Shown: positions 1 through 64,000 of the stretch, in pieces
Position numbering within the stretch: position 1 is the first letter of the stretch
How the letters are laid out: the number at the start of each line of letters is the position of its first letter
NCBI RefSeq assembly: GCF_037975245.1
Contig: NC_092579.1
Span: forward strand, 19,180,678 to 19,244,677
DNA: 64,000 bases
DNA from: Apostichopus japonicus
Taxonomy: Eukaryota; Echinodermata; Holothuroidea; Aspidochirotida; Stichopodidae
Reading direction: 5' to 3'
Notes under the pieces: model-generated
Database searches by the model: none
What the model saw: the letters and a program-made list of their open reading frames with translations, nothing else
Told to the model about the DNA's origin: nothing
Program-made: the position numbers and the translations under genes

Positions 1-636
1 TCAACTCTTTCCTTAACTTTTCAACCTCACTGGAGGGAATGGCACTGTCCTTAACAGAATCTCCTTTTGAGATGTATTCACAGAGTTCTTCGAGGTGTCT
101 TCTTATATCGCTCAGAATCTCACAAGCCCTTTCGCAGACTGTTGTGTCCTCATCTGAAAGCTTCTCAAGTAGAAGATTGAAGAAAGTATGATTATGTAAC
201 ATCTTTATCCAACTCAACTTCTCCAGGACGACATTGTCCTTACTCTCGCCATGACAACAAAGTACTTGGTCTACTTTTGAATCAAGTTTGCAAGGGTAGT
301 TTCCATCACCAAGGCCAGTCTCCATTTCAAATACTGCTGCATACTCTGGGGTATTAGATGAATCCTTCAGAGGCCCATTATTTGGTGTAACCGAAGTGGA
401 TTGGTTCCCATCCACAATGTGGACTGACTCTCGAATATGCTCCACAGGAATAGTTTCACCCTTTCCACAGTCAGTCTTTGTTGTCAAGCCCGAAGTTAAC
501 TGTAATCCAGGAACGATAGCCGTATAAAACTCTCCCCAGAATTCCAATGCTGATAATTTCACTTCCCAGTCAAAATCTCTTGTTGCCGTGACAACAGCTA
601 AGAAAACCACTTCTGCAATTGTTGAACACTGGTCAA
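1..636 (-). CDS. brat1: BRAT1 coding exon 11, truncated by window edge
   Basis: After the acceptor cccttttacag the frame is open for 211 codons to the left edge. It begins with VVTATRDFDWEVKLSALEF, the counterpart of human [20 protein letters not shown]. A poorly conserved polar linker (about 60-70 codons) follows, then the helical HTFFNLLLEKLSDEDTTVCE. The C-terminus and stop lie outside. Confidence 0.85.
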
Positions 637-3600
637 CTGTAAAAGGGCAATGGAAATTAATATCATTAGATGGTGCACATGGATATACAGGTCTATCTAC
701 ATGGAGGCAGATTTAAGTGGAAAATTTCCTAAATTCATAGTTTGCAATCATAGTGCCAGCAACAAGGTAATAATTGAATACACATTTGTCTTCTTTTTTT
801 AGCAGGAAAGCTTAGAATACTATCCAAAATCAGTTACAGCTTGGCCAGCTAGTATCACTACACTCACTGGAGAATACTTCTTTTGTTTTGTACTTCAAAT
901 GCACTGAAAGTAGCATCAATTTTATTATTCACAGCATATACGGTAAGGTAAGGGAGGGGGGTGGGAGAGGGTGGTGAACTATCCATTTTCAACCTCACAC
1001 AAAAAGTTAAAAGTAGCTACTAGCACAACTTTGCATGTAGAAATGTGTGGGGTGGGGGGGGGGGTGGGGGTGCTCTCAGACCCTGTGCATGAGCAGTCAG
1101 CTTCAACAACCCCAGTGCCTCACCCCCTGGTTTATAAAATCCTGGAACCGTCCCTGTGGTACTACACAAATGACCTCACTCATGGTAACTGATACATGAT
1201 TAGATGTCAAACATAATAAAAAAAGTCAAATCAATCAAGGTAAAACAGTCTTTCTTGCTAAAGGAAACATTTTCCCCACTTTATGAGAGGTTTGGGTAAC
1301 TATGTAAAAAATGATACACATGTGGGAAGGTGAGTTTTCACATGCCAAAACCTAATAGTTATTTTGGTAAAGATGAAATTACCTAAGGTAACCCTCCAAT
1401 CTTTATCCGATTCTTGATGTGACAGTACACTGAATCTGATCCAGCCTTCCTTCTTAATCCATGTGCAATACAGACTCATGGCCGCGCGTCTAGCGAATCC
1501 ACCGGAATCGGTCATTATCACCAGGGTGACCTTTCTAGCAATGTCGATCTGCATTGATGATGTAAAAGAGAAGTATAGGACTTATTGAAATGTGAAGATA
1601 AGGAAGCATTAAGACTAATAAGAACAATGTTACAGAGAAGAATGCAATTTACATGAAATGTTTAAGAATAATGACAGGCAGAATTCTAGTCTTTGTATGT
1701 CATAGTCCAAGAAAAACTTCAGTGAAAGCTATAGCTATTCCAGGTTTTGAGATATTCTGCTTTGAAAAATTTTACCCATGGAATTTAAATTTCAGACCGA
1801 AATGTTAAGGTTAACTTGGTGTGAACATTTCTTCAACTCAACCAAAAGATAATTCTTCTAATTTCACATGAACAACAAAGTAGCCTTGAATGACATTCAA
1901 CACCATTTATGGTTGACATATTTGTAATTATTATTTGTATTGTTATTTGTATTATAAAAATACAAGCTGGACTAATAGCACACAACATGTGAGCACTAAT
2001 TTATTCCCCATTTTTTTTCTTACCTTTTCGAGATTTTTATTTTCCATGAGATCATTCAGACATGTCTGGTTACTCATTAAGGTGCTCAGGGCGTTGAGTG
2101 CTGCCTCTCGCACATAACTCTCTTCATCCTCCAACTTATCCCAGATATAATGATGAAGTTTCGTCTTCAGCAACCAGGAATTGACTGAATCTAAAGGGAT
2201 ATAATTAACATTGCAAATTGTATACAAAAAAATCATATTCACTTTGGGGTCTTTGGACTGCAGATAGGGTGGCCAGTGACATTACATCAAAATGGAGGAC
2301 AACCATGGACAAATGACAACTTATGACAAGTAGCACAGTCTGCTAGTCTAGTCACGAACAAAGTTTCAAAGTTTGTAGAAATACCTTCAGTTTGCATATT
2401 AGACAACGTTAAAACTTATGGATTGTAGATCAGATCAAAGTGTACACATATACGTACAGATTTAAGAATGTGTAGCTCTCCCATTCCTTATATGAAACAT
2501 CAACGCAGGTTGCTTAGTTTTGCCCCCCCCCCCACTCACCTGAATAAAATCAAAGGAAGCACAGTCCCCATGAATGACATAACACCTTAGCACCCCCCCC
2601 CCCCCCACCCACCTCCCACATGAGAAATGGTGGTTTCACACCTGATATAGGTATCTTTATTTGATTGTATGTTATCACACTTGACCGTCCACCTTGTGGG
2701 TATGTGATGGCCTCCGATTTATAGAAATATGATGTTTATAATTGTGAAATAAACTCAGGAACAGTAAATGTTACCATGGCAACTGTTAGACCTTTGCTTG
2801 CCTTAGCACTCTAATATTTATCAGGCTTTGTAATAAAAGCTTGCAACTCAATATGGTGCGGTCTGTATCAATGCGGGCACTTTGAAAATTTTCAAAATTT
2901 CATAAGAGAAATTTTTATTCTAGTCAATCAGTTTTGGTCTTTCTAGGTTACTTGGTGGATATTTTACATGGACGATGACTACGAAAATAACAGGACCACC
3001 AACAAATCACGGAAATTGCAGTTTTCTCATCTGCAAAATTTTGTCTGTACCGTTCTGATTCTCTGTCAACGTGCCAATGAATTTAACAGCCGAGTCTCTG
3101 GCTTCCCAGTGTAAACTCATCAGTTGCTTCTCCAAGACATCTTTAGCCTTCTCCATCAGAGGGTCCTTGATTGCATCTCCTCTTTCATACAACAATACAA
3201 ACGTTTTCAGAACCTGAAGGCCTTTGTTCAATACCTAGGTTAATATAAGAAAATAATGCAATGTAGGATAAAGATCTAAAGCTTTTTTATTTCCTCAGTT
3301 TAGAAATTTTTACTCACAAATTTAGATTATCCCCTTAAAAAAAAGACTTTGATATGATGGTAATAACCATGTAAAGAATTAATTAGATATATAAATATAA
3401 TTTACAGTGGCTGCACCAGCCCTGGCAATCTGTGTGGGAGGAGGGGGAGGGCAAGTAGGGGAGAAGGGTAATGGCAAACAATATAACACTGATATTGGGA
3501 GGGGTCTAAGGGGAGGGGGTTTATACAAGTAAACAGTAAAATAACTTAGCTGCAAAATGGTGCTATCAGTTGACAATTCTTCACATATCTAACCTTCCTA

Positions 3601-6600
3601 AAATATTGCAATTATATGGCCAGCACGATTAATTTTTTCGACGTTTGACAAACTGAGCACTGGCGGCTTTGAGCCAATGATACATGTTTGAGCGGTAGAC
3701 TTTAGTAGGCATTGGAAGCTGCTTTTAATGCAAACGATTAGGTTGCTCTATATATTTTGGATAAGTACCAGATCTGGTTAGGGGGCTACTAGGCGGGAAA
3801 GGGGAAAATCTGGGGCATACATGCCTCCTCATTATCCCCCCCCTCCCACATAGTGTCGTCACTGACAGCTTAGCAGAACAAATAGACTACTTAAAGAATA
3901 CTTTAAATTATTTAAATGAACGTACCATATTGCTACAGTCAGATGAAGTAATTAATTCCAGTCCCTGGTGCATTATGGGATGTAAGTGATTCTTGGCACC
4001 TTCTGGAGCTAATGAGTAACAGACCAACCATAAATTATTTTGATTATTACATTGTAGATCAGGGATGGACATAAAGAGTGTCAGTCAAAATTTTTGTACC
4101 CAATCTGCAGGACGCAATGCGATACATTTATATGAACGAAAATGTTACATTATAAATGATTGGGAATAGATCAGAATGTTCTTTATGTGCATTATGTCAA
4201 CCTATTATATTGAAATACCCTAGCACAAGTAGACCATAGGCCCTATATTTATAGAAAACCCCAAAATATCATACTGCTCCCTTTCAGTCTCTCTGTGAAA
4301 TTAATTGCTTTCAGTTTATGATTTATTGTTGAATACAAACATTGCTCCGATATTATGCGGGTCCGTGAGCCACATTAATAGGGTTTTTGAAAACCTTCTT
4401 GTAAGCCCTAAATTTGTTTTGCAATGAGCCCACATTCCACCTTGGCATAGCACGTTGCCCACCTGTGTTATTGATTGCAGTATCAGTCCGTAGTTTACCA
4501 CAGCCGTTACAAAATTATGACACTTTTATTACAGCAATTTCTTATTAAGGAACTACATATGATAACCCTGTTAAATATGTGTGTGTGATCAATTGCAAAG
4601 ATGCAAATGAAGAAATAATACCCACTTTTCTTTAGCAAAGCATCAAGAGTATTCAAAGTCTGTACTGACAACCTGTCGACCAGAGACTTGGAACAGTTTT
4701 GTGACGGTATCCATCCAAGAACGAACTGAATGGCAGTGAGTGCTTCCGATGTCAGTTCTTCAACGAGACACCATGAGTTCTGTCAAAGACAAGAATAGAT
4801 TGTACACTGAATAGCCACATCCAGGTATGAATATATACTTTATATCCCACATTACAATATCATCATTTCTACTGCAGGCTACATTCTAACATGACTGTTA
4901 TCCATCTCCAGGGCATACTTTAGTACTCAAATTTTGTGAATCAATTTCAAAGAATTTTTCCTCTTATCGATATATACTATAGTCCCTGTGTCGGATTCTG
5001 CTATACATCAATACACTTGTATAGTACTGGATTATTGTACCTAGATTTATAGCACAATATATCAACACAAAGATTAATAGATAAATGTTTTATAATGCAG
5101 AATACATATAAAGTATAAACCATACATGCTGTCATAGGTACATTAGGAGGTGATATCACTTTACACCTTCCCAAGTTATTATCTTCCTTTTTATCCTGCT
5201 GAATTTTCCAAGTAAACAAAAAACTGTGTTGTTGCCAATGAAAATTACTGTCAGAATACATAAATATTCAAACACTGATAATTATATAGAGTAACAAGAA
5301 TGATTACAAATGTCACATCTATCACAAGAACAAATGGAATAATGAGTAATAATTGTTACCTGATCTTAATATAGCCTCACATTAAAAAAAAGAAAACAAA
5401 TGTCATTGTAAGTAGCAGGTTTAATACATTAATGGGCGTGTATGCTCCATATCTCCACAGCAACCAACCTCTTGGATTATTTCTTCAATGAAATTCATAG
5501 CACAACGTTTCACAGAATGCAAATCCTGTTTGGTTCTTCCTCCAAAAATAAACCCATCAACGTCTGAGTCATCTGAAGGGAGTTTCAAAGACAAAACCAT
5601 GTCTCTAGTGAGAGAGACAGCAAGTTGCTTTACATCTCTAGAAGAGCACCTTATAAGAAAAAATAGAAAAAACATCAGAAAAATGCAATGGCCATAACAA
5701 ATTAACATCTTACTATAATTTATCTTGCAACTATTGTTGGTGAGAGCAAAAATCCTCAAAGTTATGAGTATATCAACATGAATGCAGTAGATTAAACTTT
5801 GATTATCTGGACAAATAAGGACTGATAGAATAAAATATTAACATTTAGGTTGTTAGACAGAGGCCTGGAAAAAATTATTTCTGCAGTTTCATTTACTGCA
5901 GCAGTGTTTGTGAACCTGAGCTGCACGCACCACCTACCCCCCCCCCCCGACCCCTTGAGGTGTGAGGTGGGACTCCAGTGGTGAAAGAGCTATAGTCGTA
6001 ATTCAGATAACTAAATTAATATCTTCATCCACAGCTGGCCCAAAAGGGGTGTACGAAAGAATATCATTAATTGCCAAGTTGTGCAAAAAGTCAGGAAAAA
6101 TGTACTTGTTACTGTAATGGACCATATTCCACAGTGTGTTTCTTATTGATATAGACAGTACTGTAAGTGCTTCAGAATTAACTCCTACATTTCCTTTTCA
6201 AAAAGCAGACTTACTCGTTCCTATGCACTCTTGTACATAAACCTAGAAGAGGTGTCATCATCTGAAAAGCATTCCTCCAGTTGGAACGATCTTTAATGAG
6301 TGTCCGAACGACTCCATCAACTGACTTGATGAGAATATAGCACTCGTCTGTAAGTATATTTGGTCTGTTCAGAAGTAACAGAATTAAAAGCATTAATGTT
6401 TAACATTCCCATTATACAATCAATCTTTTTACTCTCAAATAGTAAAAGATTTCAGTGGCATGATACATCCTGCAAAGCCCATTTTCAAACACGGTTTGAT
6501 AACACATTTTCGTTCAGCAATTCACCAGACACCTGATTTAAACCTAGCTAGCTAGTATTATTTGTAATACATCTCCTGCCAGGTAAATTATTAAAATGTG

Positions 6601-9440
6601 AACACAACAAAACATTGTTCATTTGTCCGACAGCAATAGAGCTGCAGCATATTTAACACCTCAACAAAAGTATGTTACAGTATGTTATACTTATTTTCAA
6701 AAGTGAATATGAACATAACAAATCAGCCAAATCTCTGTATAAAAGAACAAGAATTCGGAAAAGAAACTTACAATCTTGCCAAGTTGTTCAACTGCAAGTG
6801 GATAAGTTCTGTGATGGCCTTTGCTTCAGGTACAGATAAGGATCTCCTTTTCAAGAGTGAGCAACATATCTTAGTGATATTCTTTTTCTCAAACCATATG
6901 GTCGCAGTGACTGGGGACATTCTCAGAAGACAGGTAAGGACTCCGATGACCTTCAGATCGACATCCACAAGATCGCGATTGTCCTCCAACTCTTCACCAC
7001 GAATACAGAGTGTATCTATGGATATGACATTTAAGACTGTCTCACCCCATCGATCCAGAAGTGAATCTATTTCCCTTTCTGAGTCTTGATCTTTGCCTGT
7101 TTGCAAACGTAGTTTAGACGGTCTGCCTTCATTTCTCTCATCTAGTTTTCTTTTTAGTCCTCTCTGTGTATCATTGTAAGCTGCTGAGGAAGAACTGGCT
7201 TCACATTTTTTCACTCCTTGTTCATCGAGGTCACAAGATTTGTCCGACGACTCATCGATCTCCACCGAAAGACGATCATTTGCATGGATTGGATTTCGTT
7301 CCAAAAATGTCTTGATAACGGTCATGAGGATTACCTTCGATAGAAACTTCTCTGCTGTCTTCACGACAAACATGCTCTCGTCTTCAAGAAACTCACAAGC
7401 TTTTAGAAGCATACCTGTCAAAAAAACAAGAAAGAAAAGTAAATGATACACAGAACATTTAAAAAAAAAATTCAAAAGTAATAAAACTTTGCAAAACTGT
7501 TTCAAATGCATACACAGAGCATAATGACTGAAAATATTGGTATTTCCATCAAATATTAAAACTGATACATCAATGTTGAAAATGCAAACAAGAGAGAAAT
7601 AGAACAAAATACTGTACATATCAGCTATCAGTAAAACAAACATTTCTAGTGACGTTGGTGAATTTTCAGCACCTTTCCAAGCTAAAATATCATAGCAATG
7701 TTCCTAGTTTGCTGGGCAATAATCAACTCTCAATTCAAATGGTAACAAAACCGTTGCAAATTTTGGAAACTTTACCGTAGTTTGCAGGTGATTAATACTA
7801 ATCTTGGAACAGGTCAGGGCAATGACAAACATTTTGCAAGTGATAATCAAATCTGCTCTAAAACAATTTCCCCTTTAATAAATGTGCAGTTCCAAAAAGG
7901 TTCAACTTTGCATTACAGGGTAAATTCTTAACCGTCGTCCGAGACAATCAAAACCGTTCAGAATGAGTCTGAGGGACAACCAGACAAAAAGCCTCACATA
8001 ACTACATCTACAGATAGGAATAAAATATTGAGATGGAATTTCTAAAGCTGTGGAATATTTCTTAGACTACCCAGCAAGCACCATAATTTCTTCTCAAAGA
8101 AAAGTATGAGATCAAACCTCCTTTCTCAAGTACGGGAATCCATTTTGGCATATCTAGCAATTCAATCGCAGTCAAACTCCACAGGTACTTCACACCTGCA
8201 TCAACGTCACCCAGTAGAATGTGCATGTTTACTAGAAGGTAAGTGCCAAAATCTAGTAGGTCTTTCAAAATTTCATCGCTAGATTTCTTGCCGCAAAATT
8301 GTCTTTCATCATCATGCGTCGGTTTCTCGCTTAACTTGTTGGTCCATGACTGACGAGCTCTGGTTTCATCTTCCGGCAAGGAGGTAGACATCCAAAATGG
8401 CTTCCAATCTAAATCCTTCTTGGCCACATCCAAAAAATCGCCAGCTTTTATGAATTTATTGAAGCTCTTTGCTAAGCAGGAGAGCAGTTTAAGTGATATG
8501 CAGATACCAGATGGGTGGCAGCCTTCTTCGATAACTGAAAACCCTTGCAATATCTGCCATGTTTGAGACTTCAGGATCTGACAGAGCTTGTCTGTAGATG
8601 AGTAGAGGAAGAACATGAAACTAGATTCAAATTTCATAATACAAAGTGGCTATTATTACGACTAGTCGTAAGAATAATTTCCGACTACGCATGCGCAGTT
8701 GCTATTTTTATGACCAGTAGTACTATTTTTCCGACGTTGAGTAACAATAATTCCCGGTTAGGGTTAGAGTTAGGGTTAGGATTGAGGTTTAGGGTTATGT
8801 TTAGGGTTAGGGTTACCCCTACTACATGCGCAGTTGCTTTATTTACTTTACTGCGCTTGAATTCGCCTTTGTTGTAAGAATAGTTTATAAATAATTGTTA
8901 CGACTAGTCGTAAGAATAGCCACGGCCTTCATAATATATCTGACCAATCTAACTTTTGTACAATTAAATTAGATAATAAATGACATCATAGTATAACGAA
9001 TGCTTCAATATTTCTTTCATTATTATAAGAGAGCTTATACATAGCAAGCTGGACAAAACATTATCATTCATGGAAATTAAGAGAAGCTTCACTTTGTTCA
9101 AGTTCATTTCAGTTGCTTTTGATATTTCCAAAAACAGTGACAAAATCCTAGCATCTCACAAGAACTTTTCAATGAATCTTTTGCTCTACTAAACAGCAAT
9201 TTAGAAATCTTTAGTGTCACATCAGAACAATTACCATGTTATTTTAAACATAATAGGGATCTGCATTAAAATACCTCTATCTTTGAGAGATTTTTCAAAC
9301 CAAGACATGAGTTTCTCCACACAGGTGTCATCTCTGATTGCACAGGCCTGCTTGTCCAGCGACAGTTCAAATACTTGAGGAAGCAGCTCTAGCGATCTCT
9401 GAAAGTCTTCGTTGAAAATTTCATTCATTGCAGCGGATTT
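1..9440 (-). CDS. brat1: BRAT1 orthologue (HEAT-repeat ATM activator / Integrator partner), 11 coding exons, 3' end outside window
   Basis: Coding exons, 5' to 3' on the minus strand: 9428-9275, 8591-8118, 7414-6772, 6364-6215, 5649-5469, 4779-4626, 4008-3926, 3234-3051, 2190-2024, 1548-1383, 636-1. Every junction keeps frame and has GT-AG borders. About 997 residues are visible and the frame is still open at position 1, so the protein is longer than human BRAT1 (821 aa). Identity rests on the N-terminus (IRDDTCVEKLMSWFEK, where human BRAT1 has a near-identical DDTCLEKLLDWFK segment) and on HEAT-like helices: HWEARDSAVKF in exon 8, EDEESYVREAALNAL in exon 9, RDFDWEVKLSALEF in exon 11. In vertebrates BRAT1 binds ATM/BRCA1 and the INTS9-INTS11 module; that role here is by homology. 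The donors of exons 5 (gttggt), 6 (gtgggt) and 8 (gtacag) are weak and were chosen by phase and alignment. Confidence 0.88.
1383..1548 (-). CDS. brat1: BRAT1 coding exon 10
   Basis: Acceptor catcaatgcag, donor gtaatt (phase 1). It encodes DSGGFARRAAMSLYCTWIKK, which lines up with human [20 protein letters not shown]. Confidence 0.86.
2024..2190 (-). CDS. brat1: BRAT1 coding exon 9
   Basis: Acceptor tatatccctttag, donor gtaaga. It encodes WDKLEDEESYVREAALNAL, matching the human LLQDPESYVRASAVTAM HEAT helix, one of the clearest BRAT1 signatures in the window. Confidence 0.86.
3051..3234 (-). CDS. brat1: BRAT1 coding exon 8
   Basis: Acceptor ttaacctag, phase 0. It encodes VLNKGLQVLKTFVLLYERGD, which lines up with the human VLKKAFQATLRWLL region, then HWEARDSAVKFIGTLTENQN, which lines up with CWEVRDSALEFLTQL. 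Using the gtacag donor (phase 1) gives a human-like spacing to the next exon. An alternative gtgatt donor 11 codons later would break phase. Confidence 0.8.
3926..4008 (-). CDS. brat1: BRAT1 coding exon 7 (short)
   Basis: An 83-base exon bounded by a ttactcattag acceptor and a gtacgt donor. Of the three frames only the one fitting the exon 6 phase is open; it encodes 27 codons (PEGAKNHLHPIMHQGLELI...). Found from splice signals and frame logic. Confidence 0.75.
4626..4779 (-). CDS. brat1: BRAT1 coding exon 6
   Basis: Acceptor ctttgacag. It encodes NSWCLVEELTSEALTAIQF and then VDRLSVQTLNTLDALLKK, two helices of a HEAT repeat. The donor is gtgggt (phase 1), preferred over gtatta three bases away because only phase 1 joins exon 7 in an open frame. 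Confidence 0.78.
5469..5649 (-). CDS. brat1: BRAT1 coding exon 5
   Basis: Acceptor tttcttataag; the probable donor is gttggt after EEIIQE. It is weak but is the option that gives phase 0 to match exon 6. It encodes CSSRDVKQLAVSLTRDM and the polar stretch SDDSDVDGF. Read-through into the intron would add about 17 codons before a stop. Confidence 0.75.
6215..6364 (-). CDS. brat1: BRAT1 coding exon 4
   Basis: Acceptor cttctgaacag, donor gtaagt. It encodes 49 complete codons (DECYILIKSVDGVVRTL...MMTPLLGLCTRVH), a pair of amphipathic helices of HEAT type. Phase 2 at both ends matches its neighbours. Confidence 0.82.
6772..7414 (-). CDS. brat1: BRAT1 coding exon 3, with a charged insertion
   Basis: Acceptor ttgacag, donor gtaagt (phase 2 out). 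After a helical start (MLLKACEFLEDESMFVV) comes an acidic/serine-rich and then basic stretch, about residues 255-320 of the protein, containing GLKRKLDERNEGRPSKLR, which resembles a bipartite nuclear localisation signal. Helical HEAT-like sequence resumes before the donor. Confidence 0.85.
8118..8591 (-). CDS. brat1: BRAT1 coding exon 2
   Basis: Acceptor ctactcatctacag, phase 1 in; donor gtttga, phase 1 out. It encodes an alpha-helical HEAT-like segment, leucine-rich at both ends (KLCQILKSQTWQIL, YLWSLTAIELLDM), with a polar stretch between that looks like a loop insertion relative to human BRAT1. Confidence 0.85.
8642..8927. mobile_element. MITE-like inverted-repeat element with internal TTAGGG repeats
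   Basis: Both ends carry GTGGCTATT followed by the palindrome TTACGACTAGTCGTAA, in inverted orientation, with homology extending through an AATAATTT-like stretch. The element is flanked by a 9 bp direct repeat, ttcataata (8633-8641 and 8928-8936), a probable target-site duplication. The outermost 4 bases on each side do not pair (CAAA versus GGCC). There is no ORF. The centre (about 8757-8816) is a degenerate run of TTAGGG units, and the subterminal motif atgcgcagttgct occurs in both halves. A 9 bp duplication would suit a Mutator-like origin, which is inference. Confidence 0.7.
8757..8816 (+). repeat. Interstitial telomere-like TTAGGG array
   Basis: About nine TTAGGG-type units, several with one-base changes (gttaga, ttagga, tttaggg). 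TTAGGG is the usual telomere unit of deuterostomes, but here it sits mid-intron inside a transposable element, so it does not mark a chromosome end. Confidence 0.85.
9275..9440 (-). CDS. brat1: BRAT1 coding exon 1 (start codon at 9428)
   Basis: The exon follows a polypyrimidine-AG acceptor (ctctttgtctcttcag), so 12 bases of 5' UTR precede the ATG and at least one noncoding exon must lie upstream, to the right. It encodes 51 codons plus one base, including the BRAT1 signature DDTCVEKLMSWFEK, and ends at a gtattt donor in phase 1. An in-frame ATG further upstream (MNHVV) lies in the presumed intron and is not used. Confidence 0.85.
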
Positions 9441-10337
9441 CTGAAGAGACAAAGAGTGAGGATGACTTACAACATGGTTCAAGAGTGTTCTTAAGAATAC
9501 ACAACAGAATACATCCCTTAGAATCTGGATATTTGGAACACAGTTTCACTGAATTAATGAAAAAGAACATTTAACATACATTTTCTCTCTTCTTCTTTTT
9601 TTTTAAAAGTAGATTACTGCAGATGGTTGTGTCTGTCAAAATATCTTCTTCTCTCATTATTTGCAAGCACATTAATATGTTGTTTTCATGTACTAATTGA
9701 TTTAAAATCTATCACATGTACTTAGTAAGGCTACTGTAACGTTAGGCCTATAGCGGCAGCAGTTACACGAAATTCGTTTTCAGTTGAATGTTATGAAAAG
9801 TTTTTCATCGAACCAAGAAAATCAATGCCAAACGACTTGATCTTTTGGAGACAAACGCGACACACCATTTGCATTCCGTTATATCAAAAGTATTTTACAA
9901 TCTCAGCTAGCTATTCACAATCACAATTCACGTGTACTTTCTTGCTTGCTGTACTGAGCTTGCGGCCAAAACATACCAAAATATTATGGTGGCGTATAAA
10001 CAACATACATGCGAAAAAGTGAACAAATTACGGTGGCCCAGTTAGGACATAAGAAATTATGATACCCAATGAATTTCCGAATGTCCAAAAATTTTGGCGC
10101 ATTGTAATTTGGCCGGTAAGTCTGTTGTTGTGTATGTAGCTACAAAGATCGAATGCTTGCCGGTGCTATAACAATAAAATTCGTTTGCCAAAATGAGTAA
10201 AATTCTTGTATATGGCACCTCTAGACATCAGGACATACAGCAATTCTCTGTTGGTCTCTCTCTCTTTGGACAGGATTTCTGGGTATTAGGGCACTGAACT
10301 ATATTTAAGACATAAGGAATTGTACGAAATCATCTGA
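9441..10337. other. Upstream region of BRAT1
   Basis: Should contain the BRAT1 promoter and a noncoding first exon, which I could not place. The sequence is AT-rich and includes ttaggcctat (near 9746). Short ORFs here show no domain or codon signal. Confidence 0.4.
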
Positions 10338-11270
10338 TTTAATTTCATTAAAAAATAAAGTCCTTAGTATGGAAATATTAAATCTATAGTTTTATAATGG
10401 GCCCCGACTTCTGCTTGAAGGGTTCATTTTGGTGATTCGTTGGTACATTACCATGGACTGGATGCCTCATTCCTATTTTGATAGGCCTCATTAAAGGGCA
10501 GATCATAAAAGAAGAGGCCCATCTGGATATCTAGATGAAAAAAGCCATTGAAGCTAATGAGTATACAATGTGCCTGTTCAGTTTAATGCATGCATGTTTT
10601 ATATCAATACTAGTGGTTAAGCCATCTTACTGCTGGCTTGAGGGAATGAGTAGTTCTTTTCTCAGTAGGCCTACTTGTCAATGATCCCCCCTGGACTTTG
10701 ACTGTTTTGCCACTGATATATTGCCCTAACTTGAGTTTCTTGAAATTTGAGCATGTGTGACCATTATCATTTTATCATTATCATTTTATTTAATTTCATT
10801 AAAACATCAAGTAGTTAAGTACTATCAATTAAATTTACTATGTAATTCTACAGTGGGCCCAACTTCTGATTGAAGGGTCCAGTTTGGTGATTCGTTGGTA
10901 CATTACGGGACTGGATGTCTCATTACTATTTTGATGAGCCTTACTAAAGGACATATCATTAAAGCAGACGCCCATTTGGATAGCTAGATGAAAAAAGCCA
11001 TGGGAGCTAATGGGTACAATGGACCATGTACTGTTTACTGCCTGCATATTTTATATCAATAACTAGTGGTTATGCCATCATACTGCTGGCTTGGTCAATG
11101 AGTAAATGGGTGGTAACTTTCTTGGTCCTTGTCACCCATCCCCCTCCTTGCCTTCGCCGGTTTTGCCACTGGTTAATGGCCCTAACGTGAGTCAGCCTAC
11201 TTTGAGAGTGGCAGTAAAATGCTTCTTGAGCCTGTGTGACCATTATCTGACATTCTAGCATATTTGGGGG
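10338..11270. repeat. Diverged tandem duplication, two ~450-480 bp units
   Basis: Unit 1 (10338-10788) and unit 2 (10789-11270) share, in order: tttaatttcattaaaa, gggccc..acttctg, tggtgattcgttggtacatt, ggatg.ctcatt.ctattt, gatgaaaaaagcca, ttttatatcaata, tactgctggctt, ttttgccactg, and gtgtgaccattatc. Indels separate the units. There is no ORF in common, so this is probably a noncoding repeat or an old transposon-derived duplication. Confidence 0.8.
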
Positions 11271-11779
11271 CAATACTGATGACCTATAAGTTTTTTCCCT
11301 AATTTAATTTGTTCAGACTTTTTCAATAGCACATTGTATGGAACCATGAAGGGACCTCATGAAGGGACCTACAGATTGATTTCAAAGTCAAATATGTACT
11401 TCAAAAGTTGTTCAGTGTGGTAGTTATTGTAATACTATCATTTTGGGGTTGGTTTTTCTTGATAGATTAAAAGTTATAGCTACAAAGGCAGCCTATAGTA
11501 GAGGGATGCAACAGACTCAGCATCATCAAATTAAAAGTTTCCACATGCTTCAGAGTCTAACATAGATCAGCAACAAGAGAGAATAATTACCTTAAGTACA
11601 TCGTTTCGTATATAGCAACCCACTGTACTGCATGGTCATTCTTAACTTCATCATAAAAATTATCTCTCCCTACTCCTTATACTCTGTTACTGCACCACAA
11701 TAAAAAAAAAATGCCAAAATAACAAAAAGAAAACGAAAATACTGAAAGATTAAATAAAACGAGGAACTTTTTTTTTTTT
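11271..11779. other. Intergenic AT-rich sequence
   Basis: No gene or clear repeat seen. It ends in A-rich sequence and a T-run (about 11769-11783) just before the retrotransposon begins. Confidence 0.5.
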
Positions 11780-11806
11780 TTTAATATCAATGTTTCTTAT
11801 TCATAA

Positions 11807-12454
11807 ACCTCAGATCTAGATAAAATATCCAATGTTTCTTATAAAGAAGCACTTAAAGAATCCCTTGACAAAATATCTCATGTCATTGACCTCCATGAAG
11901 GTCGGATCCTGGATCTTGAATTCCAAATGGACAAAAGCAACAAAGAATTAGCTGCTTTAGCCAAGGAAAATGAGAAATTAACAAGTGACTTAGATCAATA
12001 CAAATGTGAACTCGATTTAATGGAGCAATATTCTCGCCGCAACTGTATTCGCATTTTCGGTATTCCAGAGAGTACAGGCGAAAATACCGATCAAATTATT
12101 ACAAAACTTGCCGAGGAAAAACTTGGTGTTGATCTCAAACTGTCCGACATCGATAGGAGCCATCGTATTGGAAAACCCAACGGAAAAGGATCAAGATCAA
12201 TCATAATGAAATTCACCAACTATAACATAAAGTCACGTGTGCTAAGAGCAAGACGCAAACTGAAATCATCGGGCATCGGCATCCAGGAGGACCTGACTGC
12301 CAGAAACAAGGCACTCTTACAGAAGGTCAAAGACCATCTCCGTGTCTCATCAGCCTGGACCATAGATGGACGGATTTTTGCCTTAACAAAATCTGCAGAT
12401 GGAGTTGAACTGAAGAAACGAATAAATGGATTGAATGACTTGAATAATTTGTAG
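11807..12454 (+). CDS. Retrotransposon ORF1 protein, N-terminally truncated
   Basis: The frame is open from 11807; the first ATG is at 11927, giving 175 aa, but homology probably begins before it. A coiled-coil-like heptad region (KESLDKISHVIDLHEGRI... NKELAALAKENEKLTSDL) precedes an RRM-like segment with SRRNCIRIFGIPES and DRSHRIGK, then a basic C-terminal part (KSRVLRARRKLK). This is the layout of L1-type ORF1 RNA-binding chaperones. Ends at a TAG 45 bases before ORF2. Confidence 0.82.
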   Translation, partial: TSDLDKISNVSYKEALKESLDKISHVIDLHEGRILDLEFQMDKSNKELAALAKENEKLTSDLDQYKCELDLMEQYSRRNCIRIFGIPESTGENTDQIITKLAEEKLGVDLKLSDIDRSHRIGKPNGKGSRSIIMKFTNYNIKSRVLRARRKLKSSGIGIQEDLTARNKALLQKVKDHLRVSSAWTIDGRIFALTKSADGVELKKRINGLNDLNNL

Positions 12455-12499
12455 TTCAAGAAGTAATTTGTATTTTCTTTTCGAGGACACTAGGACCTA

Positions 12500-15400
12500 A
12501 TGAATCCAATTAACACTTTGGACTCGAACACTTCCAATGATATTTCTACCACTTTGGGAAATCCTACTCTTCTGAACCATATTTTTTCTGAGTGTGATTT
12601 AATCTCAAATGGAGATGATGATCAGGTTGATAATTATTCATCTAATTTTGATTCCTCTTTATATTCTGATGTAAGTGATTTACATAATCTACACAATTTT
12701 TCACATAGCACCTTTTCTATTATTCACCTTAATGCCCGTAGCTTAATGCGTAATTATGATACTATTCGCGATTTCTTGGCATCTTCATCATTTAAATTTA
12801 CAGTTATAGCTATTACGGAGACCTGGTTGCATTCCGATACTAATCTTGATTTAATTCAAATCCCAGATTATACTTTTACGCATAGGGACAGGGATACTAA
12901 ACGGGGTGGTGGTGTTGGTTTTTATGTCCATAATTCAGTATCTTTTACTGTTAGTAATGATTTGATGTCCAACCCTTTATTATTTGAATCTTTATTTATT
13001 GATGTAAAATTTGACAACAAATCTCTTTCTATAGGAGTTATTTATAAGCCCCCTGACATTCCAATATCCAATTTTAATGATGAACTGTCCAGTCTAATGA
13101 TTAATTTAAGTGTTGTCAGTAAGACTTGCTATATCTGTGGTGACTTTAATATTGACTTGTTAAAAAGTGATCATGATTCTAATGTATCCAATTTCTTAGA
13201 TCTAATGTATTCCCATTCTTACTTTCCACTTATTTCAAAACCAACTAGAATTACTCCACAATCAGCCTCACTCATTGACAACATCTTTTGTAATGATACT
13301 TTTGTTAACTTAAGCTCGGGGATTCTATTATCAGACATAAGTGACCACTTGCCTGTTTATTGTTGTAGGGATTTTAAGGCGCACTCATTATCATGCTCCA
13401 ATAACTTTTTTTACCATAAGAGGACCAGTAAAGATTCTTTACGTAATATCAATTTAGAACTTTCTTCTTTTGATTGGAACCTATTATACAATCTCCGAGA
13501 TGTTGATACTGCATATAACTTTTTTGTCGATAATATTAACAATATAATTTCTAAGCACTGTGTAGTTAAGCAATTTAAAAGAAAATCCAATACTATTCGC
13601 TCACCTTGGATAACATCAAGTATTTTAACTTCAATTTCAAAAAAGAATAAATTATATAAAAAGTACCTTCTTAATCCTTCCAGTACCAATAAATGTAAAT
13701 ATACTCTTTATAAAAATAAACTGACAAAAATTATCAGATTAGCCAAGAAGATGCATTATGAAAACTGTTTCAAAGACAATAAAAATAATTTAAAGAAAAC
13801 ATGGTATACGATTAATAAAATTCTTGGTCGTACTTCAATCAATACTCCAATTGATAAAATTAAAGATAATGATTTGTTAATTACAAATAAATTTGACATG
13901 GCCGAGAAATTTAATGACTTTTTTGCTAATATAGGTAACAACCTTGCAAGTTCTATTCCCACTTGTCACTCAAAATTTACAGATTTTCTTACTGATAGTA
14001 CCCCATCATCTCTATTTCTCTCACCAACCAACTCCTCTGAAATTATCAATTTAATAATGCAATTGAAAAAAGGCTCTTGCGGTCTTGATAATATTTCTGT
14101 TCAGTTTCTCCAAGAAAATCGTTTTATTATAGCTGCCCCTCTTACATATATTTTTAATTTATCAATATCTACAGGTGTTGTTCCAACTCGTACTAAAGAA
14201 GCTAAAGTTACTCCAATTTTCAAAAGTGGTGATAAGCTATCTATTAACAATTACAGGCCCATCTCAGTTCTTTCATCTTTATCTAAACTCTTAGAACGTA
14301 TAATATATAACCGTACTGTACATTTTTTAGACAAGAACAACATTATTACTGATAGACAATTTGGATTTCGTAAGGGGCGTTCTACAGATATGGCAGCTTT
14401 GGATGTTTCTCAATATATCATTAACGGCTTTAACAATAAGGAATATTCTTTGGGTGTATTTTTAGATTTTTCTAAAGCCTTTGATACTGTCAATCATGGA
14501 ATTCTCTTCAACAAATTGTATCGTTATGGTATAAGAGGGGTTGCATTTAACTGGTTTGTTAATTATCTATCCGATAGACGCCAATGTGTTCATATTGATA
14601 ATCATTATTCTAATTTCAGTAAAATTACATGTGGAGTACCACAAGGGTCAATTTTAGGTCCACTGCTTTTCTCCTTGTATATAAATGATATTATAAATTG
14701 TTCAAACACCTTGTATTTTACACTTTTCGCAGATGACACCAGTATACTATATAAACACAAAGATATAAATCATGCTGCATCTACTATAAATTTTGAATTA
14801 GCTAAAGTCTCTACTTGGTGTCAAGTAAATAAATTATCTTTGAATATTAACAAAACCCACTTTATGATTTTTCACCCAAACCACAAAAAAATCAAGAACA
14901 TAGATATATGTATTGGCAACTCACAGTTAAAGCGTGTTGAGGTTATAAAATTCCTAGGTTTATTTATTGATCCTGCTCTAAAGTGGTCTTCCCACATCTC
15001 CAAGATTAAAACTACCATCTCAAAAACTGTTGGAGTCCTTTATAAAATCAAAGACTTTGTTCCAATGTATATTCTCAAGAACTTGTATAATACTCTCATA
15101 CTACCTCATCTTAATTATTGTAATATTGTTTGGGGTAATGCATATTCTACCTACCTAAAGCAATTGCTTTTATTACAAAAGAAGGCTGTCCGTGTTATTA
15201 CACAGTCTGATTTCTTAGCACATACCCCACCACTATTCAGCTCACTGAACTTACTAGATATTTTTGATTTACATAGATACCACTGTGCAGTTTTTATTTT
15301 TAAGTCTATTAATAATAAATTACCAGTCAATTTTAATAATTACTTTCATTTCAATTATAATATACATAACTACCACACCAGATCCTCTGGAAATTTATTT

Positions 15401-15559
15401 TCATTGCCCATAAATACCGATGTCTTTAAACGTTCCATCGTCTGTTATGGTGTTAATTTTTGGAATAGCCTAAGTCATACATTAAGAAATATTAAGTACC
15501 TTAATTCATTTTCATTCAAGTTGAAAAATCATCTTTTATCCAAGTATCGACATCTTTAG
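12500..15559 (+). CDS. Retrotransposon ORF2: apurinic-type endonuclease plus reverse transcriptase (1019 aa)
   Basis: No stop or frameshift over 1019 codons. Endonuclease motifs: IIHLNARSL (about residue 73), ITETWL (about 105), GGGVGFYV, CGDFNID (about 213) and SDHLPV (about 282). Reverse transcriptase motifs: NYRPISVLSSLSKLLE (about 587), FGFRKGRST, GVFLDFSKAFDTVNH (about 652), GVPQGSILGPLLF (about 711), the catalytic FADDTS (about 742), NINKTHFMIF, and KFLGLFID. A C-terminal region of LPHLNYCNIVWG type follows, as in CR1/L2 elements. The protein nicks target DNA and primes cDNA from the 3' end of its RNA. Its integrity suggests a recent insertion. Confidence 0.95.
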   Translation: MNPINTLDSNTSNDISTTLGNPTLLNHIFSECDLISNGDDDQVDNYSSNFDSSLYSDVSDLHNLHNFSHSTFSIIHLNARSLMRNYDTIRDFLASSSFKFTVIAITETWLHSDTNLDLIQIPDYTFTHRDRDTKRGGGVGFYVHNSVSFTVSNDLMSNPLLFESLFIDVKFDNKSLSIGVIYKPPDIPISNFNDELSSLMINLSVVSKTCYICGDFNIDLLKSDHDSNVSNFLDLMYSHSYFPLISKPTRITPQSASLIDNIFCNDTFVNLSSGILLSDISDHLPVYCCRDFKAHSLSCSNNFFYHKRTSKDSLRNINLELSSFDWNLLYNLRDVDTAYNFFVDNINNIISKHCVVKQFKRKSNTIRSPWITSSILTSISKKNKLYKKYLLNPSSTNKCKYTLYKNKLTKIIRLAKKMHYENCFKDNKNNLKKTWYTINKILGRTSINTPIDKIKDNDLLITNKFDMAEKFNDFFANIGNNLASSIPTCHSKFTDFLTDSTPSSLFLSPTNSSEIINLIMQLKKGSCGLDNISVQFLQENRFIIAAPLTYIFNLSISTGVVPTRTKEAKVTPIFKSGDKLSINNYRPISVLSSLSKLLERIIYNRTVHFLDKNNIITDRQFGFRKGRSTDMAALDVSQYIINGFNNKEYSLGVFLDFSKAFDTVNHGILFNKLYRYGIRGVAFNWFVNYLSDRRQCVHIDNHYSNFSKITCGVPQGSILGPLLFSLYINDIINCSNTLYFTLFADDTSILYKHKDINHAASTINFELAKVSTWCQVNKLSLNINKTHFMIFHPNHKKIKNIDICIGNSQLKRVEVIKFLGLFIDPALKWSSHISKIKTTISKTVGVLYKIKDFVPMYILKNLYNTLILPHLNYCNIVWGNAYSTYLKQLLLLQKKAVRVITQSDFLAHTPPLFSSLNLLDIFDLHRYHCAVFIFKSINNKLPVNFNNYFHFNYNIHNYHTRSSGNLFSLPINTDVFKRSIVCYGVNFWNSLSHTLRNIKYLNSFSFKLKNHLLSKYRHL

Positions 15560-15890
15560 ATCTACATTTGTCTCTGACTTTAAGTATTTCCCACATTATC
15601 AAAATGCCTTTTTGTTTATTTTAGGGGTGGGGGGGGTGTATAGGTCTTCTTTGTTAGGGTCTTTATTATTATGCCCATATACTTTATACTTGTTACCTTT
15701 ATTTTTGGTGGGCTTCTTGTACAAGCTACGGCTTCCAAGCCCTTCCACCATTTTCTCTCCGTAATTTCCATTATTTTTCTTTTATTTGAATTACTACTTA
15801 TTATTTTCTTTGCATGGTATTGTCTTCACAGTCATATTATTATAAAAACATTGTGAGAAAATGGAAAAATAAATGAAATGAAATGAAAAT

Positions 15891-16841
15891 TATATAAAGT
15901 TTTATAAAGGTAGTTTGTATAAAGTGGTGGACTCATAATAGCATGCTTGTTTGTGAAAGACGTACTGTAGCTCAAAATATTTACACAAACATGAGCTTCA
16001 CAGTGTTATATGCTTACCATTTATGGTGAATCTTATAAGTTCAGTACCACCTTGAATAAAAGCCTCTTGGCTACCAAACCAATGAGCAAGAGTTGTGCAT
16101 TCTTTTACATTCTTAAGACATAACAGAAGGATACCAGGATTAAGAATAAAATACAGAGAAAATAAATCTAGAAAAAATTGGAAGACTTAATATAGCACTA
16201 TTTATTACTATCAAATATGTTAAACAAACAAATGGTTACATTGTTGAAACTTTAATGAATACTGTGATGCCATACTCCAGAATTTAAAAAAAGTTTTACT
16301 TGAGTTGACAGTCGAGACAACATCAGTGATTTTCCAGATTTGAATTGAATATTATCTATAGATGCAGAGAACAAACTTCAACAAACTTATCTGACTTTTC
16401 CTTTGGGTTTTAAGATTAGTGACTCAAGCCATGACTGCTTACAACCACTGTGTCATTTAATTGTGGAAAAATAAAGTTACCTTCCCACCCCTCCACCAAC
16501 CCCAGGTTTGTGAAAAACCTCAAAGGTGCCTTTCATAAGTAAGGATTGCCCAATGTCTTTGTTACTGGAAAAAAAAACTTTCTCCATATTTGTAGAAATG
16601 TTATGCCCTTAATGTCATTTAATAAGTGCCCTTTTGTTAAGAAATTAAGAAAACTGTAACTAAAGATCACCCTTTTGTTGCAAAAAATACCCCCAAAAAA
16701 CTTGTCATTAAGAAGTGTCTTTCTTGTTGAAAACTGCATTCAAATACTGGAATGTGTGGTGCAGAATGTGCAGAGGATCCATCTTTCCCATTGTACCTCA
16801 AAGTTTGTGCCCCACTCCTCCCCCCACCACCCCATCTGGTA
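15891..16841. other. Intergenic sequence downstream of SGSH copy 1
   Basis: AT-rich; should contain the 3' UTR of the minus-strand sulfatase. Minus-strand ATTAAA candidates lie near 16618 and 16456 and an AATAAA near 16201. Short ORFs here have no support. Confidence 0.45.
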
Positions 16842-17605
16842 CTAATAAGGTGGAGCATTGTGTACATTTGCACATGAACCAAGGTACCTAACACCTTCTG
16901 GATAACAGTACCAGTAATCGTTGGTATCCAATCGCCATTTATACAGCGTATTATTCATTTCTTGAAAGACGCTGGCATATTCCTTATTTCGAGCCAAGTT
17001 GGTCAGTTCTAGAGGATCGTTAACCTGATCATATAACTCAAATTCATCCCTGTAGTAGTACTGCTCCAGAGTCTTGAACCACTTGGTAGGTTGCTTAGAC
17101 AAAGTCCTGTTCAAGATATCCTTGAATGTTGGGTTGTCATAGAGATCGGTCGCTAGGGGATACGGCCCTAGATAGTTGAGGTTATGAAGCAGACGATAAC
17201 GTCTGTTTCGCAAGACCCGCATGGGATAGTACATGGATATTTCGTGGAAGTTGTGACTGGAAAACACATGATCAAATCCAGAAACAGGTTCTTCATGGGT
17301 TACCGGGAGAAGGGATTCCCCGGTCAGCGTAACGGTTTGGTAGTTCAGTTCATACTTTGGGAAAGGAACATTGAACCAGTCCAAGACTGTTGGAAGAATA
17401 TCTGTGGTGCTGACGAAAGCTTCACTGACCTGACCCCACCGAGATGTGTCTTCTGGTGAAGAGATTAAGAAAGGTTCCCCCATTCCTGGCTCGTATAGGT
17501 TGGTCTTAGCATTAGGGAACGGAATACCATTATCAGAGGTATGGATGATAAGTGTGTTGTCAAGGTAACCATGGCTTGCCAACTCATCTAAGAGCATACC
17601 AACTC
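16842..17605 (-). CDS. sgsh: SGSH paralogue 1 exon 5 (terminal)
   Basis: 764 bases to the stop. Holds [16 protein letters not shown] (Asp-Asn metal ligands; Lys at the usual Arg), [26 protein letters not shown], the C-terminal sheet [19 protein letters not shown] and the LNRT sequon. Confidence 0.94.
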
Positions 17606-20600
17606 CTGTAAAATTTTGAAAATAATAACAAATTGTTAAACAATTTAATTTATGTAGATCAAAAAAAAGAAATTAGAAAATGAAAACATAGTTTTCCACA
17701 AAAATCATAACCTAAGACAAATATTAAACAACACTCTATACTGCTTATTGAAAGGATTCCACAAGAACAGATTCTGGTGATTATACAAGTAAATGGGGGA
17801 CCCCTCAATGTGGGGAGCCTGAGGCCGTAGCCACCATGGCACCGCACTAGATCCAGCACTGGACTGGATATAAAGTGAGTGCACATATTAGTAAATTTGA
17901 CATCTAGAGTTAGCATCTGTATTAGATTTTGTGATTTTGATCATGACTTTAGACTGAACCTTACTCAGGCATCTTACATTGACAGAAGCTTTTTGTTACT
18001 CAAGCAGATAATTAAGCACCCTAGTCAGCATTGCATACAATAACAGAGGTCCCTGGATAGGTGTGAGTACATATATAATACCACACACATTATTAAAGAT
18101 AATTGCCACATTAACCATCCAACCTGTGATTACAGAGGGAAGTAGCCATCAGCGTGTGACTGGAAGAAACGAAAGATCATTTCACACCTGAGTTTTTGTA
18201 TAATGAACTCATTTTCACCTGGGGAAAGGCGGGTCCTAGCTATCTAGACACTGGTAATGGGAAAGTACACAAAATTTACTTCCATACTATGATACCTGTA
18301 TATAATTGGAAGATTCTTAGACTATAGTCAGGCCAATAGCCAGGCAGTCTAGTGTTGAATGAAGGTTGGGGGAGGGGGGGGGGGCAAGGGGAAGGAGGAA
18401 GAATCAACTATGTACAAAGAGGCATAAGCTATTAAAGGTCGCAATATTAGTACCATGTTATGTGAGAAGTTTCTGGTTCACGTGATGGTGACACAAAAAG
18501 GGGTGGGAAAGGGACAATATATTCACTCTCCTGCATAGGGGCTTTACCCCCCCCCCCTGCCCCAGCCTGGCTGTTGTCCTACATTACCTGCATCTAAACG
18601 ACTCATGGCAGTGTACTGGTTAGCAATGTCTCCACGACTGACTGGTGTGTCTGGTAAAAAGGGAGGAACGATGACATCATCAGGGTCATAATATACAGGT
18701 TTCCAATCCGGTATGACGCCATACTTTGGTTGACCGTTACCAAATTTCTCACAGAAGTCTCCAAATTCGCTCTCTGGACATCGATGACAATCAAGAAATC
18801 CAATGTATAGTAAAAATGGTCTGTAAAAAAGATTAATATCTGACATCACATACAGCAACGGCTATGCAAACTGGTAAAGTTGCTTCACAGGTGTAAAGAT
18901 GTACAGTATAGTAGGTTTTGTACTTAGGAACAGTATTTTATAAGAGACAAAATTAGGAGCCTTTAAAACTGCTACACAAATTTGAACACAAATTAATCCC
19001 TGAAAATTACACAAAATTTGCTTCTATCCCATTAGAATATGTTATTATCTAACAGTAATTGCAAACCATGATTACTGTAGATAAATTGTATGGAAGACAA
19101 TGAGAACATTTCCAAAGTATAAACAACATACAGTATTGACTAGATCCAGACTTCAACCAAGAATAGTGTTATGTAATATTTAAGGCCTATGATTTGGTGA
19201 CAATTTTTATTCATCTGTTTAACTTTGTTAGCGTTACCAGTTAGAAGCCAACTTAATTTTTCATGCATAAAAATTGTTAAATTCAATCTTTCATACATCT
19301 GATGAAATATTGCTTTGCACAATCTTGGTAAATAAATGTTGCTTTTTATGTTTGATGCATGTATGTTAAGGCTTCAGCAACTTTACGATATGGGTGAGTA
19401 AAAGATTTAATGAGGTCATGTACAAACTTTCTTTACAAATAAAAACAGGGAAATTTCAATGCTTTTTCAAATGACTCACTGTGATGAGTTCATAGCCAGG
19501 AACTGTTTGACATAACTTTTCATCAATGTTATATTTCTGCCAATCTGTATCCATGGATGATTATTCTCTGTCTGCTCAAAGTCAAACTTGAAGACATCCG
19601 CAGAGCCGACATGCTTCTTTCCAATTATACCTGATAAATCAAGATATAGCACAATCACAGTGTTTATGTATGTATGTATGTATGTATTTTAGATCCTCCT
19701 GCAAGCAGGAACTCGCGAAGAAGCCATCATTGGCTTATTAAAACCGCAAGCTGACCGAAGTCAGTCTCTTAGATTCATATTTAAAGTCCATGATTATGAA
19801 TTGTCAACAACTCTGTAACTGGGCGACATACATTAATCTTGGAGTGACTCTAACTCCTTAAAAACTTAAAAATGGTTTTACAGGAATATTATGTTGGCAG
19901 ACAATGTGTGATTTTCATGGAAGAGCAAAATATTCCACAGTCAGGCTCAAGATATGGTTGATTGAATGTAACCTATTTGAACTGATAAACCCCAAAACAT
20001 TCCTTTATACTGTGGTAAACCATACCACAGAGACTTTCTGATCAAATTCAATTTAGCAAAAAACAGCCAGAAAACGTTAAGTGGCTCCGATGCCCAAACA
20101 TAATCATAGTGTGGTAAGCCATACATGTTAATATTTATGAACTTGAGCAGACCAAAATGAAGATGGACTATCTATTGACTATAAATAGGGCAACATAAAA
20201 GGAAGGTATCAGGAATCATGTTGACAAAGTCTAATTAGTGACATACTGTAATATAAACACAGATACATTCGTGAATATCATTGAAGTCAAATTTTATGAT
20301 CTTATAAGCGTGTATCTATATACTTACATTGTTTTATCCAAGTACATGCATAAAGCTAATAAGACATACTATATCAGGGATATCTGATGAAGAATTTTAT
20401 GTTCACTGTTTAATATTCATGATATGCACACAAAAAATTGTATGAATGTACTGTGACAAGCCTAATATGCCAAGGATGAAAACCATGGAATATTTGGTTC
20501 TTTGTCTTGTGTTTAAAAGCCATTTCTTGCAATGTGATGAATATTAATGACATAAAGTTGGAGACATCATAAAAATATGCTCATTAATGTACCACCATCG

Positions 20601-21732
20601 TCATACCAATATGCACCAACTTTTAGATTAAGCCTGCTCATATTTTAATATTCATGGAATAGGATTCAAATACAATGTACTCATCACTGGGCATGTACCT
20701 ACATAATATATTATTTAGATGAAATTCTGTTCTAAAGAAAAGTTAAAAGTTGAAGTTAGATCTTTCTAATTTCCACTAAGCTTAACATATTCCCATTTAT
20801 CTCCTTGCCTGACCCTGCACTTCTTGCTTGGAGACACATCCACATGCATCTACAGGTTAAGCCCCACTACTTTTGTGGCAAAGCTTACCAGTTTTTATCC
20901 CATGGGACTTCAGTATCACAGGCAATGACTTTGCACCATCAAAAGCATTAAAGTTTTGTTGTCCTCCATGGAGACCATAAAGTCCATTCTGGTGACTTGG
21001 TAAACCTGTCAGGATTGCAGAACGACTAGGCGAACAACTGCTTACTGAAGTGTAGCCATGTGTAAAAGTTACACTACGCTTTGCTAATCTCTCCAGATTT
21101 GGTGTTTTACAAACTGTATTGTTGTAGACAGAACTTTCAAAACCAACATCGTCAGCTAAAGATGATAAAAGAGGAGACAATGAAGGAATGCGTGGTGTAT
21201 TGAATGTATATACTTATAAAATAAAATAATTGTAGGACAATTAAGACACATAAAGAGACGTGCCAATTACCTCCCCCATGAACCGTCTCCCTCTCCGGGA
21301 GGTGTCTCAAGCAAAAGAAACTGAGACTAATTTGTGCCCTAAACCTGTAGATTTACGAAAACTGAATGCAAGTAAGCAAGTCGTAGCGCTTCAAAGACTC
21401 TATAAAAAAAGTTATCCACAAAATGTATAAATCTGCTCAGGGGACCTAGCCTACATTGCCAAAGTGACATGAAACAAAAAACAAGTCTCACTGAAACGCT
21501 TTGAAAGCAGATATGAACATTTCAATAACGTACGTATCATAGCATATCGTTATGCTAGGCCGACTAGTCTATAAGTTAGGCCTAACTTAGCTAGGCTATC
21601 TAGGAAAAATCGCCTACCTAAAATAACCAGCACATTTTTCATCGAACCTCTGACATGAGTAATGGCTGCAAGAAATGCAACATAGAAAACAATCAATCGA
21701 GTTATCTGAGTCATCATTGTTTTATGATTCAA
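16842..21732 (-). CDS. sgsh: N-sulfoglucosamine sulfohydrolase (sulfamidase) paralogue 1, complete, five exons
   Basis: Coding exons: 21732-21618, 21155-20889, 19630-19480, 18820-18588, 17605-16842, giving 509 aa (human SGSH 502). It removes the N-linked sulfate from glucosamine at heparan sulfate ends in the lysosome. Visible active-site elements: ADDVG metal ligands, the formylglycine motif CSPSR in [22 protein letters not shown], and SDNGIPFP. The position equivalent to human Arg282 is Lys (NAKTNLY). An N-terminal hydrophobic stretch (LIVFYVAFLAAI) is a signal peptide. Glycosylation sequons NNT, NIT and NRT are kept. All junctions are GT-AG and in phase. The start is uncertain between the ATG at 21732 and an MM pair five codons later. 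It lies head to head with paralogue 2. Confidence 0.93.
18588..18820 (-). CDS. sgsh: SGSH paralogue 1 exon 4
   Basis: 233 bases. Contains [16 protein letters not shown], where human has PFFLYVAFHDPHRC; it keeps the Asp and the active-site His. Also [19 protein letters not shown] and the [13 protein letters not shown] helix. Confidence 0.92.
19480..19630 (-). CDS. sgsh: SGSH paralogue 1 exon 3
   Basis: 151 bases. Begins with the conserved GIIGKKHVG (Lys and His ligands of the substrate sulfate) and carries the GRNIT sequon. Donor gtgagt. Confidence 0.92.
19664..19858 (-). repeat. tRNA-derived SINE family 1, copy A (5' truncated)
   Basis: Minus orientation, with a (CATA)n tail (tatgtatgtatg on plus), then tttagatcctcctgcaagca, the conserved body, and a break at the B box (gactctaactc). 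The A box is missing. In SGSH paralogue 1 intron 2. Confidence 0.85.
20889..21155 (-). CDS. sgsh: SGSH paralogue 1 exon 2 (catalytic formylglycine motif)
   Basis: 267 bases, phase 1 to 1. Contains DDVGFESSVYNN and the CSPSR sulfatase signature, whose Cys is converted to formylglycine, then [15 protein letters not shown]. Confidence 0.92.
21618..21732 (-). CDS. sgsh: SGSH paralogue 1 exon 1 (signal peptide)
   Basis: Encodes the signal peptide and the first beta strand KNVLVIL; donor gtaggc, phase 1. Apart from KNVLVI it is hardly alignable with exon 1 of paralogue 2, as expected of signal peptides. Confidence 0.85.
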
Positions 21733-22332
21733 AAGTTAACTGAGTGGCCTTTGAGGCAACTTAATGTTACGCCTTTTACTGTTAGTGCTGCTAATGTGAT
21801 GGTACAATTCAACATGCATATATCAAGTATACGTCAATGAAAAACAACGTTAGGGTATTTCCCATATAGCGGAGTTTATTGTTCTACGGTGGCCAAGGAG
21901 TTATTTTCTCACATATGATTTTAAACAAATGTTTTATTAGACTGGCCAACCTGTCAAAAACTGTAAATTTGGTTTACTTTGCATTTATTAATAATAAATT
22001 AGTAGTTAATACGCTGAATTAGTATATAAGATATCATTTTGCTCCTAAGTTAAGTTAACCGTAAATGAAAATAATATTCCAAGCAATTTTAATTACGTCG
22101 TGTCTAGGCATCCGTCTGTTTACAAGTGACCAACTCACATGATCGATTTTGATTTCAATACAGTACCAAGTTTTTGTGCGTTGTATCCCGATTCCGTACA
22201 CACTACAAGTCAGCCTAAATATTCTTCTTGGCGGTTTCCCAGACCGTTACCCAATTGTAATTTCTTCTTATCAAACCCGAAAACCTCAGTAGTGGCTAAC
22301 CATTAGTGTTTCCTAACTGGTTACAGTTAGAG
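21733..22332. promoter_or_regulatory. Shared upstream region of the divergent SGSH pair
   Basis: Only about 600 bp separate the two start codons, so both promoters and 5' UTRs must lie here (inference). There is no obvious TATA box. An inverted CCAAT-like acccaattgt lies near 22250, and tcacatga at 22135-22142 matches the E-box variant bound by MITF/TFE factors, which control lysosomal genes in vertebrates. A functional link is untested. Confidence 0.55.
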
Positions 22333-22438
22333 ATGATGGCCACCACGGAACGAGTTGCCCTGCTTGTATTGCAATTGTTTGTGATTAGTAGCCTGATAAA
22401 TGGCCAAAATACGCAGAAGAATGTATTGGTTATTATAG
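22333..22438 (+). CDS. sgsh: SGSH paralogue 2 exon 1 (signal peptide)
   Basis: Signal peptide, then KNVLVII; donor gtaatg, phase 1. A tandem ATG-ATG begins the frame. Confidence 0.88.
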
Positions 22439-25400
22439 GTAATGTTATAATTCAATATTGGAGATACAGGCTAGGCCCGGTCTATGATTATTTCATCCCC
22501 TATACACACCCACTTCTAGTCTGTCCTGTACTCAGGATGCGCAACTGCAGTGTAGGAGTAGCTCAAGGTACACGTACGTCTAGGCTAGGCCTATAAAATA
22601 CAAATTGCTTACAAAGCTATTAGCCACGAACAATTATAAGGGACAACACCATGCAAAAATCGTAACACTATATCCAGTGCCTCAGTTTTATGCTGGTCAG
22701 GAAACAATGAAATGACCACTTCATGCATGGATGCATGGATGAAGCCTGCATATGCATGGCTTTAACTCCAATTAACCCATTGGTTGTATCCCTGTGTATA
22801 GTCTGTGAAAATTTGTCTTTCTTTTTCTCAAATGATTAATAAGTTGTTTATGAACACTACGTGTTACCTATAAATTTTGAAATTTATGCCTGTTTTTATT
22901 TTATGCCAAATTTCTCTGTTATCAATACAGTTTTTCACATATCCAGAACTATACTTTGTAAATTCATGTGCTTAAATGACTTTTTTGCGAGTATGGTACA
23001 CTCGAAGGAAATAAAAAATAAGAATAATCTAATGACTCTATTCAACCTTATGAATGAAGTTAAAAATTTCCAAATGTTTCCAAATCTGTTTCTAATTATG
23101 TCCACTAAGTTTGTGTGCCATTGCTCCTGAGCAAGACATGTAGTACTAGAGATTTGATTCTGGTGGAAACTTCAAGAGTGTCATTACAATTCACTTTTTC
23201 AAAAGTCTGCTTTCCTCTTTCCCCCCATTTCTCTTCTTGTAGGTGATGATGTTGGGTTTGAAACTTCAATCTACAATAATACGGTTTGTAGAACACCAAA
23301 TCTTGAAAGGTTAGCTCAAAGGAGTGTAACTTTAAAGCATGGCTACACCTCGGTCAGTAGCTGCTCACCGAGTCGTTCGGCCATCATGTCTGGTTTGCCG
23401 AGCCATCAGAATGGCATTTATGGTCTCAATGGAGGGGTACATCACTTTAATGCATTCAGTGGAGTACAGTCCTTGCCAGTGATTCTCAAGCCTCACGGAT
23501 TCAAAACGGGTAGGTATTACACAGACATTTGTCTGATAATAACATGTATAGTCGTCCTAATAGATCAACCATGATTTGGTAACCTAAACTTGAACATATA
23601 TTTCTGTAACTGTGCATAAAAGTCTGTGTGAATTTTTTTTCAAAATTTGAATAAAATCAAAATTGTTGGAGTTTAATTAAGTGCAATATGTTATATCTGG
23701 GCTACTGATAGATCTGTGAATCTAACTGTATGAACTTCTTATTAAACAAAAACATAATCTAATAAAATAATGTAGTCAATGGACTTGTTTTCTTTCTTGT
23801 GAAGTTGAGACATTGGGGACATTTCAATGTTCATATTTTTGCCTCAGCTGACATTATATCTAATTCTTGTTAAGCACCAATAATTTATAAGCTTGAACAT
23901 CGTGGAATAGGAATAAAATTATTATGTTCTTGTTTGAGTAGGTTTTTACTACATTTTCAAGGGGCACAACCACCGCATGTGTGTGTTTGTGTAGATGACA
24001 CCTGCTTGTAAACACTATATGTAAAACTTGTAAACACTGCTTGTAAACACACTATGAGTCAAATAGTACATCCTGATTGAACTTCATACTTGGTATTTAG
24101 AGCCTGCTCGGTGAGTGGAAGAACATAATCGAAATTGGTAGCAGGCAAAGGTCATTTGAGGTCCTCAGTCAAAGTTTTAAAACGAAGTCAAAGTTTTAAA
24201 GCCCTGTAAACATAAAACTCAACTTGTACATCTTGGAAGAAGTTTTTTAGTCAATTGGTATGTTGATTCCCCCATGGTTAGTATAGGAACTTTGTATTGT
24301 AAGCTGTGGAGGTGAAAGCTCATTTGAGGGCCACATAGCTCAAAGACTGAAAACCAAATTCAAAGACTGAATCTTGGTTGAACTTCATAGATCCTGCTTG
24401 GTGAGTACAAGAACCCTATTGAAATTGGCAAAGATCAATGTCATTATAGAGGTAAACAGAGGCAACAATCTGAAAACATGAAAATTAAAAGTGCAGCATG
24501 GTTTCAGTTCATACTTGGTGTGTAGATTTCCCCTGGTTATCGAAATTCAGTGCTTACTTGATAGATAAATCTGCATTTATACAAGAACCTTGCTGATCAC
24601 TTCAAGTCAGTAATGGACAACACTTTAAATGCTTTAAAACTTTAAAATTAGTTTTACTGTTGCATGTTCTTATTCAAAATATGGAAAGGAATCAATAGGC
24701 CAACTGGCTTTCTGGTTACACTGGCAAGATATTATGCATTCCAGTGGAGAGGTCTAAGGGTAGTGGTGGCCTCTCCTTTTGAGCAAATTGTGGTGAAGTG
24801 GAGGATGCTTAAGATGCAAAAAGGATACTACATTTTGCATTTTTCTGATTTTTTTCGTTCGTGCATGCGTGCGTGCATTCATGCATTCGTTGATTTTAAT
24901 GATTTCAATTATTTATCTGATTTATTTATTGTACTATTGTACACTAGGACTGTTGGAAATTGTCTGTCTGCCAGTGAGGTAAGGAGAGGAAAGGGTAGGG
25001 TAGGGCTTGTTTTTATTCTGGGGGATCAACCCCCCTCCCCCCCCCCCTATCCAGAAGTATATATTTGTGTCCCTGATATCTTCAGTATGTGCAACAGAAG
25101 GTACTGTGGGATTAAGTCAAATGAGATAAAAATAAATATGATGTGTATGAAAACCTGTAACAGATCTTTTAATCTCATGATAGGTATCATCGGCAAGAAA
25201 CATGTTGGTCCAGCAGATGTTTACAAGTATGACTATGAAAGAACAGAATTTAACCATCCTATGCTTCAAGTAGCCAGGAACATCACAAACATGAAGTTAC
25301 TTGTGAGAGAATTCTTTGCTACAAATGCTTCCATGTAAGTCTTATCTTTGTATTTACAATTAAAAGCTCACCTAATATCTTCAGTGGCGGAGCGTCCATA

Positions 25401-28074
25401 CAGTCAGGGGGGCGGATGCCCCCCCTGACGGACTCAAATGGACTGCTGGTGCCCTTTTCAGCTTTTTACCACTTTTTACTTATTCGCGATTATTGACTTT
25501 TTTATTGCGCTCTCAAATACCAATTGATATTTGTCACATTTTGTTGGTGTAATTTTCTGACAAAATGGCGATGACACCTATTTATTGTTCGTTTATCTGC
25601 AAATTAGCAAGGCCTGGAAAGGGTCATTTCCAGTGATCTAGGGAGTATATTTACTCAAAAAATTTCTGTATGCTCAGCGCCAACCTGTGGTGGCGCTCAG
25701 CTTAGATAGTGTTGATAGCGCCCCTACAGACCATTCTCGCCCCTCCTGACCAATACCCCTAGCTCCGCCACTGAATATCTTGCTTGGCATTTGATCAACA
25801 ATAGACTGCCTATGTGGATGAGTCTCTTCATAGCTAGAGTCATCTGTGAGATTCTTTATGATTTTGATGTAAATTGTTACTGTTACATACGTGGTGGGAT
25901 GTGTGTCTGTGTGTTTGTATGTGTGTTGGTGTATGTTGCCTCAGTTGTAGACTTAACATCTCAAGAAAGGAAACTTGGATAAATCTCAGCCTATTGTTTT
26001 TGCTGGAGGTCAGAGATCAGTTTAAAGTCAGTAGAGGTCAGAATGAGAATTATTTAATAAACATATTTGTTTCAAGGAAAATACTTTTTATGTATGGCAT
26101 ATTGGGTTTCCCGTATTAAGTAGATGAAGTGCATTGTTTTCCTGTGGGAGGTAAAAGATTATTTGAGGTTAACAGAAGTAAAAATGTGATTTTTTAATTT
26201 TTTTATCATGATATCAGAAGAAATTAATGTGAATCCATATCATATATTATGTATATTCCCCATATTAAGTGGATGAAGCCTATTGTTTTAGTGGAGGTTG
26301 ATAGTCATTTGAGGATTTTAGAGGTGAAAAATGGGAACCTTGTAAACACAGGATCTCAAGAAAGTGAACCTTGTAAAGATTTCATACTTACAGTACTATG
26401 TGGTTTTCTAATACACTCGCGCACTGCACAATTCCCTGAATGGTCCCTGCTGTCCAGGTATAACTAACAAATTTGGTAATAAAATTGCTAGTTGTAATGG
26501 ATGAAATCGGGATATACTGTTCTAGTGTAAAAAAATTGGTATGACCCTATTTCTTCTTCTGGTGGGATACCAACATGGCAAAGCCCAACACAAAAACAAT
26601 CATTGGTTTTTCACAGGCCTTTCCTTCTGTACATCGGTTTCAACGATTGCCACCGCTGTCCAGAGAATAAATTTGGCGACTTCTGCGAGAAGTTTGGTAA
26701 CGGTCAACCAGAATATGGCGTCATTCCAGATTGGAAACCACAATACTATGACCCAGCTGAAGTCATCGTTCCCCCTTTCCTCCCTGACACACCTGCTACC
26801 CGTGGTGACATCGCGAACCAATACACTGTCATGAGCCGTTTGGATGCAGGTAAGTGCAAGGCTGGTCATTCACCAATCATTGTGTACAGAAACATATGCA
26901 GTTGTTTTATGACATGTTTACAGTATCAAGAACCGAGCTTTTTCAATAAAAAAACGGACAGTCCCTAATTATCATTATATCATCAATGGAGAACCCTCAT
27001 AACCCTTATAATTTAAGTAAACAAATTTGCTGTGGCTCTACTGCTGAAAAAAAGGTTATAAAATTAAGCCCCATCAGAGCAATGATATTTTGGGGCATAA
27101 CTACTTTGTTTATATAGTCTTGTGGTCAGAGCTTGTGACAGCTACCTCAGAGTGGCTGTGAAGGGGCCGGCACAGTTCGGGTCCTTGATGGAGACTGTTT
27201 GATATCTTTTCTGATCGGTTGCTAATCAAATCTAAAATAGTAATGTTCAGCATTAAATGCATTGTGTTAGCTAATTACCATAAATGAATAATCATTCCTT
27301 CTTTACTTAGGTATTGGCATGCTATTAGATGAATTAGAGAGTCATGGTTACCTTGACAACACTCTCATCATGTACACTGCTGATAATGGCATACCATTCC
27401 CCAATGCCAAGACCAACTTGTATGAGTCCGGAATGGGGGAGCCCTACTTGGTGTCATCACCCGTCGATAGGTCTCGCTGGGGTCAGGTCAGCGATGCTTT
27501 TGCCAGTACCACAGATATTCTTCCAACCGTGCTCGACTGGCTGGTAGTACCATTTCCTACCTACAAATTGCAAGGAGTGACAGTTACCCTAACAGGAAAA
27601 TCTCTGCTGCCCGTAACCCATGCTGAGCCAGCCACTGGATTTGATCAAGTGTTCTCCAGTCACAACTTCCACGAGGTTTACATGTACTATCCTATGAGGG
27701 TGATAAGAAACAAGCAGTATCGTCTACTCCACAATCTTAACTACTATGCTCCGTATCCCATAGCGACCGATCTTTATGACAACCCAACATTCAAGGATAT
27801 CTTGAACAGGACCTTGTCTAAGGAACCTACAAAGTGGTTCAAGACTCTGGAGCAGTACTACTACAGGGATGAATTTGAGTTATATGATCAGGTTAACGAT
27901 CCTCTAGAACTGACCAACTTGGCTTACGATGAGAAATTTGCCAGCGTCTTTCAAGAAATGCAGAAGACGCTGTATAAATGGCGTCTGGATACCAACGATT
28001 ACTGGAAGTGTTACCCTGAGGGTGTGAGATATTTGGGTCATTGTGCCGATTTGCATAACAGTCCCCCATATTAG
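22333..28074 (+). CDS. sgsh: N-sulfoglucosamine sulfohydrolase (sulfamidase) paralogue 2, complete, five exons
   Basis: Coding exons: 22333-22438, 23243-23509, 25184-25334, 26617-26849, 27311-28074, giving 506 aa. Exons 2-5 have exactly the same lengths as in paralogue 1. Catalytic elements: GDDVGFET (Gly replaces the usual Ala before the Asp pair), CSPSR formylglycine motif, [20 protein letters not shown] with NAKTNLY (Lys for human Arg282). The signal peptide is [17 protein letters not shown]. Sequons NNT, NIT and NRT are kept; the human NDT site near the DNG motif is DNT here and so lost in both paralogues. The start is the first of two adjacent ATGs; a 5' extension from 22306 is possible but would displace the signal peptide. 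Predicted lysosomal. Confidence 0.94.
23243..23509 (+). CDS. sgsh: SGSH paralogue 2 exon 2 (catalytic formylglycine motif)
   Basis: Acceptor ctcttcttgtag, donor gtaggt. Contains [23 protein letters not shown] and [18 protein letters not shown]. Confidence 0.94.
24060..24560 (+). repeat. AGGTCA-rich interspersed repeat, copy cluster 1
   Basis: Several degenerate units built on 'gaacttcatacttggt.....gtgagt.gaagaac..attgaaattgg...aaaggtcatttgaggt...agtcaaag', including cttgtaaacact three times at 23990-24055. Same family as the repeats near 26.0 and 35.2 kb. Confidence 0.7.
25184..25334 (+). CDS. sgsh: SGSH paralogue 2 exon 3
   Basis: Acceptor ctcatgatag, donor gtaagt. Begins with [19 protein letters not shown] and includes ARNIT. 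Confidence 0.94.
25382..25773. mobile_element. hAT-like nonautonomous DNA transposon (MITE), 392 bp
   Basis: Begins CAGTGGCGGAGC and ends GCTCCGCCACTG, a perfect 12 bp terminal inverted repeat of hAT style. It is flanked by a perfect 8 bp duplication, aatatctt (25774-25781, and 25374-25381), the length hAT transposases make. No ORF. A C/G-rich palindrome (ggggggcggatgcccccc) lies just inside the left end. Confidence 0.92.
25985..26370 (+). repeat. AGGTCA-rich interspersed repeat, copy cluster 2
   Basis: Units with gctggaggtcagagatcagttt, agtagaggtcagaatgag, ttccc.tattaagt.gatgaag and ggaggt..aagattatttgaggttaacagaagt, then a further unit ending in cttgtaaacacaggatctcaag. Confidence 0.65.
26617..26849 (+). 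CDS. sgsh: SGSH paralogue 2 exon 4
   Basis: Acceptor gtttttcacag, donor gtaagt. Contains [28 protein letters not shown] and [17 protein letters not shown]. Confidence 0.94.
27311..28074 (+). CDS. sgsh: SGSH paralogue 2 exon 5 (terminal)
   Basis: Acceptor tctttacttag. Runs to a TAG stop, with [42 protein letters not shown] and [17 protein letters not shown]. Confidence 0.95.
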
Positions 28075-30877
28075 GAGGTACAGGGTCACATATACATCAT
28101 CTTTCTCAACTTATTTCTGTTGTGCTTACAATTACTGTTATTCTTTAACCTTTTTGGTATGAGATCTCCGTTTTTTTACCATGAATTTTGCCAAATGTAT
28201 TTCAAATCTTAATCTTGTAAGGGGGAACCTCTTTAACTGCTGAAATATTGAAGAGATTTCTTTTTTGCTCAATAAAACCAGTTCAGGCTTTGTGTAAGAA
28301 AATGTTGTCCAAGTGTGGGTTGAGTAAAAGCAAAAAAATTACCCCAGCAAAATCAACGGTGAATGTTATCAGAATCATCAGAAAAGTCTTTCTGTAGAAA
28401 ATTCAACACAGTTATCAATAACAATTTGCAGTAAATTCATAATATTTAAAGTTCAGAATTTTATAGAAGATGTATGACAAAAATTTAAATGTTCTCAACA
28501 CCATTTCTGTATTCCTTTCCCCTTGCCTCTCCTATCCCCAAAACGAGAAAACACAAGCCACCCCTGGTGGAACTACAAAAAAGCTGTTTTCTTGCAGACA
28601 ACTAACTTATCATGTGAACTATATATATGTGACCTGTGTTCACATGTGAACCATTGCATTCTAATAAGTTATCTTTCTAGATAGGAATACTAACTCTCTC
28701 TTTTTTATTCTTCATTTCAACAGACAAAATTGATTTATGAATAACCATCTTAGATAAAAAAAAAAAACATTGACAGGTGGTTTCATAGAAACAATTAAGG
28801 GACATAAGGCCAAGGATATCAGTGTAGCACGATATTCTTCTAGAGTTTGTATTTTTCTATTACAAAAAAAAGTACATTTTGTCACACTTATTACATTTTC
28901 TTTGTCATTTTTTGAAAAAGGAAGAAAGGAAACAAAAAATAATTAAACAGTAAAAAGAGGCTGAATTGAAGAGGTTTTCATCTGATTTTTGTAACAGGGT
29001 CATGAGGATGGTTTTGGACTTTGAAATTATATTCTACCACTTAAAACTGTTTCATTTTTCATAAATATATATATTTTTGTTGTTGTGTCTGTTTACCTTT
29101 CTCTTTTTAAGCTTTCTTCCTTTTTTATATACTTTTTATAGTTTTTTATATTTCCAGAACTCTGCCGTTAACATATGCTGTTGAAAGACTTAAAGTGAAC
29201 TGAAGTATGATATGTTGTCAGAAGATAATTTGTGTCTATTTCATCACAAAAGTTACTACGGAAATATATTTTTCTATTTTTTAGAGAATTTTATAAATGG
29301 CTTAATGTTGTCAAAAAGTGAACATTTTGTAATTCATTTTCAGAAAGGAGAATTGACATTAATAAATTTTGTTGACTGCAATATTTTCCTTTTTTTTCCC
29401 TTTCTGATTATGCATGTATATAATGTCTCTCTACATAGAAACTTATCAGATGTTCATAGGAAGTATTTGATCAATTTGATGGATATTCAAGGAGACGGCA
29501 AAATTGCAGTTTTAGAATATGACCTTTCATTTCAAAAAAAAAATGTTTTGTCACAAGAATGAAATTTTTGTTTGTTATTGTCCAGTATATAATGGAATAC
29601 AGTTGGTCATTCTGTTGAGCTCATTTAATTAACTCAAAAACAGCCATGGAGAAATTCCCAGGCTGTTAAGGTATCTCTGGAACGATGAAAGTATTTACTA
29701 ACGCCAGGTCTTCTTTTCTTAGTGGACTTTCCGTTTCTCATCCAAGTGATGCTGATAAGAAAGAAGCGTAAAAATTATTAGGGGAACTTTTTAACAAAAA
29801 GAAGCAGTTTTTGTCATATTGAATATCATATGAAATAAACAAGAGGGCAGGCTTCACTAAAATGATTTTTCTCTTTCAATGGCAACGTGACCTTTAAGAG
29901 TAGATACAATAAGAATGACAGGTAGGCCAACAAGATGTTCAGGGATTTTTGGCAATTCATTTGAAAGTTATCTAATGTGTCAATATTTTGTTTACTCTCT
30001 CAATGGTGTATAACTTTCAATCTACAATAATGAGAAAATTTTGAATCAAACGCAAAGAGAATTATAAACTCATTTCACAGAATTAAATTATTTCTGTGAT
30101 AATTGCATGTTTGGGTCTTGCATGGTGTGTGTAGTGGCCAGGCTCATCACTCTTTGCAACTTTTACTCCACAAGAAAGTTTGAAAAATAACCAACAATGA
30201 CATGAGCCGAGATTTATTCGTATTGTGATGCATTTGTTTTAAAGTAAACACCTGAATTAAATTACTCAAGAAAGGTAATTATTAATCCTGTCATGGAGAA
30301 TGGCTGACAGAGGATTGAACTTCCTAAAGGCAACTTATTCTATTGAGGGATTCTTCGGTCCCTGGCCCAGGCTGCAACAGCGGACTGGTTTTACTGTAAT
30401 AAACTAATAACCTCAGTAATATAATCGTGGTAGGGTTTTAGGATTAGCTATCCACAGGTTCGCAACCCTGTTATGCCCACGACCCATAAGACTCCATGAC
30501 CCACTAGAATCTCACCCCTTTGAATCGAAGCATCGGGTCTTCTAATTTTATAAATTGTAATTTTTGTGTAGTAGATTGACACTTTGTCAACACTATTTCT
30601 CCCTGATCAGTTGTGGGTATGTGCTTTTCTGTTCTGGTATACATGATCTCTTTGGCACCACAGAATTTCTGTAGGCAGCACCTGTTCAAGTTGCACAGCT
30701 GTTTATGAATGGAAAATCTTATCTTCTGGCAGAGTGCTATACCACTAGGTTATCACCGGCAACGTAAAGTGTGTATATGATAGCAATGCACTTGTTCTCC
30801 AGTATTGAGGTCTGTGTACGATAACAACAGATGTCACGTAAAATATTGCAATATCCACATAAAATATTGTAGTAAAG
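28075..30877. other. 3' UTR of SGSH paralogue 2 and intergenic DNA up to SGSM3
   Basis: AT-rich with A- and T-runs. An open frame at 29212-29562 has only AT-driven composition and no recognisable domain. Near 30460-30760 there are tRNA-box-like fragments (ggttcgcaaccctg; ccactaggttatcacc) too degraded to classify. The SGSM3 promoter should lie at the right end. Confidence 0.45.
28271..28276 (+). terminator. Candidate polyadenylation signal of SGSH paralogue 2
   Basis: AATAAA about 195 bases after the stop codon, followed by a GT-rich stretch; first such hexamer downstream of the gene. Confidence 0.55.
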
Positions 30878-30944
30878 ATGGAGCTCGGGAATTTGTTCTC
30901 TGGACGGACCGCTGAGGGCTATTCTTCTGGTGGAAATATTACTG
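30878..30944 (+). CDS. sgsm3: SGSM3 exon 1 (inferred start exon)
   Basis: A 22-codon frame from an ATG with A at -3 and G at +4, ending at a strong gtgagt donor in phase 1. That joins exactly with the phase of the exon at 47425, making a GCC codon across the junction. It has no similarity to human SGSM3, whose extreme N-terminus is not conserved. An upstream stop and other exons in the 16.5 kb intron cannot be excluded. Confidence 0.6.
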
Positions 30945-33900
30945 GTGAGTATTTTCACACAAGGATGATGTTTGCAAAAAGAACGACATTCGTATTGTTA
31001 ATGTTAGTTCTCAAGTGGTAGTGGTCGTCCACTTACGTTAGTGGCAATGTAGGCCATTGCAAGAAGTTTTCGTTTCGATACCAACGTGCGTATACGTGTT
31101 AGATCTCTATGGATTTCACAAATATTATTTATTTAATAAATGCATATGACTTTCTATGAATCGTATACGTAATTACTAGGCTGGTCCTTTGTTGACTTTT
31201 GTGCAATAGATTGGGCTAGGCCTAGTTAAGTTCATTATTGATGTAGTGTACATAAATTGATAGCCAATATCCAAGGCCCTAAATAAATAGTCAGTAGGGG
31301 CTTAGGCCTAGTTATTTTATTGTTTGAACCTCAAGGAATGGCCAATGTCACCCAGGCCTAGATGTGACTTAGCTATGTTGCACACATTCCATGGTGACCA
31401 TGCATCATTTTGAGATCAAAAATTTACAAAATACAGGCATCTGCTGTAAAACTAACCAGTGGAAGCAAAATATAGTTAATTATATAACCATCAAGTGCAT
31501 CTCAAAGTGCATCACATTGTCAGTCGAGGTTGGAGTTGTGATAATGTGGTAGTGGTGTAGGCTTAGAAACAACATTCCATATTCTTGTACACTGATATGT
31601 GCAGTACCTAAAGCGTAATCTTAATGATATTTAATTAAATATAGACGAGACCTGCTTTAAGTATTGCCATAGCTGCATGAAAACAGGTTAATTTACTCTG
31701 GGAGGTTTAAGGGCCAATGGCGAATAGCAGAACATTGATTGCAGAAATTGCGTCTGTTAGATATGATGGGAAAAGCGTGCCTGAAAAGATAGGGAAAATT
31801 GAACTTAAGAAGGGTTCATGTTATCATATTATTTTGTGAATAGAACTTAAGAAACTGTCTAGAGAAAAATAAAAGTATACTGCTTGAATTGGAGCCTGCA
31901 ACATCAAGATTACAGTACCTTTCTTATAAAATGGCAACACCCATGCCTTGAACTCGTTTGGAAGACAACAAATTACCTGAGACCATATTTAAGACATACA
32001 GTGGAAAATTTCAGACTGTTTCATTCCACTGAGGATAAAACTTTAGTTGCAAGTGAATTTCCTACTACTTGCAAACTGATTTAAAGCCTAGAAAAACTAC
32101 TTCACCTGGGACATGAATTTTGTTTGAAATTTTTTCTTGAGCCATGATTAATATTGTACTATTATTGGTTTAGACAACTTTTCAAGTGCAGCTCAAGGAG
32201 AGCACTCCCTGCTATATCATATGCAATAGGAAACCGAATTGCCAGACAGTTACTGGTAGAGTACGTGGTACAGTAAATCAGTGTGAACTCATAGGACTGT
32301 GTTGTGCTAGTACAGTATATATGTGTTTTAATTATTTCCTATCTGACATTGCTGCACTGTATGCAGGAGATTATTGCTGTCTACTGTTGAATTATTTCAT
32401 ACTGAAATAAACTGTCCTATTTCATTGTATTGTTGACATAATAAGGTACCATATTGACTATGTCAGTATTTATACATATATACTGTGTACATACACTGTA
32501 TGTACAGTTGAGGTGGATGCTTTTTTTTTTGCTTTCCTGAAGCCATGGACGCAACTGATTATAATGTCAGTCATCTCATTTTTAATATAAATTTTGTCAA
32601 TTGGAACATCTTCTGCGTGATTACCTTGGATGGATGATTGACTTGTACAGTAGCTATTACTGTAGTGTTTTGTAGTCTATAGTACTGCGAATACTGTGTT
32701 TAATTGGCCAATATTAAAGTAGTAGTACTCTGCTTTGTTGTGTTACTACAGAGGGAAATTAGATTTTGAAGCAAAACTAAATATTTGTGAATAAACTGTG
32801 ATCTTCTAGTATTTAAATTCTGTGTGATCTCATTTGATATTCTATTCCAGTACACTGATTCTCATAAAAGCATTTAATTTAATGTGTCAACAAAAAACTA
32901 ATATAAATTAATATATGTTATAATTTAATTAGAATAACTTTATGGAAGAGAAAATGGATGGTGCAGATGTCTGACTTTACTCGTTTTACGTAGTAAAATC
33001 AGTTTTATGATACAACCACACAGCTGCTGGTTTTGTTACTTGCAACTAACTGGAGAATAAAACATTGGTACAGTGTGCAGTTAGTTTCTCAATGTTACAT
33101 TAATCAATGAGGATGTTTTGGAGAACAGGCTGAATCATAACCTTTCCTGCATATACTTCTAGAGCAACAGAACAGCTTATAAAACATAAACCATGAGATT
33201 CGACGGTATGGCATCGTGTGCACAGTTTATAAACCAGGAAGGTATGTATTATACTGTAGGCCCTAAGAGTTAAATGAATCTTGTACCAACAATATATGCG
33301 ATATTTGAAGGGGAAAAAAATCATAACATTTACATAATTTATAAATTCGATATAGCTCAGAAATGTCTGAAATTTTCTGCACTTTTAGGTCAAAACTAGA
33401 TAATAGCATTTTGTGTTGTGTGGAGAAACTTTATGATTCATGCATCTGGCAACAGTGCTCCCAATTAAGGATGCATCCATACTGTAGCAATAGATCTGAA
33501 AAAAAGTGTTTTGACTCTTTGTTTTTCTTTATAAGTAGATCTACAATGCATTTCTCCACTGAGGAGAATATGATTCTTACAAAAAAAAATGATTTGCATG
33601 TTGATGAAATTCTAAATAGAGAGAATGCATCATCAGCACAAAATATATGTTAAATATGTTTTAGCATTGATAAATGTATAAATAAGTCAGTTACTAATAT
33701 TCAAAATTTACATGATCACCTGTCAAAGCTCTTACTGTACATGTATGTACACCAGTATTTATCTACAGTAGTTCTCTATCTACCATGATTGGATGAATCC
33801 TGCAAGATTTAAGTCCCTCAGATTATTATCCAATCATAGAGTACATATTTTGTTATATTGTGTAATATTGGACATACTGTACAGCGTGCTTTGATTACTG

Positions 33901-36900
33901 TAATTATGTCAAATGATGGTTTTTACGAGTTTGATTAACTGTACATGTGTGCGTATATTTTCTTCTCCACTCATATTATGCATAGATTTTCATTAGGTGG
34001 AGACTTAATTAATGATCATGTACATTAATTATTCCATGCAACTTACGTGTCAAACATATTTGGCGAAGACACGTTATTGCTTGTGAAAAGTACAGGTATA
34101 TAATCAGAATTTAAGAAAACAAAAATTTTACTGGTATTTTGGATAAATTAGTATCAACTACTGTATAATATATATATATATATATATATAAATAATTGAA
34201 AACGTAATGAGTTGGAAAATCCAGAACAGTGAAACATAAATAGTTGAACTCACAAAGGTGCAGTGGCACACTAAGATTATATAGATCGGAGATTGAGATC
34301 AATTACCATATGCACAGTAAAATAACATGCAGTACTTGTGTCACACTGTTAGTTTGTACAGTTAAACTTTGTGTATCTAGACTTGTGGACTCTTAGATTG
34401 AGGTTTTCCATCCTTCATTAAATCTGTAGCCATTGAGATGACTTTATGCCTTGTTGGTCAACTGAAACTGCTCTTTGTTGTTGTCTAAAGTAGCGTATCC
34501 AATTTGAAGCTCGGAAATTACTCTGAACTGTATTTTTCACAAAGCAGACCTTGATACCTTCAAAGCAATGACTTTTTTTCCCTCTCAGTTAACCTACAAA
34601 AATTCATAGTCTGGGTTGCTAATGGGAGGACCCTATATGTTCCTAAAAAATCAAGCCATAAACTTCGATATTTTTGTTAGGATCATAAGAAGATTACAAA
34701 CATAAACCAACTACTAAGTGACTTGAGAAATACTGTATGGTGATAAGTGATTGCTGCAAATATAAAGTACTGTAACAGCATCGAAAACTAGTTTCTTCCA
34801 ATTTATACTGTACTATCAGCTAATGTACTAATAAAAAACACAAAACCAAAACAGGAGTTGTTGTTGGTCATATTCAGGTATCAACCAGTTTTGGTGTAGG
34901 AAATTAGAAAAGAAGACCCTCATACAGTGTGATGACTTTGTGAAAGGGGATGGGGATGGAAATATCGGGAGATGGCTGGATTTGACCAAAAATGGTGGTG
35001 GTGTGAGACCTCTGGTGGGTTGGTGTGGGGAAGACATTGACCCATCCATTCATGAATAATTTACAGTATTCAAAAAAGAAGAAAAAGAGAAATGGAACTA
35101 CTATTTGAGTGCCATTAAACTTAGTGAGTATAAGAACCTTATTGCTTGCTATGGAGGTGAAAGGTCATTTAAGATTAACAGAGGTCAAAGTCTGAAAATA
35201 TAGTCAACACCTCAAAAGCTTGAATGAACTTCATACTTGCAATGTGGATGCATATAAGCCAGTATAAGGACCTTTTTTGTTTGTGTAAGGTCAAAGGTCA
35301 TTTGTTATCACAAGGGACGAAATAACTGGGTTCGCATAGCAATTTGCTACCCAAGAATTGCCAGTTGCTAATCAATATTACCTTTGATTAGCAAAAGATG
35401 CAGTACCTGCTAATGCTAATTGCTATTTCCAAGAATTGTTGAGCAATTATTGCTAATCAATTCTTTAAAACTATTTCGTCCCTTGTATCATTAGCCACAA
35501 AGACTATATATTCCTTGTAAAATTCATAAAGTTCTTCAAAAGTAAATTTTTGATAAATTCTCATGCTGTACTTGTTTTTTATTTGGATCTAACTTAGAAA
35601 AGAAATCCAGGGGTCGAAAGTCTCAAAAGTTAATAAATATGATAATTCCAAAAGTAAGCTTGGATAATAAAATTCATAGTAAGTGTCTAGATTCTCCTTA
35701 TTGAGTACCAAAACACTGATGTTATCTGTGGAGGTCAAAGGTATCTGAGGTCAAACCATTAAAATCTTTTGTGTAATGTCACCATACTGCAAGTGTACTT
35801 TGAATATAAAACTTGTCAATGAATCATGCACTAAGTCTGGTTCTTAGCATATTTTTCTTTCATCTTGTGAAACTAAGGTAGTAAAAAATAAATGCCAGCA
35901 TATGTTTTCTGCAGTATATATAAATTGTAGTGCAGTTCACATGTAAATCTTCCCTATTTTAATTTGCCACCTGCTTTGTTTAACAATGAACATTGCTTGT
36001 CAGCTGTAGTTTGCAACATATCAAAAGCTGTACATGTGGAGCAACTGAATTTGAATGTGAATGCAAATTTGCTACATAACTCGCAGACTAGTTTATAAAC
36101 AGATCAGTATGCACTTCGATGTTGCACTATATATATATCCAATCTACTGTACATAGTTTGAAACTATGTAACCCAGGTGGGTTTTAGTAATTGATTAAAT
36201 CTCAGTCATAGCCTGTTTACATCGTTTGAAGGTGTGGTGCTTGTTAAAGATCAATAAGTAGTCGTTTGATTTCAATCAATAAACACCAGAAGATGAGGGT
36301 AGCAAGTATCATCTCTTGTGTACATCTAACCCAAGGTGAGAAACATATAGATATATATGTGTGTGTATATATATGTGTGTGTATATATATGTGTGTGTAT
36401 ATATATGTGTGTGCATATATGTGTGTGTACAGTACAGTATGTGTGTGTGCTAGTCTACTAGAGCTCTGTACAATACTAAAGTATTGTCTTGTTAAACACC
36501 AGTACTAGATACAGCTAAGATAGCATTGCAATACAGTGTATTATGTACCCACATACATAAGAAATCACAACATAATTGCTTTAGTTAATTGTTAGGCTGT
36601 ATGGCTGACATAATGCATACAGTACATTTACTAACAGTATTGCTGTAGTTTGGGAGATGCTAAATTGCTAATCATGTTTGGCTGTGCTGTATATTTAACA
36701 ACATTTTTACCATATGTTCTAGTCTTTGATGATGGTAATGGCAATATTACACTAGCATGTTGGGACAATGTTACTCTTTAAGATTTCCTAATTAGGTGGG
36801 CATGGATGCAATTTGATACAATAGTTGATTAATCTAGCACCAGAATTTTTCTTGGAATAAGATATAGTGCTTGAATTGCCAACAGCATTTTTATATATAC

Positions 36901-39900
36901 AGTATATAGTTTCAGGGAATAATTTATCCAGTAATGCATCACAAAATGTTATGCAAAATGGTCAAATTGTTATAAATGCAAGTCACATTTGTTTTCTTCA
37001 CATGAACCATTGCATTTTATAAGAGATTAAATTAAGAGCTTTCCGAAATCCAAACTGACATGGACACAGAATATGAACACTAAAGTAATTCCCTGTATGT
37101 TTGGACTATCCTATACAGTGTGTGTATATAAACTAGTATTAACTCTAGTGAAGGCCATATCCCAAGCATGTAACTCTGGTATGTAGAATTTAAGATGTCT
37201 ATGTATGAGAATAATGTGCCTCCTTAAAAACAAATGCGGAAACAAGGAGACATTCTCCCTTTACCTAGCTAAATTATACTTTGTGTCAATTTTCTTCTTA
37301 ATGTTATATGATTTGGTACATATAAAGAGAGATAACACTGTGAGCAATCTGCTTATCTACCACAAAAAATCTACATGTTTAGGTAACTATGTAAAAGTTA
37401 GAGGACCTGACGGTGTGATCCTACTAGGATCTTCTGCGGAAGCTAACCCTGCTTTGGTATTTAGTTAATTTATTAGGACTGTTGTTCCCCATCGAGAACC
37501 TAATTGGCTATTCCATCATTAACGAGGACATCTGACTTCATAGTACTGTAGTAACTCAGATCTGATATGTCAAAAAACAAAATTAGAAAGAAAAGCCTAG
37601 TTTTTAAAGTATATCAGATATAAGACTGAACATTGTTACAGTACTAGGTCTTCAGTTAAAGGCTACAGAATGAACAGTGTACTGCAATATGTACCACTGA
37701 ATTGGTCTTCTTAGACACCACATACTCTTTTATAGGACCTCAAGTGGGGTTTGTTCCTCCCTGACTATTTACCAAGACACAATCTGGTTGTTTGCCAAGA
37801 GTCTATCCTATCATTTGTCAGTATACACTAAACATACAAATTGTTAAATGTCAAGCTAGCTATTTAGTGCTATCTTTGTCCAATCAGTTAAAGTTAGTTG
37901 TTTACATGCAGTCAGTCAGTATATAACAAATAAATGTTAAAGGTCTAAGGTAGCAAATGATATTTTAATGGGCTCACAGCTACTACAGTACTATTTAATA
38001 TGTAATTGAAATTGTAGTGGGTTGGGAAACCCAGAACAGTGAGATTCGAACCCGGCCTCTCACTTTATATGTGGACACCCTAACCACTAGGCTATGGACG
38101 CTGATTGTATGTCCAGAGGTTCGAAAGCGGCAAGGAAGGTCGTAATTCCAGTGAAGGCGTTTGTCACCTGTATTGAACAATACTAGTTCTGTTTTGGTGA
38201 CATATTTGCCTTACTCTAGAGATCAAACACGATGCTAACCAACTCGAAATAATTTGTGATTCCTAAAGCCGGATCTCGAAATATATATATATTCAGTTTG
38301 ATTGTTGCTTCTTTTTAAACTTCAAGGACACTGATAGGTGAATGTTGAGGAGACATGCTGTTTTTTTTAAGAAAGATACCTACAGTTGAGAAGCATGCAA
38401 CTTGTTTGTTTTTAATTGATAATTGACACATTAAATATTCATATATAGTTCTTTGAGAGCCTTACGTTGTTCATATTCACTCAAACAGTAACACACGTTG
38501 TATCAAAACCCCCCTCCAATTCACCCAAATTTATCCCTCCCAAAATACCACCTTCCTTGGACAACATATTAGATCTTAGTCCCTCCCCTCCCCTAGTAAA
38601 AAAAATAGTGGTTGCACTTCTGCTGTATAGATATGGTCATGCACTTAGTATGTAACTTGTAATGTTACAGTACTTCAATTAATGATGACTCAGTCCCTTA
38701 ATAGGTAAACATGAAGGAAAAAACCTGAACGTAATGTGCAACACAATTCCAAAAACAATTTCTAAGTGGTTTACCGTTAACCATTCAAAACGCATGTCCC
38801 AAATGTTTTACCAACCAAACCCAAGAATTTTAATATTCCCTTTTGCCATCGTGAAAGTATATATTCTGCCATCCCTTATCATTTGACATATATTTAACTG
38901 ATTCAGTCCAAAAAGGAATTAATAAGAAACTGGATAATATTTTCAGAAACAACTACATTAATGATTTTCGAGATACTATTTTAATATTAAAATTTTGCAT
39001 ACAACGTTTGATTTTTCAATCTACTGTTTGCCATTTATATATACAGTACTATATATTTGTCATCTATATTGCATAGCCCTGCCTGCCTAGGTGTTTAAAC
39101 CTTCCCACGTTTAAAGATAATTGCCTCTCAATAAGGACATTACACAAGGATCTGAGCATTGGAATTTCTTGAAATCCGTTCTCGTAGGAGCCCCATTGAC
39201 ATCATTGTGACGTCAGTCTATTATTGTTGTCCATAGCAGCGCGGTGATGCTGTGCATATTATATTCAATGTATACATGTGATGTTAATGAACGTGACCAC
39301 AGAGAAAGTGTCTTCCTAGATCTATAGATCATATGAAGCGCTGTCTCTGTCATGGAAGGATAGGTGTTATCTTAAGGAGATGGCAGCAAACTAACATACA
39401 TACTGTACAGTGTTAGGAATTCAATATCAATGCAAGTTAATTAGCTTTAATACATGTGTATGGATATTGACAGTTTGTGGTGTGATGGAGATGACATTTA
39501 AAGAGGGGAAATATTTAAGGATTTTACAAGGGTATATAACAGACACTCATTGATGCACAACAGAAAATAAACTGTTATATTTCTTTTGTATGCAATCAAA
39601 TTAGGGCTGTATATACATATATATATATATATATATATCATGAAAGGTAGGCCTTATTATTCAAGGTATTGCATTGTATTGATTTGCATGGAAAATCAAA
39701 TAAAGAAAATTTTCAAACTGACTCTATATACAGTTGTTATTGTGATGAAAGTATTAAGTGACAACAAAATTCTATGTAAAATGCATAAAGTAATAAGCAT
39801 ATTGTTTTGTCATTATATATGTCTAGTTCATAATTGTGTTCATGTGTGAACTTGCTTAGCCTGTTCTTGGGAAGATCTTGCAGGGGCTTAAATGTCACAC

Positions 39901-40830
39901 CCTCCAACATTTTAAACAAAGTTTCGCTTTGTGTATTCGCTTTTTAAAAAAAAAATTTAAACCAGTCACTTGGTTGAGGAACAGTAATGGATATGGGTAG
40001 TTACAAGCCATCCTGTTTTGATAGAAGTCTCAGAGAATTAAACCTTCCGTGCTTTGGCATCTGGAAGGTTGTGATTTACTTTGTTTCCTTTCTTGCCTGT
40101 CTCCTAACAACTTAAGTACTCTAGCTTTACGGTGAGGTGGGCCAGTTTATATCTTGAAGCCTGGAAGTACATAAATTTACCTGTATAATGAACTATAGAT
40201 ATGCAGTTACTTTCGTTTAGCTTAAATATTTCTCTTAAATATCATAACAACATGGCATTATTTACTTCAGTCTTCACTTACCTGTCTCCTCACAACAAGT
40301 AAACTCTTGCACTATCGTGTCTAGAGCAGGTCTGATAACCTTTTAAAGTTTTAAAGTAATACTCTCCCGAGTCATTCCTATCTACCGCCCTCATTTTGCC
40401 ACCTAAAGTGTCTGGAGAACCATATGAGAGAAGAGAATACCACAAACAGTCGCTACCGTTGGTAAAGCATCAGAGTTTGATTTTTTTTTTAAGGATCTAC
40501 ATTACTTTATTCTCAGAATCACATGTCCACACAAAGATTGAATCAGTATCAATTTCTTGTGGGCAATTTTGGGAATCTTATTTAGGAACAGGCAACCTTT
40601 TGGATACCTTTCAATGGGAACAGGTACAGAAAGTTTGTGGTTCGTAAATATATCCGAACCAAGGGTTGGAATATGTATAATTTTGTTATAGGAGATGAGG
40701 GTTGTCCTGTTTACTGAATGTACTGTAACTTGTATTCCATCAAAATATTAATATGTTTGGATGATTCATCACTGAAAACAGAAACTAAGTAGCACGAGCT
40801 GATAGATAGGTAGATAGATAGACAGATATA

Positions 40831-40902
<72 letters not shown>

Positions 40903-43900
40903 TCTACAAATGTCTTGGTACTTAAAAGTACCATATCCTGTGTAGAAATTTTCCTATGTAACCATGTAAAGTATAAGTTCATGGGTAGACTCTTATTGTA
41001 AATTGTGTAAAGTACATTCAAACATTCAACATTTAGACATTAAAGTTCTTGAAAGACATTAAAGTTCTTGAAAGGTAGATTATATAGCCTACTATTTGGC
41101 AACATTTTTTTCCCCAAAACTTGAAAGAGGAATTTAAGATGCAGACAAAGTTAATTAGTGTAGTACTTCATCCTTCAGTGACTACTGTGTGTAATTTGCA
41201 TGTTTATGAAAACCATTAATTAGCCTTTTATATTAATTTCATAATTTGGATACTTTAGCAGCTCCATATATGGACTTTGAAATTTCATCAAGTAATTAAC
41301 GACTTCGCCATCTGCGTTATAGCAATTGCCAACTTTGCAATCTGAGGCTGCCCTCACATTTTTGCAAGGTATGTAAGAGTGACTCCATAGTTTTCTCTTC
41401 GTGAAACCAAAAAGAGGAAAAACAAAAATGACTGTGTGTGTTTCTGTTCTTGTTGTGAGAATTCTTTAACACTTGCCTATTGTGTGATAAATTTTCACTA
41501 AATAGGTCTATAGACTATGCATTATTCATCTTGTAACTGAGTGTAAGTACTAGTCTTGTATGGTTGTACTGGGAAACCACATACAGGACACTGCTAGTAC
41601 TTAATCTCACCAAAATTATGTGGGTATTATCACTTTATACAACCGGATCATAAAGTTAAAAGATGTCAGATTATAAATCAAGCTTGCAGGTACTCTACAG
41701 TATAATCCCCATGGTTTTGTTTACGATAGCGTCTGTCTATTTTGGTCGCAGAGTGCTGTACATTGTATTTGCATACATATATATTGTGTGTTATATTCCA
41801 CACTGCCATATGGAATCAACGGTGTGTGAGATATATTTGATTTTCGGTACTTCTATTTGTTATTCACGTTACTACAGTAGCAAGCAACGACCTACAGTAC
41901 AGTTAGTAACGCTTCTTAACTTTCTTCCAGGTCTTGTTATAAAGATTGACTGAGGACCTTGAAAAGTAGTTTACAAATGAGTGTCTTAGAGGTATAGTGA
42001 GTTGGTTGTATTGACAAATTTTTGAATCTATTGTTTGAATTTTTGTTTTGGACCAAGTATTGAAGGTAGAGATCTGTGACAGTCGGGGACACCTTGCAAA
42101 GAGAAATAAGTCGTGCTGACAAGGCCTGCATCTTTAGCTGGATCCGATTGGTAGCAGCAGAATGTAGGATAAAGTTTGTAATAGATATCGTAACATTAAT
42201 GTTGCAACATGATAAGAAATAAGATCAGACTGCTCTTCGTAGATGATAAAGTTCCAGCATTGATTACAATGCCCTGCTGGAATGGTAAGTCTCTCAATAT
42301 ATATTTTTTTATCATAAACTGTTGGTATAAACTGTATGTACAGTAGGCTCTTGTTGTATTTATATCATTAACTGTAATTTTGTGAGCTGTCTGTGGTTGG
42401 TTTTGGCTTTTTCTAGATTTGTTTCTTATATGTAGCAAAATTTGAAAGGTTGTCTTTATGTGTGTCACACAGTGTAAAGCAGTTAGTTGTGCATTATGAT
42501 ATAAAATGGTTTTAGACTTGAGAAAAAAAATAATCCTTGTCAAAAGTTATTTTAGTTACAAAACTGACGCTATTGGGTGCTAAACTTCCACAACATCAAA
42601 ACGTTTATGGGACATGATCAGAAAATTGTTTCACTTTGAGGAAAGAGAAGTCTTTATGCCTGAAATTGTCCAAATTGCTGGGTTTTTTTTCTACATGTGA
42701 TGAATAATTAAATTTTCTTTCTGGCTACAAGTTTACTCTTAAAACATCCATATACTGTAACCTTCTGATATTCCACCCACTGTAAAGTAATATATTTTCC
42801 ATAAAACAAAAATGAGTGCACAAAGATAATTTGGAATGAAATTTTGAACAAATTGAAAAGACAATTTCTGCTAGTGTGCATAGTAGAAGACTTTTGTAAG
42901 TTATTATCAATTGTAATCAGTAAATTAAGTTCTTTGGTTGTTCTTTCTCAACTAAGAACAAATGCTTTTATTTCTGTTCATGTTTGTCAAGTAATGTTTC
43001 CTGTTCATTCTTTTCTTCTCGCAAATTGTCATAAAAGCCTTTAATAATTTTATAGATGTACGATAGACACGCAAATTGATCTGAAAATGACAAGGATAAA
43101 AATGTTTTAGAGAAAGACATATATATTTGAGGAGTGAATCATATTAAAGCATTTTTCATTTGTATTAACCTTTATTAGTGAAGAAATTTAAGGGAATTTG
43201 AGAAGGAAAGGGGTGGGCAGAGGAGGAAGGGGGTGGAAGTCTTGTTTTGATAAGTGTTATCTTTTTTTGAATGTATTAGGGGTAGGTTTGGTGAAATTAA
43301 AATGAAAAATGTTGTAAAAATTGTAAAATTAAATTAAAAATGTTGTAAAGCTTCACAATTTTGCTTTAAAGCATACTTTGTGTTTGTTTTCCCAAAGCTT
43401 CAAATTTCTTATTTTTCATTATTTATTAAATTAAGATTACATCGTGCATCATTTTCGTACTATGCGAATGTATTGAGTTGCAGTTAGGATTGAAATTTGG
43501 TAGCTTTGGGGGAGGGGGGGGGGGACAGGGAACTAAAGAACATTAGTGTACACCTTCCCATTATGCAAATTATTTGTTGGTTAAGACACTACTTTAAAGG
43601 GATATCTGCATTTCTGCAGTATCTTGTAAAGTCTGTTTTCTTTTCTTCTTTGCATCATCTTTCTTATTAGTTATGCAGCTGATATTTTTCATTGTGGTTT
43701 AAAAAAAAATTAAATAGAAAAATGCCAAAAAAAAAATTAAATAGTATAGTAATTTTTTCACAGAACAACATGAATGTTTTTGAAGGTTTTTTTTTGGTTC
43801 AGTCAATGGAGGGTTGGCAACATCGCTGGCTAACAGTAGCCTTGCTGTATACATCATACAAGTTATTACTGTTGACAGTTTGAATTTTTTCAAACCTATA

Positions 43901-46900
43901 CTGTATGCATGAAGTACTTTTGACAGATATAATTACATGCGGTTATGGTTGATATTCTAAACTTTTAATACTATACTCGATTTCAGTCATTTTTCACTGC
44001 AGATGTACAGTATGCCCAAGTTTAATTGCTCTTCAGCACTTACATACAGGTACAATGTAAACATCTAGCGTTAACTGCATTGAAGTTTCATAAAAAAATC
44101 GAAGGAGTTTGGTTCATAAAATCAGTATGTGTTCTGTACAGTAGTTTGTTTTAGTACCATTGTGTTATTTTTGTAAATGAGTATGGTAAACTTTCCACAT
44201 ATAGTATAGCGGAATGCAGGTATTTGCAATAGAATGTTGAGTACTACAAACTACGTTTGGAAAAATTGTCCAAAAATGAAGAACAAACCATTGGTTGTAC
44301 TGTATATAGTTGTATGTAGTTATATAGTATATAGGTATACATAGGTGTACAGTACTTTGTATATAGTTGTATATATAGTTGTATTGTATGTAGTTTTATA
44401 TAGTTGTATATAGTTGTTAAGTTTGTAGTTGTATATATAGTTGTATATAGTTATATATAGTTGTATATAGCTGTTTGAATTTGTATATAGTCATATATAG
44501 TTGTATATATAGTTATATATAGTTGTACTGTATGCATAGCAGTTGTATATTGTCGTATGTAGTTGTATATAGTTATATAGTAGGACAGACGAAAAGAGAA
44601 GTTGTAGGATATACATACTATATCAACTAGTTAACAACTATTAAAACCCAAAAGTTTGACATATAGTGCACAGAGCATGTTATTGTATTACAATCAGGGG
44701 TATCACTACGGGGTGGGGTTGGGCGACAGGGGTTGGCAGTGGTTAGGGATGCAGCAGTTTATTATAATAGTGCAAAGTTATTGCTCATTTAGTATAGTAT
44801 CATATTGCATTGGTAATTTCATCAACTGAGAAATAAAGTCAGTCCACTATTATGGAGGTGTGCAGAAGAAAATCTAGTTCACACTCAGTTTGGATTTTAT
44901 AACCTTTTTGTGTACAGCACTTCCAAGCCACACTTCGAAACACTTATAGAAGCAGTATGTATGTTGTATGAATACGTTGTAAGACAAACCACCCAAGATA
45001 AAGCCTGGATCACAAACAAAAAAAACATCTTTTTCCACTCTCAACCCCAGTCGCCTTACACGTAGATTGCAAACACATGATCGTGGTGGTGCGTTTTTAT
45101 TACAATGGATACAATGTTTATTAGTGTCACTGCAATATACCTTGAAGCATGATATGGAAGAACTGTGTACGAGAAAGCAATTTGGAAATACTTGTCCAAT
45201 CTGGCGTCTGTTAAATCTTGATTGTGAATATGCATGTGGGAAATACACAGATTTTTGTACCATTGTCAATACACACAGTCCTCTGTGTTATGGAAAGTCG
45301 TCCAATCATTGCTTTACAAATATATACACTGTTTTTGGCTTCGCTACGAGTGTTACATTACAGAGTCACTATGGGAATGAATTAAAAAGGCTTAAAAATG
45401 TTGCTGGTGGTAAATGAAACTTGTTTGTGACTGCTTCATTGTTCCGTAATGCTGCAGTACTGTTCTATAACAGATTTGCACAGCGTCGTAAATCAAATAG
45501 TGGCAGCAAATTATGTAGTTCTAAAATCGTTATCCTCCACTGACTCTCTTTTGCAATTTGATTCCCTGCACTGTAGTCATACAGCATTTGGTTTGTGGAT
45601 ACATCCGCTCATGCATATGCAAATTATGATATTTCAGTATGGATAAGTGAAAAATGGCAGTTTTTATGTTCTGACTTTGATGTGGATCTTTTTGATAAAT
45701 TACTGTAAATGCAAATAAAATGAACTTGAGTCTGTACATTTTTGACTTTTGAACCTGTGATTTTTTATACACGTGTTAGATTACAATAGTCGTAATGATT
45801 GTTTTACCATCGATCTCTCTAAAGAAGGAATTATATCGCAAGTGTTTTTGAAGTTTTTATTTTGTTGTTTGTTATATACGTACTCGTTGTCTAGTCATTT
45901 ATACATATAGACATATCCTTGATGAAAGGTCTTTCCGTGATTGAACACTTTCCCAGGAGACGAAGATATCAGATCGTTTACTAATGTCTCTCTCTCAAGT
46001 TTTACATTGTGACGTTATTATCTTTTCAAAGAGAAGGATGGATGATGTGTCTACGTTTGACTCCATATTCCCCCAGTGTCAAACAGCCGCTGCTATCGGT
46101 TACAGACGATTGTGTATTTTACTCTGTACAGTTCAAGTGCCAGAACAACATGGCACCTCCATACCTGCAAGATCTGATCCGTCTTTATCAGCCAACAAGA
46201 GCCCTACGTTCTGCTGGTCATAGTCGTCTGGAGGTTCCGATCACCAAGACAAACAGCTATAGGAACAGAGCTTTTTGCGTGGCTGGGCCACGCCTCTGGA
46301 ATGAGCTGCCAGCTGAACTAAAAACTGTTCCTACTCTCACGACCTTTAAATCAAAGCTGAAAACTTTCCTTTTTAGACAGCATTACTGCAATTTTTAAAC
46401 TGTGTATTTAAATTTCTTTCATGTGCAATACTCAAACGTGCATGTTTTTTTTATTTTTCATACTCATTTATATTGTATTTAATTCTGCATTTTTTACTAC
46501 ATATTTTGTGTCATATTTTTATATTTCTTATTTGCTGTTACATAGCGTTTTAGAGCACTTTTGTGGATTTTACGCTTTACAAAATAAATTATTATTATTA
46601 TTATAAAAGTCTAAATTTGAACTGTTGATTTTCATGTACTTGACATTACTTTGTCAATATCTCTCGTGTGATGATGCATTCCCTGATTCAACAACTTGTG
46701 ATTATTTAAGGAAGGGTAGTTGACCCTGAATACCCAAAGAAATGATGTCCCTCTGTTCTGCCAAACCCCTCCCTCCCCTCTCCCCCGCCCCCATCCCACC
46801 TCTCCAGTTCTCCATTGTTTCCTTGATATTACTGATTTTGATTTCATGAAGTTGCAATCATTCCTCTCTTACCTGTCTCCAAAACATGCCCACTCTGATC

Positions 46901-49900
46901 TACCATACCTAGTTTACAACAGATGGTAATGACATCAGCACTGCACCCCTTTGACCCACCTTGGGATCATTAACCATTGAGCCTGATTCATGATGCCATT
47001 GGTGAACCTTTTAGAAATAATATAATATAATAATAGTAAGCAACCTTCGGGAGGTTTTCATTTATGATGCAATTTGTAGCCACATGTGGGAGAAGCTTAA
47101 TGACTTGAGTTACACTTCACATAGGTGGCAGTTCACATAGGTGGCAGTTCACATAGGTGGCAGTTCACATAGGTGGCAGTTCACCTTTTTTTTAAATCAT
47201 CTTTGGATTCTATTGTCTCACCTTGCATGTTATTACTTGATCAAATGAGTTTAAAACCATAATCACAAACCTCACTGAAATTATTCACAGATTGGATCAA
47301 CTTGTGATTATTGGATTGATTGATTGTCAGATACTTTAATATTTTCACCTACATAGGTTTTTTTTGGGCAATAGATTAGCAGTCAGTTCATTTTTCTTCA
47401 TTATTCTCTTCCTTTACATTCCAGCCGAATCGCTCTCAGAAGATGAAGAAGAAATTCTCCATCACAAGTCCCGTTCTTCGGGGGACTATACACCTACCCC
47501 GGGAGGACCATTCTCAGCTCTCATCGCCAGTATGTGGCCCAGAGATATACTGGCTAAAATTGCACAGGTATTATTTTTCGATTTTGAAGTAGTTTTATTT
47601 GGATCGTATACATGCTTTCCAAGCTTTAATATGTTACAGCTTTATTCACAGTTTCCAAGTTGAACAGGTGTTAACACAGTTTGCAACTTTTATTTTGAAT
47701 GAAACCAACATTTTCTGTGTGGGGCCACAGCCTAAATCAACAGAGGGGCGATGTCAGATCAGTCCTATCTAATTCCACGAAATGTGGCGCGCTTGCTGCA
47801 GTCTGTGAAATCACTGAGAATTCCTTTCAGAATTAACTGATGCAAATTTCTGTGCAAACTACATGCAGATTCCCTGCACACATTCAAATATAGTGTGACA
47901 TCTTCAAGCTAAGATATGGTTTTTTTTGCTCGTAACTAACACATTTTAGCAACGAAATGTCGTTTTTGCTTTCTTTATTCATTGCAGGTAGGTTTGGGAG
48001 ATAGTTGGAATTTGATTGTCGACATTCATTTGTTTTTGAGATGAAGGATTTTAATGTACCATAGCTTTAAAATATTATTTTAGCAACAAAAAAAAGAAAA
48101 AGTTTCAACCAATATTGTTTGATTTCAGACTGAAGATTCTGGGGATCCGCCCGATTTCCGTTACGATGAATTTGGATTCCGCGTCGATGAAGAAGGTCAG
48201 TTAAAGACAGCAATAAAGATTTGACTCAATTTCCATAAATCATGATATTAAGAAGCAGACAAAAAAATAACATAAAAAGGAATAAATTTTGTATTCCATA
48301 GTGATGGAAAAGTTTGTAAACTAGTTTACATCAAACCTTGGATATTGTTTAATGGACACAATTATACTGTACTGTATAGTATTATATTGTAGATACTGTA
48401 CTCCAATGCAGTGCACTACAGTATTGTATGGCACTACACTTTGCTATACTGTACTATACTGTGCTGTACTGCTCTATGCTGTACTGCTCTATGCTGTACT
48501 GCTCTATGCTGTACTGCTCTATGCTGTACTGCTCTATGCTGTACTGTATTGACTGTACTTACTGCACTGTACTATACTGTACTTTATTCTACTATATTGT
48601 GCTGTACTGTACTGATCTATGCTGTACTGTACTGTTCTGTGGTGTACTTTACTGTACTTAACTGTACCTTACTGTACTGTACTTTACTGTACTGTACTGA
48701 TCTATGCTGAACTGTACTGACTGTACTTGTATACATATGTATGTATTTTAGATCCTCCTGCAAGCAGGAACTCGCGAAGAAGCCATCATTGGCGTTATCA
48801 AAGCCGCAAGCTGACAGAAGTCAGTCTCTTATATTCATATTTAACGTCCATGATTATGAATTGTCAATTGTTAACAACTCTGTAACTGGAGGACATACAT
48901 TAATCTTGGAGTGACTCGAACTCGGGACCTTATGATTGAAAGGCACCGGCATTAAACACTGAGCTAACACTCCTAACTTGTACTGTACTGTATTCCACAC
49001 TTGTACTGTACTGATCTATGTACTGTACTGTACTGACTTTACTTTACTGTAAGTGTACTGTACTGATCTATGCTGTACTGTACTGCACTGATCTATGCTG
49101 TACTGTACTGATCTATGCTGTACTGCTCTGTAGTGTACTGTACTTTACTTTTCTATACTGTACTGAAAATGGAATTATTTCAGGTTTGCTAACAGTTTTT
49201 TTTTTCTCTGGTTTTACTCACAGACAAAGCAGAGCCTAATTCCAGTAAGTTACTAAGCGAGCCATTCCAAACAGAAGACCCTCAACTGCAGCTCAAGTGG
49301 ACAGCCTACTTTGAGTTTGCTCATAACCAGGAAGTTGGAGATTTAACCTGGGAGAAGGTAAATGACACATCAGACATGATTGCACCCCTCTCGCCCCACC
49401 CCCCACATTTCCCAAAAATTAAAATAGGCAAAGAAACATGCAGCTTGGAAATGTTTATTTTAAGTAACTCAAAATTACAACTTCTGAAGCCTCTTATCAC
49501 TCAAAGAAGGTGGTATCTAAAATTTTACATAGAAGCATAATTTTGATTGTGAGAAGGAGGCTGTAGACTGGAAGTGACCTGTCGCTGAGGGCCTGGAGTG
49601 CTAAAAAAGGTCCCTAGTTCACTTTAAGCACAGAAGATCTAAAGTGCTGAGGTTGTGAGGAGACAGGTAATAATCTCTAAACCTGTTATTTTTTGGGGGA
49701 TTTTATAGACTAAAAATTGATTCCTCTACAGTATCCTCTTATCCACCAAAGTAAGTGGATATATCGAGATATTTTCCTTGAAGTAAATTTTTAGTTTTAG
49801 TATTTTTTTAGTATTTTAGATCCTCTTGCAAACAAGAACGTGCGAATAAGCCTCATGGGCTAATCAAAGCCGCAAGCTGACCGAAATCAGTTTCTTACAT

Positions 49901-52900
49901 TCATATTTAACGTCCATGGTTATCAAATGTCAATTGTCAACAACTCTGTAACTGGACAACATACAGTAATCTTGGAGGGACTCGAACCAGCAACCTTATG
50001 ATTGGAAGGCACCGGCGTTAACCACTGAGCTAGCACCCCATTATTGTTTTTCTTGTTGAAGTTTGACCATATTCTAATGTTTCAATCAATATCTAGATTA
50101 TGCTCTTTCCCTTCAGCTGGATAGTAAACTGCCCCCGTCAGACAAGTTAAAAGAATTGGTCCACCTAGGTATTCCACACAACATGAGACCAAAGCTTTGG
50201 ATGCGTTTGTCCGGCGGTCAACAGAAGAAAGAGTCAAGCCAGTTGTCATACAAGGTGAGAGTTTCAGCTGTAAATATGTAGCATGCATTGTTATAAGCTG
50301 TTATTAAGTGTACTTATATACATACTCTTTTATATACTTTTTCATTTGTTTTTATCGTGTATAAACCTATTTTTTCTTTTTTTTTCTTTTCGCACCAACT
50401 GGTCTCTAACTTTGATAAACAGTAATATTTTTTCCCCTAGCGTCCATCATATGTCATCATTCCTCAGTTTTATTAATTACTACTTGTTCTTCAGTTTTGT
50501 ATGCCATATGAGAAATAAATTTGAACTTGAACTTATATCCTATGGTAGTGAAAATATGACACAAATTGAATTCAGTACTGTTTATTCCCATCCAACCTAG
50601 TCCAGACCAGTCCAGTCAGTTTTAAAATATCAGTTCAGATAAAGTCAATTCACTTTTTGCCTTACATACTGTATGTTAGGTTGAACTTTGCATCAATTTG
50701 AGATACTCAAAATGAATAATTTGTGTAAGTATGACTATAGGCAAAATGTAACCGTTGATATTCTACAATCTAACAAACAAAAAAATATGAAAACTAGTGA
50801 TATGTTTAAGGCTTACACAGCATTTTAACATAATCTGTAAAAATCTTCTGTATTGTCTTTTATGTGTTCATTAGCTGACATAATGAACGGTGGACTAGAC
50901 TAGGTATACCAGCCATTTTCATGAATGAACTTGTGTTGTTTAATTAGCCATGTCCCTCTAACTGTCCCCCTCTCCCTCCAAGAAATGAAAATGACACCCT
51001 TGTCCAATACCATCATTTTTTAATGGTAACCAATGTATCAAAATTAGTTTGGATTTTAAGTTCAGTAATTACATTAATAAGATGCACCCAAACCGTTTCA
51101 ATGACATACTTACTTCCCGTAGCAAGATTGAGAGCTTTGCAGTTTCTGTGTGAATATGACATCACTTGATCAGAAATGATGTAATGTTATAATCCATAGC
51201 AACAGTTGCTATGGATTGCCCCTGCATCCTTCCCCAAAGTTGTAACACTTTGTAACTTTTTTAATAAATGATGTTTTGTATTGTCTTTAGGAAATCATAA
51301 AGGCCAGCTCTGAAGACCAGTCCATTTATACCAAACAGATTGAAAAGGTAAGTTGAATCATTTATGTAAGAAGAGTGTTGAAAGGAAATATTTACTCCAT
51401 TCCTCTCTCACCACACTCCGATACATATCCACTTTGATTTACCATGCCTACAGAGTGGTAACATTCATGCACTGTGCCCTCAATGACCCTGCAAGGTAAC
51501 TTCCCGCTTGGAGTGTTGATTCCTCTGATGTAAAACAATCATTGTTTTGTTTTAACTGTTTACATTAAAGTTAGGCAGAAAATAGAAATTGTGGAAAAAG
51601 TGGAAACATTTTGGAACATATATTGCTGTAGTACCATTTTGCAACAAAGGCCCATTTATTATACAAAAAGTTCTAAAAGTGGAGGGAAGGGGTTGGGGAG
51701 GGTTACCTCCTGTGGACCCCTTCCTGGGCTACGATGTTCTTAGGAAGTGACTTAATGGTCTGCGTGTCAGACATTGTTTTCAAATTTTTTCAAATAAAAA
51801 TTTCTTTTTTTGCTGGCTGTCAAACCTTAAGATATGGAATGAAGATGTCAGTGGCATGGTAGTCAGGGAAATGGAATGTCTAATGTTTTGAAGTTGTCCT
51901 GTGTTTTACATAATTTTTTTCCCCCTCTTATTTCCAGGACCTTCTGAGAACAATACCAAGCAACGCTTGCTTCTGTTCCAATAGGAGTCCCGGGATACCT
52001 CGGTTACGTCGTATCTTACGGGGTATATCATGGCTGTATCCTGACATTGGATACTGCCAGGGGACTGGTGTTGTGAGTTTAACTTTCATTAAACTAAAAA
52101 TTCCTCTTGACAGCTTTACAGACGATTAAAGTGACAATGACGATAAAAAGTTAGATTTAATTTAGACTGCTGTGGTCATGAGTTTTACTTCCACTTAGGC
52201 TCAATATCTGAGATCAACAACATTTAAACTTGACAGGTTTTTGTACCCAAGGTAAACTTGAAGCAAAAAGGTTGTTGTGATAGAAGTAATCTACTTACTA
52301 CTGACAAACTACTTACTACGACCCCGGCCGGGTCATAGTAAGGTGGGTTGTTCATGAGCAATCTACGGTTTTCCTATCTGAAATGACTTTCTAAATCGAA
52401 AAGATTCCAACTCAAAATGTTGAATTGGAAGCCACCCGACGTGAAAGTTATAGTCCATAAGCCCTTGCGGGCTACTCCCACATTTGTGGTCGCTTAAACG
52501 TTGTAAAAATATCTGCTGATTATAATGAAAAATTCGTTTTTGTTTCTTTTAACTTTACATACAATTGTCTACTTGAAAATTGGGATACATCTCAACTATA
52601 AATTCACTTCAGCCATTGATATTAACTTCACAGGTATAGTTAAGTTATAACCTTATCCAATCCAATTCAAAACAAAATGAAAAATAACATTTTGCTGTCA
52701 GTGTGCAACTATGATGTCCCACATGGTTGCTTCAAGTTCACTTATGATACAATCAATAACTATTTGAATTATCAATATCTGGTTAATGCTATGTAGGAGT
52801 TGCATTCAAGTTTTGCCAGCAGGATAAGTATATATATGAGTCTTTTTTATCAGCTAAGTATAAATGTTCCCTTGGACTGTCCTGTTACTTTCCTGTTACC

Positions 52901-55900
52901 GTCGTGTTACTTACGCCGGTGCCTTCCAATCATTAGGTCCCGAGTTCGAGTCACTCCAAGATTAATGTATGTCGTCGAGTCACAGAGTTGTTGACAATTG
53001 ATAATTCATAATCATAGACATTAAAGAGGAATCTGACTTCGGTCAACTGCGGCTTTGATAAGCTAAGGATGGCTTCTTCGCGAGTTCCTGCTTGTAGGAG
53101 GATCTAACATATTTACATACATACATACATACTTTACCTTGACAACTTAACAGACCAATCTGGCTAACTAACCTTAACACATCTAGTATTAAACACAAGC
53201 TTAGATTCAGTGGCTTTGAACTACCACTGGGTAATCAGGCCTGGCAAGATTGGGGGAGGGGGAATCAGGAGCAACAACCCCAGGGAGTTGGTTAGAAAAA
53301 GGGGGGGGGCATTGAAGGCATATCATAGACGAATATAAATTCTGTGTTCTCATTTTAATAACTTACTAAATAAGAAAGAAGATGAAGACTAGGAGGCCCA
53401 GTGGACATAATTGTTCCTATGGCAACGCCTTGCTTTCGACACCGCTGCTAGTTCTCTGACCTTTGATCGAGGTTTTCTCTGTATATTTCCTAAATACAGG
53501 TGATTGCTTCTCTTCTGCTCTTTTTGGAAGAGGAAGATTCTTTCTGGATGATGTGTGCAATCATTGAAGATCTGGTGCCTTCTTCATATTACTCTACCAA
53601 CCTACTGGGTGTTCAGGTATGTATCCATCCCCCCTCCCCACCCCTCACCTCCAATTATGATATGCACCTTCCCATATACCTAACCTGCCAAATTTGGGAA
53701 CAGTTTAAAATAGTGACCCTCCCGCCACCCAAATGACCCACTTCTGGGTCATTACCTACCTCCCCTTCTGTATGGTAGATTTAATATGCTACCTTTTCCA
53801 CATTTTTAGCTATTGTTTCCAGAATTATTTCGTGGTATCTCATATTTGGTTTTGGGGATTTAGCTTTGGGATAATTTGCAGGTTCTTCTCAATCAGAAGA
53901 CAGTAAATGGTAAGGCCACCATAGGGGCATCATGTTTTTGATTCAAACATTCCTAATGACTTATAAACGTCCTTTTGTTTGAAAATTCTCCTCGTAGGCC
54001 GACCAAAGAGTCCTGAGACAGTTGGCCGTGAGCTTCTCGCCCGAGTTGGACCAACTCCTGAAGGAGCATGATATTGGTTTGTTCCAATTGCTAATCATTT
54101 TCTGTTCATATCTCTCCAAAGTTTGTTACTGATATCTTAAAAGTAACATGGAGGAGAACAATAATTCACACTGTTACTTGAAAGACCCTATCTCAATAGC
54201 TTGTTTCTAACTCTAGATATAGTGGTTTGAATGTATACTATCTTTACCAGATGAAACCATTCTTTACTCCAAGAGGAGAATCATTCTAGGTGATCTGTGA
54301 TGTCATTTTTACCCCCCCTCTCCTCCCTCTCATCAGGCATGCATTTGAACTATCAGGGTTTCCAAACCATTGGTTATCTCTTTATTGGAAGTTCTTGTTA
54401 ATCTATACAATGCTTAGAATCCTTACATTTAAAAATCAATGTTTCTCAAACTACAAGCCAAAGCATTTTGTTTGTTAAATCACTTACAATAGTAGACTGC
54501 GTGTCAGGTAAAAACGTAGGCAAAATTGTACTTTTGTCTTCTATCCGAAGCGATTGCTTAGGAGAAGGTAATTTCACCAGCACCTTATCACCACAAGGTA
54601 CTTATTTCATCAACTTTGAGTCCGGTTGTAAACAAATTTAATCAGAGTGCTTACAAAAAGGTTGATTTGTTGACCACTTTAACAACATTTCTAGCAATTC
54701 GTCAGATGTGTAAGCTATGCTGTTCTTACTCATATGAAAGCATTAACTGGAAGATCTTTCTTATTGACTCATTTTTAGAACTCTCCTTGATCACCCTTCA
54801 CTGGTTTCTTACTGCTTTTGCCTCTGTGGTTCACATGAGAGTTCTGCTGCACATCTGGGACATGTTCTTCTATGAAGGATCCATAGTCCTCTTCCAAGTC
54901 ACCCTGGCTATGCTCAAACTGAAGGTAATGAAGAACTCTCGTGCTTTTATCTGTGGTGTTTATTTATTGTTTTCTAAATGATGTTGATTCTCTAGCCTGA
55001 TTTGTTTATTTACTTGTTGATTTAGTAAATGTCAGCAATGTTTACTGATGATATACTCGAAAAGGTCATCTCTGTACGAAAGGATCAAAGGTGTCTTTTT
55101 ATTCTTCCCCACTACTCCTATTACACCATTGATATTTAATGACAATTTTGGTCTTGTGTATTTGTGTCTGTGAGGTGAGGCTTACATTGTTTGCACTGTA
55201 TTTATGTGTTAGGATAGCAGCGTTACTCGTATAGCAACGGTTACTTTAACTGTGTGCTGAGGATTAAGATCATTGAACATGACTGATAATGTCTGAAACA
55301 ATGTGGAGAGAATTCACCAGAAATTCAGATTCATTTATGCCACTTTATATGCAGTTATAGCACGTTGAACATAACTTGTGCATTTTAACACTGAAAACGA
55401 GTAGGCCTATAGGTGGTTTTTCTTGTCACTGTGCAGAACTATAGGTGCCTTTTGATTGTGATTTTGTAACATTTTACGTTCAGTTTGGTGAGTATGTCTG
55501 TCTATTTATATGTTTGATTTATGTAGTGAACATATGCATAGTAGGCCAATTTTGGAGTGGAGGAGAGGGTGGTTGTGTGTGCATGTAATGGCCCCCCATC
55601 ACATGCACACACAACCACCCTCTGTGTGTACATGTGCTGGGGTGGGGCGAAGGTCATAAGGAGTCTTGTCGAAGAACAGAAGACAAATTTTTTCGAACAT
55701 CCACCATTATAGCACGTTGAAGATAGCTTGTGCAATTTAAAGCTGAAAAAGAGTCTAGGGGGTTTGTTTTGTCAAAGTCTTTCTATTACACATTGCTAGC
55801 ATGTGCATGGATTTAAATTGAAAGTCAAATTGAAACCACCTTTTTAAACACAAATCACTTTCTACAAAATCTCAGGGATGATAGCTCAACCTGATACAAT

Positions 55901-56519
55901 GAAGGAAGGTAGCATCAGTATTGTATTCTGAGGCACTTTCACAAAATTATGTTTCCCATTTAATAGAATCATATAGTTTATATAAAATATATAAATCAAA
56001 TTGAAGTAAGTAACGGAAATTCTTCTCGCTTCAACGGTTTTGACTCCAGACTTTTACATGTATAAACTCCATTTCATGCTCATGGAATCTAATCAAAGTA
56101 TCGGTGAACCAGAGCGGATGGCAGATTAAACTAGATGAAAAATTTAAAATAAAAGATCATCATTACCTGCAGGGCAGGATAAACAAACTGTCAAAGATGC
56201 CCCCCTCCATTCATTCATCACCCCCTCCCCATCATCTCCCACCCATACTCACTCTTTCCAAGTCTTACCCCTCCCTTTCCCATCATATCAGTTCCACAAT
56301 ATAATTTCCTATGTGCCTTTGTGTTTCCCACTTTATATCCCACTTTTCCCACTTTCTATAACTAGTGACTTGTGTTTTACATACTTTTTTTGCCTTCATT
56401 TTGTGATTTTGTTTCTTTTGCAGGAAGAAGAACTGCTGAAATTGGACAACTCTGCTTCGATTTTCAACGCTCTCTCCGACATGCCGAGTAAGGTAGACGA
56501 CGTTGAGAGACTGATACAG
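30878..56519 (+). CDS. sgsm3: SGSM3 orthologue (TBC-domain Rab GTPase-activating protein), 12 exons seen, 3' part outside window
   Basis: Exons: 30878-30944, 47425-47567, 48129-48195, 49224-49357, 50117-50254, 51291-51347, 51938-52072, 53500-53616, 53998-54076, 54779-54924, 56424-56519 (11 intervals numbered 1-11), and a likely twelfth beginning at the right edge. All seen exons join in frame (393 aa). Strong similarity to human SGSM3: [27 protein letters not shown], the TBC arginine finger IEKDLLR (IxxDxxR), the glutamine finger YCQ in [39 protein letters not shown], and [13 protein letters not shown] proteins speed GTP hydrolysis by Rab GTPases; SGSM3 in vertebrates acts on small G-protein signalling and endosomal traffic. 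The SH3 and RUN domains are not in view. Exon 1 is inferred (see its entry). Confidence 0.92.
34204..34235 (-). repeat. Degraded relative of the 38 kb tRNA-like repeat
   Basis: gagttggaaaatccagaaca and the following gtga resemble gggttgggaaacccagaaca and gtga at 38019-38044; the rest is too diverged to align. Confidence 0.4.
35120..35800 (+). repeat. AGGTCA-rich interspersed repeat, copy cluster 3, split by a MITE
   Basis: Left part 35120-35310 contains ggaggtgaaaggtcattt, aacagaggtcaaagtctgaa and gaacttcatacttgcaatg, and ends with a perfect DR1, AGGTCAAAGGTCA (35288-35300). After the 175 bp MITE further diverged units follow, with ggaggtcaaaggtatctgag near 35730. Confidence 0.7.
35311..35485. 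mobile_element. 175 bp MITE with CAAGGGACGAAATA termini
   Basis: Begins CAAGGGACGAAATA and ends with its reverse complement (TATTTCGTCCCTTG). Flanked by a 5 bp duplication, tatca (35306-35310, 35486-35490). The interior is a patchwork of TTGCTAAT / ATTAGCAA motifs in both orientations, so a single strand could fold extensively. Superfamily not assigned. Confidence 0.85.
36346..36430 (+). repeat. Compound (TA)/(TG) array, 16 bp unit
   Basis: Repeated tatatatatgtgtgtg units, about four to five copies. Confidence 0.9.
38015..38110 (-). repeat. tRNA-derived repeat (second SINE-like family)
   Basis: On the minus strand, TAGCCTAGTGGTTAGGG is an A-box-like and GGGTTCGAATCTC a B-box-like pol III promoter, spaced as in tRNA. 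The ends do not form an acceptor stem, so it is not a working tRNA gene. The element's outer limits are unclear; a related 5'-TGTTCTGG.TTTCC stretch follows. Confidence 0.7.
40801..40902 (+). repeat. (GATA)n(GACA)n compound microsatellite
   Basis: Imperfect GATA units (40801-40850), then about 13 uninterrupted GACA/CAGA units. Confidence 0.95.
41036..41073 (+). repeat. Perfect 19 bp tandem duplication
   Basis: gacattaaagttcttgaaa occurs twice in direct contact. Confidence 0.95.
44296..44580 (+). repeat. Degenerate tagttgtata minisatellite
   Basis: About 25 variants of a 10-12 bp unit (tagttgtatatagttatata), with no ORF. Confidence 0.9.
46008..46604 (+). mobile_element. 3' fragment of an L2/CR1-type LINE
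   Basis: The frame 46131-46395 encodes a typical reverse transcriptase C-terminus ([42 protein letters not shown]) and a stop. A short 3' UTR ends in a ttattattattattat tail (46585-46604). The element is 5' truncated and different from the 12 kb copy (other sequence and tail). Confidence 0.85.
47116..47184 (+). repeat. 16 bp minisatellite, 4.3 copies
   Basis: Four perfect copies of ttcacataggtggcag and a partial fifth, in SGSM3 intron 1 about 240 bases before exon 2. Confidence 0.97.
47425..47567 (+). CDS. sgsm3: SGSM3 exon 2
   Basis: Acceptor cctttacattccag. Acidic start (SEDEEEI), then [18 protein letters not shown], lining up with human CGPFSALTPSIWPQEIL. Phase 0 donor. Confidence 0.9.
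48129..48195 (+). CDS. sgsm3: SGSM3 exon 3
   Basis: 67 bases encoding [14 protein letters not shown], matching human [15 protein letters not shown]. Acceptor gtttgatttcag, donor gtcagt. Confidence 0.9.
48365..49170 (+). repeat. tactgtactg / gctctatgctgtact minisatellite, split by a SINE
   Basis: Many ctgtact units, with five exact copies of a 15 bp unit (gctctatgctgtact) at 48471-48545. Similar gatctatgctgtactgtact units resume after the SINE at 48731-48973. Lies in SGSM3 intron 3. Long ORFs across it only reflect a stop-free unit. Confidence 0.95.
48731..48973 (-). repeat. tRNA-derived SINE family 1, copy B (full length)
   Basis: Same body as copy A plus a tRNA-like head. On minus: gttagctcagtgtttaatgc (A box) and cccgagttcgagtcac (B box). 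Inserted in the ctgtact minisatellite. Confidence 0.88.
49224..49357 (+). CDS. sgsm3: SGSM3 exon 4
   Basis: Encodes [20 protein letters not shown], matching human LRWQAHLEFTHNHDVGDL. Donor gtaaat. Confidence 0.92.
49811..50040 (-). repeat. tRNA-derived SINE family 1, copy C (full length)
   Basis: Best-preserved head: on minus, tgctagctcagtggttaacg (A box) and gctggttcgagtccctcc (B box), then a body ending in aggatctaaaatac. Lies 76 bases before SGSM3 exon 5. Confidence 0.9.
50117..50254 (+). CDS. sgsm3: SGSM3 exon 5 (TBC domain start)
   Basis: Encodes [20 protein letters not shown], the entry helix of the TBC domain. Phase 0 at both ends. Confidence 0.93.
51291..51347 (+). CDS. sgsm3: SGSM3 exon 6
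   Basis: 19 codons ending KQIEK; the Ile-x-x half of the arginine-finger motif, completed in the next exon. Confidence 0.92.
51938..52072 (+). CDS. sgsm3: SGSM3 exon 7 (arginine and glutamine fingers)
   Basis: DLLRTIPSN completes IxxDxxR, and [10 protein letters not shown] supplies the catalytic Yx[16 protein letters not shown] matches human PRLRRVLRALAWLYP. Confidence 0.94.
52904..53142 (+). repeat. tRNA-derived SINE family 1, copy D
   Basis: Plus orientation. The A box is damaged by a short deletion; the B box is cccgagttcgagtcactc; the body ends aggaggatctaacatattt and a (ACAT)n tail. In SGSM3 intron 7. Confidence 0.88.
53500..53616 (+). CDS. sgsm3: SGSM3 exon 8
   Basis: 39 codons, [18 protein letters not shown]...; nearly identical to human over its whole length. 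Donor gtatgt. Confidence 0.94.
53998..54076 (+). CDS. sgsm3: SGSM3 exon 9
   Basis: [25 protein letters not shown], matching human TDQRVLRHLIVQYLPRLDKL. Donor gtttgt, phase 1. Confidence 0.92.
54779..54924 (+). CDS. sgsm3: SGSM3 exon 10 (TBC domain end)
   Basis: Encodes [17 protein letters not shown] and [15 protein letters not shown], the closing TBC helices. Donor gtaatg, phase 0. Confidence 0.94.
55357..55765. repeat. Direct repeats (~55 bp) flanking a perfect hairpin
   Basis: tatagcacgttgaacataac (55357 on) and tatagcacgttgaagatagc (55709 on) begin two ~55 base similar stretches. Between them, 55565-55587 and 55602-55624 form a perfect 23 bp inverted repeat with a 14-base loop. Lies in SGSM3 intron 10. 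Confidence 0.85.
56424..56519 (+). CDS. sgsm3: SGSM3 exon 11
   Basis: [20 protein letters not shown], matching human EEELIQSENSASIFNTLSDI. Donor gtgagt, phase 0. Confidence 0.93.
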
Positions 56520-59500
56520 GTGAGTTCATACTGGTCTCTAATTTAAAATGTCGGTCGCCTTTTCCGTTGCAGTTTCATATTATATTTTCTCTTGGAATGC
56601 TTTGTTAGTTGGGAGAGTTGTAACAAAACCAATCATTCTTAAACAGTGAAATAAAAAATAACATAAATCGTATATAATTAATTGATCATAAACAAAAACA
56701 GAAGAAAAGGTAGCAGCTAGTACCCAATGCTCTAAGATGGCAACACCCACCAGACTCCTATGAGTAAACATCCCAAAAGGGGAAACCCTAAAGAATCTAG
56801 AGGATTTTTTTATTATACTGCTACAGAAAATAGCTTATTTCCATCATGTCATGACAAGAAATGTCCTTTAAATATTGTTTCTCAAAATTTGATCAGACTA
56901 ATCCAAAACATTTGTGTTTGAACTTCTTAGGATGTTGAAAGCAGTAATCAGTATAGTCATGAAAAAGCAGCTATTTTACAGCAAAACACTGCCACACTGT
57001 CTGTGATTTTCAATGTTACCATGGTTGCGTCATGTTGCGGTTAGTCGTTAGTCGGGTTGTCCAGCTGTCAGAAATTTCCTTTTACTTTCTGCCTGTGTCT
57101 AATAGACTTCTTCAACGACAATGTACGTACATGTTTAAAGCAATGTAGTATCCATGTTGTTTTTCCCCTCGAATCTTACATTCTTCCCCAAGGAACAGAC
57201 TTTCTACACCTGAAAGCTTAAAAAAAATATATATATATAAATAAATAAAAAATAAAAAATAAAAAAATTGGCCTTATATAGGAAGAAGAAAACTTCCATT
57301 TGTTAGACACATGGAGAGTTATCTCAAATTTGAAAGCTAAAAATGTATTCAGCATGTTCTTTTTAAGTGTTGGCGTGATCATGTGGTAATGAAATTGGCT
57401 AGAATGAATAGATGTATGGAAGGAAATCTTATTAGGTCATGCTCTAGAATTTTAAATCATATTTTGGTCTGAACTTTTGAAATAGAGATGCTTTATTACT
57501 GATAGATATGTTTGTTAACTATGTTATACTGTACATAATGTATGTTTTTTTAAGGCTCAGTATTCAAACAGCTGTATATACAAGGAGAGCAGTGAGATAG
57601 TACAATCATAAATATTTCAAAAAAAAATTCAACCTCTGCAAAAAACTAGAGGAAATTTTTAGTCAGTTACTTTGAAATGTGCTATATAGTCTTTTTTGTG
57701 GATTTGGTTTTACATATTTCAAGGTACATGTATACTTTATCCCACCTTCCCCCTTCCCCATGTGTCCGAACATACTATGCTTTGGATAATTGGCTATGAT
57801 AGCATAATTGGTGATGGAACGAACAATTCAAGGAAACAACTTGACAATTCTGTTTCTTGTACGTTTGGTGTCCCTCCATAAATAACTCTGTGATTTAACA
57901 GCAAAATTATTTTAAGGAACACTAAAACCTTAAAATGTCATATCTCTGTGAAGGATGGCTTCAGATTGTTTCACTCATTGAAAACAGAATAAACTAACTG
58001 CAAATTTATATTCACCGATTGAAAGTAAAGTAAAAAACATCTATTAACGAGGAGAGACAATTGTTATTATTCATGTGTAAGTCTGGTGTCCCTCTATCTA
58101 CATAAATCCAAAATGATGCTCTTTTATGGCAAAGCTTTAAACTTTGTTTAAGTGAGGAAGATCTCTACAAATCCTTTCCTCATTTCTGTGTATGTCCTGA
58201 AGCATTTTATCGCTAAAATGTTCATCAATGATATAGAGAAAGTTGCTGTATCTGTAATATGATAGCATACCTATGTTGTATGTTCTATGCAGTGTCTACA
58301 ATGCTATCGTGTCAGGTGGTACTAGAAAGTAAGCCTTTGCTGAAATATGTTTTTGATGTGTCATACTGCAGTTGTTTACTCATGTTTAAAGTGGACGTGG
58401 GTGTGTTTATGTGTCCTTACTCGGCAGATTATTGACGGCTTCACATTTATGTTTAAAACACAAAAACCTAGCCTAGGCATTTCATGGTTTAATAGTTGTC
58501 CTGGCATTAGTATAGACTAACATTTCTTAACTTGGTGAACACAAACACCTTGGGGGTGTAAAGCATAGGAGTCATGTTGATGTAAGTTGGTGACCATGAT
58601 ATCCTGCAAACTTGATTGAGGAAATGGGAGCACTGTAGGATGGAGAAATGTCCCCAGTAGAGGAATTTACTACTGACATCAATTCACTGGACCAAGAAAC
58701 TCTTCAAATTATCAATTGTGAAGTGTTTCTTAAAATTTCATTAAAAAGTTTGTTTTTTTCTCATAGATTCAAACAGCATGATAAAACCATGCAGACAAGC
58801 ATTTAATAATCCACGCATGATGATTCAACCAAGCAACACACCTATTAGTGCTTGTCATTAAAGTATTGTACATTGTTTACCCTAGCACAGGTGTCAAGTA
58901 AACCCAGCAGATGTTAGTACCAAAATGCTATGAATATTCATGAAAACGGTTTGATTTTATCGGAAGGGAAGATCAATGTTGCCAAATTAAAATCTATTTC
59001 ATATTAAAACCATCAGGAAGCGATCATTGGAGAGATTTAAATATTTTTATCATTTTTTTTATACATACTTTAAAATATATGTCGGTGGTTGAAATACGGA
59101 AAGCCTAGGAAAAACACAGTCTGTAGTAATGTTTAGGAAAGTTGAAAAAAATACCTCCGATATATATAGTCTTACTCTCTAAACAGCTATTTGTAATGCT
59201 GACACCAGTTTTGTTTTACTCATGCATTGTTTGGTTTGGATTGGGTGGTAAAGGATGTCCTACAAGGCTGATCAAATATACCTGTGATCTGATTGACAAT
59301 GTGTTTTTATTTGTGAAGTTGATTTACCAATTACAACCATCATCATCATCATGGTGATCCAAACGGAACTGGATAGGAACGGTAACATCGAGGTAAAGAA
59401 AAATAATTTCAAATATTTCAAACCTTTTAGGGAGAAAAGAGCAGATAGCAAACTGCATTTTAACTATTAAAACACAAACCTCTGTTATAAGAACGATCTT

Positions 59501-61860
59501 GTTGAGATAGAGAGCATAGGCATTAATATGGCGAAGAGGAAATTGTGTGTTTTGTTGGTAATTCTACCCAAACAATCCCACTATTGCTATAAATAATAAA
59601 GGTGGGGGGGGGGTGAGAGAATAGTAAATGAATGCAACAAGGCATTCTCCCAGGTCTTTCAATGAACAAGAAATTAATGGATTTGTATCGTTTTGAAACA
59701 TTTTTCTTGTTTCTGTTGTAATTTTTTTTCATATTATCATTATTAACACGTACATACAACACAGCAAATTACAAAATATGAAAACAAATTTTTTCGTCAT
59801 TATATGAAATGAAAGTTGACCACCTAAGCTAAAGGAGACAACATTGTTATAATGAGATTTTAGCATGGAATATATATAGTCAAGCATGTGTCATTTTAAG
59901 TAGATTCCAAACTGGTAGCTCTCTGACATTTGCTTCATATGGTCTAATGGACATGCTGAGGGCTCTCTGCATTACAGGAGGTGTCTCTCAAAGGTGCAAA
60001 GACATAGGATGGTGATTGGGTTTGAGTGTGAAGATTGGGGGAAGAGGCAGATAATTTTGTCATCTTCTTACTTTTATCTCTCTGTTTTGTGGTTGTATTT
60101 CTGTCCAAACGTTTTATAATGAGAAGAAGTTGAGGAAGTTGATGACTGGGGGATCCATAGGAATGGAGAAATGTAGGATGGGGAGGGGAAAGGGAGGTGG
60201 GGGACAATATGTTCCTGAAAGCTACTGTACATGGGAGTCTTCAAAATATTATATTCTGAATATTGTCCCAATCTCAGATAACTTAATATCTTCTGTAATT
60301 CTTGGAAGTAGGGTGAGGTGGAGGTAAAAGGATAGAAGAGGGAGGGAGAGTTAGGACCATCGATGAAGGAGAAGATGAGCAACCTTAGAGATATATAAAT
60401 CAAGTTTTACAAATGGCCATTTACAAGGGCAAAAACTGAGAGTTTGCTTTTGCTAGCAAATTTAAGGATTACCTGAGCATGACATAATCCCTCAAGAGTT
60501 TGTGTAATCAACACTGCAACCCAAAGTGAATTCAGTATCAATTTCAGAATTTGGCTAGGTCTTCATCCAAAGTGGATATAATAACCCAAATATGTAGATC
60601 ATTTGCCAGAGAAGCGGTTTAGAGGAGATGGAGATGGAGAGGAGATGGAGGGGGGGAGGGGGAGATTTAGTTGGGAGGGACGAGATGAGATTTCCGTCTT
60701 ACCTCAAACACCCATGGGGTCCACACACTGTAAGTTGATGGGTACAAAGATATCAGAAGTCAGAGTATGGTGGTCTGTTTTATAATAGATTTGCAGTGAG
60801 TCCTTACTTGTACCCAAACTATATTTGTACTCAAACTATACTTGTACTTATATTTCTAGGAAAGTTGACTGTACTGGTACTCAACCTCTAAGATCTGTAG
60901 TTGTACTCACACAAATCTATATAGTATCGAAACTGGTACAAAATTACTCCTATTCACAATTAGCGCCTTACCGGTACTCCTATCATGCTACTGTACTTGT
61001 AGTACAAGGATGGTGTAGCATGTTTTTCTTTCATCAAGGTTATTTCTGGTGTATGCACCGTAGGAAGGATGGTTTGTTTCAATCTGTTTCTGTCACTTTT
61101 TTTTAATGACTTTGTTTGCCACAGAGGCATTGATGAATGTGGCTGCCATTACCTTCTCCTGCATCCATGTAACTGGTCAGACCCTCCGGGTGTACACCCA
61201 AAGGATTGACTGGTTATGGAATCATGAAAGGGAAGTCACCTGCTGGTGGCATCAACCTCATAATTATCTGAATACTATAATGTTCAATAAAACTTAAAGC
61301 GTGATATCATAACATTTATTCAAGATTGTTACAGGGCTTAAATGAGTCGATTCATGGACTCTTAGCCAGTAATATCCCTGTCACATCCCCCACCCCAACC
61401 CCTTCCACACCTTAGCAAATACTTCACCTACTAGGTGCTCTTATCTTTCACGGAACAAAATCTTTGTCTCTGTAGTACCTGCAATGTCACTGGCAGATCA
61501 AGGAGTTGTCAGAATTTTGTTATTCACCCCATCCCATCCCATCCCACCCCACCCCTTCCCACCCTTCAATTTTTTCTTGCATGTGATTCTATCAGGCCTT
61601 GGATGTGCAAGGTCGAAATATGATAAGTGTCATAAGTTTTAAAACTCAATTGATTTTTCCATATTTTTTGGTGGTGTGTGCGTGTGTCTGTGTCCTTGTT
61701 AAAACTAGGTCACCACAATCAATACCAATATTCGTGAGAAAGGTATTAATTAGGGATTTTATGTTGAATAGTCTGTAATTTTAGATGATTATTTATGAAC
61801 AGTGACCTGATAACGGTCAAGGCTTTCATTTCTGCTGTGTTTGACAAAAAAGCTGTTTTC

Positions 61861-62115
61861 TTTCCTTTGGGAAGAGTGTACCCCAGAAATCCATGGAGCT
61901 TTTGTTAACTTCCCTTAGAAATAGTGCACCCTGTTAATTGAGGGAGCTCTTGTTACTTTCCCTTGGGAAGAGTGTACCCCAGATGTCCAGGGAGCTACTG
62001 TTAACTTTCTTTTAGAAGGGGGTACCCCAACAGCCCTGGGTCCTCTTTATAACTTCTGTTGGTAAGAGAGTGCAACACCATCCCTTGGACATCCTGAAAA
62101 CTTCCCTTGAGAGAG
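61861..62115 (+). repeat. Diverged 48 bp minisatellite, ~5 copies
   Basis: Units beginning near 61862, 61910, 61958, 62006, 62054 and 62102, each of the form ttcccttgggaagagtgtac followed by cccaga.atccagggagct.ttgttaac. Confidence 0.88.
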
Positions 62116-63984
62116 ATGTTTTTTTTTTTAGGTTTTTTTAAGCACAGGTACAGTGATTTGCCATATATTTTTCTACACAAACATGAGTTGAATGCTGGTT
62201 ACTTTGCTTGTGTACTGCATGGAACACACTTTTGTGCCTAATGTAAATAATGCCAGACCAAACTTTTCATGGACTCTTGATGCATTTTTCGAAATTAACT
62301 TATATCACTTATAAAGACAAAGACTGGGCCTTGTGAATACCTCACCCTGTTTGTATTTTATCTCCCTATATTTTTTTTTTCAAACTTAAATTCTGTAGAG
62401 CTGTAAATCATCATGGAATAATTTGCTCTGCCTTCCTAGATCTGGATGTAGTACTATGTGTATGGTAAGGCCTGGTGCTGGGCTAGGGTAGGTAGCACAG
62501 AACTATAAGCTCTGTTGACGTGCAGCACGGTTAAATACATGCACCTCATAAAAATCTCTGTATAGTTCCGTTTATTAGTCGTATATGGGATCTATCAGAC
62601 AGTTTTGAAGGTTTTGTCTGAGACAGACAGAATTGTTTTAAGGGATATTATTTGCTTGAAAAAATTCTGTATTTGATATCTTGAAAGAATCTATATTCGA
62701 TATCTTGAAAAATTTCATATAGAAGTAGAAAAAAGAGATGGAAAAGCAAAGACCTATACTTTTTATATCAGCCTATTTTTAAAGGAAAAAAGATAATAAA
62801 TGAAAAGCACTTGCAAAATGGTGGGAGAAAAATTGCAAAGTTGTGGAAAGCAATCGGATGGGAAGCAAATGGTATTTTTTTCTCTTCTATCATCAAATAA
62901 TTATTCATTGCACTGTTCAGTAATTTCTATCGGTTCACACAATTTCATAAATTTCCGGGTTTTATTTTAATTTGTATGTCTTGCCCTCTGTTGTTGTTTT
63001 CTTTTCTGTCTGTGTCAGTCTAGCATAACTTTCTTTATCTGTTTGGGAAATAAACAACAAAAACTCTTTGTTGAAACATTCAATATTTTGTCGCCCTCAT
63101 CCTCTTCCTCTTAAAATCTTCCTCTTGGGCTCCAAATTTCATAATCAGGTCACAAATTTGGACTCCTACAGTACTTTCCATTTCTGATAAACCCTCTGTT
63201 ATGGACTTCGATGTCCGATAATTCGTAATACTGTTTTCTTTCTGTTTTAACCATTTGATTTCACAGTAGTACACAATCATCCACTCCCAAGTGGTAATAG
63301 TCATTAGTTCTTTAAATATCAATAAATTCCAACAATACAAGGGCATTGAACTGCAGCTGTTAATAAACTGGAATTTGTGATATTTATACTTTCAATAGCA
63401 ATATGTGTCAAGGAGGTGTGATTTTAGCAATATTCTGATTATCATATTAAGCTTTATTTATCTAAAATCTGAGTTTCCTACTTGTGCTGGATTTTGGACC
63501 TGTAGTTCAATAGCAAAACTGTTTACTTTAGTATCAATGTGATTGGGAAGCTTGCTGTAGGATCATCTTAATCACATCATAACAGGTATGGATGGGATAA
63601 GTTGTGAGCCTGAATGTTTTGATATTGTAGAATATGATGTTCAAAAAGGAACCCCAAAATATATATTTCTGAGACCTGGGCTCTGAGAATAAAGGTTTGT
63701 AGGAGACATCAGAGTCAAAGAGGTACAGTATTAGGTTTAGGAGGGATATCCCAGGGATAGGTGTTGCCAGGTTAAGGGTAACTCCCCTCCCAGTTGTAGT
63801 CAAGCATTCATCTCCCCCACCCGTCCCCATTCAGTTGCCTGGTTACTATTTGATTTTTAGCCTTTCCTACTTCCATCTGTTTAAATTAATCTGTCTTTTC
63901 TTGCCATATATGTACCTTGTTTACATACAAACCGGTTTCCAAAATTTCCCTTTCGAAAGGTACAAGATCTCCTCAGTACAGAAT

Positions 63985-64000
63985 TTGTGCTGTTTCACAG
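63985..64000 (+). other. Candidate splice acceptor at the right edge
   Basis: A pyrimidine-rich tract ending in AG on the last base. If used, SGSM3 exon 12 starts at the first base outside the window, and phase 0 would be expected. Confidence 0.4.

Follow-up and report, generated by a model that had tools for sequence, protein, structure and literature searches.

Two complete genes homologous to lysosomal sulfamidase (SGSH, EC 3.10.1.1) face away from each other in the window, by which we mean the whole stretch of 64,000 nucleotides of Apostichopus japonicus DNA that was analyzed. Both genes (here A and B) were modeled with five open coding exons, GT-AG introns throughout and no internal stops, and their start codons are separated by a gap of 615 bp. 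The main features are as follows, with positions counted from the first letter of the window.

16842–21717, minus strand: SGSH-like gene A, whole, 504 aa, five coding exons
21717–21618, 21155–20889, 19630–19480, 18820–18588 and 17605–16842, minus strand: exons of gene A (gene model)
22333–28074, plus strand: SGSH-like gene B, whole, 506 aa, five coding exons
22333–22438, 23243–23509, 25184–25334, 26617–26849 and 27311–28074, plus strand: exons of gene B (gene model)
21718–22332, no strand assigned: common upstream region, candidate bidirectional promoter, 615 bp from ATG to ATG
22135–22142: TFEB/M-box-like TCACATGA, one copy in the gap

Layout of the pair and its shared upstream region

An earlier sequence-only reading of this locus had described two full, diverging SGSH genes with equal exon lengths and phases, and the gene models bear this out: exons 2–5 measure 267, 151, 233, and 764 bases in A and in B, and the junction phases match at all introns. 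When the A protein was searched against B with tblastn, and the reverse, exons 2–5 were each recovered, and chance likeness of the two genes is excluded. Exon 1 gave no cross-match between the copies, either by tblastn or by DNA comparison. Candidate polyadenylation signals lie 219 bases after the stop codon of A and 197 bases after that of B. In exon 5 of both genes the Pfam families Sulfatase (PF00884) and SGSH_C (PF16347) score above their curated cut-offs, and a phmmer search with B against solved structures returned human SGSH (4mhx) as the top match (E 1.5e-172), with a bit score of 578 compared with 103 for the next structure. The A protein is identical to human SGSH at 249 of 473 residues, and three of the five human glycosylation sequons (positions 41, 151, and 413) are kept in both copies. 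Elsewhere in the window there are no Rfam families at gathering score and no tRNA; a flanking open reading frame at 2–712, which resembles BRAT1, has no PDB relative at E 0.01, and another at 49193–49537 has none at E 0.1.

The gap between the genes is rich in CpG, with an observed/expected ratio of 0.91 against 0.40 for the window, which is higher than in 99% of sampled 615-bp windows and is as expected of an unmethylated promoter. By definition, the 5′ ends of a bidirectional pair of divergent genes lie no more than 1 kb apart (PMC8895820); the A–B distance of 615 bp is measured between start codons rather than transcript starts. The gap is probably a bidirectional promoter of A and B, and it is compatible, at most, with the co-regulation that had been suggested for the pair. 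The single M-box-like TCACATGA was dropped as promoter evidence, as the motif is not enriched in the window (9 matches against 7.1 expected).

Divergence of the copies and a block of synonymous identity in exon 5

The similarity of the two proteins is less complete than had been thought. The sequence-only reading placed their differences mainly at the signal peptide, and here it fails, although the pair and its exon structure stand: of 504 aligned residues A and B share 389, and the 115 that differ are divided between exon 1 (23) and exons 2–5 (92). Outside a tract in exon 5 that is treated below, 313 of 398 residues are identical (~79% protein identity), and synonymous differences are found at 164 of 309 informative codons, that is, degenerate codons that specify the same amino acid in both copies. 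In this part of the genes dS is saturated (2.3 by maximum likelihood, 4.7 by NG86) and dN is 0.12–0.14. What remains of the likeness at the DNA level is confined to exons 2, 4, and 5 and one dispersed repeat; exon 3 matches as protein, not as DNA, and the introns, UTRs, and common upstream region do not align between the two arms. Given the saturated dS, the low dN, and how few DNA matches are left, the duplication is old, not recent, and strong purifying selection has acted on both copies. That an inverted duplication was kept under selection, as had been proposed, is supported by the low dN against saturated dS, by the open frames, and by an active site in which nine residues of ten are retained in both copies.

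Besides A and B themselves, the comparison covered one animal SGSH, that of human. Outside the tract the copies match it at 213 and 209 of 396 residues, so that each resembles the other more than it resembles human SGSH, and they carry 22 and 24 unique changes relative to it, indicating equal rates. In a four-sequence tree with a very distant outgroup, bacterial S1_8A, A and B group together with weak bootstrap values of 73% for the full alignment and 71% without the tract. A pattern-based scan of genome contigs with B alone found no relatives among 18 pattern matches, the same kind of scan with a three-sequence alignment found one among 199, and that of viral contigs found none among 49. None of the three yielded an orthologue: the sole relative is a distant bacterial sulfatase (29%) and was rejected as a member of the tree; a PF16347 search of its bacterial genome gave 12 matches. 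As these scans are pattern-based, and bacterial S1_8 enzymes do exist, the empty ones are no evidence of absence.

Within the last exon, the saturation breaks off abruptly in a stretch of 207 nt, which contains two small copy-specific islands:

16935–17141, minus strand: putative conversion tract, A side, 207 nt within exon 5, from the synonymous scan
27775–27981, plus strand: putative conversion tract, B side, 207 nt, codons 408–476, from the synonymous scan
27925–27939, plus strand (B) and 16977–16991, minus strand (A): island 1, codons 458–462, YDEKF in B and RNKEY in A
27961–27966, plus strand (B) and 16950–16955, minus strand (A): island 2, codons 470–471, QK in B and NN in A

Nucleotide identity between A and B is 194/207 in the strict tract, including 93 consecutive identical bases, compared with 152/207 immediately upstream and 68/93 downstream in the same exon. 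Over codons 400–475 of B, only 3 of 65 informative codons show a synonymous difference, against the 164 of 309 elsewhere, and dS in codons 408–476 is 0.03–0.07. A likelihood scan gave a log-likelihood ratio of 31.3, where the maximum of 1000 permutations was 11.8, and the longest identical run of informative codons was 40, where the maximum of 5000 permutations was 23. With codon degeneracy held fixed, 32.4 synonymous differences would be expected in place of the 3 observed, and the lowest of 5000 permutations was 11. There is no second tract in the rest of the gene, where the longest run is 9 and the 95% permutation limit is 10. The block is thus bounded by divergent sequence, with a synonymous identity beyond anything seen in permutation, the two features by which a tract was recognized. 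Within the one genome compared, this pattern is best explained by gene conversion from one inverted copy to the other. Third-position GC is 0.54 (A) and 0.58 (B) in the tract, and 0.38 (A) and 0.47 (B) outside it; the tract is nearer to the outside value of B, a weak hint that B may have been the donor.

The differences that do occur in the tract are not scattered. The two islands hold 10 of the 13 strict-tract differences, all of them amino-acid changes (7 of 15 nt in island 1, 3 of 6 nt in island 2), a clustering with p 0.00015 when the 13 differences are shuffled 20000 times. Island 2 creates an NNT glycosylation sequon in A only. With the islands, dN in the strict tract is 0.065–0.073 and at least equals dS; without them, dN falls to 0.007 and dS is 0.05–0.06. 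Since the islands are unlike the product of one clean conversion followed by random mutation, a further process is needed to explain them: either conversion was patchy, or selection favored variants in which the residues typical of each copy were preserved or restored.

Active-site residues and enzyme identity

Three positions of the human enzyme are central to the question of what the two proteins do:

23362–23364, plus strand (B Cys76) and 21034–21036, minus strand (A Cys74): formylglycine (FGly) cysteine in CSPSR, human FGly70 position
27409–27411, plus strand (B Lys286) and 17505–17507, minus strand (A Lys284): human Arg282 position
27763–27765, plus strand (B Ala404) and 17151–17153, minus strand (A Ala402): human Asp399 position

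The metal, FGly, and sulfate-binding residues of human SGSH have been listed from its structure (PMC4014121), and nine of these ten active-site residues are kept in each copy. The C-x-P-S-R formylglycine motif is present as CSPSR, Asp31, Asp32, Asp273, Asn274, Arg74, Lys123, His125, and His181 are identical in A and B (8/8), and His368 and Asp401, which belong to the docking model, are also retained. The exception is Arg282, which is Lys in both copies in an ungapped alignment with human DNGIPFPSGRTNLY. From structure and docking, Arg282 was proposed as the feature that separates N- from O-sulfatases, and in human SGSH it forms a salt bridge with Asp399 (PMC4014121). Of this proposed diagnostic pair neither member is found here: the positions are occupied by Lys and Ala, respectively, in both proteins. 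According to PMC4014121, the nearest SGSH-annotated sequences of vertebrates and invertebrates keep all ten active-site residues. By that account a Lys at position 282 is unusual for an SGSH, although it may turn out to be widespread in this lineage. The same source tabulates Lys at this position in six of six other enzymes, and it is also Lys in the bacterial S1_8A structure 9bb9. Because Lys282 is common to both copies it most likely arose before they were duplicated. For Ala399 this is less clear-cut: its codon falls in the stretch where the upstream boundary of the tract is ambiguous (codons 400–407), and so conversion could have spread it from one copy to the other.

Each protein contains seven cysteines. 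Five of these are known from the human enzyme, namely the FGly cysteine and the four that form disulfides, and all are kept in both copies; the other two are new in both and occupy the position of human Ile45 and that of human Pro180, which is beside the catalytic His181. As they are the only two of the seven that remain, they could plausibly form an additional disulfide close to the active site.

The description of the genes as complete lysosomal sulfamidases is thus a homology name only, as the Arg282 proposed to be diagnostic is Lys in both. With Lys282 present and Asp399 lost in both copies, "complete sulfamidase" is unproven, and of the interpretation first placed on this locus it is the retained inverted duplication that is supported and the full sulfamidase identity that is not. 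A and B most probably continue to remove sulfate from heparan-type glycans in the lysosome, but the Arg282Lys/Asp399Ala background of both makes their N-sulfatase specificity uncertain. Neither the Lys at this position nor the exon 5 tract was part of the sequence-only reading.

An alternative that we consider improbable is that the two enzymes are no longer sulfamidases and form a branch of S1_8 that uses the O-sulfatase Lys to act on O-sulfate esters of other glycans, with a canonical SGSH that has Arg282 elsewhere in the genome. In its favor are the Lys282 and Ala399 in both copies, the same Lys in 9bb9 and the six other tabulated enzymes (PMC4014121), and the new cysteines at the Ile45 position and beside His181. 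Against it stand the 52–53% identity to human SGSH over nearly the full length, the nine other active-site residues together with His368 and Asp401, and the conservative nature of a Lys-for-Arg change. This alternative concerns function and is compatible with conversion: in a version that we hold to be equally doubtful, an S1_8 branch would have lost the N-sulfatase Arg and Asp, gained the pair of cysteines close to the active site, and then duplicated into two isoforms, with conversion keeping their C-terminal domains similar and selection preserving the copy-specific islands.

Either outcome would be informative. If A and B hydrolyze N-sulfate with Lys282, the structural account proposed for why the Sanfilippo A enzyme is an N- and not an O-sulfatase will have to be revised; otherwise, this lineage has put the enzyme to a new use. 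An Arg282Lys mutant of the human enzyme was announced in PMC4014121 as still planned, and the substitution occurs naturally in these two genes. Should the branch indeed have lost its Arg, A and B would be natural tests of what makes an N-sulfatase.

History of the pair and comparison with known systems

Taken as a whole, we think it likely that an SGSH-like gene of sulfatase subfamily S1_8 was duplicated long ago in inverted orientation, and that both copies, being functional and under purifying selection, would then have drifted to their present ~79% protein identity outside the tract, with a shared promoter between them. Much later, ectopic conversion between the inverted arms would have copied ~200 bp of the last exon over from one gene to the other, in a transfer that left the two small islands with copy-specific residues. 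The gene models, the old divergence, the purifying selection, the synonymous block, and its islands are what the data show; we infer conversion as the cause of the block, and joint use of the promoter. The overall similarity of A and B is raised by the later tract, and in trees built from full-length genes such paralogues will seem to have duplicated more recently than they did: dS is 1.2–1.5 over the whole mature protein and 2.3–4.7 without the tract.

The equal lengths and phases of exons 2–5 could be taken to mean that the inverted duplication is recent, with little time elapsed for the exons to change. The four intron positions, however, project onto human c.88, c.355, c.506, and c.745, which we take to be the intron sites of human SGSH. 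Equal exon lengths are for this reason a weak sign of recency; if the sites are right, the exon layout was inherited from an ancestral gene and carries little information on age. A recent origin is refuted by the divergence measured between A and B, with its saturated synonymous sites outside the tract, its 92 amino-acid changes in exons 2–5, and the unalignable introns, UTRs, and upstream region that leave DNA matches in three exons and a repeat; we regard it as extremely improbable. A different challenge to the proposed history concerns the block itself, which might owe nothing to conversion if the 207-bp stretch had been under selection at synonymous sites, as an RNA or regulatory element, ever since the duplication. 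The stretch encodes part of the SGSH_C domain, and within-genome data alone could give the same pattern; because a single genome was compared, our permutations rule out chance and not local constraint, and neither does the comparison speak directly against a low local mutation rate as the cause. A continuous nucleotide element is nevertheless hardly compatible with islands in which about half of the bases have changed, and an RNA element is unsupported, as the tract does not fold clearly better than shuffled sequences (z −0.91 and −0.84). The first 464 nt of the 764-nt last exon precede the tract, which is thus well removed from any splice site. Where A and B specify the same amino acid by two-fold codons, all 34 codons inside the tract are identical, against 79 of 122 outside, and the protein is no better conserved there than elsewhere (36–38 of 77 residues identical to human over codons 400–476, 209–213 of 396 outside). 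Constraint of this kind is therefore in our view unlikely, and the old duplication with later partial conversion is preferred.

No title among the literature matches listed concerned paired echinoderm SGSH genes or conversion between SGSH copies, which does not imply absence from print. Three known systems can nonetheless be set beside the pair. Human SGSH (N-sulfoglucosamine sulfohydrolase, S1_8, 4mhx/4miv) has the CSPSR motif, metal ligands, His181, and four disulfide cysteines in common with A and B. The sea cucumber genes differ from it in being two copies, head to head, and in the changes Arg282→Lys, Asp399→Ala, Ile45→Cys, and Pro180→Cys. The human gene is presumably itself head to head with SLC26A11. 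It has eight exons (PMC6858298), compared with five coding exons in each of A and B. Human GALNS–TRAPPC2L is likewise a head-to-head pair in which a lysosomal sulfatase gene has a short joint upstream region, of less than 1 kb (PMC8895820), but the partner of GALNS is an unrelated gene, whereas the divergent partner here encodes a paralogous copy of the enzyme. Ectopic conversion between inverted duplicates, as in palindrome arms and Drosophila paralogues, also involves inverted arms on one chromosome and a homogenized block; A and B differ from these systems in being otherwise synonymously saturated, with only ~207 bp homogenized and with islands remaining inside it.

Left edge and the flank of gene A

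Several features lie on the left side of the window:
2-712, minus strand, ORF, HEAT repeats matched below threshold (E 0.014)
8756-8815, GGTTAG array, about 10 imperfect copies (80% matches)
12494-15556, plus strand, LINE-type element, a single uninterrupted 1021-codon frame

The ORF at 2-712, which we take to resemble BRAT1, returned no match against the PDB. Further minus-strand ORFs are present out to about 9.5 kb of the window, and together with the first they may belong to one gene. The GGTTAG unit is a rotated form of telomeric TTAGGG, and the copies form an interstitial array of telomere-like sequence. The LINE-type element lies 1.3 kb past the 3' terminus of the minus-strand SGSH-like copy, gene A, and carries both endonuclease and reverse-transcriptase domains within its frame; because this frame is intact, recent activity is suggested.

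Repeats in the introns and to the right

Further repeats were located as follows:
25382-25773, gene B intron 3, short element with inverted CAGTGGCGGAGC ends, read by eye
19665-19856, 48736-48923, 49811-49987, 52942-53131, dispersed repeat in four copies, each about 190 bp long
44301-44579, 48444-48727, 48979-49165, tandem arrays, degenerate, built from TGTATATAGT and TACTG-type units

The short element in gene B, the plus-strand SGSH-like copy, is flanked by an 8-bp duplication, AATATCTT, at 25374-25381 and 25774-25781 (by eye), and it looks like a non-autonomous hAT-type transposon. The dispersed repeat copies are 83-91% identical, with one located inside gene A intron 2 (19665-19856) and the other three to the right; the repeat appears SINE-like.

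An extra cysteine pair

Genes A and B have an extra cysteine pair in common: in the alignment, the positions of human SGSH Ile45 and Pro180 are occupied by cysteine in both copies (C49/C184 in A, C51/C186 in B). In human SGSH, Pro180, which adjoins the catalytic His181, is described as the proline of a cis peptide (PMC4014121). The cis-peptide proline beside the catalytic histidine is replaced by C184 in gene A and C186 in gene B.
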